From Panopea generosa (lineage: Eukaryota > Mollusca > Bivalvia > Adapedonta > Hiatellidae): 64,000 nucleotides of DNA. Made by a program: the position numbers and the translations under genes. The stretch lies in the NCBI GenBank assembly GCA_029582155.1, contig CM055898.1, positions 25,149,339 through 25,213,338 on the forward strand. Direction: 5' to 3'. This document shows, piece after piece, positions 1 to 64,000 of this stretch (position 1 is the first letter of the stretch; every line of letters begins with the position of its first letter). Below the pieces are notes generated by a model. That model did no database searches, was not told where the DNA came from, and saw only the letters and a program-made list of their open reading frames with translations.

Positions 1-34
1 TGGCATAGGAGGGCATGCGAACAAACAAAAATAA
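1..34 (+). pseudogene. Possible C-terminal tail of a second FTP-lectin copy
   Basis: The first bases read GIGGHANKQK followed by TAA at 32-34 in one frame. They align with the end of the FTP C-terminal exon near 33,510, where the same GGGCATGCGAACAAACAAAAAT string occurs in similar context. If that match is meaningful, the window opens inside the last codons of a paralogous FTP lectin gene that lies mostly to the left. Only about 10 codons are visible, so this rests on the duplication and not on protein similarity. Confidence 0.25.
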
Positions 35-540
35 AACATATTCAAATGTATATCTTTAAAAGTTCGTGTTATTCTATATGGATCCCCCGATCTATTAATT
101 TGGCAGACAGTTCACTTTCTTTTTAATTAAAATGCGTTTACTAATATATGGTTTATAAAGAAAAAAAAATACATTACTTTTGTAAACTATTTCATCGTGT
201 GGATCAAGATTGTCTCCCATTATTTAACTTCAGTTGTACAAGTTATAACAACTTGTGGAAAATCACGCTCGAAGTTTTTTTCTGAGTAGAACCAGTACTT
301 AGCATACGCAGAAAAGGTGTCTCACTCAAGGACAGCACACATAGCCGGAGGATCGAACCCACAATGTTTTACGACTAATGCAATAATGAATTTACAAATG
401 TATCTGAATTGTGTCTCGTGACAGTTTTGATTTAGGACAAAACATGAATGTAGATTGTGTTGAGTCTTTATTCCTTAAAATATAGATCTATAGAGTTTAT
501 GAATGCAAATTATTTATTTGTGTGTTTTGTTTTGTTGTTT
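10..540 (+). repeat. Segmental duplicate, copy 1 (partner 33,508-34,430)
   Basis: This stretch aligns along its length with 33,508-34,430 in the same orientation. Shared landmarks are the GGGCATGCGAACAAACAAAA start, a run containing AAAATGCGTTTA, the phrase GTCTCCCATT, a minus-strand SINE, and a GACAGTTTTGATTTAG segment. The other copy has an extra insertion of about 260 bases that includes a poly-C run. Similarity fades past about 480-540. With the duplicated ApeC-gene exons at 3.4-5.6 kb, it suggests that a larger locus was copied. Confidence 0.75.
232..350 (-). mobile_element. tRNA-derived SINE (family B), truncated
   Basis: On the minus strand this starts at a B-box-like GGGTTCGATCC, continues with CTCCGGCTATGTGTG, and ends in the GTACTGGTTCTACTC body. 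The same body occurs at 33,992-34,192, 5,508-5,615 and 63,151-63,350. The tRNA-like 5' part with the A box is missing here. Confidence 0.7.
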
Positions 541-1117
541 TTTTAGTTCAGTTCGGGAGGAAACATTAACGCTTACACATCAATCGCAGATGACGTCCTT
601 TGTTGCGCCATTATCGAAATAAAAATGCATGTATTATATCGTCTTGTTCTGATTATATATGACTTTTAATATACATCTGTTTTGCTTATCAATATTCAAC
701 AATTTGCAGAGTACATTTTTAATATCTATATTCGAGAGTAACTCCTTTATTGAACCTGTATAGAATAGTATCATGTCTTCCACTGAACGCTTGCCCGTGA
801 ACGGTGATGATAACTTCGGACAACGTTTCCTAATAACTATTAGTTGCGTAGTCTGAAATAACATAAATATACACGATATCAACTCGAAAAGAAAACTGGT
901 TCCCGATTCAATCTAACGAATAGACTCAGGTGAACAAAATAGGCATTACCTTTGCTGATACCTCAGTGAATCGAGTTACATTTTCGGATACAAAATTGAT
1001 TTTGTGCTCAATAAATAGGACATGTTGCTAAAGACAATATGCAATGATAGCATCAATATAACGACTATACTTCGTTTGTTTAACAGCCATGAGAAGATAA
1101 TGTTACATTCCACGAGT
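351..1117. other. No gene recognised
   Basis: AT-rich sequence past the segmental duplicate. The open frames here are short, lack splice context and resemble nothing I know. Confidence 0.5.
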
Positions 1118-1325
1118 TTAACATTTTTTAATGGAGTTAAACGCCATTTTCAGGCATATCCAGTTTTATTGCTGGAGGAACAACTCAGAATGAATCTGAG
1201 TAGAACAATCGTTCATCCGCAAGTAACAAGCAAATGGTTTTGGAACAACACGCACATAATACCTAAGTGGCGAGTGGTAAGTGATCTTGAGACGGCACCA
1301 GAGACCACTCAGTCACATGATTAAC
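1118..1325 (-). mobile_element. tRNA-derived SINE (family A)
   Basis: Read on the minus strand it begins with a serine/leucine-type tRNA-like head (GACTGAGTGGTCTCTGGTGC, GTCTCAAG), then a body with TCTACTCAGATTCATTCTGA, and ends with CAATAAAACTGGATATGCC and GGCGTTTAACTCC. A better-preserved copy is at 48,621-48,850 and a partial one at 45,145-45,235. The 100-codon open frame across this stretch is a by-product. Confidence 0.75.
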
Positions 1326-2199
1326 GTATTTTGAACGTGATACACGAACATTGTAAGTCTTTATCCCATGAATGTTCATTAGAAAGCCATTCTTAAATAT
1401 TTTGATAGAAACTGATACAAACCTAGCCCAGCAATAGAGAGTATAACGAACAAATTTCAGTTGTCGCAAGAATAATGTAAACCACGTAAACTCCCTCTGT
1501 AATATTATTAGTAAATACTTTCTATGTTCATGCCAGTTTGTAATATAAACAAACTGCTCCTGTTGCCCTTGTCGTGTTGTTTTTAATTGACCATTCGATG
1601 CGCCTGTTGCTCCGTTCCAACCAACATTTAATTGTGAGAGTTAGATAGTCATTAGTGAAGATTATTACATGTGCGACTGCGGTCTTTATATTGATCAGTC
1701 TAGCTTACAAAAAAAACACAAAAGCAGGTTTGCTTTGCTTGGTGTAGATAGATCAACGCAATGGCATTGTTTGAAAAGTAAGCTCGTGCCGTTTGGGAAT
1801 TGCTCTCGGGTTCCTTTTCTTGGTAGAAACAAAACATAGTGTTGTTAGCCGGGCTTTCTACCAAAAGCATAGCCCTGCTTATGTCGTCGTCATCAAGCTT
1901 TGTCTTGATAACTACAAAAAAGTTGCATGAAAAAAAAAGCAAACTCTACAATAATATCATTCAATTTAGGAAAGCTTACGAATATTAATTGACACCCCAG
2001 CAGCTATCGGTATTTCGAAGTACTTTGATGTTTTTACATAAAAGAAGGTCATCAATGGAACACACAGAGACAAGAACCATAACTCTGGATTGCATTTTGA
2101 CACAGTTATGGCCCGTTTTGGACTTAGACACCCTGAGGCAAGCTTTGTTGCCTTCTGACAACTCTTGTGTTTAATTTCTTGCAAATCATATATTGTTAT
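1326..2199. other. No gene recognised
   Basis: AT-rich sequence with short open frames on both strands at 1,700-2,205. None has recognisable motifs or convincing splice sites. Confidence 0.4.
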
Positions 2200-3345
2200 A
2201 TACAATTAACTCGGTCAAACATAGTACATTACAAAAATTTCAAACATATACCATTACAAGATCGCAAAAAAATGTATGGTAGATCGTCATTTTCAATAAT
2301 ATCATAAAATGAGCATTTTCATCGTCATTTTCAATAATATCATAAAATGAGCATATTTATCGTCATTTTAAGATATAACATGTTGCAATGAGTAAACCTG
2401 GCATCAAAATATAAAAAGAACAGTAAAAAATAAAGCACATTTACTTTTTTAATACATAAGACTTATAACGCAAAAATACCAAAATATCAAACCTTTACCG
2501 TCTAAAATTCGAAAAAAAGAATATACTAACCCTACCCTCTTTTTTACGTTTTTTAGAATTTTGCCGATTTCTGAAAATTAAGATGTTGCAATATGTTTTC
2601 AGGCATCAAATATTGAAGATTTCATAGAAAAAGTGCTTTAAATTACTCAGTTCATCAACAAACAATACAGAACTTCTAACTCATCAAACTCTCACTTTTT
2701 AAATTTTGAAAAAAAAAACGGATATAGTACTCCTACCCCTTTTCATCTTTTTGTCAATATTGACAAATTTCGAATGGCAACATGTATCAGTAAGCTTTTT
2801 TTTACATCAAATAATAAAATATACAGTTAGCAGTATTTCTCTTTCCAACTATATCAGTGGACGATGCAAAAGAACTAATATATTAATATTTTACCATCTA
2901 AAATGTGAAACAATTAAACAGTAGTATCCCTACCCAATTTCGGATTTTTGTCAACTTTAACAGCTACCAAATGGTACTTTGTTAAAATAGGTTTTCCTTT
3001 CATCAGGTAATAAAATTTACAGTAGATAAATCACATCAGATTTTTAATAAATCAACTAATAACTTAAAGGTTGAAACAGAAAAGCATTAATATTTTTACC
3101 TTATAAAATTAAAAAAAAAAAGAGCACAATAGCCCACTTCCTTTTCGATTTTTGCCAATTTTGCAATTTTTTAAAATTATTTATCACTTCAAGTTGTTCT
3201 GCCATCACATTATAAAAGGTACTGAAGGAACTGTATATCAACTTTCTTAGTATATCAGCTGACAATACACAAATACTAGTACATCAAATTTTCACGTTCT
3301 AAATTTGGGGAAATTTTTTTTTTTTTACTACATCAATCCAAACTT
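2200..3345. repeat. Diverged tandem satellite, about 200-bp period
   Basis: A recurring block of 'accNtctaaaatt-gaaaaaaa' followed by 'ctaccc-ctttt' and a 'tttttgNcaattt' stretch appears near 2,495, 2,690, 2,890, 3,100 and 3,290. Spacing is about 190-210 bases, giving five or six eroded units. It ends just where similarity to 60.7-62.9 kb begins. Confidence 0.65.
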
Positions 3346-4000
3346 GTAATTAAAACGTATTAAACAGAATACAACGGACTACTGGTTTGAGTTTTCAAAA
3401 TGCACAGAACGCCCGCATTTTATTGATACTTTAACTATTTAAATATAAGGTCCTTTTTCTATCGGGCCGAGCGAACAGTTTAGCAGAACAGTCCTTTGTG
3501 AGCTCTTGTTTGTTATGTGGTTATAGACACATGATATATAACTCAATACAAATAATACAAAAAATAGATTGACTAGCAGTACTTAGACCATTAAACGTTT
3601 TTACTAAGTAGCGTAGCTAAATTGTCAACCTTTGTTCTAAACTTGTCATTTTAGAAATGTTCATAGATTAATCGCCATTGACCAATTTAACTATAACTCT
3701 AACTTTTTTGAGGATATGCCGAAAATTAACAAACAAGTCAGAATTGCAAACAGACGATTTACACAATTAAAGAAACAGTTCAAAGAGCAATTCTCGTCGT
3801 TGTTTATTCTATACATCTAGTGTGATTTAAACATTTGATAAAACAGATAAACATATACAAATAAGGGGAAAATGTTTCAGTTATAGTTCCCAGCAATTGG
3901 AACATCGCTTGTTACGATAATGTTTCGATAAATAATTTTCCAGTAGTAGGGAATACAAATGATCTTTTCTTTCTTTGCTTCAGCAATCCATTCTATTTAC

Positions 4001-4142
4001 CCTGGGGAGTTCTAGTATCCGCCCTTCTTCACATACGACGACGCCCATTGCAACATATATCCCTCGTTATAACCGGCTGAGCAACTTTTATTTTTCATTT
4101 TAAGCGCAGAATGTTTACCATTGGGCGTCATGGTTGGGTAAC
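4001..4142 (-). pseudogene. Pseudo-exon: first ApeC exon, duplicate copy
   Basis: It is exactly 142 bases long, like its partner at 61,382-61,523, and keeps both splice borders (AAG before GTTACCC, and CCAGG before gtaaat). The frame reads YPTMTPNGKHSALKM, then the NKSCSAGYNEG segment, and then hits TAG (complement of 4,012-4,014) four codons before the donor. Many amino-acid differences from the partner fit relaxed constraint. Confidence 0.85.
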
Positions 4143-4924
4143 CTTATATGAAACGATGTTTCATCTGCTTAACCTCAGCTTTTGCTGTGATCAGCATAAT
4201 AGTATATGGGTATACATGTACTAGATAAACTGCGTGTAGTAAGGAATTTAATATTAATTTTGCTACAATGTAAATACATTACAAAATTAATATCATGCAT
4301 TATGATAATCACCAATACATTTCAGTATTTTTTGTTTCACTTTTTTAAGCATTCTCAACCAGCAATTGTCCCTTTGTGTAAACAACTGTTTTGTGAGATG
4401 AAACTGTTTGCTGTTAAATGCTCTTTTGTTTGCCTTACTTTTACAAGGAAATCAAAGGCGACTAAAAGTCTAAAGAAATACAACACAGTTCATGGATTAG
4501 TCATTAAGCTCGAATGTTAATAAATTACCTACCTACAATAGTATTAAAACATGATTTAAGTCGAATAAAAATCAGAATACAGCTCATTTTTTTGTTATTT
4601 TAATATATTCTGTTTATTGCTTACTCAAATTCAGTTTTAATTAATGCCTTTAACAATGTACATGACTAGCTAGAAACCCACTGGGGTTTGAATATCCAGT
4701 ATGTAGTTTTTTAAAGTATATAAATAAGAATAAGAAGCGTTAAATACGTATATATAACATTTTAAATTTAGCCAATTACAGAAATACACACATCTTGATG
4801 TACAATATAGGACAAGTATCCATGGAATAATGTATGAGTATAATAATGTTTTGTTCGTAATAATTGCTTTGTAGCTTTGTACTTAATTGCAAAATATCTA
4901 TAAATGAAATATTTATAAGAATTT

Positions 4925-5245
4925 TAGAGTCCGAACGGTGACGTTCAGTGGTAGATATTTAAACAACAGTATTTCAGTGTCCGAGAAAAAAACATTCAGG
5001 CTGAGCGGTAGATATTTGAACAACAGTATTTCAGTGCCCGTACAGTGAAATTCAGCGGCAAGTATCGAAACAACAGTATTTTAGTGCCCATGCAGTGACA
5101 TTTATCGGTTGCTATTAAAACAAAAGTATTTCAGTGTCCGAGTAGTAAAATTAAGCGGTAGATATTCAAACAACAGTATTTCAGTGCTCGTGCAGTGACA
5201 TTCAGCTGTAAATATTTGAACAAATGTATTTCATAAACAACAGTA
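4925..5245. repeat. Short tandem repeat, about 50-58 bp, six units
   Basis: Units end in AACAACAGTATTTCAGTG followed by a CCGTGCAGTGACATTCAGCG-like segment and GGTAGATATTTGAA. Six imperfect copies lie in the intron-equivalent between the two pseudo-exons. The intact locus has no matching array. Confidence 0.75.
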
Positions 5246-5387
5246 CTTCAGAATTTTACTTGATTAGATTTATCAATTTAAGATTTCACCATGTTCATTC
5301 AACATCAAATGTAATTGTTAAAATCTGTAATTGAACTGGACCATTCAAAGATGGTATTTCACCTACAACATACCCGGTGATACATAC

Positions 5388-5507
5388 TTAGGGCGTATCT
5401 GGACATACAGTTATTTGAAGAATCCAAACTATTTGGGCATCTGCTGGAACATTTCCGATCAATAAAACTAACATATTCGCACATTTTACACACAGGCTTC
5501 GTGTCAC
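5388..5507 (-). pseudogene. Pseudo-exon: EGF-like exon, duplicate copy
   Basis: The minus strand reads DTKPVCKMCEYVSFIDRK then CSSRCPNSLDSSNNC, clearly related to the intact exon at 62,745-62,879. The first cysteine is lost because the exon start runs straight into a SINE, and the middle cysteine of the CSC-RC cluster is serine. The donor is AAgtatgt. Only one copy of the splice-site motif is present, whereas the partner has a tandem array. Confidence 0.8.
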
Positions 5508-5615
5508 CGTTATGCTTTTGAGCAAGACACTTTTTTTCGCGTATACTTAGCACTGGTTCTACCCCAGAACGACATTGAGCGTGATTTGACCAAGTCGAAG
5601 TAAAATAAATAAGTT
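5508..5615 (+). mobile_element. SINE (family B), 3' part
   Basis: GAGCAAGACAC, CGCGTATACTTAGCACTGG and TTCTACCCCAGAAC are followed by GAGCGTGATTTG and a GTAAAATAAATA tail. This matches 63,240-63,350. The orientation relative to the EGF exon is the same in both loci, so the insertion may predate the duplication, with a later deletion fusing it to the exon here. Confidence 0.7.
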
Positions 5616-5844
5616 TAAACTAACATTATTGAACAAATGTAAGAACTTGCATCGTGTCCATATTTGGCAGATTATATAATAACACGCGTATATTGGTTGT
5701 GTAGCAAATGCCCTATTACGATACTGCGTTGTAGATTTGATCAACCTAGTAGTCTCTAAACACAAATAATGTAATTTTCTGTATACACAACAGCTTTTCA
5801 AATAAATACCTTCATTTAACTAGCATTTGCTTATATTTTAGTTG

Positions 5845-5920
5845 ATGCAAAACTGATGGGGATCGAACACCAAACCTTTGGCATGAGCGGCAAACATCCC
5901 CCACTATACCGCTGCCCCAA
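5845..5920 (-). mobile_element. tRNA-like SINE head
   Basis: On the minus strand GGGGCAGCGGTATAGTGG resembles an A box and GGTGTTCGATCCC a B box, about 35 bases apart. The acceptor stem does not pair well, so I read it as a tRNA-derived SINE fragment and not a working tRNA gene. Confidence 0.5.
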
Positions 5921-6764
5921 GTATATTTTACTACTCTTTATATTTTAAGGAGACATTACTGAATTTCATGCATGCATATATTATAAATAAAGATATTAAG
6001 TAATAATACGTACGTCCTTTTTCATTTTATTTTATTTTATAAGCAAGTACTCGAAACCGCAATCTTGTTTTCCGTGTGTGCCGTCATGCTGTCTTGAATT
6101 TTCACGTTTCAAATTAACATAAAATTGCATGCGTTTATTAATGACATAAAATTGTGAGTTAGATTTGCATATTTTGATTTAATATCCAAATGATAAAATA
6201 CCATTATAACTTTATCTTAAATTGTTTTCTTAAAGTTAATTCAAGTCAGCACAGTTCTGATCCGAAATGGCTTCTTGGTAGCATTAAACTTAACTAAAAT
6301 ACGTTTTAATGAACCGATGAAATCCCAAAAATTTGATTTTAACGTTTTTCAGTGAATTAAAATACTGTATAAATATGTTGCTACAGTCAATCATGTATAA
6401 GGTAACATGAACATATCCATGATATGGCTGCTTAAACAAGGTTTAACTGTATTTAATTTATAGTTACCATAGCAATTGTGATATTCCTGCAGTGTCCTGA
6501 ACAAATGATACGTATTACAGCTCCCTATAAGGTAAGTGAGGTCAGGGTCATTGGGCACATGTGTCGCAAAGTTTTTATGAAAAATCCATTGACCTCTTTT
6601 TTCGTTTTTAAATGATAGCGCCACTTGTTTCGTTTAACAGGACAACGTGCCCTTAATATTCTGGATTTTAGCTACATATGTGTCACTCTGTCTAACACAA
6701 GGGGGTGCACAATTGTGATATAATGTTTAAATGGAAATATATCAAATGTCTTCATTATCATATT
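5921..6764. other. No gene recognised
   Basis: AT-rich, with one minus-strand open frame of 77 codons at 6,391-6,624 that has no recognisable motif or clear splice sites. Confidence 0.4.
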
Positions 6765-6945
6765 CCAATACCAAAATCATTCCCAAAACCATCGTCAGTG
6801 ACATTCCCAAAACCATTGTCAGTAACATTTCTATATCCATCGTCAGTAACATTACAAATCGTCAGTAACATTCCAATAACCATCGTCAGTGACATTTCAA
6901 AACCATCGTCAGTGACATTCTCAAAACCATCGTTAGTGAAATTCC
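6765..6945. repeat. Tandem repeat, about 24 bp, eight units
   Basis: The unit is close to CCAAAACCATCGTCAGTGAC plus ATTC, repeated about eight times with small changes and one shortened unit. A plus-strand frame through it gives a K-PSSVTF repeat, explained by the 24-base (divisible by three) period. Confidence 0.8.
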
Positions 6946-7654
6946 CGAAAATTCTGGTTTTAAGTCTTCGTGCGAGCCATCAAGTTCCTATCTCAACAAC
7001 CATTCAATGTACATGTATATGTTTGAAACTTCACAAAGACTTTTCCATTATCTCACCAACTCTTGATAAAAGGTCCTGGACCTGCTACTAAAATCCACCG
7101 GAAGCTATAGACCAGCAAAATAAAAGACGAAAATCTAAAGTGAGCCTAAATAGCTTAAAACATATCAACCGATTATACAATCATAGAGACTCTTGTTGCT
7201 TTTAAAAAATATTTGATTATTTTCAAATTGTGAAATGATTCTAATTTTCCTCCGATTCCTAAACACTATGTGCTGGTTATGTTTGAATAACATCACTGCG
7301 TCAAGAAAGGAAACTGATCACAAATATTACCTTGTGGATTCGTGTTGCCTGTGACTGAAGACGCTTACAGTAGACTGACTAGAAGTTTCTTCCCCCGACA
7401 GAGCTTCAAGGTATATAATTGTTAGGTGTAAGCTTTAAGACATTTTATTTTCAACATTTAGAACCATTTTACATTAACCAAGTCTATGTTGTTTTCTTAT
7501 AAAAATAATGTTTGTTTTGCTATTCAAAACATTTTGGTTTCAGCTTCGTTCTAATTAAATACAGAATTAGAACCATGATTCTATGTAACACATAAATATT
7601 GTATTTATGTTCACAATTAATTCATTTTCTGAAAGCTTCATCTGCATATACATA

Positions 7655-8155
7655 ACAAGAGGCTCACCTGTTGATTTTTTTAATTTCATTTGAAATCTCG
7701 CATCATAAGCTACCTACATAACCAGTTTCATTCTGATGACAGCAACCTTGACCTAACTCCCACCAGACCCAAATACAATACCAAGCTAGGTCTCCTTACA
7801 AGTTTGCTGTACACCAAGTTTCGTCAAAATATGTTATTCTAAACAGAAGTTATTGTCCAGAAACAATGTTTACTGCTTGTGCTATAAATGACCATTAGCA
7901 ATAAAGAAGTATCACCAAATTTACTTCCCTTGAACAAAAATGTGTTATTGTTAAAGAAAAAACGTCGTTTGAAGAAAACAACTACTTACACCTAAGCCCA
8001 ACACCTGGCCTCAAACTGTCGGGCCAATTATTTGTAGCATTTTGGAAACTTCCAGCAATATTTCATTCAGTAGTTCTGGAGAATAAATCGTGACAAACAG
8101 ACGTACGCCACAATCCCAATTGCTCACTCAAATCTTTGGACCCAGGTGAGCGAAA
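7655..8155. mobile_element. Non-autonomous element with inverted ends
   Basis: The ends are ACAAGAGGCTCACCTG and CCCAGGTGAGCG, inverted over about 10 bases, bounding roughly 500 bp without an open frame. Internal phrases such as CACCAAGTTTCGTCAAAAT are typical of short dispersed elements common in bivalve genomes. Confidence 0.6.
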
Positions 8156-8260
8156 ACTTGCGAGGTTATATGGACTTAAAAAAAACACCATTAATGTCAA
8201 ACATCACATTATGCAATATATCTCACATTTCAAACACTTGAAATTGTTGTTGTTGTTGTT

Positions 8261-8547
8261 GTATGGTGTTAAGCGTCGCTTTCAACATTTTTTCAGTCGT
8301 ATCGAGACGGTGTCTACTTGAAACAGTATTCTGAGCGCTGTCACACTGGAATATCATGCCGCAGACACATGGTATGATACCCCACCCAGTCACATTATAC
8401 TGACACTTGGCCGACCAGACCTAGAACTCCCATCTAAATGCTGAGCGTCTAGCGAGTAAACTTCTAGTACCATTTTAAAGTCTTTGGTATGACCCGACCG
8501 GGGATTGAACCTACGACCTTCCACATGCGAGGCGGACAATCTATCGA
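8261..8547 (-). mobile_element. tRNA-derived SINE (family C)
   Basis: On the minus strand the tRNA-like head includes GGTCGTAGGTTCAATCCCC (B box). The body carries the complement of ATGATACCCCACCCAGTCAC and ends at GTATGGTGTTAAGCGTCGC. An eroded second copy is at 53,045-53,235. The poly-GTT stretch at 8,244-8,260 adjoins its 3' end. Confidence 0.75.
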
Positions 8548-8929
8548 ATATATTTATTACAGAGCGACATGATGTTTACAAAATAATAGTTGTATAAAAG
8601 TCCCAACTGTCTAAAAGTCCTGTTCCAATTGGACTTTCTTAATTCCTGTTGAGGAGCAGGACTTCTATGATGTAGTCAAAACAATCAGACTAAGAAAGTC
8701 TAATTATATGTGGCAGGTGATTTACTGAAAGTATTACTTGAAACAGCGATATGAACACTATCAAACTGAAAAAGGTTGAACTAAATAAGATTCGTTTAAA
8801 GTAATGCATGAATACAGTGCACCATCACCTTGGTACTTAGACAATTGTTACTGCATGGAAGTAACAGTAACCACAGTTTTGCACCAAATTGACAGAACTC
8901 CTCTGTTACGAGTGTCAACTGCTTATTAC

Positions 8930-9084
8930 CTGTATCATCTACATGTACTTCTTGCTTTTTGCAATTTTCTGTTTCTTTGTCCAACCGTACTGTACCATCC
9001 TGACTTCCTTGCTGCTGTGGTGTCTCCATAGCAGGTGTGCTGTGTGCAGCATGTGCTGACCTTTCTGTGCTTAATTTATGTTGT
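8930..9084 (-). CDS. Orphan internal exon, unknown protein
   Basis: On the minus strand a pyrimidine-rich acceptor (TTTTATTTACAG) opens a 155-base exon that stays open and ends at ACAG followed by gtaata. It enters with one base and leaves with one base of a split codon. The peptide starts QHKLSTERSAHAAHSTP and continues METPQQQGSQDG, then a lysine/glutamate-rich stretch with one cysteine. It is hydrophilic and low in complexity, and I do not recognise it. No partner exon is evident nearby, so it may be part of a long-intron gene, a captured exon in a mobile element, or chance. Confidence 0.35.
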
Positions 9085-9356
9085 CTGTAAATAAAAATAA
9101 TTCAAATCCAGCTGAGAATGATTAGCTAAAACAAGATGGCCATGTTGACTCTTGGTAAAAGAACAATTTCTGTGAAATTATTTCAAAATCTGTCGACAAG
9201 TTTATAAGGAGACATTTAGAGGCCCCTATTGCAACCAAACTGAACTGTTGGAACAACTTTGAAAGTTTATGATGACCATCCAAGGAACATTCCTGTGAAT
9301 TTTGATGAAAATTTGCCAAGCAGTTTAGGAAACTCTGATGTCATTTTAAGTAATTT

Positions 9357-9460
9357 TTGACAGACAGAATGCTTGGATCGCAATACCTATGGCTACCATA
9401 ACTTAACTGATGCTATTTTTATTTTTCTGATGGTCGCGTCCATTAGGTTATGGCAAAACC
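9357..9460 (+). repeat. Direct repeat, copy 1
   Basis: It starts TTGACAGACAGAATG and ends TTAGGTTATGGCAAAACC. About 104 bases recur at 10,989-11,093 in the same orientation with a handful of differences. The two copies bracket about 1.5 kb and may be flanks or parts of one dispersed element. Confidence 0.8.
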
Positions 9461-10988
9461 TCGATGTTTACCTAACCAGCAATGATTCTCAGTTAACCGC
9501 AATAGTCGCTCCGACTATCATGAGAAAACGCGATGCTTGAGTATGTAAACAATCATGGAAGTATTGTAACATTTTTAGCAGAGATCGATAATTGAACTAT
9601 TTATGAAAAAAACAAGGTTTTTCAACACATTTGACAGGATTAAACAAAGCCATCAGTGGTTGTGACCAATGGCTGCTCCCCGACAGGGCTTTGTCAAGTG
9701 ATCATATCATATGATTTGTGTGATATAACTAGAAATGTACCGAATAGGAATTGATTCTGCAGTAAATAGAACAAACACATTTGTTTATAGAATATCAGGA
9801 TTTTTTTAAAATGAAATGGAATATATCAACATACAAACAAAAATTATCATGTAAAAAATAAGTGTAGGTAAGCACATCAATGTAAAGTTTATATCCTTGC
9901 ACTAAATTTCTTTACCTACGACAACAGCTCACCATAAGCACAATGTGTTTATTGAGCTAAAAAATGCTTTCTTTTTATGTATTCAAGGATGTGTGTATCA
10001 ATATCTTTTTTGGCCTCTTCACTCGATGTCTTTTGAAAAAAGTATTTAAACTGTTTTTTCACTTTTGGGCCTTCCTCGTAAAATTAAAAAAATAATACAT
10101 GAAGCACAAAGATTCCAGATACCTCTTACCACCAGTGCTGATCTCATTCACCAAAGCAAAACCAAAGCAATGTTAAATTTATTTCATGTATGAATCCTGA
10201 ATTTTTGTCACAATGTTTAACAGTTTCAGTGTGATTCATCTGGATTCAATTTACTGTCCAAGATCGATTTTAGCTCTCTTGTTCAGGTCGGAGACGTTTG
10301 GATTGAGAGATATTCTTTCGATCTAAACATTATCATTTGTTTGAAGATAAAACATCTTTTCGTCGACAGATTCTAATTTGATTAAATTTTGAAAAAAAAA
10401 CATGATTTGTTTTTTAACAATGTTTTCATTATGCCAATATTATTTTTTATTTAAACAGCTTGTTATTTCAAATAAACTTTACATGATTTGAAAAAGGTAA
10501 GTCAGGTTTGCGTAACATTGAATGTCAAGACCCCTCCCTATGTCCACTTGAAATAACAATATCACCAAATATCACAATAAAATCATTACTCGAAACTTTC
10601 CATATGCGTTGTCTACATAATATAACGTACGTGTTGTCTACATAATATAATGCCTATTTACCAATAAAATACTTAAATCTATCGCTGCATCTTCTAAAAA
10701 AATAATCGAAAATCATCTTTGACTGGAAACGTCGGAAATGTTGGTGTTGTTAGTTAATTTCGGGTAGTTAATTAAAAGTACTGCTTTATTTATAATTGTG
10801 TAAATATTGTTGCTTTTTCAAAAAATAGAGATATTTAGAATGCCGATTAAAAGCAAATAAAAAAAGTAAGAGCCAATTTGGCTCTAATGCTCTCGAGCCA
10901 TTTTTTGGCAAAATGTTGTCATCTACATTGTAAAAATAATTAATATGTAATTGCATATGTAAGTAATATGATGTCATTTAAAGCAATT

Positions 10989-11093
10989 GTTGACAGACAG
11001 AATGTTTGGATCACAATACCTATGGCTACTATAACTTAACTGATGCTATTTTTCTTTTTTTGATGGTCTCGTCCATTAGGTTATGGCAAAACC
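10989..11093 (+). repeat. Direct repeat, copy 2
   Basis: Partner of 9,357-9,460. It shares TTGACAGACAGAATG, CAATACCTATGGCTAC and CATTAGGTTATGGCAAAACC. Confidence 0.8.
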
Positions 11094-11245
11094 ATAACCA
11101 AAACCAAAAACCATTTGTCAAAAACGATATGATACAGTTTCAAACTTTTATATATGTATCCTATGTGTGCATGGAATATATATTTGTGGCATCAAACATC
11201 TGCTTTATGATGTTGTACAAAGTTCAATGCAGATTCCTTAATTAA

Positions 11246-12235
11246 AACAAGAGCACCGCAAGCGGGTGCAGACGCTCGTCGTTTTTCCAAATCTATTATG
11301 AATGTCAGTCAGTGAAGTCAACTTTTTAAACATGATGGTGTTAAGTTTAAAAAATCAATACAATTACTTGGTTGGTAACAAAGTTAAAATGGGGCTGAGT
11401 ATTTGATTTAATATAAAATAAAAAATAAAATAAAATAAAACAAAATAAAACAATGGGCGGCAAGGGGGTGGGGTTGGGGGTGGGGGTGGGGGCTAGGGGT
11501 GAGGGTCTTTGGGTCGGTAACAAAGTAACAATGTGGCAGAGTATTTGATTAAATAAAAAAAAGGGGCGGTGATGGGAAAGGGTGTGTGTGTGTGTGGGGG
11601 GGGGGATGGGTAGGGGAGATGATCTTTAGGTCGGTAACAAAGTTGAAATGGAGCATAGTATTTGATTTAATACAAAACAAAATTAAAAAAAAAAAGAGAA
11701 ATTAATGGGTGGGGATTGGGGTTGTGGGGTTGGGGGTTAGGGGTGAGGGTCTTTGCGTCGGTAACAAAGTTAAAATGAGGCAGACTTTATGATTTAATAC
11801 AAAACAAAATTAAAAAATAAATGGGCAGTCGTTTGGGGTCATGGTTGGGCTCGGGCAGGAAAGTCCATTAAATAGGTCAGTGATGTAAACGTTTTTTAGT
11901 TGATGGTGATAAGCGTACAAAATAAATAGTATTACTGAAAAATAAAATTGATTTAAAAAAATATTTAAAAATCACAAACCCGAACTAAACAAAAAACTTT
12001 AACCTAAGGTTTAAAAGCCCAAAGTGCGTAAATCTAGGTAAGTTGGCTATATACATTGTTTGTATAACATGATACGAGTGTGTTTATGAAGTTCAGTCAC
12101 CGTAACATGAGTTGTTTGTTCAGAAACAGAGAAAAAACTGAGCTAATCATAAAACTTTAACCAGCAGACGAAGTCGACAACGACGACGACACCGACGAGG
12201 CCAGAGACATAACAATAGCTCTTCGTTTTTTTTTT
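11246..12235. mobile_element. Non-autonomous element with an internal G-rich array
   Basis: The left end is AAACAAGAGCACCGCAAGCGG and the right end ACAATAGCTCTTCGTTTTT, inverted over AAGAGC. A CGACGACGACACCGACGAGG stretch precedes the right end, as in the 'ACAAGAGCACCG...' dispersed elements of bivalves. There is no open frame of note. It contains the tandem array at 11,380-11,840. Confidence 0.55.
11380..11840 (+). repeat. G-rich tandem array, four units of about 115-130 bp
   Basis: Each unit starts TCGGTAACAAAGTTAAAATG, continues through an A-rich GTATTTGATTTAATA stretch, and ends in a run of GGGG blocks with GTGAGGGTCTTT. The G runs at 11,458-11,506 and 11,705-11,750 satisfy the pattern of four or more G-tracts expected for G-quadruplex formation. 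Confidence 0.8.
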
Positions 12236-14411
12236 AAAAAGACGTGTTAAAAACAATTCAGATCTTTACCAGCAATACATCTCTTGTCATGTATCGTCGA
12301 CAATTTTTAAAAATTATTTAAATACCGTACCCCACCTACTACTTTCTATAGCAACAACAGAATTGTGTTTGCAATACCTATTAATTTTTTATTCTATTAA
12401 ACTCACATGTATGATGATGCAGTTTAGACTAATCTAGATATGAATATATAGAATGAAAATAAAAACACAAGTTATATGTAAAGTTTTATTTGAAAACACG
12501 TTTAACTTCAGTGTTTCCGGCTGTCATAATCTCGAATCATGAGAAATTTGTAATCTTTTTGATAAAAGCTTTTAGAACGCGAATTATTAGATTTTACTCA
12601 ATAACTGAACTAAATGACTTCTAAATATGTCAGCCAGACTGAATTTTATACTTTTTTTAAGAAACAAATATTAATAATTTAACAAAATAAAAAGGGGTTG
12701 TTGTTCCTAAAAGGCATTCTTTTGCCCTATGCAGTGACTGCGGTATAATAACAAATTAAACAATTAGAATACACACTTGGTTTACTTATAATGTTTATTA
12801 GACCAATTAATCAGTTGCAGTATTGAAAAAAAAATCAAATACGCCTGCCAAAAGAATAAGGCGCCACACGTTCGCCATATCGAAAAAAAAAAACGGCGCC
12901 AACTGCATGATGAAGGTTATAATTCAATCACTTCAATAGCAACACATCTAGATAAAATCTATCGTTGTTTGAAAGTTTCAATGTTTGTATAACGGCTAAA
13001 TATGTGTAAATACAATGATTTATGTATGTGGACTACTTACTCCCAATGACGATGCAAGGAAACAATTTCCCCATGAATCTGGCTTCAGACCGGTCTCCAG
13101 GATTAGTCGATTAGATCACCGACTTGCTTATGATGGAATAGTTCTGTTCCTGTGTCCAGTACAGTAAATATTTGTCCCCCATCGTATCGATTGTTCACGA
13201 TTAAAACGGATATCCTAGAGATTTGAAATCTTCTAGTTCGAAAAACGTTGGAAAGAAATTTGCTAAAAGCATGCTCACCAATCATGTGTCAGCATTTGAT
13301 TTCCGTAGATAATTATTATTGTTGGATGTCATTAATTTCTCTTGAAATTTCATTAATTTCTGTTGAAGTGATGATATTATCAATTTCCATGCGCATTTGC
13401 ATATACCAAAATACTGTTTATTTACATTGATCGGAAATGTACGATTACAACTAGCCAATCATATTGCTGTTTGCAAATACGGCGTTTAATAAGGTCTCGT
13501 TGGGTCAATATATTTCTTTGGTCGAGATTTCCAAGTTGTCTGCACCCTGTCACCCCCACATGAAGCTGGAAAAAAAACGGACTTGCTTATTTACACAGGT
13601 AAAGTATAATGTATACTGCAGTTATTTCTTATAGTACGATTTACTCTGCAAATGATTATATGATGAACAAACATTTTTAATGTTTCGTTAATTAAAAGGC
13701 TAGACCGTCAACTTGTCCCTGATTTGGTCATTTCGGCCCCCTCCATATTTTTACTTATTTCTTGTAAAATTTCATATTTTTTAATTCATTAAACCACAGG
13801 AGATAATTGACATTTAATCCATAAAGTATTAAAAGTCTAGTATCTCTAATATCCAAGACCCACTATGTATATATCATAAAGAGAAAATAAGGAATGCAAT
13901 GCGGTCCATACCCCAACCACACGGAAAAAAGTACACATTATTACAAAACACATTGTCGCATCAATTAACTGGTCATGTAACGTGAGGAATACAAATGTAT
14001 ATCGAGGTATTAAGTATACAAGGGATACTTAGAAACTTGGGCCGAATTATTTATTTACTTTGAAACTAGTGCCAGAATATTTATTTACTGGATAAATTTC
14101 ACATTCATAAATGAAGCAATTTTGAACAAGGTATAAACAAATATTTTCTTTCCAAGTGAGGTGAAGGATGGCTTTGGGTTGGAGTCTGTAAACAATGATA
14201 TATTGGCCAGAATAATGCTATTTCCATTGAAACTGAGGCCAGACTATTTATTTATTTTAATGTTGGGGCCAGAATATGTATTAACATTTTGGGTGTCTCC
14301 TAAATGTATTGTAATAAATTCAGAACAAGTTAAAGTGCTAGATTTAGTCTACATTTATAGTTTAGTTAATACTGATAACACATATTCTGTGAAAGAATTC
14401 ATTATTGTGAA
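12236..14411. other. No gene recognised
   Basis: AT-rich intergenic sequence. A degenerate motif around GCCAGAATATTTATTTACT recurs at 14,040-14,290, which may be an eroded short tandem array. Open frames at 13,103-13,430 overlap on both strands without motifs. Confidence 0.4.
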
Positions 14412-16420
14412 AACTGCAATACTGCCTTTCCCGAAGACCTCAATGAATTTAAATGTAATCAGAACAACTGTGAAGGTCTTCGATACAAAGGTCAAAATAA
14501 TCGGGATATGCAACCACGAAAATGTTTCCTAATTGCAGATATTCAAGCTCAGTTCAGAAGTCTCCTGAAAACACCTGGTGTATTACATGAAATTAGACAA
14601 TGTAAAAGGCATATAAACGATAGGAAGTATGATTCCGTTCTTACAGATATAACTAATGGTATCGAGTACAGAAAACTTTTGGAGACAGGTTGTTTTCTTC
14701 CAAGTGGTCCATTTTTTTCACAGCGGTTTTAAACACTTATGGCATTAATCAGTACTCTTCATCAAAAATTTAGTTATGGCCACTCTTTATTGCTTTCAAT
14801 GAATTATGTCCAAAACATAAGTTTTCTAGAGAAAACGGGTTGCTGATTTGAATATGGCAGGGGAAAGGAAAACCACCATATTAAGTTCTGATGGGACATA
14901 TAAGTATCCACTTAAATAAAATGTACAATGAAGGCGTTGAAATTGCAGTGGAAGACAAAGTTAATGTTGCAAAACTTGCTGTGATTTGTGGTGTTTTTGA
15001 CTTGCCGGCCAAAGCAAGCTTGCTTAACATGGTTTACTATAATGGAGCTGAAAGCTGCATTACATGTTACCTAAAACTGTTTGTTAATGCATTTTTGTGT
15101 AATCACACTATAAATAAACACATTGGATTTATAATCAAATTAGCCTTCTTTCTTTATGATTTAAATTTTACCAAGTAGTTATGAAATTCAAGTGCTTGAA
15201 ACAAGTCAGCTCAGCTGATTTCTCAAAAAATCTGTAAAGAGAGAATTTGAATTGACTTTGGAAATCAAAGTGTAGGGTGGTATCATCATGTAGTTTTTGT
15301 ACATGTGAAAACAAATCTATTTCATAACTTAAAGTTGGTGTTCGTCAAAGGATTTTCATCGCCTTATTACAAATGTTTAATGTTTGTGTGAAGATCAAAC
15401 ATATTGCCGACCAAAGCAAGCTTGCTTAACATGGCTTACTACATTGAAGCTGAAAGCTGCATTACATGTGAAGAGCCAGGTTTTGTTGTTAAACAGGGCA
15501 AAGGGAATGAAAGGTGCTTCCCTTACAGAGAGGTGAGGGAGAAAGCTAGGATAAGAATGCATGCAGAAGTTGTGAAGCATATGAATAATGCAACTGCAAA
15601 AAAGGGGTTTAAAGTTTTGTCTGGCTTGGTTGCCATACAGTCATATGACTTGGTTAAAAGTACTGTGCCTGATTATATGCATGGAAACTATTAGGTATAA
15701 CAAAAACATTATTAAGCAAATGACTTTCATCGAGTGAAAGTGGCAAAGCTGATTTCATTGGGAAGCATATTAAAACAGTGTCAAAGTGACTTCAAAATAT
15801 CAAATCTCCTCAAAGTATGAAAGATTACCTCGTGATTTGGAAAATCATTACTTAAGCCTGAAAGCAACAGAACTAAAGCGTGGAAATTGTTTTATGCTAT
15901 CCATTGCTTAGCTGGCATTTTGCCTTGTCAAAAGCTGTCTACATACTTCTTGGTGACAATATATATGAGTGGCTCAGTTAGAAAGAGCAGCTTCATTACA
16001 ACATAGATTTTATGCAGATTGTCAAAATTGTATGGTGCTGGATCATGTGGTCTAAATGTGCATAATGCCCGTTCCCATTTAGTTTGGTATGTACAATTAT
16101 GGGGTCCCATTTGGGCGTGGAGTTGTTTTCCCTTTTAGGATACCAATGTTACTATTTTGACTTCAGCTCATGGTACTGGTAATGTCATGAATAATGAAAT
16201 ACAAGCATGCTGAATCAAGAATGAGACAAAAGGGCATTGAATCAGTAGTGTCTTCACTTTGGAAGGTAAATAAAAAGGCAGATATCTTGATATCAATTGT
16301 TTTGCTAAAAATGAAATAGGTGAAAATGTTTTTAATTGCTCTTTCAAATTGCATTCCTGGATCAGTGATGATGTGATGACGAAGATTAGAAAGATGTTAG
16401 GCACTTGTTAATCAGCCCTT
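14412..16420 (+). pseudogene. Degenerate CACTA/EnSpm-type (tnp2-like) transposase
   Basis: Pieces in three frames follow the order of animal EnSpm transposases. First comes a cysteine-bearing N-terminus (CNTAFPEDLNEFKC, NNCEG, FLIADIQAQFRSLLKTPG). Next are NTYGINQYSSSKI, then WPLFIAFNELCPKHKFSREN and WQGKGKPP (14,730-14,880). FDLPAKASLLNM with CITC occurs at 14,996-15,066, and a second, partly repeated PTKASLLNM stretch at 15,404. GFKVLSGLVAIQSYDL and VPDYMHG follow at 15,607-15,690, then FIGKHIKTVSK, KAVYILLGDNIYEWLS and AHGTGNV. Numerous stops and frame changes separate them, so this is an old dead copy. The domain names come from knowledge of the family; the breaks are read directly. The inverted-repeat element at 16,671 follows immediately. 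Confidence 0.8.
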
Positions 16421-16670
16421 AAGGCGTGGTTTTGCCATTTTCTGTTCCTTTTCTTAGTGTTTTATTTCTTTAAAACTATTATATATCGTTAATTCATGTT
16501 GTGGTTGGGACTGTGTCCTATCAATGTTTATTATATGTATATGAAAACCATAAACTTGTATTCAATATCAAATATGTTTTTTGTTTACATGTGATAGTAT
16601 ATTTTTAGAGTACTTTATCATAATATAAAGCAAAACGATATAGAGCGTAATCTGGAAATGGTTTTGCTTC

Positions 16671-16803
16671 CCCCCAAGGGGCAATTTTGTAGACTTTAAT
16701 TTTTTGAAAGTCTACTATATGACAACAATTTTAAGACATGTTTACGCACTGGCCGTTGGGGCGTTTGTAAATTACAGCATTTTAAAATATGTTACCTAAA
16801 AAA
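16671..16803 (+). repeat. Left terminal inverted repeat
   Basis: Pairs with 21,075-21,213. Best-conserved blocks are GGGGCAATTT at the outer end, GACATGTTTACGCACTG in the middle and TTTAAAATATGTTACC at the inner end. Confidence 0.75.
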
Positions 16804-17889
16804 ATTAAAAAAAAATCATACTTTTTACTTTTAAAGAAAATGTCTTAAACTAAACAGTAAATGCAGGAAACTGTCTTATTTCAAATTTACAGGATGTATA
16901 CAATAAAAGTAATTATTTTCCAGATAGAAATTATCTATTTTTCTCATGACTAAGAATGCTGTAGTTTACGTTACTGCTAAAATTGTTATTAATTTTGTTG
17001 AACAACAAGCATTAAAAGGATATGTCATTTATTATGGACAAACTTTAATAACAAATGAAGCTACATGCAATACTGATGAAAATGCCATCAACTCTATTCA
17101 ATTTTTACATGTATATAACATGTATATAACGTTACAACAACAGAAAACTATGTTACATGTCATTTTTATTAAACGAAGAAAACACACACTGAGTATTTGT
17201 GGTCAATTAACAATATTTAGTTTACATTAAACATAGCTTATGACAACAAATCAAACCACATACATAATTAAGGAAAACAATTGACATATTGGGACGAATG
17301 TGTATATATAATACGTTACCTTAAGCCCAAATTACGTTACATCCAATTTTAATGTAAACAAGAATAGATACATTGACTGAATAGTTTGCTCATTAATAAT
17401 GCCATTTTTAACATGATAGACAATGAACAACACACCCTACTTATGCAAATTACATGATGAAATGATAATTCTACAGTTAAGAATGTTACATAAAATTCAA
17501 ATAAAATGACTACATATATTGACTAGAAAATACACCGCTCATCAAGATATTACATGCATTAATGGTTTAATACAAAATCATTCAAACACAATTACATATC
17601 AAACAGACTTACTACTGCATGCAGATAACTGTGATTTACGTTGCCTTGATTAAGGAATGAATCTATATTAAGGAGATAAGAATCATTATTCAAATAAAAT
17701 TTACCGATATTTGAAAATTAAGGGAGAAAGAAGTTGTTTAGTAAAAATAAACAACTTATTAAATCATGTTCATATTGACACTCTTTAAAGTTTGTGTACT
17801 TTACATGACATAATACATTCAACGTTGTACCAGATGTTCTAAACAAAACATATCGACATAATACTCTAGTCAGTATCCAAGTCATCTTC

Positions 17890-20420
17890 AAAGACAATGT
17901 CAGTCATATTATCAAGTTCTACTTCGTCATCTTCTTCAGACTCAGACTCATAGAGGGAGTAAACTCATGTCGATGCTGTTATACGACTCTAGAATATTGC
18001 CTCGTCCCTGGTTCTTTTTGCAGAACGTGTCAAATCTTAATTGGTTTACATGTGTATACTTTGGTTTACCATACATACAGCAGGCATACTTTTCAATGCT
18101 CTCAAGCAATTCATCAGTGCATTCGTGCTTCACCTAGTTTAGACAGTGCAGAAATATATTCGGTGTACTTTTCTACGATTTTTAGGGGAGCTGTTTTCCC
18201 TCTTCTTACGAACGCACTCGTTGTGTCACAACCCATGAAACTGTGAATTGCTGGTAGTATTGAACAGATGTCTTCTCCTTTGTTTTCAGCAATCTCATTA
18301 ACATTGAGAAGTCGTCGCTTGTTTCCTACACCAGTATCAAATAAAACAGTCCTGCTTATTTCTCTGGAGTACTTTGTAAGCAACACCAAGACATCTGTAT
18401 CTGGAGATCTTACTTTGACCTGGACTGTTGCAGGCTCTTTATCTCTAATGTGTAGTCAGTGAAGAATTCGAGTGTCTGCCTCTTTTTAAGATGAGAACAA
18501 AGCTTCATCGGGATGCACTTCAACCGTGGCACCGTCATGACAAGAGAGACTGTAACACATTTCTCCAAGGAAATAGTAGATATGTCGACCTTGAAGCATT
18601 TTGGCATAATTTTCAGTTTTCCGTTGGTCGAAGAGCAGACGTAGCAAATTGGTTTAGTTGTCATCGTTGGCCATAAAAGCCTTCCAGTCCTTAGGAGTTC
18701 TTGTTTTTTGACCAGATAACAAGAAAGTTTGGGTAGATCCTCTTCTCTTGCGCTCAAATGATTTGATTGATGTGGGGTAATAAGTATCTGTGACAATCAA
18801 CCCGACAATGTTTTGGAAGCAGATTGAAGACAGTCTCAGCCAACTCTTCGAATGTATCAAGCACTGAAGGTAGGCTTTGCAGTGTCGCATTTCCATCAAA
18901 CACAATCATGTACAACATCCTCTCGTGGGTGAGTTGTTGTTGGTTCGATGACTGATTCGAGCAAAAGCATCAATTTCGCCTTGTCAGTTTTCACAGGCAT
19001 TCCTCAGCTGTCGCTTAGGACCAAGGAACTGGGCCAAGAGGAAAGGATAGTTTTAACTCTAGATCGATGTCATGCTGCACAGACAGAAGCACCAGTTGCC
19101 CGAAGATGTTTCGTTCTGCTTTAATATGAGTGATTTTGTTCTGAGTGCTTCTGAGCGTTTTTGTGATCTCTGTTGTTGCGAAGGTTTTAAGTTTTTTACG
19201 TTTTATTGGGTAAAACTGCAATATTTTGTTCATTAAATATTTAAAACAGTAATACATATACATCAACATGAAATGTAATAATGCAAGATATCACTAAATG
19301 TAACGTAAATTACATAGACGTAAGCAACACAATTACAGAAAAGTTACATTTCTACTTTATTTGGTATCCAGTAAATAACACAATCAAGTATATCTCTTGG
19401 GAATTTGTTACATTAATCGAATTTACTCTTGTATGTAATATTTTGATTTAAAAAAAAAAAGTTATTTATGTAACGTAGTTCCAGTCCACAATTTTATTCA
19501 CGATTCTATCATTAATAAATTCTTCCATTGTTACTTGGCCCGTACCTGAGGCATTCAAATGATCTGCAGCGACGTCTGGCTTAGCTGGTACACCTGATGA
19601 TAGGCAATACAGCTCATCGGTATAGTGTTCAATGTTGAATGGGTTGGTAAAACCACATATTCCCTCAAGACCTTTGTTGACATCTGCCTCGCAATTTCGT
19701 ATTTTTGCAGGCTGGAGTTCTTTATGGATCGATGCCTCTTCGGAAGCCATGTCTGTTACCTGCAGGATTGCCTCGACATATTTGGCTCTGCAATGACGAG
19801 TTTTACACCAGCGGAGTAATTGCGAATGAAACCAATAATACCTCCTTGGCATTTCGCATGTTTGTTGATTGTTTGTTCGATGGTTATATCAACAGTGTTT
19901 TTGGAGTTAGGCACAGAGGAAACACTAAATCCGTTGCGTTTTAGCAGCTCCATGGCCCTTGGATGTGTAGTATCCAGTTTCATTAGAGTCATCAGATACA
20001 CTGGAACATATCTGGCATAGTTGTGGTGGTCATAGGCAAAGAACAGATGACTCAGTCTGTAGAGCGCGGCTATATGTACCTCTAAGTTGTTTTCCTTAGT
20101 AGCCTTGATAAGTGTCAGTATCATATGGATGATATCGATATTACGTAACCAAAACTGAGCAGTTTTGATACTGTCACCATTTCTAATTGGATTCTTTGAA
20201 TTCAATGTGGCGCTCAAAGTAGTCATTACATTGCTGCGATGCTAATACTTGTGCTAATTTGTCCTCAGTAAGATCTTGAACAAAGTCATATAGCATGGTG
20301 AGTGAATCTTCAGAAATATTTTCAGTGCAAGGGTTAATGTTTTCAAAACGTTTTATTAGCAAGCGTTCAAGACCCTCGGTAACCAGTTTATGAACTCTCA
20401 GAGCACATTTATTTATCAAT
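17890..20420 (-). pseudogene. Broken gene of the inverted-repeat element, PIN/FEN1-like nuclease motifs
   Basis: Read from 20,419 downward, the pieces are an N-terminal segment (AQFWLRNIDIIHMILTL; LFFAYDHHNYARYVPVYLM), the motif VDITIEQTINKHAKCQGG, a linker ending at VNKIVDW (19,480), then KLKTFATTEITK, FPLGPVPWSL, FDGNATLQSLPS, SIKSFERKRRGSTQTFLLSG, an EADTRI segment, a DVLVLLTKYSREISRTVLFD segment and IHSFMGCDTTSAFVRRGK. It ends in an acidic tail. The EAD, S-D-D and GCDTTSA-GK spacing resembles the acidic residues and helical clamp of FEN1/XPG-like PIN nucleases; that link is inference. Several frame changes and stops, and a 276-base repeat at 19,210-19,485, interrupt it. Similar uncharacterised proteins are common in molluscan genomes. 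Confidence 0.65.
19210..19485. repeat. Near-identical direct repeat inside the transposon, copy 1
   Basis: These 276 bases match 20,663-20,939 except for one base in an A-run. It sits between two adjoining coding pieces. On the minus strand it could be removed as an intron with a GTTACA donor (after AACTAC) and a TTGCAG acceptor before TTTTACCC. Confidence 0.9.
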
Positions 20421-20662
20421 GTTTGTTAAATCTCTTTGCACAATTTATTGATTTTGGGTATAAACTGCTTAGATATGTGTTTTGACCAGAGACGTATTTA
20501 TATATACATTATGTTAACGTCTTTCACTTTATTTTGACATTCTGTTGACTCATTTAATGTTAAACTATGCATTTTTATAATTTCAATTTAGGTAACGTAA
20601 ATCCGGTAACGAAGGTTATTTCAGTTTTTTTGTATTACATATTATATCAGACTATTAATGCA

Positions 20663-20939
20663 GTAAAACTGCAATATTTTGTTCATTAAATATTTAAAAC
20701 AGTAATACATATACATCAACATGAAATGTAATAATGCAAGATATCACTAAATGTAACGTAAATTACATAGACGTAAGCAACACAATTACAGAAAAGTTAC
20801 ATTTCTACTTTATTTGGTATCCAGTAAATAACACAATCAAGTATATCTCTTGGGAATTTGTTACATTAATCGAATTTACTCTTGTATGTAATATTTTGAT
20901 TTAAAAAAAAAAAAGTTATTTATGTAACGTAGTTCCAGT
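20663..20939. repeat. Near-identical direct repeat inside the transposon, copy 2
   Basis: Partner of 19,210-19,485, lying between the gene's 5' end and the right inverted repeat. It contains ATGTAACGTAAATTACATAG and ends GTAACGTAGTTCCAGT, and is rich in the TAACGTA motif. Confidence 0.9.
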
Positions 20940-21074
20940 TACGTAACAACACCGACTCTTTTGATGTCAAAATATCAGAAATTGATACAAAAACATAACT
21001 GCTATGAGCAAGTGAGTTTTTAGGATGAATACATACACTCTAATTGCATTTGTATTTATACCAAGAATAAAATA

Positions 21075-21213
21075 TGAAATAATAAGGGTAACGTATTTTA
21101 AATGTACGTTACGCACTAAAGCCCCAACGCTCAGTACGTAAACATGTCTCAATTTCTGGCATTGTTCCTGAAGTTTAAGATAATCATACCCAAATAAATT
21201 GCCCCCCGGGGCA
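21075..21213 (-). repeat. Right terminal inverted repeat
   Basis: Inverted partner of 16,671-16,803. The outer end here reads AATTGCCCCCCGGGGC on the plus strand. Confidence 0.75.
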
Positions 21214-21489
21214 GGGTCTATTGGCCGATCAAGGTCTAATTATATATATTTAAGGTGTCTATATACAGAAACTAAGTTCAATGTTACTATTTTACTAAAC
21301 AGTGGTAATATTGATAAATACACACATAGCGTTAAAAGTTAAAAATACATAATATGTACGTCACAGTGACCGCTATGTTTAATTTGAGACCTTAACCTAG
21401 GTCAGTCCCTTCCATACAAATGCATCATAGTTATTTATGCTTGCTGGGTAAGCAAAAAATGAATAAGCAATTCTTCGTAAATAAGTTTA

Positions 21490-21930
21490 CCGAGTAAAAT
21501 TCATGAAACTATAACTTAAAATTGATCCCCTGTGTTTATTTCTGATCCTAAAAGTACTGGCAAAACTGATCCCCTGTGAATATATCTGATCCTCTAGGTA
21601 CTGGCAAAACTAATCTCCCGAGTAAATTTCTGATCCTATAGGAACTGGCAAAACTGGTCCCCTGGGTATATTTATTATCCTCTAGGTACTGGCAAAACTG
21701 ATCCCCTGTTTTTTCCTGATCTTCTAGGTCGTGTAGTGACAAACTTGATCACCTGGGTATATTTTTGATCTCTAGTTACTGGAAAAACCTGACCTAGTTT
21801 TGCTTCTGATCTTTTAGGTACTGGCAAAACTGATCCCCATGGTATATCTTTTATCCTCTGGGTCATGTACTGGCAAAATTGATCACCTGAGTATATTTCT
21901 GATCAGCAAAGTACTAACAAAACTGTCTAT
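21490..21930. repeat. 44-bp minisatellite, block 1
   Basis: About ten imperfect units of CTGATCCCCTGGGTTTATTT, CTGATCCTCTAGGT and ACTGGCAAAA. Unit length varies because some carry an extra GTCATGT or a deletion. Overlapping minus-strand open frames of 63-64 codons are by-products. Confidence 0.85.
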
Positions 21931-22169
21931 TTACACCAACTTATTTCTCAATTAATGCATTAAGGTTGCCGTATTAATATTTATAAAGACCATGATTGTG
22001 ACAATGCTTCACTATAAAAACACTTACAATAGTATTGTAAACATATAAAAAACATAGCCTGAACAGACTTATATATCTTAACATGTTAGCACAATATCCA
22101 TGCTAATCCTTATTAGTGTGTTATGTTCAAGGCGTTGCTTTTTACTTGTATGTATGTGTTTAATTAGAA

Positions 22170-22690
22170 ATAAAATATCCTCTGGGTTTATTTTCGATCC
22201 TCTAGGTACTTGCAAAACTGATTCCCTTCGTTTATTTCTGATCGTCTAGGTACTGGCAAAACTGATTCCCTTCGTTTATTTCTGATCCTCTAGGTACGGG
22301 CAAGACTGATCCCCTGGATTATTTCTGATCCTTTAGGTCAGGTTCTGGCAAAACTGATCCCCTTGGCTTATTTCTGATCCTCTAGGTACTGGCAAAACTG
22401 ATCACCTGGGTTTACTCCTGATCCTCTAGGTAATATACTGGCAAAACTGATCCCCTGAGTTTACTTCTAATCCTCTAGGTTAGATACTGGCAAAACTGAT
22501 ACCCTTGGTTTATTTCTACTCCTGTAGGTACTGGCAAAACTGATCCCCTGGGTTTACTCCAGATCCTCTGGGTTAGTTAGTTATTGGCAAAACCAATCCC
22601 CTGGGTTTATTTCTGATCCTTGATATTAGATACTGGCAAAACTGATTCCCTGGGTTTATTTCTGATCTTTAAGGTACCGGCAAATATCAA
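22170..22690. repeat. 44-bp minisatellite, block 2
   Basis: About eleven further units of the same repeat, separated from block 1 by 240 bases of unique AT-rich sequence. Some units carry an extra TTAGATA or AATATA before ACTGGCAAAA. Confidence 0.85.
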
Positions 22691-25600
22691 TATAATTGAA
22701 ATTTATTGATATTGTAAAAATAAATGTATATAAAAAACGTGTTAGTCTCATGAAAGTATGGAGACAAATACTTCTTTAAGATCTATATGAATATCGTAAA
22801 ATGGATAAATGACAATACCTGTTGCGAAATTGAAAGAAGTTTATTTACCTTCGGAATCCATGATTTCATCAGGAGCAGTGATCAGTATTTATTTAAACTG
22901 ATTCATATTTATTAACATTTACATAATATTATAACAACATATGTTCTATGATCTACTTTAATAATCGATTGCTGAAAAAATCAATTTTGAATTACGCTTG
23001 TTGATCTAAAACGTGGTTTGATTGTTAACATTAGAATACATGTTTTAAATGTATCCGCATAAAATGTTAACTGCCTCAAAGTCTTGTATACGGTAATGTG
23101 CATAAACGGGGTATTATATAAAGGAAAACATGCCAAACGGCCATGGAGATGAAATATAGACTAACATAAAAATAATAATCGTTAAGTTTAAACTCATTAG
23201 AAAGTTTATATTTAAAGTTTGAATTGGCATCATTTTTGATAAAATACAATGTAACTTTTAAAAATGCTAAAATAAATTATGATTTGTATGTTAGATATCG
23301 AAATGCTAAGAATTGTATGTATATTCCATTCCATGTGTTATATAATGTATCTTTCATGTGACATTTTGAATGTTAATCACATGTGTTAGACAAAAAACTG
23401 TAAAGTTTACGTCTAAATAAAATCTGTTATATAATCTTTTTACATATTAAACAAAACAATAATTGTCTTTTAATGAATGCAAGTGCAATATGTACGAAGA
23501 GCACCATAATCTGCGAACATGTACGATTCAATTGTTTTTATAGAAAAATAATTACTATAATTTATTAAATACTGTACATTCAAGAAATCCAGAATAAACA
23601 TCGATAGATAAATTAGAATTAAACAAAAGAATATTAATAACTATATTCAAATTAGTATAATTTATGTCAATTTAAATGTGTCAGGACACTGCAATTATTG
23701 TACTTAATTAAATTATTTACCAATTAATAATCCGACATGATAGTTATGTAACGGGTCAATTTAACCGTAACAAATAATGATTGTAATAATAAAGCTATAA
23801 TTACACAGAATGTAGTCTCCAGTAATCTCCTTTTATTTTGGAAGGAGGTAACTATGATAATTGAAGAGCAGGGGAGTTTTAAGAGTTACTTTTCTTGGAC
23901 AGATCAATTTTTGATTTTTAACTATAATGTTAAAATCAATAAAAATAAATGATATTTGATAATTCCTCTTTCCCATACCCTTTCTCGTTCTGCTGCTGTC
24001 TTTTTATTCCTTACCCCAGCAGTAAGATATGTACAAATATAACGTTATAACAAGCAGAGATCCAAATTAATTAAACGACATTGCTGGTAGTAAATTATCC
24101 AAATGATTGATGTTTCTGCAGGGACATAATAATTATATACTGTTGAATAATCAAATGAACAACTCATTGTATAATAAGTAAATTTTATTCACATATTTAT
24201 AAAGATAACATACGTTCAAAGTCACAAGCTAACATTTTTAAACTCTCTTTCGCTCGTTTAAACTAACCTTAGTCTAACTTACATGTTACTCTGTCCTTGG
24301 CTAAATTCAAACTGATTGTCTTATCTCTGCTAAAACGAGTCTCTGAATGAATAAACAACTATTCTTCCATTGGTCAATTCATTTCTAATTTTTCTATTGG
24401 TCAGTATTTTAATTACAGATATAAATATCCAGTCCACAAAAAATAATTGTCAGACTATACACCAAGATAACCCTAAGCTATTATTTATCTCCAATAAACT
24501 GTCATCCTATCTAATTAACCTGTCATAATACCAACAATATTGTAACAATACACCAGGTTAAAGAACCACACTCAAGTAGTATTAGAGAGGCACTTTTCCT
24601 CAAAGGAAATATGTTAATGAGCATCAAATACATATATTTAAATATTATTCCCGGTTCTATACATAATATATACATGTATGTATATGTAGCATAAATTTAC
24701 CATCACATTTTTGAAACTGTTTAACATACATATAATTCAGATCGTGTATCATTCTACTGGAAGTTTTTAGAAAACATATTTTCTTCAATAAAAAGAAATG
24801 ATAATCACTTTCCCTTTATAATGTTTCACTGTAACAAAATAAGTTTGTTGACGTTTCCTGAATTATCAGTGTAAGCTAATGACAACGTATGTACATTGTA
24901 TAGACGGATATCGGTCAAGTATAGCATGTTTGGTAAACTTATCGCCAGACAGATAGCCTAAGGGATAAAAAAAATTAAAGATACTTTTACATATTTATTT
25001 TAAGGTTAAAGACAGAGTCTTTTTGACGTTTATTTCATAAAATTCCGTTAAGCTATGAGTATTTTAGGAAAAAGTAAAAGGATTAATTATTATAAAACTA
25101 ATCATAGTTTGCCATTAGCCTTTATTGTACATTTAAAGTCGTACGACATACTATAATAATTTAATTCCATGATTTTCTTGAGATAAACCTGTTGTTTGTC
25201 GATTTCTTGTATAAATAAACGAGTAGAAGCTTAAATAATTGTTATTTATCAAATTCCAACATTGCGGGATCGTTTTGACAGAGATTTCATCATAAACTGA
25301 CCGTTAGAAGCGGCATTTTTGGGTGAGATCATTTTATATTATGTTTTTAAGAAATTTAGTAAGTTAAATGTCCGATTGCTATATTTAGACAGAAAGAGAT
25401 CTAAGTATTTTTTTGTATAAATTGTTGATATATATTCAGACTAGAAGGCGGACAATTTAATAACATATCTGCAGTATTGAGTTTTTGAATAGGATATATA
25501 AATGGTTGTATTGTGTTTATAATAAAGTATTGGAAATCGGCATTTTGAAGTGTAACGTATGTAATTAAATTGTGTTCAATTTATTCAGTGTTTTTGCAAA

Positions 25601-25759
25601 GCAAATAGATACATAATTTGTCCGTCGATATTCATATTGTATAACATGGAAATATTTAGAGATAAATACGCTACCATGAGAATTAATAGACAATGCTAAA
25701 GGATATAATAGTAATAAAACAATTTGTATCGCGACAACAGTAAAATATAAGTAAAAGCA
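22691..25759. other. AT-rich, no gene recognised; possible solo LTR inside
   Basis: No open frame or splice-bounded exon stands out. A possible solo LTR is annotated separately at 23,747-24,546. Confidence 0.45.
23747..24546 (+). mobile_element. Possible solo LTR
   Basis: About 800 bases start TGTAACGGGTC and end ATTGTAACA, the usual TG...CA ends of an LTR. A TATA-like ATATAAATATCC (24,419) and a polyadenylation signal CCAATAAACTG (24,491) sit in the right order. The flanks (AGTTA, ATACA) do not form a clear target duplication and no internal retroelement coding follows, so the call is tentative. Confidence 0.35.
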
Positions 25760-28225
25760 CTTTGTATCGCGGCACCAATTAGATAAAAGCTGAAAAATAT
25801 AACATTAAAACGACATAGACACAACAACAGAACAAACACAGCCAATAATGAAAATATAGCAATGAGAGGACAAAGCCCCCCAAAACAGCTTAAACACAAC
25901 CAATAATAAAAATATAGCATTGAAAAAACGCAGCCACATTTAATAGTATAAACACAGCCAATAATGAAAATACAGCAAGAAAAGAAACATATCCACAACA
26001 GAAGTATAAACTCAGCCAATAATGAACATACCGCAAGAAAAGAAACATATCCACAACAGCAGTATAAACACAGCCACTAATGAAAATACAGCAAGAAAAG
26101 AAACATGTCCACAACAGCAGTATAAACACAGCCAATTATGAAAATACAGCAAGAATAGAAACATACCCACCACAGCAGTATAAACACAGCCACTAATAAA
26201 AGTATAGAATTGATAGAACATATCAACAACAGCAGTATATGCACAGCAGATGATGAAAATATTGAATTGATAGGACATAGCTATCTCAGCAGTATAAACA
26301 CAGCAAATAATGAAAATATAGCTTTAAATGGACATAGGCACCACAACAGTATAAACACATCCAATAATGAAAATATAGCATTTAAAGGATATAGCCACCA
26401 CAGTAGTATGAACACAGTCCATACAGAAAATATAGCATGGAAAGGACATAGCCATCAAGGCCGTATGAACACTGCAAATAATGAAAATATAGCATTAAAA
26501 GGACAAAGCCACCACAGCAGTATAAACACAGCAAATAATGAGAATATAGAATTGAAAGGACATAACCATGGCATCAATATGAACACAGCCAATAATGAAA
26601 ATATAGCAAGGATAGGACATAGCCATCGCAACAGTATAAACACAACAAATAGTGAGAGTAAAGAACTGAAAAGACATAGCCATCACATCAGTACACAGCA
26701 AATAATGAAAAAAATAGCGTTAAATTGACAGAGCCACCACAACAGTATAAACACAGCCAATTATGAAAATATAGAATTGAAAGGACATATCCAAAACAGC
26801 AGTATAAACACAGCCAATTATGAAAATACAGCGTGAAAGGAAACATAGACACCACAACAGTATAAACACAGCCAATAATGAAAGTATTGAATTGATAGAA
26901 CATATTCAAAACAGCAGTATAAACGCAGCCAATAATGAAAATATTGAATTGATAGGACATAGCCATTACAGCAGTATAAATACAGCAAATAATTAAACTA
27001 TAGTATAAATGGACATAACCACCACAACTGTATAACAGCCAATAATGAAAATATTGAATTGAAAGGATATAGCCACCAGAGCAGTATAAACACAGCAAAT
27101 AATGAACATATAGAATTGAAACGATATAGCCATCACATCAGGTTGAACACAGTCAATAATGGAAATATAACATGGGAAGAACATATCCATCACAGCAGTA
27201 TAAACAAAGCAAATAACGAAAATATAGAATTAAAAGGACAAAGCCATCACATCAGTATAAACACAGCAAATAATGAAAATATAGAATTGAAAAGACAAAG
27301 CTAACATCAGTATGAACACAGGAAATGCTGAAAATATAGTGTTAAATGGACATAGCCACAACAACAGTATAAACACAGCCAATAATGAAACTATAGAATT
27401 GAAACGACATAGTCATCACAGCAGTATAAACACAGCAAATAATGAAAATATAGAATTGAAACGACATAGTCATCACATCAGTATAAACACAGCAAATAAT
27501 GAAAATATAGCATTATATGGACATAGGCACCACAGCAGTATAAATACAGCTAATAATGAAAATATAGCATCGGAAGGACAACGTCAAAACAGCAGTATAA
27601 ACACAGCCAATAATGAAAGTATAGAATTGATAAAACATATCCACAACAGCAGTATAAACACAGCCATTAATAAAAATATTGAATTGATAGGACATAGCCA
27701 TCACAGCAGTATAAACACAGCCAATAATGAAAATATAGCATTAAATGGACATAACCACCAGAACAGTATAAACACATCCAATAATGAAAATATAGCATTG
27801 AAAGGACATAGCCGCCACAACAGTAGAAACACAGCAAATAATGAAAATATAGCATTGAAAGTACAAAGCCGCTACAACAGTATAAACACAGCAAATAATG
27901 AAAATAAAGCATTGAAAGGACAAATCCATTACATCAGTATGACCACAGCCAATAATGAAAACATTATTTAAAGAACATAGCCAACACAACGGTATAAACA
28001 CAGCCAATTATAAAAGTATAGTATTAAAACCACAACAGCGGTATAAACGTAGTCAATATTGAAAATATAGAATTGATAAAAACATAGCCACCACAACAGT
28101 ATAAACACATCGAATAATAAAAAAAAATGAATCGAAAGGACATAACCCCCACATCAGCATGAGCACATCCACGACGAAAGTATAGTATTGAAAGAACATA
28201 ACCACCACAACAGTATATGGAAATG
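25760..28225. repeat. 57-bp tandem array, about 40 units
   Basis: The consensus unit is close to AGCAGTATAAACACAGCAAA, TAATGAAAATATAGCATTGA and AAGGACATAGCCACC. The period is 57 bases, divisible by three, so frames stay open on both strands; the longest is 219 codons on the plus strand with a 19-residue repeat (INTANNENIELKRHSHHSS). Units differ by point changes and a few frameshifts break every frame. I read it as satellite DNA, not a gene. Confidence 0.9.
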
Positions 28226-28269
28226 GACACAACAATAATACCAGCAGCATACACATATTACGTAATAAA

Positions 28270-28302
<33 letters not shown>
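28270..28302. repeat. (CA)n microsatellite
   Basis: Uninterrupted CA dinucleotide run of about 33 bases directly after the 57-bp array. Confidence 0.95.
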
Positions 28303-28306
<4 letters not shown>

Positions 28307-29352
28307 TAAGTAATACAAAAGATTCAATCGTGTCGTGTTAGGGGATGTTAAATTACTTTGCAGATCCATGTTCAGGATATTTGCATATCCTTTTTCAAAT
28401 TAACAATTCTGATCAAACCACTGTCGTACCAGACGGTATCATTGTTAATAGACCTTTAATCACATACATGATATGAACAGTTAGTTTATTGTTTGCTTGT
28501 TGATATGGGTTTCCATTCTATTTAACGCTCTGTATGTTTTGTACAGAAACATATTTCATGTATTCATATCGAAAATGTCGACCTCCAAAGTCGATATATA
28601 GGTTTTTTTCATTGCTCTTGTTTCTTCGTATACATATACACATTCAAACCTGTCTGAAACAGTCAGACAAGGGAAGGAGCAACATTGCCTTTGAAGACAT
28701 ATTGTTTAATACAGATTAATTTGCCTTGGAAGAAAAGAACTGGGAAATAGCACTTGTGGCTGCTTATGATAATTGGTTGTTCAATAAAAGTGACAGCTTA
28801 CACAAGGTTGACTGTATTTACCTAAACAGTTGTCTTGTTTTCAATAATTACGTGTGCGTGTTGTCGTATAAGTAAGATAATAGTCTTACGGAGATGCGTT
28901 TAGTTTTGTACTTGCGCTGTTTCGTCTTATGCCATGATGACGTAGGAAGAGCGAGGTGGAGCGCACCGTTAAGTATATTAGCTATTGTATTTTGCAATGA
29001 CTGTTTCAAAGCGGTGACGGCTGATATCATTTCTATCTATGTATATAGTGTATTAATAATTTCACATTTAATCACCTTCATGCTACTTTTATTGCTGTGT
29101 CTTTTAAATTCTATAAAACCTGTTGGATTTTTCTTTCAATTTTGTTTTGTATGTTATTGATATGCATTCTCTGGACTTCATACATATGTATACTCTTATA
29201 TACATGTATTTAAATTTGACTCTGTTGATTACTATCATAAAGATAATGATTTCATTAAACAATAAAACTTTAATAGAAATCATATATCATATATATATAT
29301 TCATATTATTTCAAATCAATAACTATTACTTATGAAAATACAACTTACTTAA
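28303..29352. other. No gene recognised
   Basis: Several short open frames on both strands (28,534-29,160) are hydrophobic or lysine/arginine-poor and lack motifs. The 28,900-29,030 part is less AT-rich than its surroundings but gives no recognisable protein. Confidence 0.4.
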
Positions 29353-30163
29353 GGACGATTGCTATAGTTTTTCATGCGCTTCAACTTCTTACACAAAGGA
29401 AAACAATTTTGTCCTGACCTGCCAGAGTCATTACATACTACTATATTACAACTGACCCTATTTCGGATGACACAACCATTTACGGATACGCCTAAAATTG
29501 GTCTCTTATATTGTTTTCAATCTATAAAATATGCATACTGGTATAAAATAATTGTTTATAGTAATTTAACTTGAATATGAAACAGAATAGAAATCTTAAT
29601 ATTCATACAAAGTTGCTCATTTAGTATAAAAACGTTTATTTTGCAACTGAACTTTATTTAACGATGGCGTACTTTAAGAGCTATTTTTTTTCTCAAATTA
29701 CTAAGTAAAGTGCATTTTTTTATTGCCATTAGAATATACATCAGAGAGTATTTTGTGAGGTATTAAGCAACATTTATATATACACTATATCATAATACTA
29801 AAAAAATCGCTATATTTTTATTTCAAAATTGAAAAACAATTGACGCTCTGTCTGTCGGAATGATTTTGTTTTTGAAAACACTAAACAGTTAAAGTCAAAC
29901 TTGTAATTACCATGAAAATGAATATTATTTGCATGCATACATTTAAAGTTTTAATTAAATACTAGCTGTTAGCAATTTTAAATATTTGTTCGCATTGCAT
30001 TATTTCCAGGACAGGTGTGTTTATGAGGAGGTAAAATACCAAAAATTATGTACGGTATCATGTATTTTATTACATTAAAGTGGCTACATTAAACTTAAAT
30101 ATTGGGAAGTTTCATAAAATTCTATCCATAGGAAAAATGTGACAAAAACTGTAGCAATCGTCT
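29353..30163. mobile_element. MITE with inverted ends, flanked by TTAA
   Basis: The left end reads GGACGATTGCTATAGTTTTT, and the right end is its inverse with two changes (AAAAACTGTAGCAATCGTCT). TTAA lies immediately outside both ends (29,349-29,352 and 30,164-30,167), as expected for piggyBac- or Kolobok-type insertion. There is no transposase gene inside the 811 bases. Confidence 0.75.
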
Positions 30164-30434
30164 TTAAGACACGTTCTCAGCTCTCCCCACTAAGGACCGT
30201 AACATAATAACCTAATGAGCGTCTTTTAGATGTGTCTTTTTATTATTGTGAATGGTTTTAGTTAGTTATGGTCCTTATGTGTACGTTTTTGTACGAAATA
30301 ACTAACATTTAACAAAAGTATGTGTTACAATTAGAATGTATTGAAACAAGGCTTACTAATGATCTAGTATTTATTATATTAATACTGATACTCATTATTT
30401 ATTGTGTTCACATTGTTTGATTTAAAGGGAATTT

Positions 30435-31015
30435 ATCAGGGGTTTTCAAACTCTTTTTTTCAAGCTAAAATATATTTTTTTCCCAATATATCATGCCTAT
30501 ATATATTTACTGACCCCGTATTACCAAAAACCATATGTTTAAATCTGTCAAAACAATATATCAAAAAGGGATTTTATAACTTGGGCTACGCGCCAAGGTT
30601 AGATTAATATAGATTTCCCGCTTAAAAGGGCAACATATTTTGTGACGTAGTAAATGAGTCACATGATTTCATTTGTGTTTTAAATTGATCTGTTATACAA
30701 TGGGGTGGGTCCATGTTTTCAGTTTAGACGGGGCGCAACATAAAATCTGAACGTTTTCAGTAGAAATATAATACATTTTAATGAACATATGGGAGTTTAG
30801 TGGGAAGGGGGCTTACACCGTCTTTTTTAAAAGAGTAAATCCACCATTGATACAGGTGTACACGTAGTAAAAAATGAACGAGTCCAAATGACGCCAATCA
30901 GTAGATAAGAACTGTTTTTATAAGAATGTGAATTTCGATTCAAGTTTATCACTCCAATTTAAATATTGATTTTGTCACGTTTTGATGGATTTGTCACACC
31001 AACATTTTTCGGAGT
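30435..31015 (+). repeat. Dispersed repeat, partner at 54,660-55,080
   Basis: Shared phrases in order are ATATATCATGCC, ACTGACCCC, GGGCTACGCGCC, TTTCCCG, GCAACATATTTTGTGA, GAGTCC-AATGACG and ATTTAAATAT-GATTTTGTCACG. The copies are in the same orientation; the other one has internal losses and lies in an intron of the ApeC gene. Confidence 0.8.
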
Positions 31016-31501
31016 TGTTCCCCGTATAAAAATAGTGAAAGTTGAGTAGAATTACAGCCACCAGCGGAAAAGGGACACCCTTTCAACACCCTACCCCCAT
31101 TTTGCCTCTCCCCAATGAATGAAGTGCTCTTATACAAATTAAAGTATCATTTCTTTATGAAATATTTATATTAACGTACCAGAACATATATAAATATGAC
31201 ACTAAAGTATCCAAGGACAAATGCAACCCTCTATTTTTATTTTTGCTTTCTTTTGTTTGTTGTTGTTGTTTTTTTTTGTTTTGTTTCTTTTTGTGTGGTG
31301 GTGGTGGGGAAGCGGTTTGGTTATCTATCACAAAAATGTAAAATGTGTATCAATTCGACAGCAAAACAAGTATACAAATAACCAAAATGCTAATACATAT
31401 TGAATAATTATAAACTAAGCGTCTTTGCTTTCTCCAAATATTTAATGAAACAGAGAAGAAACCGCAAAAATGTTCACTTTAAATTTGTTACTTTCTCACA
31501 G

Positions 31502-31694
31502 TGCTTCACCTAGCTTAGCTACCAATTACATTAGTGTGATGAACCAGTCGATCTTGTACCCGGGAGGGGAAGCGAATAAGGGCTTGGACAGTAACACGGA
31601 CAGCGTGTGGGGTGGAGGTTCCTGTACACATACATCAGCAAGCGAATACAACTCGTCGTGGCATCTCGACATACAATACGACATAACTGCTTCA
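31502..31694 (+). pseudogene. FTP-lectin (F5/8-type C-like) N-terminal exon
   Basis: After a TTTCTCACAG acceptor the frame reads through NQSILYPGGEANKGLDSN, then SVWGGGSCTHTSASEYNSSW and HLDIQYDI. This matches the first half of fucolectin/tachylectin-type (FTP) domains: the QSS-Y-GG-A start, the SC-HT motif and the W-DL motif. The exon starts after two bases of a split codon and ends phase 0 at TTCA|gtaagc. A second possible donor near 31,722 would include VSIQYFYFR, which also fits the family. No upstream signal-peptide exon was found. I list it as a pseudogene because its likely partner exon at 33,333 carries a stop. Confidence 0.6.
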
Positions 31695-33332
31695 GTAAGC
31701 ATCCAGTACTTTTATTTCCGCTGTAATGTTGTATCATATTGCATTAACCATTGACATTTTACATCTATATTGAATCAACTGCGATTATATAACGTATTTC
31801 AATAAAATATAACATATCCTATATATATATTTGCGAAATACATGTAACAACGTGCATGACTGTTGTTTTTTAACTCAAGTAAACCAGTTCTTCTACAGAC
31901 TTACACAGTATTTGTGCCATTTCCTGGAATTGCCAAATCGGATAAGTAATGGTGGAGTTATGGTTTTTAAATCATCAAATAAATGCACTGTTCGACTTTG
32001 TATGCACCATATCTACCACATATTCCATTGGATCTTGCCAGATTTATTCATTTACTAGTATTATATAATTTCAAATATTTCATTTAAATAATTTCACTCG
32101 CCGAATCGAATAATTTAAGCCCGACTTATTTGCATTGAATTGTCAAAATATTCATAATTGTTATTGTGTGTGCGTTACAACCTTTAGTTTTAATTGAACA
32201 CTAACCTAACTTACTCTGTAGCTATATTACTACAATATCTTATGCAAGTAAATACAAACTGGCCCCAACCGAATTATTAATATAATTAAAATAGCTATGC
32301 ACTCACGGGTTGCCATCATACACAGAAGTCATATAATCATATTCTTGTTGGATTTTCTGTAAATTATCAAAACGCATGACTTTTATTTGAGTTACAGCTC
32401 TTGCTTGATTTTGCTAAAGTTTCTCATGTCGAAGTTAAGCGATTTAGGGGAATATGATATATTGTTCAATGGTAATTTATTACAAACTGTTTATTTATAA
32501 CCGAAACTTACATAATAAACTGTCAGTGTTTAAATAAGTAAAATCAGTTAACAAGAGGTTTGGAGTTGCATCCGTAGCATTCGCATTTGCAAGTGATTTT
32601 AAATTAATCTATAAATTTATCTCAATTTTTCATAAGTTTCCCCTAACACTAACCCTAATAAACAGATTCGAAGATATCGAGTTTGTTGTTTACTTTTATT
32701 GGTTTGGGCTCCGTGCATCTAACATAACTTTTTACCATATACTATATACACTCACATCAGCAGTCATGTGGTTCGTGTATGGCTGTTTTTAAAACGTCGT
32801 CCCTGGCTTTGACTCAGTGTAATTTCTGACCTATTTGGTCATGGAGATCATTTAATATTACTCGAAAATACTGTTTAAGACCGTATCTAGTGGAGTGTTG
32901 GGTGTTGTATTATGAACAGACATAAAAAAGTCATAGATTGTTGTATTCGTTTATTTATGACTGTCTTGGAATTCAAAGGTTCCCTTTACCAAATAGTGGT
33001 ATCGCCTATCACAACGGTAGTAGTAGGTGCTGCGTGGTTGCGTTTACGGTTGTTTAAGCCGGCGCAAGAGGGCGTGGTGGGATACCCCTTGACGAACTCA
33101 GTTACCCCGAGTTTGTGATTTGGTTTAATTGGTTGCGTTTTATGTTTCAAAGTATATCTTTAATCAGATAGCATCAATGATTTGTCATTGATAATGATAA
33201 TGCTTTTTATCTTTTAAATTATTTTTGTTTATACCATAATACTACAACAAAGACCTATAGTTATTTACGCTATGACACTTTATTTATTTATTTTATTTAA
33301 CGACATTTTTATTTTGAGGTCTTCATCTGCAG
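31695..33332. other. Intron-like sequence; middle FTP exon not found
   Basis: A middle exon of the FTP domain should lie here. The stretch at 31,861-32,058 has an acceptor-like CTACAG and the string LPNRISNGGVMVF, but no frame gives a convincing fit. The stretch 32,900-33,120 has an open frame without motifs. Confidence 0.35.
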
Positions 33333-33525
33333 TCACTGGACGTCAAGGTCGGTAACACACTCTGTGGGCATTACGCTGGACTTCCTGTCTCGGGTGAAGT
33401 TTCTGTTGATATAATTTGTGGTCAAGGTATCCGTTGAAACACGATCACCATTACGAAGACAAGCGGTACCATACTCACCATGTCTGAGGATCAAACTTAC
33501 AGGACATATGAGGGCATGCGAACAA
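33333..33525 (+). pseudogene. FTP-lectin C-terminal exon with in-frame stop
   Basis: A CATCTGCAG acceptor opens, at phase 0, SLDVKVGNTLCGHYAGLPVS, then EVSVDIICGQGIR, then TGA (33,435-33,437), followed in the same frame by NTITITKTSGTILTMSE. The order V-VGN, CG-Y-GLP, C-GIRG--ITI and ILTM-E is that of the second half of an FTP lectin domain, with the stop where glycine or arginine usually stands. The phase matches the 31,694 donor, although a middle exon is needed. The end is approximate. The minus-strand 70-codon frame here is a shadow. Confidence 0.6.
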
Positions 33526-33741
33526 ACAAAAATGAACATATTCAAATGTATATCTTAAAAGTGTGTGTTATATTCTATATGGTTACCCAATCTGTTAATT
33601 AGGCAATAAGCTCCATTTCTTTCTAATTAAAATGCGTTTATTAATATATGTTTTATAAAGCAAAGGGGACATAATTTTTGTAAATTATTCCATATTATTG
33701 AAGATCAAGTTTGTCTCCCATTCAATGATTGTTATGTCCTG

Positions 33742-33760
33742 CCCCCCCCCCCCCCCCCCC
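33742..33760. repeat. Poly-C run
   Basis: Nineteen consecutive C bases in AT-rich surroundings. Confidence 0.95.
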
Positions 33761-33991
33761 TTATAATTCATAAAAATAGGTTAAGAAAACAATATTTTCA
33801 ATGACCATTCTACTTTTCTGGTAATAAAGTTAATTAAGTACATCAGTGATTGTAAAACTCTTCAAGTGTTATTTTTTCCTTATGTTGTTTGTCGTTCTTG
33901 AGCTATAACTACTTCCGGTAAGCTATTGATAACAAACACGGACACATATCTGAGAATGTAAGATCAACATAAAATGTTTAGTTTCAACTTA

Positions 33992-34192
33992 TTCATTTTA
34001 CTTCGATTGTACAAGAAGTTTGAACATTAAAACTTATACAAAATGAAACTCGAAGTTTTTCTTGAGTAGAACCAGTCCTAAGCATACGCGGAAAAGGTGT
34101 CTTACTTAAGGACACCACACATAGCCGGAGGATTAAACCCACGACCCTCCGATCATAGTTCCGATGCTCTACCACTGGACCACGACGCGTTT
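33992..34192 (-). mobile_element. tRNA-derived SINE (family B), nearly full length
   Basis: The minus strand has GTGGTCCAGTGGTAGAGC (A box) and GGTCGTGGGTTTAATCC (B box) about 35 bases apart. The body is CTATGTGTGGTGTCC, ACTGGTTCTACTC and a GTAAAATGAATAA tail. It is the most complete minus-strand copy of this family here. Confidence 0.8.
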
Positions 34193-35066
34193 CACAACAC
34201 AAACAAAGTTTCTCTCAGTATAAACAATATTAATTTTGGGGATGTTTTGCTAGAAATGCAAAAACAAATATTCACATGTACCTGTACCTCATGGCAGTTT
34301 TGATTTAGACCAAAGATGAGTGCAATATTTTTAAATAAAGTCTTTAGTCCTGGAAATGTATATCTAACGGGTTTCGTCATGAATCCAAATCACTTTTTTA
34401 TTTTTTATTTTTTTTTTATTATTGGAGTAGAATGTTTAATATGTACATCAATACTTGTCACCAATTCACCATTAAGGGGACAAACATATAATGACCGGAC
34501 CAATTAGTATGTACATGGTTAAATAAAGTATGAAAATTGTCTTGATGAACTTAATTTTGTTTCATTTCAATTGATGACAAAGCGCGCATGATCATGCGGG
34601 TATTTTTACTTAATAAAGAAAACATCGCCATTGCCTATAATCTCAAATATTGTGTTCGAAAACTTTTCTGGGATATGCGTTACACATAGAAAGTGTGTGA
34701 TTTTTATTGATAGGTAATAACATCTTGTTACCAATTGGAAGTTGGCAGTACATAAGTACAGCAGTACAGCAGTAAGCTGTTGCAATGGTTAAGCTGTCCT
34801 GATACAACATCACTGCATTGTTACCAATTGAAATGTGAAAATAAGAGTCACGTATTTTTCCATTAATGAAGGCCAAACGTTTCTAAAGTGAACTTTTATG
34901 TATCCATTTTGTTGAATCATATGTTTAATGTTGATTTCAAATATGATTAATGATTTTCATTTATGTGTTCATATATGTGTTGTTGTCTCCATGTATTTAC
35001 TCGTACTGAAAGTATAAAGGTGCTTTTCAGAGTCCTGGTATCAAACATATACTGAAAACTGACGCA

Positions 35067-35221
35067 CATTATTAAACTATTGTAAGCGATATCTACAGTT
35101 TTGTAATATGTATGTAATAGTAATTCATTACTATTTTTGTCTTATTGACAAACTCAGTAATGAAATACCTTTGCATTCACATTCTGAAACTGTAAATATC
35201 GCTTAAAATGGTTTAATAATG
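35067..35221. mobile_element. Short palindromic MITE
   Basis: The arm at 35,067-35,102 (CATTATTAAAC, AAGCGATATCTACAGTTT) is mirrored at 35,185-35,221 (AAACTGTAAATATCGCTT, GTTTAATAATG) with a few mismatches. The whole 155 bases could fold as one hairpin with a loop of about 80 bases. Confidence 0.7.
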
Positions 35222-37727
35222 AGCCTCTATGTTCAGCATAATTAGTTCGTCTTCATGTTTTTGTTTATGCTTGACATGTACATTTCCATTCATGTGTTGT
35301 TAATTTAGTTATTGATATAAATAGTGGTTTGTTAGAAGTGTAGGATATAACCAAACGGATTTCGTCAATGTTCTATGCCGCGATACGCTATACAACTATT
35401 TTCCTTTTAAGTGGTCCACGGCTTAAACAATGTCATCCAAGAAAAATGATTATTGATATTATATCGTTTATGTCGAAACAGATAGTTTATAAAAAATCTA
35501 GACTCTGGTCATTTTTACAAACATAAAATGCGGGGAATATTGTCATGCTGTATCTTGCTTTGATAAGGTTACTAGCCAATCAGCCGTTAGTAAGTATTGG
35601 TATTGAAACGTCATAACCGGCAAAATGTTACTTTTATACATTCTACAGAAACTGACGACTGTCACTGAAGGTCGATGTTCAATGACAGTTTAGTTCAAAC
35701 ATATACGTATATTGCTTACATAAATACAGTTATATTACTTAAACTGCATAACTGTTTATTATTAGAAACACACTACACATATGACTCCGTGGTTATATGA
35801 CTTTTTTGGTTTAAACATATTTTATTTCAAGAAAAGCATACATACAACCATACATACACTATCAATAAAGGATTAAAACGAGAGCAAAATGCTTATAGAG
35901 TTTCTTGCCTGTTTTTGTTTTTAATTTACATTTGGAGGTAGTTTGATACATATACTGTATTTAAGCATACATAAACTAATTATATATAATACCAGTCAGC
36001 CGGGAACAAAAGATATTGTACATTAAGTATATTAAGTATAATCAAAAGCTATTGGTGTTTACAGCAACATACAGGGGGCGTTGGTGAAATCATTTCTCGG
36101 TGATAAAAATATTTTCATGCTTTGTACGTTAAAATTGTTATATAAATATGTTGCATCTATGTATATAGTGATACATTGCATCAATAATTGTATTATTATC
36201 TTAGAGCGTCAGTTAAGAATCTCACCGTAAAGAAGAATGGTTAGCAAGATGGTTGTAAATCTAGAAATCGTGTCTGCGATTTGTATAAAGATTAAATTTC
36301 AGAAAGAAATGTTTTACATAATCGATACCTCCGCATGTGTATTTTGGAGAATTTTACATGTTCTTGCTTAACTCAAATTTGGAACACAATTTTCAGGGTT
36401 TATATATAAACACCAAAAAAAAGGCGCAACCACGTGACGAATCGGCCTCGAACTTGAACGTATTACTCTTGATGTGAGGTAGACAGTTAAAGGTGTGTGC
36501 GTTTGTTTGGTTATAGTTGAGCATTGAATGTTGATTTGGATATGGAACAAACTCGGACTATGGTTGACCTGAATGTTTTACTAACACTAGGTACGGTCCG
36601 TGCCTTAAAAATGTTAAAGGGTAAAGAAAGTAGTATTTGGCACATTCTCACATTTGAGAGTATTTTCACAAGTACAACTACACAATACAATTTTTCGAAT
36701 TACACGCATTTTTATTAGCGAATAATATACCATAACATCATAGACAAAGAGTGCAATAACTGAGCGGTTAATAGCTGCGATAACCGAAAGATAAGTACAA
36801 CTGTAGACAAAGCCTAGGTAATGTACACGCCAGACGGATTTACTGTTGCCTTCAGAGAATAAATCCTGCAATCGGTTCTGCTAGCCTTAAAGATATGATT
36901 GGATCCGACCACCATTTTAGAAGCTTTAACCTGTAGATAAATATATTAATTACAATTTCGTTTACATTAGTTTGTATAAAGACAATACGGTTTCCAAGAC
37001 CGGTATATTTGTCTTATTGTGAATACAAATGTTTAGACACAGTATAAATAAAACTTATCAAGGTCGGTAAGCTAACTTAAAATAAAAGCCTGATAAAAAA
37101 CATTTCTGACCTACTTTTCAGTCACATTCAATTTAGAAATATAATCATGCGGTACATAGCTATTCTGTTATCAAAGCAGACATAAATTCATGTCAGTTAA
37201 TACGTCAACACCAGTTTTAAGATCTCACAGCACAGTTGTGTCCCTTTATGTCACGGTAGCAAGATTTCTGCACTTTAAAATAGTCCTATGTTATTTGGTT
37301 TGAAATTTGCAAAATGTTTTTTGGGGTTAAAATTACTTGCTGCAAATGAATAAATCAAAAGCTGGCATAGCATATGCTACAAAAAGGCATCACTGGTGTT
37401 AAAAAAGTGAATTGTATAGGACTTTAACAGATACATGCATTTATGAGCATTTAAAAATAAATCTTAGGGAGTCACTGCATTGCCTTTCAAAAAAAAACAA
37501 CAAGCTGATCAACTTACCAGTCATTGTATATTTTGATGTGCCGATCAATTCGTGTTATGGAAAAAGATACTTTAAAAACAACTAAGTGAATTATTTTCTA
37601 ACGTGGAAATCCTAAACCATATTTTATATAGAACAAATGAGTAGTGAGACGTGAAGTATCAAATTCAGATTATTTAGCTAGTGGTTAATGAAAACATAAT
37701 CATATTATATATTATATTGTCAATTCA

Positions 37728-37925
37728 AGAGTCATGAGTTCGAATTCCCGTCCGACCACAGTCTCTACGATGACTGGCTAAGCACTTGGTTCTGTGACAA
37801 TGGATCTTCTACCTGAGTATAAGAGGAAAGTAGTACGTAACTCTCATATTTAAGGTGTGTTTAATATTAATTAATCGCCTAGCAATTCCTAGGAGCGATG
37901 ATTTGGTGACTGACCCGTCTTTATA
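37728..37925 (+). mobile_element. tRNA-derived SINE fragment
   Basis: The B-box-like GAGTTCGAATTCCCG is followed by a body ending in TTAATCGCCTAGC. The element at 52,151-52,400 has a similar GTTCGAATTTC head and TAAACGCCTAGCGG tail, so the two may be one family. Confidence 0.5.
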
Positions 37926-38459
37926 TACTGAAACACTGTCGAAAATGGCGAAAATGAAGGACATGATCAATTGTATTAAGATTTAATAACATTCATATAG
38001 TCGTACAACATTTATAGTCCAGTTAAATCGTGAACACATACTTTAGAGAATTGGAAAAGCACTTAACTTGATACTACTGTAGGGCAAGCAAAAAGATGAG
38101 CGTGAAACTCACTCTATAAATCTGATTTAGAGTGAAAATCCGAAATGTATAACATGTAAGAAATGCCTAATATTGTCTGTAATACCTACATAAACACAAA
38201 CACTTATCAGTATCATTAGTTAAAAGAATATATTTGAAATATTAAGATATAATAATGTATATAGATATATAATTATGTACCAATATGTTTTCGTGATAGT
38301 TTCTTTTATTTCTATATAGCATGAATATTCACTGTGTAATACGTTTTTATTTTCAATATGGTTTATTGTTTGCTTGTGCATATATAAGATTGAAATAAAT
38401 ATAAACACATTTTTGCCGTGGTTAAAAACATCTTATTAAATAAAACATTCAGCACTTAC

Positions 38460-38664
38460 CGAGCTGCTTGTTTGAAACCATCCTCCGTGTTCCGGCGTGA
38501 TGATCGATTTGCATTTTGTGTATGAAAGTTCCCCACTGTTCTGCCAAATGCCAACAAGGTCGCCAACTTGAGCGTGTAGTTGGTCTGTCTCGTTGATTCG
38601 GACCGTATATTTCCTGTCTTCAACCGTAGTTATTACGTTTTGACCAGCAAACTGGTAGGTATTC
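38460..38664 (-). CDS. Exon 20: beta-rich module, second half
   Basis: AACAG acceptor, donor CG|gtaagt, 205 bases, ending at phase 0. It reads NTYQFAGQNVITTVEDRKYT, then LHAQVGDLVGIWQNSGELSY and ends GWFQTSSS. The 'V-GD-VGIW---G-LSY' pattern looks like a beta-sandwich module seen in invertebrate extracellular proteins, which I cannot name. One cysteine (YTKCKS) is present. Confidence 0.8.
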
Positions 38665-41600
38665 CTGTTTAAAAAGGTAAAAGGTATGTTTAATAATGCT
38701 AACTTTTGCAAATAAAACAAACAGGTTTTATGAAGATAAAATAATATAATAACAGTATTACCACTTTCATTACACAACATAAACTGCAAATGTCATACAT
38801 GTAAGTCAAATGACATGCGAGTCAAAATCACAAATCTGTATAGTCATTTTGGTAAAAATGAAATAGAATTCTAATTATGTTAGTCAAGAAGAAAAACTAC
38901 GAAATTAAGGCAATCACTCCCTTTGAGTTTTTTAATTGTTTATTTTTTACTTAATGAACGACATAAAATATTTGTCAATTTTCCTTGCAGTTATTATTGT
39001 AGTGTGTTCCCGTTTCTGTAACTGTGATGTACGGAACAGGTTTTGGAAATGGATTTGATTTAAAAGTATACATACGTTACATTTGTTGCCCGCCATAGTT
39101 GAAAACTAACAGTGCCGACATAGTTGCTGTAGAATGTCCATGACGTCACCATACCTTCCACGTTAAACTTCATATCCGGATTGGTATTGTTCACAAGAAT
39201 GAGAGAGTATTTTTTGGTTCCTGTTTTGCTGCGCCTGTAATTAGCTTTGTCCACAAACTGGTCAACAGATGACGTCACTTCCGGAACTAGAATTGAATGA
39301 ATGAATTATATATTTAATAATTCAATTAATTAACAATTTAATTAATAAAACACTTAATTATGAACGAATGAATGAATGACTGAATAAATGAATTACTAAT
39401 TAATGAAATATAAATTAATTAGTTAATGAGAATAAATGTCTTTTCTGAATGACAATGTACTATAAAACATGTTTTATCTATATATGTTAACGTTTGTAAA
39501 TTGATGAGACTATAATGTATTTATATATATATATATATCTAGCAGGAGAAATGACGTCCATGGTACACAATATAAAGAATCAATATATATGATAAAATAT
39601 AACTTCATGAAAGAAAACAAGAAAAATAAATAGTGTGTCAGTCAATAGCTATACATAGCTAATGTTTATTGTGTTATGTTCCATGCCGACTATAAATACA
39701 CTTTTGTATCTTGTATCTTGTACGTCTTAAGCATGCCAAAGATTAATCCAGTTAAACCAGACATGGATTGTAATATATATTCATATATATATATATATAT
39801 ATTGTTGTAAGCATTTTTTAAAATATATATATATATAGTCAATATTTACTCACTGGAACAAGTTGGCGAAGTTCCTGTTAGAGATCCGGATAGAAGACAG
39901 GCTCTTGTTAAGTCCCCATTTGTATGAAAGTAACCGACATTACATTGGTATTGTACATACTGGGAAAACAACAAAAATATTGTTGTGAACTTTATTGCAC
40001 AGAAAATAAGGCTTTCACCAAACCTTACTGTCTGAAACTGGAGATCAGCTAGTATAGGTGAGCGTATCGTCTCTAAACATGTGTTCCAAATGTTCTAAAT
40101 ATTATTAAAATGATCGTGGTTATATTAGCTATGAAAGCAATAAGAATAAAAAAACAAGTTCATTGCACAACTATTCGACATCAAAGTAATGACCTTATCT
40201 TCTTATTAAAGAACCATATCCTCTTTAATCACAATTTACCTGATTTTAGGCAAATATGATGTGCACATCATGACACCGTTTTAAACATTACAATTTATGA
40301 CATACTAGTATATGACTTATTCTTATAAAATATCAATATAAAACAAAATACACCTCTCCAACTGCTAAAGTGCTTGATCCATGAACACGCTGTCCACTGT
40401 CAGACAAATTGGCGTCATCGGTACATGGTGTACGTTGCGGTTTGCATACTAAAAATAAAAATAATGAAATAACGATATAAATTAGAATTAAAATACAGCA
40501 TACATTTCTTGTCATTATTGAATAAAACTGTGCAAAACTGGATACCATTCAACCACTTACAGGACTTTGCCCTTTTGAGAATAGAAACGGAATTATGTTA
40601 AAATAGTTAGCGTATTTATGCCATCCAGGACTAACAGGTGGTATGTTAACCTAACCACTCTTTCATGGGATCTTGGAAGATTATATAGTGCTCGAGCACA
40701 CATCTCCGCAAGTTCTTGGGATCCTGGAAGATTATATAGTGCTCGAGCACACATCTCCGCAAGTTCTTGGGATCCTGGAAGATTATATAGTGCTCGAGCA
40801 CACATCTCCGCAAGTTCTTGGGATCCTGGAAGATTATATAGTGCTCGAGCACACATCTCCGCAAGTTACTGGGATCCTGGAAGATTATATAGTGCTCGAG
40901 CACACATCTCCGCAAGTTCTTGGGATCCTGGAAGATTATATAGTGCTCGAGCACACATCTCCGCAAGTTACTGGGATCCTGGAAGATTATATAGTGCTCG
41001 AGCACACATCTCCGCAAGTTACTGGGATCCTGGAAGATTATATAGTGCTCAAGCACACATCTCCGCAAGTTCTTGGGATCCTGGAAGATTATATAGTGCT
41101 CGAGCACACATCTCCGCAAGTTCTTGGGATCCTGGAAGATTATATAGTGCTCAAGCACACATCTCCGCAAGTTCTTGGGATCCTGGAAGATTATATAGTG
41201 CTCAAGCACACATCTCCGCAAGTTACTGGGATCCTGGAAGATTATATAGTGCTCAAGCACACATCTCCGCAAGTTCTTGGGATCCTGGAAGATTATATAG
41301 TGCTCGAGCACACATCTCCGCAAGTTACTGGGATCCTGGAAGATTAGATAGTGCTCGAGCACACATCTCTGCACGTTTTCTGGCAGCTTTCTCACTTAAT
41401 CATCGGTGAGAGACAAATGACATTGAGAGCTTATGTATTTGATCCATCACGGAAAATGTGGCTATGCGGGGATTTGAACTCACGACGCCTGGGTTGATAG
41501 CCATGCGCGCAACTAAGCTAAATGAGCCCAGCTACGAAATTGAATCCGCATACAAAGTGAGATATTTTAATTTTATCCGAACATGATGTAGACATAGCCT

Positions 41601-44600
41601 TTATTTAAACAAGGATGTAAACCTTATATTCATCAGAAAAAAAAACATTGAAAGAAAGAATATAATCAAATTCTAACAACCTTTTTCCACAAAAACATGT
41701 TTTAACCATAGTATTTAAAAAATTGCATTGAAGTCACATATGGTAATTTGGTAATGGTTTATCATTCAAAGCAAGTCATTCAGTTTCGTAGCCTTTAAGG
41801 CAACTGGAATTATTGTATACATTATATTTAGATAAATTAATATACATGATAATTTATCACATCGTGACCAACCTCCGACGCCGCATGTTTTCCTACAGTT
41901 GTGCCAGGCAAAGCTCGGCTGATTCTCACACATTTTGGGTATTTTTTTAAGTATCTGCTCACAATCATCTAATTGGTCGAGACATACAATAGGCGTGGCT
42001 GCAATAAAGTTAAAATGTCAATTTTAATTAAACGAGTGTCCAGTCTGTATGAGGAACGAATCTTATAGTGGTAAAACTTGTGACCCATTCCCATTTCAAA
42101 TATAGCACTGAAATAAATGTTTAGGCTAAATTATTAAACAAAGTGCATACCTGTTGGCGCGTATTCGCAGACGACATTGTATTTATGATACTTGCCCTCA
42201 CGACAGGTCTTATCGTTCCATTTCGATTTTTGGCTGACAACGCAATCTTCCCCGCCACGATAGTTATTTGGTTGATCTGTTATAACGTAAAGATACAATT
42301 CAGTGGTATTGAACTATTTTTTTCTATTCTTCATTACTTTATATATAGAACCAGAAACGAATTAAACAATAAATATATATTGCAAACCTTGTATTATGTC
42401 ATTTTCAATCAATAAACCAGACGCTACAATAATATCAATCAAAATGGGAAGGCGTATTGATATTTATTGTATTCTAGTTTATGTTTTCATGAATCTTTCT
42501 TCTAGGAACGCCATTTAGTTTTTATACATACCCTATTCACTAATTTCTTGGTCAGATTCCTCAGTAAACGTGTTTGTTTACTTACATGGTTGTTTTCAAA
42601 ACAATCTTTTTCAAATATCTAAATTCCATTTACTGTAGTTCAATTGTATGTCGCCTTGCGAATACCAAGCCCGCCCAACTAGCATGACAAGGATATAGCC
42701 TTTGTTACTTACACTGCGCTCTCAAAGTCAAATCGTTATTGTTTTTGTATGCGTAAAACACATCATGAACTACGCTTATTCTATTCTTATACTACTCCAC
42801 CTATTTTAGTCAGAATTGAACATGAAAGCTAAAGAGTTTTTTAACGAATGTCAAATAGAAGAAGTTGGTGCCACAGAAGTCATTGTTGAACGTCAAATGT
42901 ACAACGGGCTTCACGCGATAAATAGCACAAAACAGATTGTGTTAAAACTTATAAAAGAGTGGAATGCCACCCCTCAATTCTAAATACAACGTCTTATTTG
43001 CAGTATATGGCGCAGACGACAAGCAGTAGTGAACGCAAACGGTGGTCACACATGATACTGATTTGTGAACTTTGTTTTTCACCCCAATTCAAGACAATGC
43101 CACACGGAAGTCACATATCATTCTTTCTTTTATCAGACCTTGGTTAAGAAGCTCTTTAAGTTTATTTTATGTTCAATGTTTACAAATAAATTAGGTAAAT
43201 CAGTATCAAAATACAATGAGTACATTTCATGGTGCGTCTTCACTGACCGTCAGTATATTTACCTGACTCCCAGTTACTGTAACTAAGGGGCGAACCATCT
43301 TGCCAATGCCATACTCGAGATTCGTCAGCTTCCAGACCTATCCAAGCAACTGCCACCTGTTCCCTATTGGTAAAGATAGATAATAAATTTATATAACTTG
43401 TCTATGATATACATACATAACTAATGTAACTAATGGTGTTATAACTTGTAGTTCAATCCATCTGACTATGTTACGTATATTTGTTATCTTCTGGCATTTA
43501 TTTGTATATGTCGATATATATACTATACATAATAAAATGTACTCAAACCAAACTGTCAGACTGACGTTAAAAACCATCATATACTTTTCATTCAGTGCTG
43601 ATATTATGTCTGGCTTTGAAAAATAAACGTAGCCATTGTCGTTCGGATATAGATATCACTTAATCCGGTGCTAGCGGAGTGTGAGAGTGTTGCATATTTA
43701 ATCCGGTGCTAGCGGAGTGTGAGCGTGTTGCATATTTAATCCGGTGCTAGCGGAGTGTGAGCGTGTTGCATATTTAATCCGGTGCTAGCGGAGTGTGAGA
43801 GTGTTGCATATTTAATCCGGTGCTAGCGGAGTGTGAGCGTGTTGCATATTTAATCCGGTGCTAGCGGAGTGTGAGAGTGTTGCATATTTAATCCGGTGCT
43901 AGCGGAGTGTGAGCGTGTTGCATATTTAATCCGGTGCTAGCGGAGTGTGAGCGTGTTGCATATTTAATGCGGTGCCAGCGGAATGTGAGCGTGTTTCATA
44001 TTTTATTATTCTCTGTAACGGAATCTGTTACGGCAAACCAAGTCTGATATTTTCTTTTATTTTACTAATCGCGTTCTGAGATTCTAAAGAAGCCTTCTAT
44101 CAGATATAATTTGTACAGGTCACGTGTCAATTTTAAGCTGTATGCTGCTATTAATATATGACTTACATATCATATATTAATAAAAAATAAAAGTACGATT
44201 TCAACTTTAATTGAGAATTAATCAATTGCATAAATCCGTATGTACATCTCTCTGAAAATAATGCAATACTTTCATATTACAGTACTGTTCGTTTTATCAC
44301 TCAGATCGAATTTTATTATTATAAATAAGAAGATCAAGACACTTTATTCTACATATGAATGCATTTCATCATATACTTCTGCTGATATAACAAAATATTT
44401 TCTTACTTATCATAATTAACAATCTCGTCCATGATTTGTTGTACTTCAGCAGAGTCTACAGTTATAAGGTGTGCATCCAGATCAGCGCAAGCATTCTTTG
44501 CCGACTCAAAATTGAGGTTAACTTCCAATCCCAGCCATTTAAAACACTTTTGACCATAGATGGCCCAGTCAGTCCTGCAAGCTGAAATAACAAATGGGTA

Positions 44601-46248
44601 CTTGTTTACAAAACTTACGAATGGTCATATCTTTCCAGTTAACATATTCGGCAACTCACTGAGAGTCATCGATGTGTGAATGTTGTCAGAGAGACGCGAG
44701 CGAACAGAGACATTGCTGATTACAACATAAAAACCAAAGGTCTATATTAGTGGACCACTTTTTATAAGCAGTCTATACAAGAAATTAATACTTATCATGT
44801 TCGTTCGTGCATTTCGCAAGTATTCAATGAGTTCATTATTTAAAGGCTATAACATAATTGTTTTGTCTCGTCATCTTGTTTGTCGGTTGTGCCTCTTTAC
44901 AAATGTTTAATGAATTATTTACATTTGTGCTTTGTTGTGGCGGCTGAAATCTGAAATTATTCGCATTCTGTTTTAGACTATATTTTTCTATTTATAATGC
45001 TCTGAAAAATTGTAGAAATAACTATCTAGAGATGTTCAGAAGAGGTTGCTGCACGGGTAACCGCCTTAAAAAGGTCAGCAGCGGGCTTAAATTGTATTAT
45101 ATGGCATATGATATACCACGCATTAATTCGGTTACGAAATATTATGAAGAACGGTGATTCTACTTAGATTCATGCTGAGGTCTTTCTCCACCAATAAAAC
45201 TGGATATGCCATATATAATCAGATATATGTTGAAAACGTATGTTTAACCTTATTTGGTCACGAACCTCTCAGTAGTGTAACATCCTTTTTAAAAAAGTAT
45301 TAAATATAGTCAGTCCTTTCAATGGTAACTTACCTGAACATACAAAATTGAGATGGGTCCAGGTGCCTTCCGATGTGCAAGTTCGTGTTCTTTTGTCCTT
45401 AGTTGAAGGACACGTGTATGTTACCACATCTCCAAGCTTGTATGTCTCCTTGACTGGTGACGCAGCTATTCCACTCACATCAGCAGGTTTGGAACACGTT
45501 ACTGCATTGGTTATTAATTGAAATAAACAATAAATCTTGAAAGAACGAATACATTTATTATATTTCTTAGTTTTTCAGATTGTATTTTGTCTCATATCAG
45601 CAGGTTTCAAACATCTGTCTTGACTGACTACGACTCGGTGTTAGTTAATAACGTTAAATTATACTAGATATAAAATAAAAATCAAATGAAACTGTACATA
45701 TCTTATATTTTTTTTAATTACTTAACTTCAGAAATTCAGAAATATTTAGGTATTTGGAGAGTTCATAATGTATTCAAGACTAAGACATTAACAGCAAGAG
45801 TTGATAATTGCAGGTTTAAAGTCGATGTTTTTTTCTCGTTTTACATACAATTACGGTCAATATACACCATAACTGCCATGACATTTGTTTACAAATTTGA
45901 TTAACACACACCATTATGTTCATAACATTTACGAATATTTACATACATGTTATGATATTTAAAAATGAATATTTCTTCATTGTACCTGAACTCTTCTTTG
46001 AATGGCTTTCACATTTTCCACAGGTTTCCATACATTTATGATGAGCCTCTCCATTCTCGTTTGACGAGCAGAAATTTGAATCTGCCGCCAACCTGGCCGC
46101 ACAGTCATCGTCCATATCGTAAAAGCTTCCTGAAATAATACGTGTAACAGGTTATTTCATATTGTATGAGAATGAAGACATTGTTTGGACAATCGCTGTA
46201 TGTGAGTATTGATGTTGAATACATATCATACTTTAGGAAACCGATTCA

Positions 46249-46333
<85 letters not shown>

Positions 46334-49300
46334 GCTTATTTTTGTATGTTTTATACTCTTACTGCTTAATTATTCTTTTTAAGATGCAAACGGAAAAAAT
46401 ATAATAAACAAATAAACACAATCCAGCATGTTTATAAACCAAATGCAATTATTGTTTTGATTATCGATTCACTAGGTCCATGGGATGCATGTTCGAAATG
46501 TAAAAGAATTTAAAAAGAATCACTTGAACGAAAGGTGTTCGTTACCTGACATGCAGGCATCACAGTTTTGTCTCTCACATAATTCTGAATTCGTGTAACA
46601 CCAAGGCTGAGTGCCCAAGACTACATTACGGCAGTAGTTATGCAATGTCAAACCGGCATCCGCAGTTCTGAAATGTTTATGAATAACAACAAAGGAACTA
46701 TTTTCACAATTATTTAATCGTTTAAATTAAATATAAAAAATGAATACATGAAGGACTACTCCCCTTCCATCCAGTCACCTAATTTCTGGAGAAAAAAAAC
46801 GGCATGTAGTTCTGATATAGATTAAGATGTATCTTAATGTGTTGTATGTAATTATCACCAAAACAACAATACGCGGTAACATTATAAGAGAGACTTAGTG
46901 TTAAAAACTGACATTTTTCACACATGATTTTTGGTTAACCTATATCTTTTTTCAAGATTTCCATAATTGTTTCTTGTTTCAATTTCAGAAAGATATGTCA
47001 AGCCATTAACAATAAAATGTATGATCATGATTATCATGTCACATTTTTCATTTCGAAGTAATTGTTAATTAAATGTCGCTTTGTTTGTACCAAACTTACA
47101 ATGTGCCACACTTCAAAACAATCTTAACACCTAGTGAATTCGTGTCGGCATAGTTATAAAAGAAAATAATAACAAATACTAATTGAAAAAAGAAAAGTTT
47201 TCATTATCGTTATATTGTATTATTGCATTTCATTCTCTTATGCAGACAAACACAAAAAATCAATATGATTTATTACCAACCAATTTGATAGGTTATCTGG
47301 GGTGATGTTTACCAAGCATTCATAAGAATATTCTTAGGCGTAAGTTTGAACATCTAAATTTCAGCCGTAGATATTTAGTTTACCATGGCAGATAGAATAA
47401 ATGTGAGAGTTTATCTAATATATATTAGATGTACCTATCTGCTCGTCATTTTTTATTTATATCAATGGTATCTAATTGTTGAGTTTAAACGTACGAATAT
47501 TTTTAAAAATGGTTGGTGTAAACCAACTATGATATTTAAAGGAATATATTAAATAAAAATCTAATTTTATTTTTTCTCGCTACGACTTTCATTAATAAAA
47601 CACGTTCATGTACATTATTTCAATACTCATGCCGCCGTCTAGAATTGTATTAACATAAATATTTGTGGCAAATACATATATACCGTTTTGTATATTTTCC
47701 ATATATTCTTATAATTTTATTCTTATATATTCGTATATATTCGTTAATCTTACCTTGGATCAAACGCTGCGTACGGACAATGGGCGACTTCTGCCCATGG
47801 AAGACATGGTTCCAAGCTTTTGGTATAATTAACAGTTCCCGCATAGCTGCCGTCAATTCCATCTTTTGTATAGCACAAGTCTTCATCTGTAAAATAAAGG
47901 TATGGTTAACTATTGTATAGGATATAGCTACAGGTATTTAGTCAATTACGTTAACGATCTACCCCTCTAATGACCCTGACGGATGCTTACAGGAATACTA
48001 ATACAAAGTTAAGCTGAGTATGTTTGTAGTTTACACCATGCACATGCGCACGCCACTTCAATCGATGATCTGGCACGTGAATGACTATCGCCCCACCAAA
48101 CGGCCACGTGGTATTGTTTGTCCAAGTAAATACAGTGTAGTGTTTACTTGGACATCTTTATCTTGTCTATGGAAAATGATGGAGTAGCAACCAATATCGA
48201 TCGCTGTCTGGATTATCGACTTGTTTGATTGACAGTCCATGTTATGTCAATTGTAGGATGCCGGTTGCCGGTGGCTTCTTTTATACACAATATCTCATAG
48301 AGATGTGAGGACCGAAGAATAGCGATGTTCAGCTCACCCATTGACCTAGTTTATGCGTCCTAGTGAACCTGTTGACGACTTTTCTACTGACCGTTTCAAG
48401 GTGGTATATATGTATGGTACTTATTATGGTTATTCTGTGAAAAGGTTGCGTTTATATTTTGATTTTAAAATTGCCCTTGAGTGTAAAACAATTTATTCAA
48501 ACATATCTATCAATGCTGTAGATACAGTTTAACTTATTATAAACGTTCTGTGGAATTTGCTTTGATACATGATATAAATATGAGCTAGAATACACCAGTA
48601 TGTGTGATGACCTTGATATTGTGGCCGGGTGGTCTAAAGTGCCGTCTCAAGACGACTTACCTCTCACGCTCAGGTCGTAGGTTCGAGTCCCGCTCGCTCG
48701 AAAAAACTTTATTTGAGAAAGTTTGCCAGTTGTTTGCGGAAGGACTGTGGTTCTACCCAGATTCATTCTGAGGTCTTCCTCCACCAATAAAAATGGATAT
48801 GCCATATATAACCTGAAATAGCGTTTAACCCCATTAAAAAAATAAAATAAAGGGGCATGTATCTTATTATTAAAACGCATCATATTTCACACATTTGTGT
48901 CCACACATGACAAAAGTGCAATGCATATGCTATTTTCATTATTTTTATCAGTATGACAGAAGAAAAATCCAATGCAATTGATCAATTTGTATTTTCAGAA
49001 GGTTTTAATCTTTTCAAAACTAGCATGACTTTGCTAGTGTTATATAAAACGTTACTAATTTCTTAAATATGTAGTTTTAGACAGTCCTGCTTAGAGAGTG
49101 ATATCTTCGTGTGGTTATATGTAAAGATTTTAGAATGAACAAGAACCGATTTCAACATTGTCTTTAAACTATGTTGGTTATTTATTTAAAAAAACCCGAA
49201 GTGTTTGAATTTATCACGAAATAAATCTTACACGTGAACTAGATTATAATTAATTGTGAATTCATAGAACGAGATATAATGCTAATAATCAATTTTTAGT

Positions 49301-52300
49301 AAAAACATTTATTTTACCTCTATATATCTGAAGAGTTGCTTGAAATCCTTTAAATGTTGTTGAAGATACGTCACTTCTGAACTTGACCGTGAGGTAATTG
49401 TATAAAGTCCAAGTTGTCTTTCGATAGTTGTGTCCGCAGAACCTGCAGTGATGAATAGACAAATGTTGTTTTATGCCATGTCGCCACACTAGGAGGTCAT
49501 TTTGTGAGTATTCAGGTAATGCCATGACGATTGGAAAAACACATTCTAAACAAACATTTTAAGAAACATGTACTATATGTATGGGGGCGGGAGAAGAATG
49601 AAGAGAGAATAAAAACAAGTTAATAACGGCAGATATTTATATGAATATGATTTTTTTTAATGTGTTAATAATATTTATGAAAGAGATAAAATGATGTTAA
49701 ACTGCTGAGAGGTGACCGTCAAATATTTTATACGTTATGGACTTTCAAATTATTATGACGTCGTATGACTATTTAAAACGTCTAATTTTGAGAGTATTTG
49801 GCACCATTACTTCCAGGAACAAGACAGTCATCATCTAATAAAAGATACAACATAGTAAATTACGAGCACGTGTATCCATGTTTCATATTTTCGAAAAGGA
49901 CAAAGATTGTGTAAAACGTACAATTTTTGCAGTAATCACCCATTTTACCTCAAACATGATTAGTGTCTACGTAACAGACACACGTAATGTAAATTCCTAA
50001 ATTGAGGTCAGCTATTCTGTGTTTAACATATCTGATACCGACAGAAGAAATACGGTTTGTGTAAAATGCAAATGTAAAGCCACTGATACTAGATTGAGTA
50101 TGTTTAACAGAATGTCAATGAATAAGCTAGTGCATTGAATCATACTTGAATTTGCCCATTCTTGATTAGGAGAAAGGTTTGAGGTTTCCATTTTATTTTC
50201 TGTTCTGTGCTTCAAAGTGATTTTTATCCGATAATATTGAAAGTGATGTGTGTGTTACAGCCGTCGTAAAAGGTAGCCTCGAACTTTGACCTATGTTGTT
50301 ATTTCTTGGAGTTCCTTGGTGATCAATTGGTTTATTCCATCATAGAGTTACTGCTTAAGCCAGTGTTGCTAACGGCTGTGAAGGATGCCTCATGAAAAGA
50401 CTCGCTATATTTTGTCGAAATACCAAATATATCGGACAAAAGAAACCTATGATAGTATAAAACATGTCCAGGAAAAGCAACTAGCAGACTCGGTTACATG
50501 TAGCAAACCGAGTCTGCTATTTTTTTTTCTTGGGCGCGTTTTATGATTTCACAAGTTATTTTTATCTTATGGCATTAGTCTTTACGTAAGAGATACAGTT
50601 GATGTGGTATACGTACTTGTAACCAGGCATTCCGGGTAAAACAAAGATAATCTCTATATAAGATTTGCAGGAGGAATCGCTCTCATATTAAACTTCGAAG
50701 CCGCTGGCAAAGTCAAGCTGCATCTTGCTGCCTTCTGGACTCTGGCGGATGAACGTGAATATAGCAGAAAAAATGACTTTTTCGGAGATGCAAGTTTGCT
50801 TTCTTTTATAAATATAATTTCAGTAGTATACAAATAAATCAAGTGATCCCGGTTTTTGAGTGGCAAAGTGTTTTACGTTTAAGCATATATCAATCAATAC
50901 ACATTTTACAGCGAAAAATCTGATTTATGTAGTAGGTTAATAGGTTTGCAACAACTTCGGATATACGTTAAATACTTCGGCATTCCATCATTTATTAATT
51001 TGACATATTTAAGATTTATCATCAACATATAAAATCTTTTTTTTTAAATTTTATCAATCACAATTCTGCATTAAAATTTGTCAATTTAAATTATCGTTTT
51101 GTGATATTAAAACCAATCAACATCATTGGAAAAATGACGCTTTTTTATTTACCACTTTGAAATACTGTTCAATTGATACATAATTTAAGGTTTCCCTTCA
51201 GAAATTATGTACACTAAACCTTTGTCAGAAACAAGTGCTCCAAAAAATAATTCAAACATTTAAACATAATACACTGAAAGGTTTACATGTCGAAGAAGTA
51301 ATAGACTTCTACTGTATGAAAAAATGCGCTCATAGAATTAACTAAATTAATAGCACATCTTTTATCAATACCTTAAAATGCCACCCACAGTCCCTACTTG
51401 GAGGGTAGTTGTTTGGATATCCAGGACTTGAGATAGTGTATGATGTTTCAGTTGTAAACGTTTTCACTTCCCCGCAATCTGTTTCATGACATAACAGTTT
51501 TGAAAACATATAAAAATGAGAAGTTATACAACATGATGTTCAGCATGCGACCTAGTATTCAAGGGACACAGCCACAATAACAGCACGAAGTTTTCATGCA
51601 ATACACACAATGAACTACCATATACAGGATATAAACGTACAAAAGAAAAACTGACAACAGATGTCAAAGACATTGAACGATCAGTAGAAAACACCACTGG
51701 AAAACTGAGACCATGCTTCTGTTTCACCAACATAATAAATACTAAAAAAGCTTAGACCATGCTTCTGTTTCACCAACATAATAAATACTTAAAAAGTTTA
51801 AACCATGCCTCTGTTTCACCAACATAATAAATATTTGAAAAGCTTAAATCTAAGAAATACAGCTAGATGTATCTCGTTAAAATTTCACATAATTATATCT
51901 CGGTAACTAATTTACGGACAATCATTGCCATGAAGTCACTATGGTTAACGGTATGCAGATAAAGCCGCCCAACGTATTGTCCTTTTCGAATAAAGTCGTA
52001 GGATTGATTGATTGATTGAATATTTAGCGTCATTTTTATGCCACCGAGGGCTAACAGACGATCAGTTAACCTAACCACTGTTTCCTGGGATTAAGTCGTA
52101 GAAAATGAAGTATTGGCCATTAATATGTGGTATACTAGTAACATAATAGTCGGGTTTGGCTGGCTCAGTCAGTTATGCGTCTGACTGTTAATCCAGTGGT
52201 TTCCAGTTCGAATTTCAGCACAAAAAACAATCTCTGAGGTTATTTGTTCTATCTCATGTTTGCCCCGCCGTTTAATGTGTTTGGAGGTTGTCAGTGACGT

Positions 52301-52958
52301 GAAGAGAAGTTTGTCTAGTACTAGTTAAACGCCTAGCGGATCCCATTAACGATGTTTGGGTGGGATGACCGCGCAAAACCCCATCAAACAAACAAATAAA
52401 AACTCCCGTTAAGACATTTATATTTGTTTTCAGCCTTCATCAGATAAAAAGTGTAAACAATAACAACGTCAAGTAGTTTTATTTAATTCGATATAATACA
52501 GGTGATAAACGCACATCGCTTGATAATTTTCCTATTTAATAAAGTTAGAATTTATATTAAATTCAGAACAAGCTTAAACTCTTTGTGTTTATGATACTAC
52601 CAATAATACAAATCAAATAAATACACAATTCTAAAAGTTTAATATCGGGGGTGAATATTTGTTCAAAATAATGTTTTAAGATACTATTAAAAAGCAGTTA
52701 TCAATTTTTTAATGGCATTTAAAGCAAACAGTTAAATATTTTAAAAAGAAACACCAAAATGGTTCAAGAGTAAACGTTAGTCAAATACAACATGTTGATT
52801 TATACATATCTTAAATATCAGAAATAAATAGTAAAACTTGTTTCGATATGTAAACAAATACTTTGTGATAGAACAGTTTGCATTTCTTAACCTTTTTTTT
52901 TTTTTTTTTTAAAAAAGTATTTACAAATTTACAAAGTCTATAATTAATAATAAAATGA

Positions 52959-53005
<47 letters not shown>

Positions 53006-56000
53006 CAATGTAGTTAAAAAAATAATCTCTTTTTCTTTAAATTAAAGTCTACATGAGACAGTATTCTAAGCATTGCCACACTAGGTTATCATACTGCAAC
53101 ATATGATAAAATAGCCCACCCAGTCACAATATACTGACACTGGACAGACCACACCTAGAACTATCCTCGAAATGTGCCATGCGAGGAAGCTAATAGTATA
53201 AATTTTCACGTATTTGGTATGGTTCGGCCGGGAATTCAGAACAATGAAGTAACATATTCGGTTTTATTGAGTCTTTTCTAGAGGGATAATGAAACAAACA
53301 ACATCCGTCACAAATCAGAAAACAAAATAAGGAAAACTTAGTCTAATTACTTACCTTGATTTAAGGGGAAATAGACGCAGTAGTAGTAGTTGTAAAGATC
53401 GTTACTGTACTTGTAAATATATGGAATCTGTCCGGTTATATTTACATTTAATGCCGAATAGTTGGTACGCATCATATAATATTCTTTTATAGAATACATA
53501 CCTAAACAAATACAAATGCAACCAATTTAGATGTGTTGCTTAAATGCATTATTTTTTTTATGGTTATTGTTATCATTATTACTATTTGGTGGTTTCTGAA
53601 TTTCATTTTGATATTTTTTTATAAAAATAAACAACTATAATTGACAAAAAATAATCAGGATTTACTCCTTTGTTTTGTCCATATTTTTTCCTATTTTACA
53701 AATTCTGTCGTTTTTAACAAACCATTTTCAAATTCTTATACCAATGAATGTCTGTTCTCAATAGGACTTTAATCGAAAGCGGTGAAATAGAATTTGAAAT
53801 ATGTCAAAAATTCGTGTCGATGAATTCAAATAAATACAGACCAATTTTGATTTGAAAAAAAAAATGATATTAGATTACAATACGGATTTCAGATTGAAAT
53901 CATTCAATATTAATTAAACAGACATTTGTTATAATTTACGTTTAGTTTTTACATGACATTTCAGCCCTAAGACGTTAAAAGAACAGCCGGGTCCAGTATT
54001 ATAGTAATTGGAAAGCTGAGTTCCGGTTTATATTTTTCAACAAATGGATAGAAATAATTATGGTATTAGTTTTAATTGAAGTCACCAACAATTATTATTC
54101 AATAAGTATATTCAAGCAATCTATTGGTCAGTATCTTACATATTCAATATTTTACAAGTATGTGACCACATCTACTAATTAACCTTCCGTTTTAAAGTTC
54201 AGTATATGGGCATCACCTCACGTGACATTTTGGTATCAGACTTGTAAAGACATTATTTATAACTTTTTTTGATATTAAACGTATTACTTTAAATAAACTT
54301 ATTTATGGTAAACTGCAACTCTATTGTGACAATACGTTAAAATATTTGAAGCAGTTCAGAAATACATTGTATCTACTTATCGTTTCGCTTTAAAACCTGT
54401 AACGTCTGAATAACTAACAAGACTTAGTCTGTTTTAATTTACAGAATTGATGTTTACCTGTCCTTCAGTTGTGTCCATGCCGTTCAGAACATGTCCAATA
54501 TGAACATGAGTTATTATTAAATGGGTATGCTACTACACATATTCATATACTACATAAATAATTTGATTTAGTTTTCTTTTTTCAAATATTCGCTTCATTT
54601 TTCTAATCTTTTTAAACATACAAACCAATATGACTTACATTATTTTAAAGAGAATATAATCATCAGGATTTTTCAAAATTTCCCCAAATATATCATGCCA
54701 ATATATACTCACTGACCCCATATTGCTGAAAGAATACATATTCAAACATACTAAAATAAAATATTAAAAACAAGTTTCCTAACATGGGCTACGCGCCTAA
54801 CTTAGCCTAAAATATATTTCCCGGTTAATATTGCAACATATTTTGTGATGTATTAAAAAGTTGTTTCTTTATATGATTTTGATCCGTTATACAGGGTTAC
54901 AATTAGTAAAAATAGTTTCATCCTAGAAAGAGTCCGAATGACGATACGAATGTCGTCAAGCAGTATTTAAGTGCTGTCTATTTTTAGAATATGGATTTCG
55001 TTTCAAGTTTACCACTCTCATTTAAATATCGATTTTGTCACGTTTTTGAGGATTTTACATACCATAAACTATTCGGATTTCATTTATTAATGATAATGAG
55101 ATGATTTGATCCATTTTGATAATTATTTAAGTCTTTAAGACATTTATAGCGTTTTATCCTGATATACCCCCTATGTAGCATGTACATCTTAAACAAATTG
55201 ATATTCATAGAGTTTATAACAAAATCAAAATTGTTAACGATCTGCCAAATATGTTAATGTTAAAATTTAATACATGTCATGGATAATAACTTTATTAGAT
55301 TTTAACTTCCGTTTTAATCCTTACGATTGCTTTAATGCCAAAATGGTCTTTTAAGATAGGTTGTTGCTGAATACAGGTTAAAGTTGTGATGAAAGCATAT
55401 GAATAGGAAATAACAAGAGAAACTCCGTAAGACAAGTGGCTGCTTAATAGAGGTGACTGCTCACTCAGGTTTGACTGTACTTTAAACCAACATCAGCAAT
55501 TATTTCTATGAACATTTTTAATGTGTTTTGTCACAATCCGCATAGTATTAACACCATCATTAAGCAAAAAAATTACCTGTAATGCAATCTATTTTTAGAA
55601 AATTGGCCATGTTTGTATATAAAAAACGTTGTTTCAAAACCCTATAATTTGCATTTCATTCTCACCTTCTACCTCCTGGCAACCCCATTGATTCTTTAAA
55701 TACAAGATAAAGCTGTTTGTGACAGGAAGACTGATTGGTATTTTATAATGTCCATCATTTCTGCAGCAGAACTTGTACTCAAAGAATCGGTCATGGTGAC
55801 CGTCTGGTACAACTCCTGTGGAACCATTTCTCAACTGAACATTACCGTATGTCTCTATGGTACCATTCTCAAAACCTGTAAAATATCAATACATCATATA
55901 TGTCCTGTCATAAGCGTTAATACATTTACTATAAAAGTGTTGTTTTTTTAATAATGATAACCTACATATCACACAAAGCTTGACGTAAAATATTAACAAT

Positions 56001-59000
56001 AACTAAATATTCCTTTATTTACAAGCAAATATAAACTATTTAAGCATATCATTATGAAATTAAAAAATATTTTCATATTTGTAAAACCCATTAATTGAAT
56101 AAAGTTGATTCAAAGTTCAAAGATTGTAAAGTGAAATACTGTAAACCACTAGGTAATAGCGAGAACTTAATTCCCGCTATTATTCGCAAGTCTTAACTCT
56201 TGCGAATTTAAAGATTTCGCTAAAATTACAATTATGTTCAATATCCGAATGTTTACAATATCCGAATAAAAAATGAATTCCGGCAGTTCCACTTTTCGAA
56301 CGTCGCAAACTTTTCATGAATAAAAAAAATAGGTAAAATCAGAGCAAAATCGCAAAATTAAGTTCACACGAATTTAAAGTGTTTTATTGTATATCAATAT
56401 AACGAAATATGCGAGATAATAAACAAAAACAATATAAAAAAAACATTTGCATTTTCCTGTGTCACTGTAACATACTGTGTCTCAATATTATCATTAAACC
56501 AGTAAAACCTATATGTGTATGGCATTAAGAAATAGTTAAATAATGCATTGTTACAGATAAAAAATATTTCTTCAAGTTAATTCCGTTATCATTACATCAT
56601 TGCATAGTCTTGCATTAAGCATCAGTGTTTTATATACCAATTTCATAAAAAACTGTTTTGATTTCACTCTTCTAATCCTTAACAACTATTATGTCTAGTG
56701 GTTGAAGTGTCGTAAACAATTGTCTGCAGATACCCAACCCCAACACCCTCCGCCCTGTTATCAGAAAGTCATACTTTGCCATCGGGGTACACTCTGTCAT
56801 ATCTTAGTATACAGTCTTCTCTTGGTGACCAAGTGAAAACCCGCCTTGAAATCAGAAAGTCATACTTTACCATCGTGGCACATTTCGCTTATTTAAGCAC
56901 ACAGTATTCCTCGTTTGATCATGTGAAACACTGCATCGAAATCAGAAAGTCATACTTTACCTTTGTGGCACATTTCGCCATATTTTAGTATAAAGTATTC
57001 TCCTGGTGACCAAGTGATACACCACCTTGAAATCAGAAAGTCAAACTTTACCATCTGGTCACCCCGCCATATCTTAGTATACTGTATTCTCCTGGTGACC
57101 AAGTGATACACCACCGAGAAATTAGAAAGTCATGTTTTACCATCGTGGCACATTTCGCCATATTTCAGTATATTGTATTCTCCTGGTGACCAAGTGATAC
57201 ACCACCTTGAAATCAGAAAGTCATACTTTACTATCGTGGCACATTTCGCCATGTTTTAGTATACAGTATTCTCCTGGTGGCCTAGTGATACACCAACTTG
57301 AAATCAGAAAGTCATACTTTACCACCGTGGCACATTTCGCCATGTTTTAGTATACAGTATTCTCCTGGTGGCCTGGTGATACACCACCTTGAAATCAGAA
57401 AGTCATACTTTACCATCGTGGCACATTTCGCCATGTTTTAGTATACAGTATTCTCCTGGTGGCCTAGTGATACACCACCTTGAAATCAGAAAGTCATACT
57501 TTACCATCGTGGCACATTTCGCCATGTTTTAGTATACAGTATTCTCCTTGTGGCCTAGTGATACACCACCTTGAAATCAGAAAGTCATACATTACCATCG
57601 TGGCACATTTCGCCATGTTTTAGTATACAGTATTCTCCTGGTGGCCTAGTGATACACCACCTTGAAATCAGAAAGTCATACTTTACCATTGTGGCACATT
57701 TCGCCATGTTTTAGTATACAATATTCTCCTGGTGGCCAAGTGATAAACACCCTTGAAATCAGAAAGTCATACTTTACCATTGTGGCACATTTCGCCATGT
57801 TTTAGTATACTGTATTCTCCTGGTGGCCTAGTGATACACCAACTTGAAATCAGAAAGTCATACTTTACCATCGTGGCACATTCCGCCATATTTTAGTATA
57901 CTGTATTCTCCTGAAGACCAAGTGATACACCACCTTGAAATCAGAAAGTCGTATTTTACCATCTGGTCACTCCGCCATATTTTAGTATACTGTATTCTTC
58001 TGGTGACCAAGTGGTACACCACCATTAAATTAGAAAGTCATACTTCACCATCGTGGCACATTTTGCCATATTTAAGAATACTGTATTCTCCAAGTAAACA
58101 AGTGTTACACCACCATGAAATAATAAAATCATACTTTACCATAACGGCACATTTCGCCATATTTTAGTATAGAGTATTCTCCTGGTGACCAAGTGATACA
58201 CCACCTTGAAATCAGAAAGTCATACTTTACCATCGAGTCACATTTTGCCATATTTTAGTAAACAGTATCACCCTGGTGACCAAGTGATACACCGCCACCT
58301 TGAAATCAGAAAGTCATACTTCATTATCGTGGCACATTTTGCCATATTTAAGAATACTGTATTCTCCTGGTAGCCAAGTGATACACCACCATGAAATCAG
58401 AAAGTCATACTTTACCACCGTGACACACTCCGCAATATTTTAGTATACTGTATTCTCCTGGTGACCAAGTGATACACCACCTTAAAATCAGAAAGTCATA
58501 TTTAACCATCTGGTCACTCCGCCATATTTTAATATACTGTATTCTTCTGGTGACAAAGTGTTACACCACCATGAAATCAGAAAGTCATACTTTACCATAA
58601 TGGCACATTTCGCCATATTTTAGTATAGAGTATTCTCCTTGTGACCAAGTGATACACCACCTTGAAATCAGAAAGTCATACTTTACCATCGAGTCACATT
58701 TTGCCATATTTTAGTAAACAGTAACACCCTGGTGACCAAGTGATACACCACCACCTTGAAATCAGAAAGTCATACTTTACCACCGTGGTACATTTCGCCA
58801 CATTTTAGTATAGAGTATTCTCCTTGTGACCAAGTGATACACCACCTTGAAATCAGAAAGTCATATTTCACCATCGAGGCACATTTCGCCATGTGTTAGT
58901 ATATTGTATTTTCCTTGTAAACAAGTGATACACCACCTTGAAATCAGAAAGTCATACTTTACCATCGTGACACACTCCGCAATATTTTAGTATACTGTAT

Positions 59001-62000
59001 TCTCCTGGTGACCAAGTGATACACCACCTTGAAATCAGAAAGTCATACTTTACCATCGTGGCACACTCCGCCATATTTTAGTATACTGTATTATCCTGGT
59101 GACCAAGTGATACGTCACCTTGAAATCAGAAAGTCATACTTTACCATCGTGGCATATTTCACCATATTTTAGTATAGAGTATTCTCCTGGTGACCAAGTG
59201 ATACACCACCTTGAAATCAGAAAGTCATACTTTACCATAATGGCACATTTCGCAATATTTTAGTATAGAGTATTTTCCTGGTGACCAAGTGATACACCAC
59301 CTTGAAATCAGAATTTCATACTTTACCATTGGGTCATATTTCGCTTTGTTTTAGTATACAGTATTCTCCTGGTGACCAAGTGATACACCGACTTGCAATC
59401 AGAAAGTCATACTTTACCACCGTGGTACATCCTGCCATATTTAAGTATACAGTATTCTCCTGAAGACCAAGTGATACACCATCGTGAAATTAGAAAGTCA
59501 TACTTTACCATCGTGGCACATTTTGCCATATTTCAGTATATCGTATTCTCCTGGTGACCTAGTGATACACCACCTTGAAATCAGAAAGTCATACTTTACC
59601 ATCGTGGCATATTTCGCCATATTTTTGTATAGAGTATTCTCCTTGTGACCAAGTGATACGCCACCTTGAAATCAGAAAGTCATACTTTACCATCATGGCA
59701 CATTTCGCCATATTTTAATATAGAGTATTTTCCTGGTGACCAAGTGATACACCACCTTGAAATCAGAATTTCATACTTTACCATCGGGTCACATTTCGCT
59801 TTGTTTTAGTATACAATATTCTCCTGGTGACCAAGTGATACACCACTTTGAAATTAGAAAGTCATACTTCACCATCGTTGCACACTTCGTCATATTTTAG
59901 GAAACTGTATTCTCCTGGTGACCAAATGAAACATCACCTCCTTGAAATCAGAAAGTCATACTTTACCATCGTGGCACACTCCGCCATATTTTAGTATACA
60001 GTATTATCCTGGTGACCAAGTGATACACCACCTTGAAATCAGAAAGTCATACTTTACCATCATGGCACATTTCGCCATATTTAAGTATAGAGTATTTTCT
60101 TGGTGACCAAGTGATACACCACCTTGAAATCAGAATTTCATACTTAACCATCGGGTCACATTTCGCTTTGTTTTAGTATACAGTATTCTCCTGGTGACCA
60201 AGGGATACACAACCTTGCAATAAGAAAGTCATACTTTACCACCGTTGTACATTCAGCCATATCTTTGTCTACAGCATTATCCTGGTGACCAAATGATATA
60301 CTGCCTTGTTATCAGAATGTTATACTTCACCATCTGGCACACTCCGTCATGTCTTAGTATACAATATTCCCCTGTTGAGCAAGTGATATCCCGTCTTGTT
60401 ATCAAAAAGGCATACTTAACCACCGTGGCACACTCCGCCATATCTTAGTATACAATATTCCCCTGGTGATTAAGTGAAACCCATCCTTGTTATCAGAAAT
60501 TAATATTTTACCATCGGGACACACTCCGCCATATCTTAGTATACAGTATTCTCCTGGTGACCATGGACCAGAACCAGCGCTTGTCGTTTTTGTGCACGTA
60601 TCATGGGACACTTCACGTCCATCTATGTACCTATTTAATTATGCAACTGTTATTCCATTGCAATGTTTAATGGTTATATAATTTATTACATATTACCACA
60701 ACAAAACATCACGGACGTATTGTTTCAGTTTTCAAAATGCACAGAGCGATAACTTTTAATTGATAATTAAGCTATTAACTATTTAGATGTACATTCCTTT
60801 TTCTATCAGGCAAAGGAAAAGGCAGCATAGTTTTCCGAGAACTCTTGTTTGTTGTGTGGTAACCACATGATATATAACTCAATTTTTTCTGTCACTTTTG
60901 GGATTCCAATAATTAAAAAATATAATATCTAGCAGTTATTAGACCATTAACCGTTTTTTTATTATTATAGTACCAAAATGGTCAACATTTGTTGCAAACC
61001 TATTATTTTATATGTATTTATAGATTGATTTTCATTGACCAATTTAACTAAAACTCATATTTTAAACGTTTTAGAGGGTGTGCAATAATTAACGAATGAG
61101 TCAGACGTGCAAACGGACGATGTACACTATTAAAGAAATAGCAATTGTCGCTGTTTTTTTTCTGTTTATTTAGTGTGACTTTAACATTTGGTTAAACAGA
61201 TACACATATACAAATAAGGGAAAATGTTTCAATTGTTGTTGCCAGTAATGGGAACATCGCTCGTCGTACGAAGGCGGAAATGGCCGAACGATATTACGAT
61301 AGTGTTGCGAGAAATAATTTTCCACGAGTCGTGATTACAATTTATCTTTGCTACTTTGCTTCAGCAATTCATTCTATTTACCCTGGGGAGTTATATTGTC
61401 CGCCTTTCCACACCCACGCCGAGGCCCAGTGCACCATATTTCCCACGGTATATCCGGCTGAGCAATTTTTATTTTTCACTTTAAGCGTAGAATGTGTACC
61501 AGTTGGCATCATGGTTGGGTAACCTTAAATGAAACGAAATAAAGAATGTTTCTTCTGTGGAACTTCAGCTGCAGCTGTGATCAATATACTAGTATAGGAG
61601 TATACTAAATAAACTGTGTTTGAAGTATCTAAAGTTCGCATGTCAATAAATTACCTACCTTTACATAGATATTAAAACATGTTTTGAATTCGCATACAAA
61701 TTCAACTCATTTTTATTGATATTTTTTGTTGTTGACTGAAATTCAATTTTATTTAATGACATTCATAATGGACATGACTAGCTAGGTACCCACTAGCGAT
61801 TGAATATCCCGTATGTGACACTTACAAATATATATACATGTACTACCATTTCAATTCCCGAACTGTGACACTAATCTATGGATATACAAATAAAACTATA
61901 CTCCAATATTTCATAAGGACCATGTCATTTATTTCCCATAGATGTTACTTTAATGGTATTTGTATAATTTTAAAACTTTTTAAAACTTCATGCCATATGC

Positions 62001-62879
62001 ATGAAATTACAAATATGGGAAATATATTTAAAATCAGTATTAACTTATAATATGTTATTGACTTAACATTAAAAATAAACGCATATTTAAAACAATTTAA
62101 TTTTTTGCCCCAAAATTTATATTTTTCAAAATATTGTATTTTTGTTTAAGCGTTCTTATTGATCAATTTAAGATTTCGCGGTGTTCATTCAACTTTGAAT
62201 CTTATTATAATAAAATGTATTAACAACACTCTGTTGAACAGGACCATTCAAAGATGATATTTCACCTATATCATAAGCCAGGGTCGGAGGCTGGGTTGGG
62301 CTGGGGGCGGGTCGTAACAGGAGTTGGGCGAGCTGTACAGTGATAATCAGTGGCAAACCCCAACCACAAGAGTTCGCTAAATATGACCAAACCAACAAGT
62401 GATGCATTCTTTAGGCATATTTGTTCGTACAATTAGTGATACATACTTGAGGCGTACCTGGTCGTACAATTAGTGATACATACTTGAAGCGTATCAGGTC
62501 GTACAATTAGTGATACATACTTTGGGCGTGTCTGGTCGTACAATTAGTGATATATAATTGGGGACGTATCAGGTTGTACAATTAGTGATACATACTTGGG
62601 GCGTATCTGGTTGTACAATTAGTGATACATACTTGGGGCGTACCTGGTCGTACAATTAGTGATACATACTTGGGGGCATATCTGCTCTTACAATTAATGA
62701 TGCTTACTATGGGCATGTCTGGTCGTACAGTTGGTGATACTTACTTGGGGCGTATTTAGTCGTACAATTAGTTGCAGAATCCAAACCATTCGGACATCTG
62801 CAGGAACATTTCCCATCAATAACACTCACATATCCGCCCATCTCACACACAGGCTTCGTGTCACATGATGGAAACTCGG
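38460..62879 (-). CDS. Secreted multi-domain ApeC/CUB/kringle/C-type-lectin mosaic gene (partial)
   Basis: Twenty exons, listed separately, join in one frame: EGF-like (62,745), ApeC (four exons, 61,523-53,355), CUB (three, 51,478-49,318), kringle (two, 47,886-46,546), ShKT (45,986), CCP (45,334), C-type lectin (three, 44,581-42,151), ShKT (41,873), CCP (two, 40,448-39,854) and an unrecognised beta-rich module (39,286-38,460). All splice borders are GT-AG and every phase matches. The modules are cysteine-rich and extracellular, so a secreted or surface recognition protein is likely; ApeC and lectin domains suggest microbe binding, by inference from the families. The first exon(s) with a signal peptide lie beyond the window and the last exon was not found. 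A TAA at 50,688-50,690 inside CUB would end the protein early, so this copy may be inactive, polymorphic or affected by a sequence error. Confidence 0.85.
39076..39286 (-). CDS. Exon 19: beta-rich module, first half
   Basis: It joins the CCP exon through a split isoleucine codon. It reads PEVTSSVDQFVDKANYRRSK and then GMVTSWTFYSNYVGTVSFQL, ending WRATNVT. The 'V-SW-FYS---GTVSFQ-WR' pattern pairs with exon 20. 211 bases, acceptor TTCTAG, donor AC|gtatgt. Confidence 0.85.
39523..39801. repeat. (AT)n microsatellites in an intron
   Basis: ATATAT runs at about 39,523-39,538 and 39,781-39,801. A nearby (AATG)n-like stretch at 39,290-39,440 (GAATGAATGAAT) is also low in complexity. Confidence 0.9.
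39854..39959 (-). CDS. Exon 18: second CCP/sushi domain, second half
   Basis: It reads YVQYQCNVGYFHTNGDLTRA then CLLSGSLTGTSPTC, with the Y-C--GY, R-C and P-C marks of a sushi repeat. 106 bases, acceptor TTCCCAG, donor CCA|gtgagt. It joins exon 17 at phase 0, so this CCP is split internally while the first CCP is not. Confidence 0.92.
40354..40448 (-). CDS. Exon 17: second CCP/sushi domain, first half
   Basis: It starts by completing a valine codon and supplies the last cysteine of the preceding ShKT (VCKPQ), then CTDDANLSDSGQ and SSTLAVGE. 95 bases, acceptor TTTTTAG, donor GAG|gtgtat. Confidence 0.9.
40600..41545 (-). mobile_element. tRNA-derived SINE carrying an internal minisatellite
   Basis: The minus-strand head at 41,458-41,545 has GGGCTCATTTAGCTTAGTTG (A box) and GTCGTGAGTTCAAATCCCC (B box). 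The body runs into the 51-bp array and ends with GTGGTTAGGTTAACATACC and CTGTTAGTCCTGGATGGCAT. That tail alone recurs on the minus strand at 52,020-52,095. The element lies in the intron between exons 16 and 17. Confidence 0.65.
40667..41366. repeat. 51-bp minisatellite, 13-14 units
   Basis: The unit is TTCTTGGGATCCTGGAAGAT, TATATAGTGCTCGAGCACAC and ATCTCCGCAAG. Units are almost identical and vary mainly at two places (TTCTT/TTACT and CTCGAG/CTCAAG). It contains the perfect palindrome GTGCTCGAGCAC. The 51-base period keeps frames open on both strands (up to 263 codons), which is not evidence of coding. Confidence 0.95.
41873..41998 (-). CDS. Exon 16: second ShKT (SXC) domain
   Basis: It reads VCLDQLDDCEQILKKIPKMC then ENQPSFAWHNCRKTCG, five of the six cysteines; the sixth comes from exon 17. 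The C-D--D-C spacing and C--TC end are typical of ShKT domains, found in secreted enzymes and matrix proteins as well as in anemone peptides. Nothing indicates toxicity here. 126 bases, TTGCAG acceptor, GGAG|gttggt donor. Confidence 0.9.
42151..42276 (-). CDS. Exon 15: C-type lectin domain, third part
   Basis: It reads QPNNYRGGEDCVVSQKSKW and then NDKTCREGKYHKYNVVCEY. The QPN triplet, the glutamate before the fifth cysteine position and WND are the calcium/sugar-binding positions of a C-type lectin. QPN is a variant of the usual EPN or QPD, so sugar preference cannot be inferred safely. 126 bases, AACAG acceptor, ACAG|gtatgc donor. Confidence 0.95.
43263..43363 (-). CDS. Exon 14: C-type lectin domain, second part
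   Basis: It reads EQVAVAWIGLEADESRVWHW then QDGSPLSYSNWES, with the WIGL and W-W-DG signatures of the fold. 101 bases, acceptor ACCAATAG, donor TCAG|gtaaat. Confidence 0.95.
43661..44003. repeat. 38-bp minisatellite, nine units
   Basis: The unit is TTTAATCCGGTGCTAGCGGA plus GTGTGAGCGTGTTGCATA, at an exact 38-base step from 43,665. Units differ at one site (GAGAG or GAGCG); the last unit is degenerate. It lies in the intron between exons 13 and 14. Confidence 0.95.
44407..44581 (-). CDS. Exon 13: C-type lectin domain, first part
   Basis: It reads CRTDWAIYGQKCFKWLGLEV then NFESAKNACADLDAHLITVD, including the extra N-terminal cysteine pair of long-form C-type lectin domains. 175 bases, acceptor TTTCAG, donor GATAA|gtaaga. 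It completes a six-cysteine domain with exons 14 and 15. Confidence 0.95.
45145..45235 (+). mobile_element. SINE (family A), 3' fragment
   Basis: TCTACTTAGATTCATGCTGA, CCACCAATAAAACTGGATATGCCATATATA matches the 3' part of 48,621-48,850; the tRNA-like head is missing. Confidence 0.65.
45334..45501 (-). CDS. Exon 12: first CCP/sushi domain
   Basis: One exon carries the complete domain: TCSKPADVSGIAASPVKETY, then KLGDVVTYTCPSTKDKRTRT and CTSEGTWTHLNFVCS. All four cysteines, the Y-C mark and the tryptophan are present. 168 bases with phase 1 introns on both sides, a symmetrical shuffling unit. Confidence 0.95.
45986..46129 (-). CDS. Exon 11: first ShKT domain
   Basis: It reads SFYDMDDDCAARLAADSNFC then HHKCMETCGKC and a polar tail SHSKKSS. 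The first cysteine comes from the end of exon 10 (ACMSG). 144 bases, acceptor TTTCAG, donor TCAG|gtacaa. Confidence 0.92.
46252..46330. repeat. (GT)n(CT)n compound microsatellite
   Basis: A GT run followed directly by a CT run, about 79 bases in total, in the intron between exons 10 and 11. Confidence 0.95.
46546..46667 (-). CDS. Exon 10: kringle domain, second half
   Basis: It reads TADAGLTLHNYCRNVVLGTQ then PWCYTNSELCERQNC. HNYCRN and PWCYT are kringle hallmarks. 122 bases, acceptor TTTCAG, donor TCAG|gtaacg. It ends DACMS, supplying the first cysteine of the following ShKT. Confidence 0.95.
47754..47886 (-). CDS. Exon 9: kringle domain, first half
   Basis: It reads EDLCYTKDGIDGSYAGTVNY then TKSLEPCLPWAEVAHCPYAA, with the C-----G-Y-GT-N-T and C--W pattern of kringles and one extra cysteine (AHC). 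133 bases, acceptor TTTTACAG, donor CAAG|gtaaga. Confidence 0.93.
48621..48850 (+). mobile_element. tRNA-derived SINE (family A), full length
   Basis: The serine/leucine-type head GTGGCCGGGTGGTCTAAAGT has a long variable arm and a B box GGTCGTAGGTTCGAGTCCC. The body is GTGGTTCTACCCAGATTC, CACCAATAAAAATGGATATG and GCGTTTAACCCC. It lies in the intron between exons 8 and 9, antisense to the gene. The head is tRNA-like, but the following body marks it as a SINE and not a tRNA gene. Confidence 0.8.
49318..49442 (-). CDS. Exon 8: CUB domain, last part
   Basis: It reads FCGHNYRKTTWTLYNYLTVK then FRSDVSSTTFKGFQATLQIY. The C-G, LTV-F-SD and GF-A patterns are those of a CUB C-terminus. 125 bases, acceptor CTGCAG, donor GAG|gtaaaa. 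Confidence 0.95.
50617..50741 (-). CDS. Exon 7: CUB domain, middle part, with in-frame stop
   Basis: The acceptor CCGCCAG and donor AA|gtacgt give 125 bases that fit both neighbours exactly in phase. It reads SPEGSKMQLDFASGFEV, then TAA (complement of 50,688-50,690), then YESDSSCKSYIEI and PGMPGY. The SPEG---L-F--FEV start, the third CUB cysteine and the I-EI strand are in place on both sides of the stop. A single-base change from a sense codon would explain it. No alternative splice in the right phase avoids the stop. Confidence 0.85.
51372..51478 (-). CDS. Exon 6: CUB domain, first part
   Basis: It reads CGEVKTFTTETSYTISSPGY then PNNYPPSRDCGWHFK, with the classic I-SPGYP--YP and C-W signatures. 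107 bases, acceptor GAAACAG, donor AAG|gtattg. It joins ApeC through a split aspartate codon. Confidence 0.95.
52020..52095 (-). mobile_element. SINE tail, same as at 40,600
   Basis: The minus strand carries GTGGTTAGGTTAACTGATCG and CTGTTAGCCCTCGGTGGCATA, matching the 3' end of the element at 40,600-41,545 without any minisatellite. Confidence 0.6.
52151..52400 (+). mobile_element. tRNA-derived SINE
   Basis: The head GGCTGGCTCAGTCAGTTATG (A box) and CCAGTTCGAATTTC (B box) is followed by a body with CCCGCCGTTTAATGTG and TTAAACGCCTAGCGG, ending CCATCAAACAAACAAATAAA. It is in the intron between exons 5 and 6. Confidence 0.75.
52962..53002. repeat. (CT)n microsatellite
   Basis: Pure CT run of about 40 bases in the intron between exons 5 and 6. 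Confidence 0.95.
53045..53235 (-). mobile_element. SINE (family C), eroded
   Basis: Shares AGCCCACCCAGTCAC, TATACTGACACTGG and TTTGGTATGG with 8,261-8,547 in the same orientation, with many changes and a lost B box. Confidence 0.6.
53355..53501 (-). CDS. Exon 5: ApeC domain, fourth part
   Basis: It reads MYSIKEYYMMRTNYSALNVN then GQIPYIYKYSNDLYNYYYC. The G-HPY-like GQIPY and the final C-Y are the expected end of an ApeC (apextrin C-terminal) domain. 147 bases, acceptor TTTAG, donor CAAG|gtaagt. Confidence 0.92.
54660..55080 (+). repeat. Dispersed repeat, partner at 30,435-31,015
   Basis: Shares ATATATCATGCC, ACTGACCCC, GGGCTACGCGCC and ATTTTGTCACG with the partner; shorter through internal losses. 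It lies in the intron between exons 4 and 5. Confidence 0.8.
55666..55875 (-). CDS. Exon 4: ApeC domain, third part
   Basis: It reads FENGTIETYGNVQLRNGSTG, VVPDGHHDRFFEYKFCCRND, then YKIPISLPVTNSFILYLK and GCQEVE. The G-PDG, FCCR-DG, PI-LP and CQ-V motifs are diagnostic of ApeC. 210 bases, acceptor TTTTACAG, donor GAAG|gtgaga. Confidence 0.97.
56137..56392. mobile_element. MITE-like dispersed element
   Basis: It begins ATACTGTAAACCACTAGGTA and ends GAATTTAAAGTGTTTTATTGTA, with weakly inverted ends and internal AATTCCCGC and AAAATCGCAAAATTAAG segments typical of a common bivalve short element. It is in the intron between exons 3 and 4. Confidence 0.5.
56760..60511 (-). repeat. 91-bp tandem array derived from ApeC exon 3 and its donor, about 40 units
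   Basis: On the minus strand each unit reads CTTGGTCACCAGGAGAATAC, TGTATACTAAAATATGGCGA, then ATGTGCCACGATG|GTAAAG and CTTTCTGATTTCAAG. The first 50 bases match the end of the real exon at 60,512-60,575 (TGGTCACCAGGAGAATACTG), and GATGGTAAA matches its 5' splice site. Units nearest the exon (60,240-60,511) are the most diverged; 57.2-57.8 kb and 59 kb are most uniform. The array fills most of the intron between exons 3 and 4. Confidence 0.9.
60512..60630 (-). CDS. Exon 3: ApeC domain, second part
   Basis: It reads YIDGREVSHDTCTKTTSAGS then GPWSPGEYCILRYGGVCPDG. The C-KT, W--G-YCI and CP-G motifs are those of ApeC between its two halves. 119 bases; acceptor AAATAG, donor GATG|gtaaaa. One base enters and one leaves, linking exons 2 and 4 in phase. 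Its last 60 bases are the source, or one member, of the 91-bp array. Confidence 0.93.
61382..61523 (-). CDS. Exon 2: ApeC domain, first part
   Basis: It reads YPTMMPTGTHSTLKVKNKNC then SAGYTVGNMVHWASAWVWKG and QYNSPG. The P-GT, C--GY--G---W and N-S order matches the start of ApeC. 142 bases, acceptor TTTAAG, donor CCAGG|gtaaat. Its duplicate at 4,001-4,142 has the same length and borders. Confidence 0.88.
62405..62744 (-). repeat. 37-bp minisatellite seeded by the EGF exon end, about ten units
   Basis: On the plus strand the unit is TCGTACAATTAGTGATACAT plus ACTTGGGGCGTATCTGG. On the minus strand each unit repeats CTAATTGTACGAC--ATACGCCCCAA followed by GTATGT, the last coding bases and donor of exon 1. 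The units are directly joined to the exon's real donor (CCCCAA|gtaagt). Confidence 0.88.
62745..62879 (-). CDS. Exon 1 of the visible gene: EGF-like domain
   Basis: It reads EFPSCDTKPVCEMGGYVSVI then DGKCSCRCPNGLDSATNC and TTKYAP. Six cysteines with the C-C-CP-G--C ending form an EGF-like unit of the kind found near ApeC and astacin domains in molluscs. 135 bases, acceptor TTGACAG, donor CCAA|gtaagt. It starts with two bases of a split codon, so at least one more upstream exon exists beyond the window or unseen. Confidence 0.85.
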
Positions 62880-64000
62880 CTGTCAAGTAAAAGACACCAG
62901 GACGTAGTATAAGTTAATTTCATGTTGCATGAAATATTTCATGGTAATGGAAAATAATCGTGTGAAACATATTAATTTAAACCATGTTTTTTTTTTAAAG
63001 TACGCTGTAGTTATCAACCAAATTGAATCAAAGAATGGATGTGTAGGTTGATTGGTACGTTAAGCACCCTGGCGTCCCTGTTGATGTAATATCTATATTA
63101 TATATGATACAGTGTTTGGCTTATTTTTTTTTAACTACAGTATCATAGTGGAGCGCGTGGTACAGCGGTAGAGCATCGAACCCATGATCGGAAGGTTTTG
63201 CGTTCCATCCTCCGTCACAGTTCGGTTATGTGTGGTGCCATTGAGCAAAATATTTTGCCATATATACTTAGTACTGGTTCTACCCAGGAAAACTTCGAGC
63301 CTGATTTGCCTAATGTGTAAGAACTTGTTGCACAATTGATGTAAAATAAATATACTATGACGCGAATTTTGACAATTTCACATATTTCTATCTCTTTCTA
63401 TAAAATATCATAACCATTTTTGGTATCAAAATGATTGTCTTTCTGTGCATGATGTAAATTTTAATCTTTATCGTTAAGCAAAAGTGAACGTATTACCATT
63501 ATTTGTTAAATCTTCAATTTGCATTTTGTTAAAAATTCAAATATGACGACTATTTCAATAAACTAAAAATGTTCACAGCAGGAATTTAGATTTTATTCGG
63601 TAGTAAGATTTAATCACCCTTAATTTTCACTTCCCCTTTGACATATGTTCTTACACCTTGATGAGAAGGAAGTATTAGATGTCATTTCATTCATACAAAG
63701 TTAAACAAATAGAGACGGCAAGACTGTGGGAGACATCATAAAATAAGGATATATAGCTTTGGGCAAAAAATAGGCAAAAACTTTGTGATATAACTGCGTG
63801 CTTCAGAAATTATTTAATAACTTAACTTCATAAACATAACTTTATGACTAGTGTGTTATTTCAGAAATAAAATAAAACAACTTTGTGATATAACATTAGT
63901 GAAAACTTTGTGATTCAGAAATATAACTTTTAAAGGCAACTAATCGCACACCAATTAATTTTGTACTGTTCTACATATAGAGACATGCACTTCTGGAATA
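62880..64000. other. Upstream intron, no further exon seen
   Basis: AT-rich sequence with one SINE (next entry). At 63,770-63,930 the phrase ACTTTGTGATATAAC recurs three times in a loose repeat. The upstream exon with the signal peptide is not visible. Confidence 0.45.
63151..63350 (+). mobile_element. tRNA-derived SINE (family B), full length
   Basis: GAGCGCGTGGTACAGCGGTAGAGC (A box region), GGTTTTGCGTTCCATCC (B box) and GTCACAGTTCGGTTATGTG lead into ACTGGTTCTACCCAGG and a GTAAAATAAATA tail. It lies about 270 bases upstream of exon 1; a truncated homologue lies at the equivalent place in the duplicate (5,508). Confidence 0.82.

Follow-up and report, generated by a model that had tools for sequence, protein, structure and literature searches.

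An array of about 42 exon-like units in an ApeC-domain gene of Panopea generosa is very probably an intronic minisatellite

The window (the whole 64,000-nt stretch of the Panopea generosa genome analysed here) contains a 91-bp tandem array (period 91, 41.8 copies, 85% matches by TRF) that is very probably an intronic minisatellite, freely drifting, and not a store of alternative exons. Each unit consists of the last 52 nt of exon 3 of an ApeC-domain gene on the minus strand and the first 39 nt of intron 3, and unit 1 of the array is the true end of exon 3: the last 52 nt of this 119-nt exon do double duty. The head-to-tail units are within the size range of minisatellites (VNTRs; about 10-100 bp). 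The build of the unit, variant classes that match neutral expectation, and arrays of 7, 42 and 24 units in three paralogous genes, two of which have outer units in common around differing middles, carry this reading; all later units are presumably spliced out and the first donor used. An earlier reading of this DNA from its letters alone (the sequence-only reading) had described about 40 tandem copies of the exon 3 end with its donor, as TRF confirms, and its more cautious option, simple minisatellite growth from that end, is the one supported here.

Table 1. Features of the window that bear on the two donor-spanning satellites.
Feature	Position in window	Strand	Basis or remark
91-bp satellite array, about 42 units	56,760-60,563	minus	TRF and unit tables; detected in three paralogous genes only
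Exon 3 (YIDGREVSHDTCTKTTSAGSGPWSPGEYCILRYGGVCPD/G), part of ApeC domain	60,512-60,630	minus	exon shared with paralogs A and C
True exon 3 donor GT (GATG/GTAAAA)	60,510-60,511	minus	same donor in all three paralogs; putatively used
Exon 2	61,382-61,523	minus	leaves two bases
Exon 4 (ApeC, continues exon 3)	55,666-55,875	minus	also matched in paralog comparison
CUB exon 7 of gene B, matched stretch, with in-frame TAA (50,690-50,688)	50,649-50,741	minus	paralog comparison
Second satellite, 37-bp unit, about 10 units	62,398-62,772	minus	TRF; paralog comparison
EGF-like exon; its end plus donor (CCCCAA/GTAAGTATC) form the 37-bp unit	62,745-62,879	minus	label from cysteine pattern

The domain assignment comes from a partial model of paralog A, which matches Pfam ApeC (4.2e-28). 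Searching proteins with part of the gene model gave three matches; the join of exons 3 and 4 is covered by the alignment of an oyster protein that has MACPF and ApeC domains. Peptidoglycan binding is reported for some amphioxus and mollusc ApeC proteins in an excerpt of PMC9585378. Since exon 2 ends with two bases over, exon 3 enters with a single base; it also leaves with one.

Genome-wide DNA searches place the 91-bp unit at the same exon 3-intron 3 junction of three paralogous genes on one chromosome: A with 7 units, B (the window copy) with 42 and C with 24, the variation in copy number between related loci that characterizes VNTRs. The unit was not found elsewhere in the genome by these searches, which skip very common words, so that its absence elsewhere is not absolute; two further matches fall on the part of the query that comes from intron 2, outside the unit. 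Exons in this genome often have satellites nearby, as would suit a mobile or dispersed satellite that had landed in intron 3 by chance, but the unit holds the local exon 3 end and was found at three paralogous junctions only; on these searches such an origin is rejected as having next to no probability.

Arrays B and C have outer units in common: B39 and C21 are identical, B41 and C23 differ at one position, as do B01 and C01, and 11 B/C pairs set by position show 0 to 9 differences. The middles of the two arrays differ in unit number and type, and blocks recur inside array B (B5, B9 and B14 are alike, as are B21 and B26). A 91-bp segment over the exon 3-intron 3 junction was very probably tandemly duplicated before the split of the three gene copies, after which single units and blocks of units were duplicated independently in each copy. 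The exon-like letters and donor-like GTs of later units would be mere inheritance from the founding segment, subject to drift. Such an array would be tolerated because its first unit still has the genuine end and donor of exon 3, so that everything after it is intron. A 46-bp satellite of the same genes has the opposite trend in copy number (28.2 copies in A, 3.2 in B and in C).

The headline of the sequence-only reading was potential splice-ready, mutually exclusive micro-exons in a Dscam-like arrangement, by which one unit at a time would replace exon 3 and yield many versions of this part of the ApeC domain. If the units were used in this way, they would be a large and fast-changing store of alternative ApeC-domain pieces. 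The candidate exon that it described is present: in the consensus unit an AG opens a 65-nt stretch with the phases of exon 3, compatible with exons 2 and 4, and the 26-nt spacer would bar the joining of two units. The units align to the exon 3 end, as homologous members of a mutually exclusive cluster would, and the difference in length from exon 3 (54 nt, or 18 codons) is inside the 20-residue tolerance of a published search (PMC3228551, as excerpted). Against this, only the exon's final 52 nt are present in the copies, use of a micro-exon would cost the protein the 22 residues at the start of exon 3, and both cysteines of the copied stretch are retained in only 15 of 64 units. The AG, at intron positions +25/+26, belongs to the portion of the unit that comes from the intron and is therefore no copied acceptor; it scores below 71% of the AGs in the region, and 31% of shuffled 39-mers yield an in-phase open AG by chance.

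Unit by unit, the signals are unevenly kept. Among 41 testable units of B, the AG is at the aligned place in 32 (B21 has an AG three bases upstream), the GT is present in 39, the length is in phase in 36, and 26 are both in phase and open. AG, GT, phase and open frame coincide in 22 of these units, in 10 of 23 in C and in only one of the six testable units of A. The earlier claim of an AG in each typical unit thus stands for most of B, although not as an acceptor copied from the exon, and the claim that most units are open stands with more exceptions than had been stated. One such exception, near 58,270, is as described; the other, near 58,730 (B21), is indeed closed, but it reads CACCAGGGTGTTAC and not ...GGGTGA, with a different stop. 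The splice sites and reading frame are not conserved over the copies in A, B and C as they would be in a mutually exclusive cluster, and in B and C their joint retention is not significantly above a permutation null. Elsewhere in the genes, copy B has a stop in CUB exon 7 and has lost the donor after it (GAG/ATTATC, versus GAG/GTTAAA in A and C), and copy C is without 14.6 kb containing later exons.

Variation in the two large arrays follows neutral expectation. The distinct variants of B and C comprise 70 nonsynonymous, 19 synonymous, 9 stop and 35 spacer changes, versus 66.8, 19.6, 10.0 and 36.7 expected. The true exons of the same genes, as a control, have pN/pS ratios of 0.37 (A-B), 0.45 (A-C) and 0.30 (B-C), and by this comparison the B and C variant classes show no selection on the coding copies. 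Diversity by codon position in B and C is 0.205, 0.171 and 0.117, with third positions the least diverse; in paralog A, with seven units and few variants, it is 0.058, 0.114 and 0.095, and third positions are not the least diverse. Retention of AG and of GT is no higher than the permutation null in the two large arrays. The sequence-only reading had itself named divergence without regard to frame and splice sites as evidence against micro-exons, and these arrays display it. Mutually exclusive micro-exons, rejected on the variant classes, the origin of the splice site and the comparison of paralogs, are very improbable.

The repeat itself is beyond chance, but the combination of open frame with splice sites is not clearly so: AG, GT and open frame coincide in 22 of 35 gap-free units of B versus 15.0 +/- 4.2 under the permutation null (P = 0.06), and in 10 of 16 gap-free units of C versus a permutation mean of 7.1 (P = 0.18). 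Mean heterozygosity is 0.111 in the 26-nt spacer with its splice-like sites versus 0.172 in the exon-derived part, and distinct variants per site are nearly equal (1.35 and 1.48, respectively). The excess of signals in B and C, the low heterozygosity of the spacer and the codon pattern of paralog A may be signs that a few units are weakly constrained.

A docking site would also speak for mutually exclusive use. In each gene, the units tend to pair with a single antisense site in the tail of intron 3: a stretch no longer than 100 nt holds the best duplex of all 7 units of A, 20 of the 24 of C and 23 of the 42 of B. By duplex energy, the numbers of shuffles (of 30) that do as well are 0 for A, 2 for C and 12 for B in the intron 3 tail, and 1 for A, 8 for B and 13 for C in intron 2. 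The preference is thus not significant in B and borderline in C; the site is not significant as an inverted copy, and its conservation does not exceed that of the remaining tail. When complementarity is scored with G-U pairs allowed, the intron 3 tail of B is equalled by 3 of 200 mononucleotide shuffles and intron 2 by 81 of 200; with dinucleotide shuffles of the intron 3 tail, and the B/C consensus unit used for all three genes, 7 (B), 0 (C) and 5 (A) of 500 are as good. The signal fades under Watson-Crick homology (114, 124 and 111 of 500 shuffles as good for B, C and A, respectively) and, for B, under the duplex energies above.

An intronic array of this build might still act on splicing if its roughly 40 extra 5' splice-like sites were donor decoys that compete for U1 and lower or tune exon 3 splicing according to copy number. 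The consensus unit donor scores 5.4, close beside 6.1 for the true exon 3 donor, and outscores 93% of the GTs in the 46-kb region, array included; the GT is kept in 39 of 41 units of B and 21 of 23 of C. This retention is no higher than the permutation null, however (33 of 35 gap-free units of B versus 29.3 +/- 4.1, P = 0.22). Because 91 is not a multiple of three, use of the unit 2 donor would shift the frame, and donors after unit 2 would pass a stop right after 60,405, giving loss of function rather than diversity. A minisatellite with multiple donors is said to lie in the human 6-16 gene (G1P3, IFI6), with a unit of about 12 bp. It is reported to provide multiple splice donor sites and is described in one citing paper as interfering with splicing; like the array studied here, its unit includes a donor and places many donors at one intron start, but its units are apparently short and donor use is reported, whereas the 91-bp units here hold 52 nt of exon and have candidate donors. 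An intronic minisatellite of C. elegans is enriched near multiple alternative splicing decisions, according to an excerpt of PMC4039745. Taken on these points, donor decoys are unlikely.

The 91-bp array is not the only satellite of its gene that spans a donor. A 37-bp unit, also tandemly repeated in paralogs A (4.4 copies) and C (10.1 copies), consists of the last 28 nt of an EGF-like exon and the first 9 nt of its intron: the two satellites have the same build, each on a different donor. That the 5' splice junction itself seeds satellite growth in this gene, with introns full of near-copies of their own donor as U1 decoys and inclusion of exon 3 dependent on array length, is a quite unlikely reading. 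By a post hoc estimate, with one hand-chosen period per array locus and 17 mapped exon segments, two or more founding units that span a donor would arise by chance within the 46 kb of gene B with a probability of 0.014, or 0.009 if only units of at least 37 bp count. Arrays lie within 1.5 kb at 17 of 34 exon-centred loci, some of which overlap or are paralogs; these comprise seven of eight ApeC loci (from 43 listed matches), one of them paralog A (L006), and all 27 astacin loci. At none of the 33 loci besides paralog A does an array lie over an end of the matched stretch, such stretches not being exact exon ends, and no exon copy was seen by eye in the arrays close to the match at L007, L036 and L041. 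That one gene has two satellites spanning donors is what most deserves a wider count.

Comparable repeats occur in human genes of segmental duplications, whose exon-intron boundaries hold internal tandem repeats with an average size of 30 bp x 4 (PMC2812944). In both cases the genes are recent duplicates, the minisatellites sit at exon-intron boundaries, and copy numbers differ between paralogs; some of the human repeats are reported there to change transcripts, whereas the P. generosa array, at 91 bp x up to 42, is described here at the level of DNA. Dscam-type clusters, as outlined in extracts of PMC6071210 and PMC8042237, likewise have homologous exon-like copies in tandem, flanked by two constant exons whose phases match. 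Unlike the copies in such clusters, those of P. generosa are without the 5' part of the exon and its acceptor and, in the large arrays, without constraint on frame, and no selector or docking system is established for them. No publication on this array was met in literature searches, which is not proof of absence.

Tandem duplication over an exon-intron junction can create convincing yet unconstrained exon look-alikes. Since 22 units of B satisfy phase, splice dinucleotides and open frame together, the array may serve as a negative control for predictors of mutually exclusive exons.

The satellite array in intron 3 of the host gene reads, from its sequence, as an intronic minisatellite that grew across an exon-intron junction. 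Its first unit is exon 3's own end, and a typical unit joins the end of exon 3 (52 nt) to the start of intron 3 (39 nt). The sequence-only reading had described the array soundly and had the reading phases right: exon 2 leaves two bases, and exon 3 enters and leaves with one. It had proposed boldly that typical units hold possible micro-exons of 65 nt, any use of which would be mutually exclusive and Dscam-like, and more cautiously that a simple minisatellite had grown.

Features of the host gene and its satellites in window coordinates
Feature	Position	Strand	Description
Host gene	about 42155 to beyond 64000	minus	17 mapped exon segments
37-bp satellite	62,398-62,772	minus	28 nt from the end of the EGF-like exon plus the 9 nt that open its intron
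Exon 3	60,630-60,512	minus	enters with one base, leaves one
91-bp satellite array	56,760-60,563	minus-strand gene	period 91, 41.8 copies
Preferred antisense pairing site	intron 3 tail, about 56380-56480	minus	duplex preference of units
Exon 4 start	55,875	minus	

Genome-wide DNA searches (1.47 Gb in 39 contigs, with the window at C5:25,149,339-25,213,338) located the unit only in three paralogous genes on contig C5: A (7 units, near 25.097 Mb), B (the window's copy, 42 units) and C (24 units, near 25.648 Mb). Two extra matches (25,612,010 and 25,152,701) align solely to intron 2 sequence within the query. The outer units in B have counterparts in C (B39 and C21 are without differences, B41 differs from C23 by one and B04 from C04 by nine), the middle units are unlike, and repeated blocks of units are evident within B; this pattern is consistent with an array that grew by tandem duplications once the gene copies had split. 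Intron 2 is 80% identical between A and B and between A and C, and 96% identical between B and C; the two extra matches to intron 2 of the window's gene, at 72-73%, lie at 3363-3547 (minus strand; 25,152,701) and C5:25612010-25612210. Another intronic satellite, of 46 bp, has about 3 copies in B (51701-51846) and C and 28 in A (C5:25091636-25092935), so that satellite growth is copy-specific and differs in direction.

The consensus unit does contain the proposed 65-base exon (AAG, 65 nt, GT) with the phases of exon 3 and a spacer of 26 nt. Its AG comes from the intron (+25/+26) and is not copied from the exon 3 acceptor. Under weight matrices that draw on 13 acceptors and 11 donors from this gene family, the consensus AG reaches -3.4, lower than 71% of the 2192 AGs in a 46-kb region whose background includes the array; the true exon 3 acceptor is weak too (2.3). 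The unit GT scores 5.4, against 6.1 for the true exon 3 donor, and exceeds 93% of the 2770 GTs in the same array-containing region. When the 39-mer from the intron was shuffled 20,000 times with the GT fixed, an in-phase open AG arose past position 14 in 31% of shuffles, and one no weaker than the consensus AG in 26%; the micro-exon shape is therefore little surprise.

The 133 distinct variants from the consensus in B plus C comprise 70 nonsynonymous, 19 synonymous, 9 stop and 35 spacer changes, against a neutral expectation, matched for base-change spectrum, of 66.8, 19.6, 10.0 and 36.7. Diversity by codon position is 0.205, 0.171 and 0.117 in B plus C, lowest at the third, and 0.058, 0.114 and 0.095 among A's 7 units, whose minimum is not at the third position. 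Both cysteines of the copied stretch are retained in just 15 of the 64 units of B and C. As a control, the true exons, exon 7 omitted, gave pN/pS of 0.37 for A-B (329 codons), 0.45 for A-C (288 codons) and 0.30 for B-C (288 codons, with just 7 synonymous and 8 nonsynonymous differences).

In a permutation null, each variant was moved to another site of the same base with its carriers kept and insertions ignored; units gapped in the 65 columns (6/41 in B, 7/23 in C) were omitted. The frame is open in 26/35 units of B (null 20.9 +/- 4.1, P 0.135), the AG is kept in 31/35 (null 29.5, P 0.445), the GT in 33/35 (null 29.3, P 0.22) and all three in 22/35 (null 15.0 +/- 4.2, P 0.061). For C, 12/16 units are open (null 10.0, P 0.30) and 10/16 have all three signals (null 7.1, P 0.18). 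Counting gapped units, all signals are intact in 22/41 testable units of B, 10/23 of C and 1/6 of A. The strongest result against pure neutrality is the slight surplus in B of units with every signal intact. With the variants of B plus C near neutral expectation and the AG being intron sequence, mutually exclusive micro-exons are unsupported; minisatellite growth is upheld by those same variants and by a unit made of exon 3 end and intron 3 start.

A docking site would be expected of a Dscam-type device; the results here were mixed. Duplex energies were calculated for units paired with intron 2 and with the tail of intron 3 from the same gene, and set against 30 dinucleotide shuffles each; in B and C this comparison used every fourth unit. 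Shuffles were as good for the tail in 0 (A), 2 (C) and 12 (B) of 30, and for intron 2 in 1 (A), 8 (B) and 13 (C). Against shuffles, the tail pairing site is strong in A, borderline in C and not significant in B; a single such site is preferred by 7/7 units of A, 20/24 of C and 23/42 of B. Sequence resembling B's site was seen by eye in A and C. Inverted-copy homology of the units to the tail was not significant in a plain homology test, and conservation of the site between A and B was not above that of the remainder of the tail.

The exon segments of the host gene start with those for astacin pieces, followed by an EGF-like exon, exon 2, and segments for ApeC (exons 3-5), CUB, kringle, ShK-like, sushi and C-type lectin. 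A partial model of A exceeds the Pfam cut-offs for ApeC, CUB, Astacin, Kringle and Sushi; the EGF, ShK and lectin labels were assigned from residues. A protein search matched a nemertean protein (Tubulanus polymorphus) that combines ApeC, CUB, Kringle, Sushi and Lectin_C by Pfam. B has an in-frame TAA inside exon 7 (CUB; 50649-50741, minus strand), where A and C are open, and an exon 7 donor of AT versus GT in A and C. C lacks an equivalent of 35,599-50,189, which carries exon 8 through the lectin exons: the alignment passes from C5:25,641,127 to 25,641,125 across a clean gap of 14.6 kb, flanked by alignments of 96-97% identity. A has exon 8 through the first lectin exon and no stops among the 15 exon segments found; its last two lectin exons were not seen in the fetched stretch. 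The long arrays therefore sit in the two damaged-looking genes, a setting that lends no support to an elaborate splicing device.

An interferon-induced human transcript reportedly has a like minisatellite. One report (PMC2812944) describes minisatellites across exon-intron junctions in human paralogs, of the same kind as the Panopea array. Within the host gene itself, the 37-bp satellite likewise carries a donor because it is built of an exon end and an intron start; it is common to all three paralogs, with 4.4 copies in A and 10.1 in C. In the regions fetched for A, B and C, every other listed array lies clear of the mapped exon segments. At 33 other ApeC and astacin loci, some overlapping or paralogous, 16 have an array within 1.5 kb and none has one that crosses a boundary of the matched stretch. 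By a post hoc estimate, the probability that 13 array loci would include by chance at least two founding units spanning a donor is about 0.014. The simplest account of the two donor-spanning arrays is a filter, in which donor-straddling arrays are harmless because the true site stays in the first copy; exon-intron junctions may possibly act as seeds of duplication.
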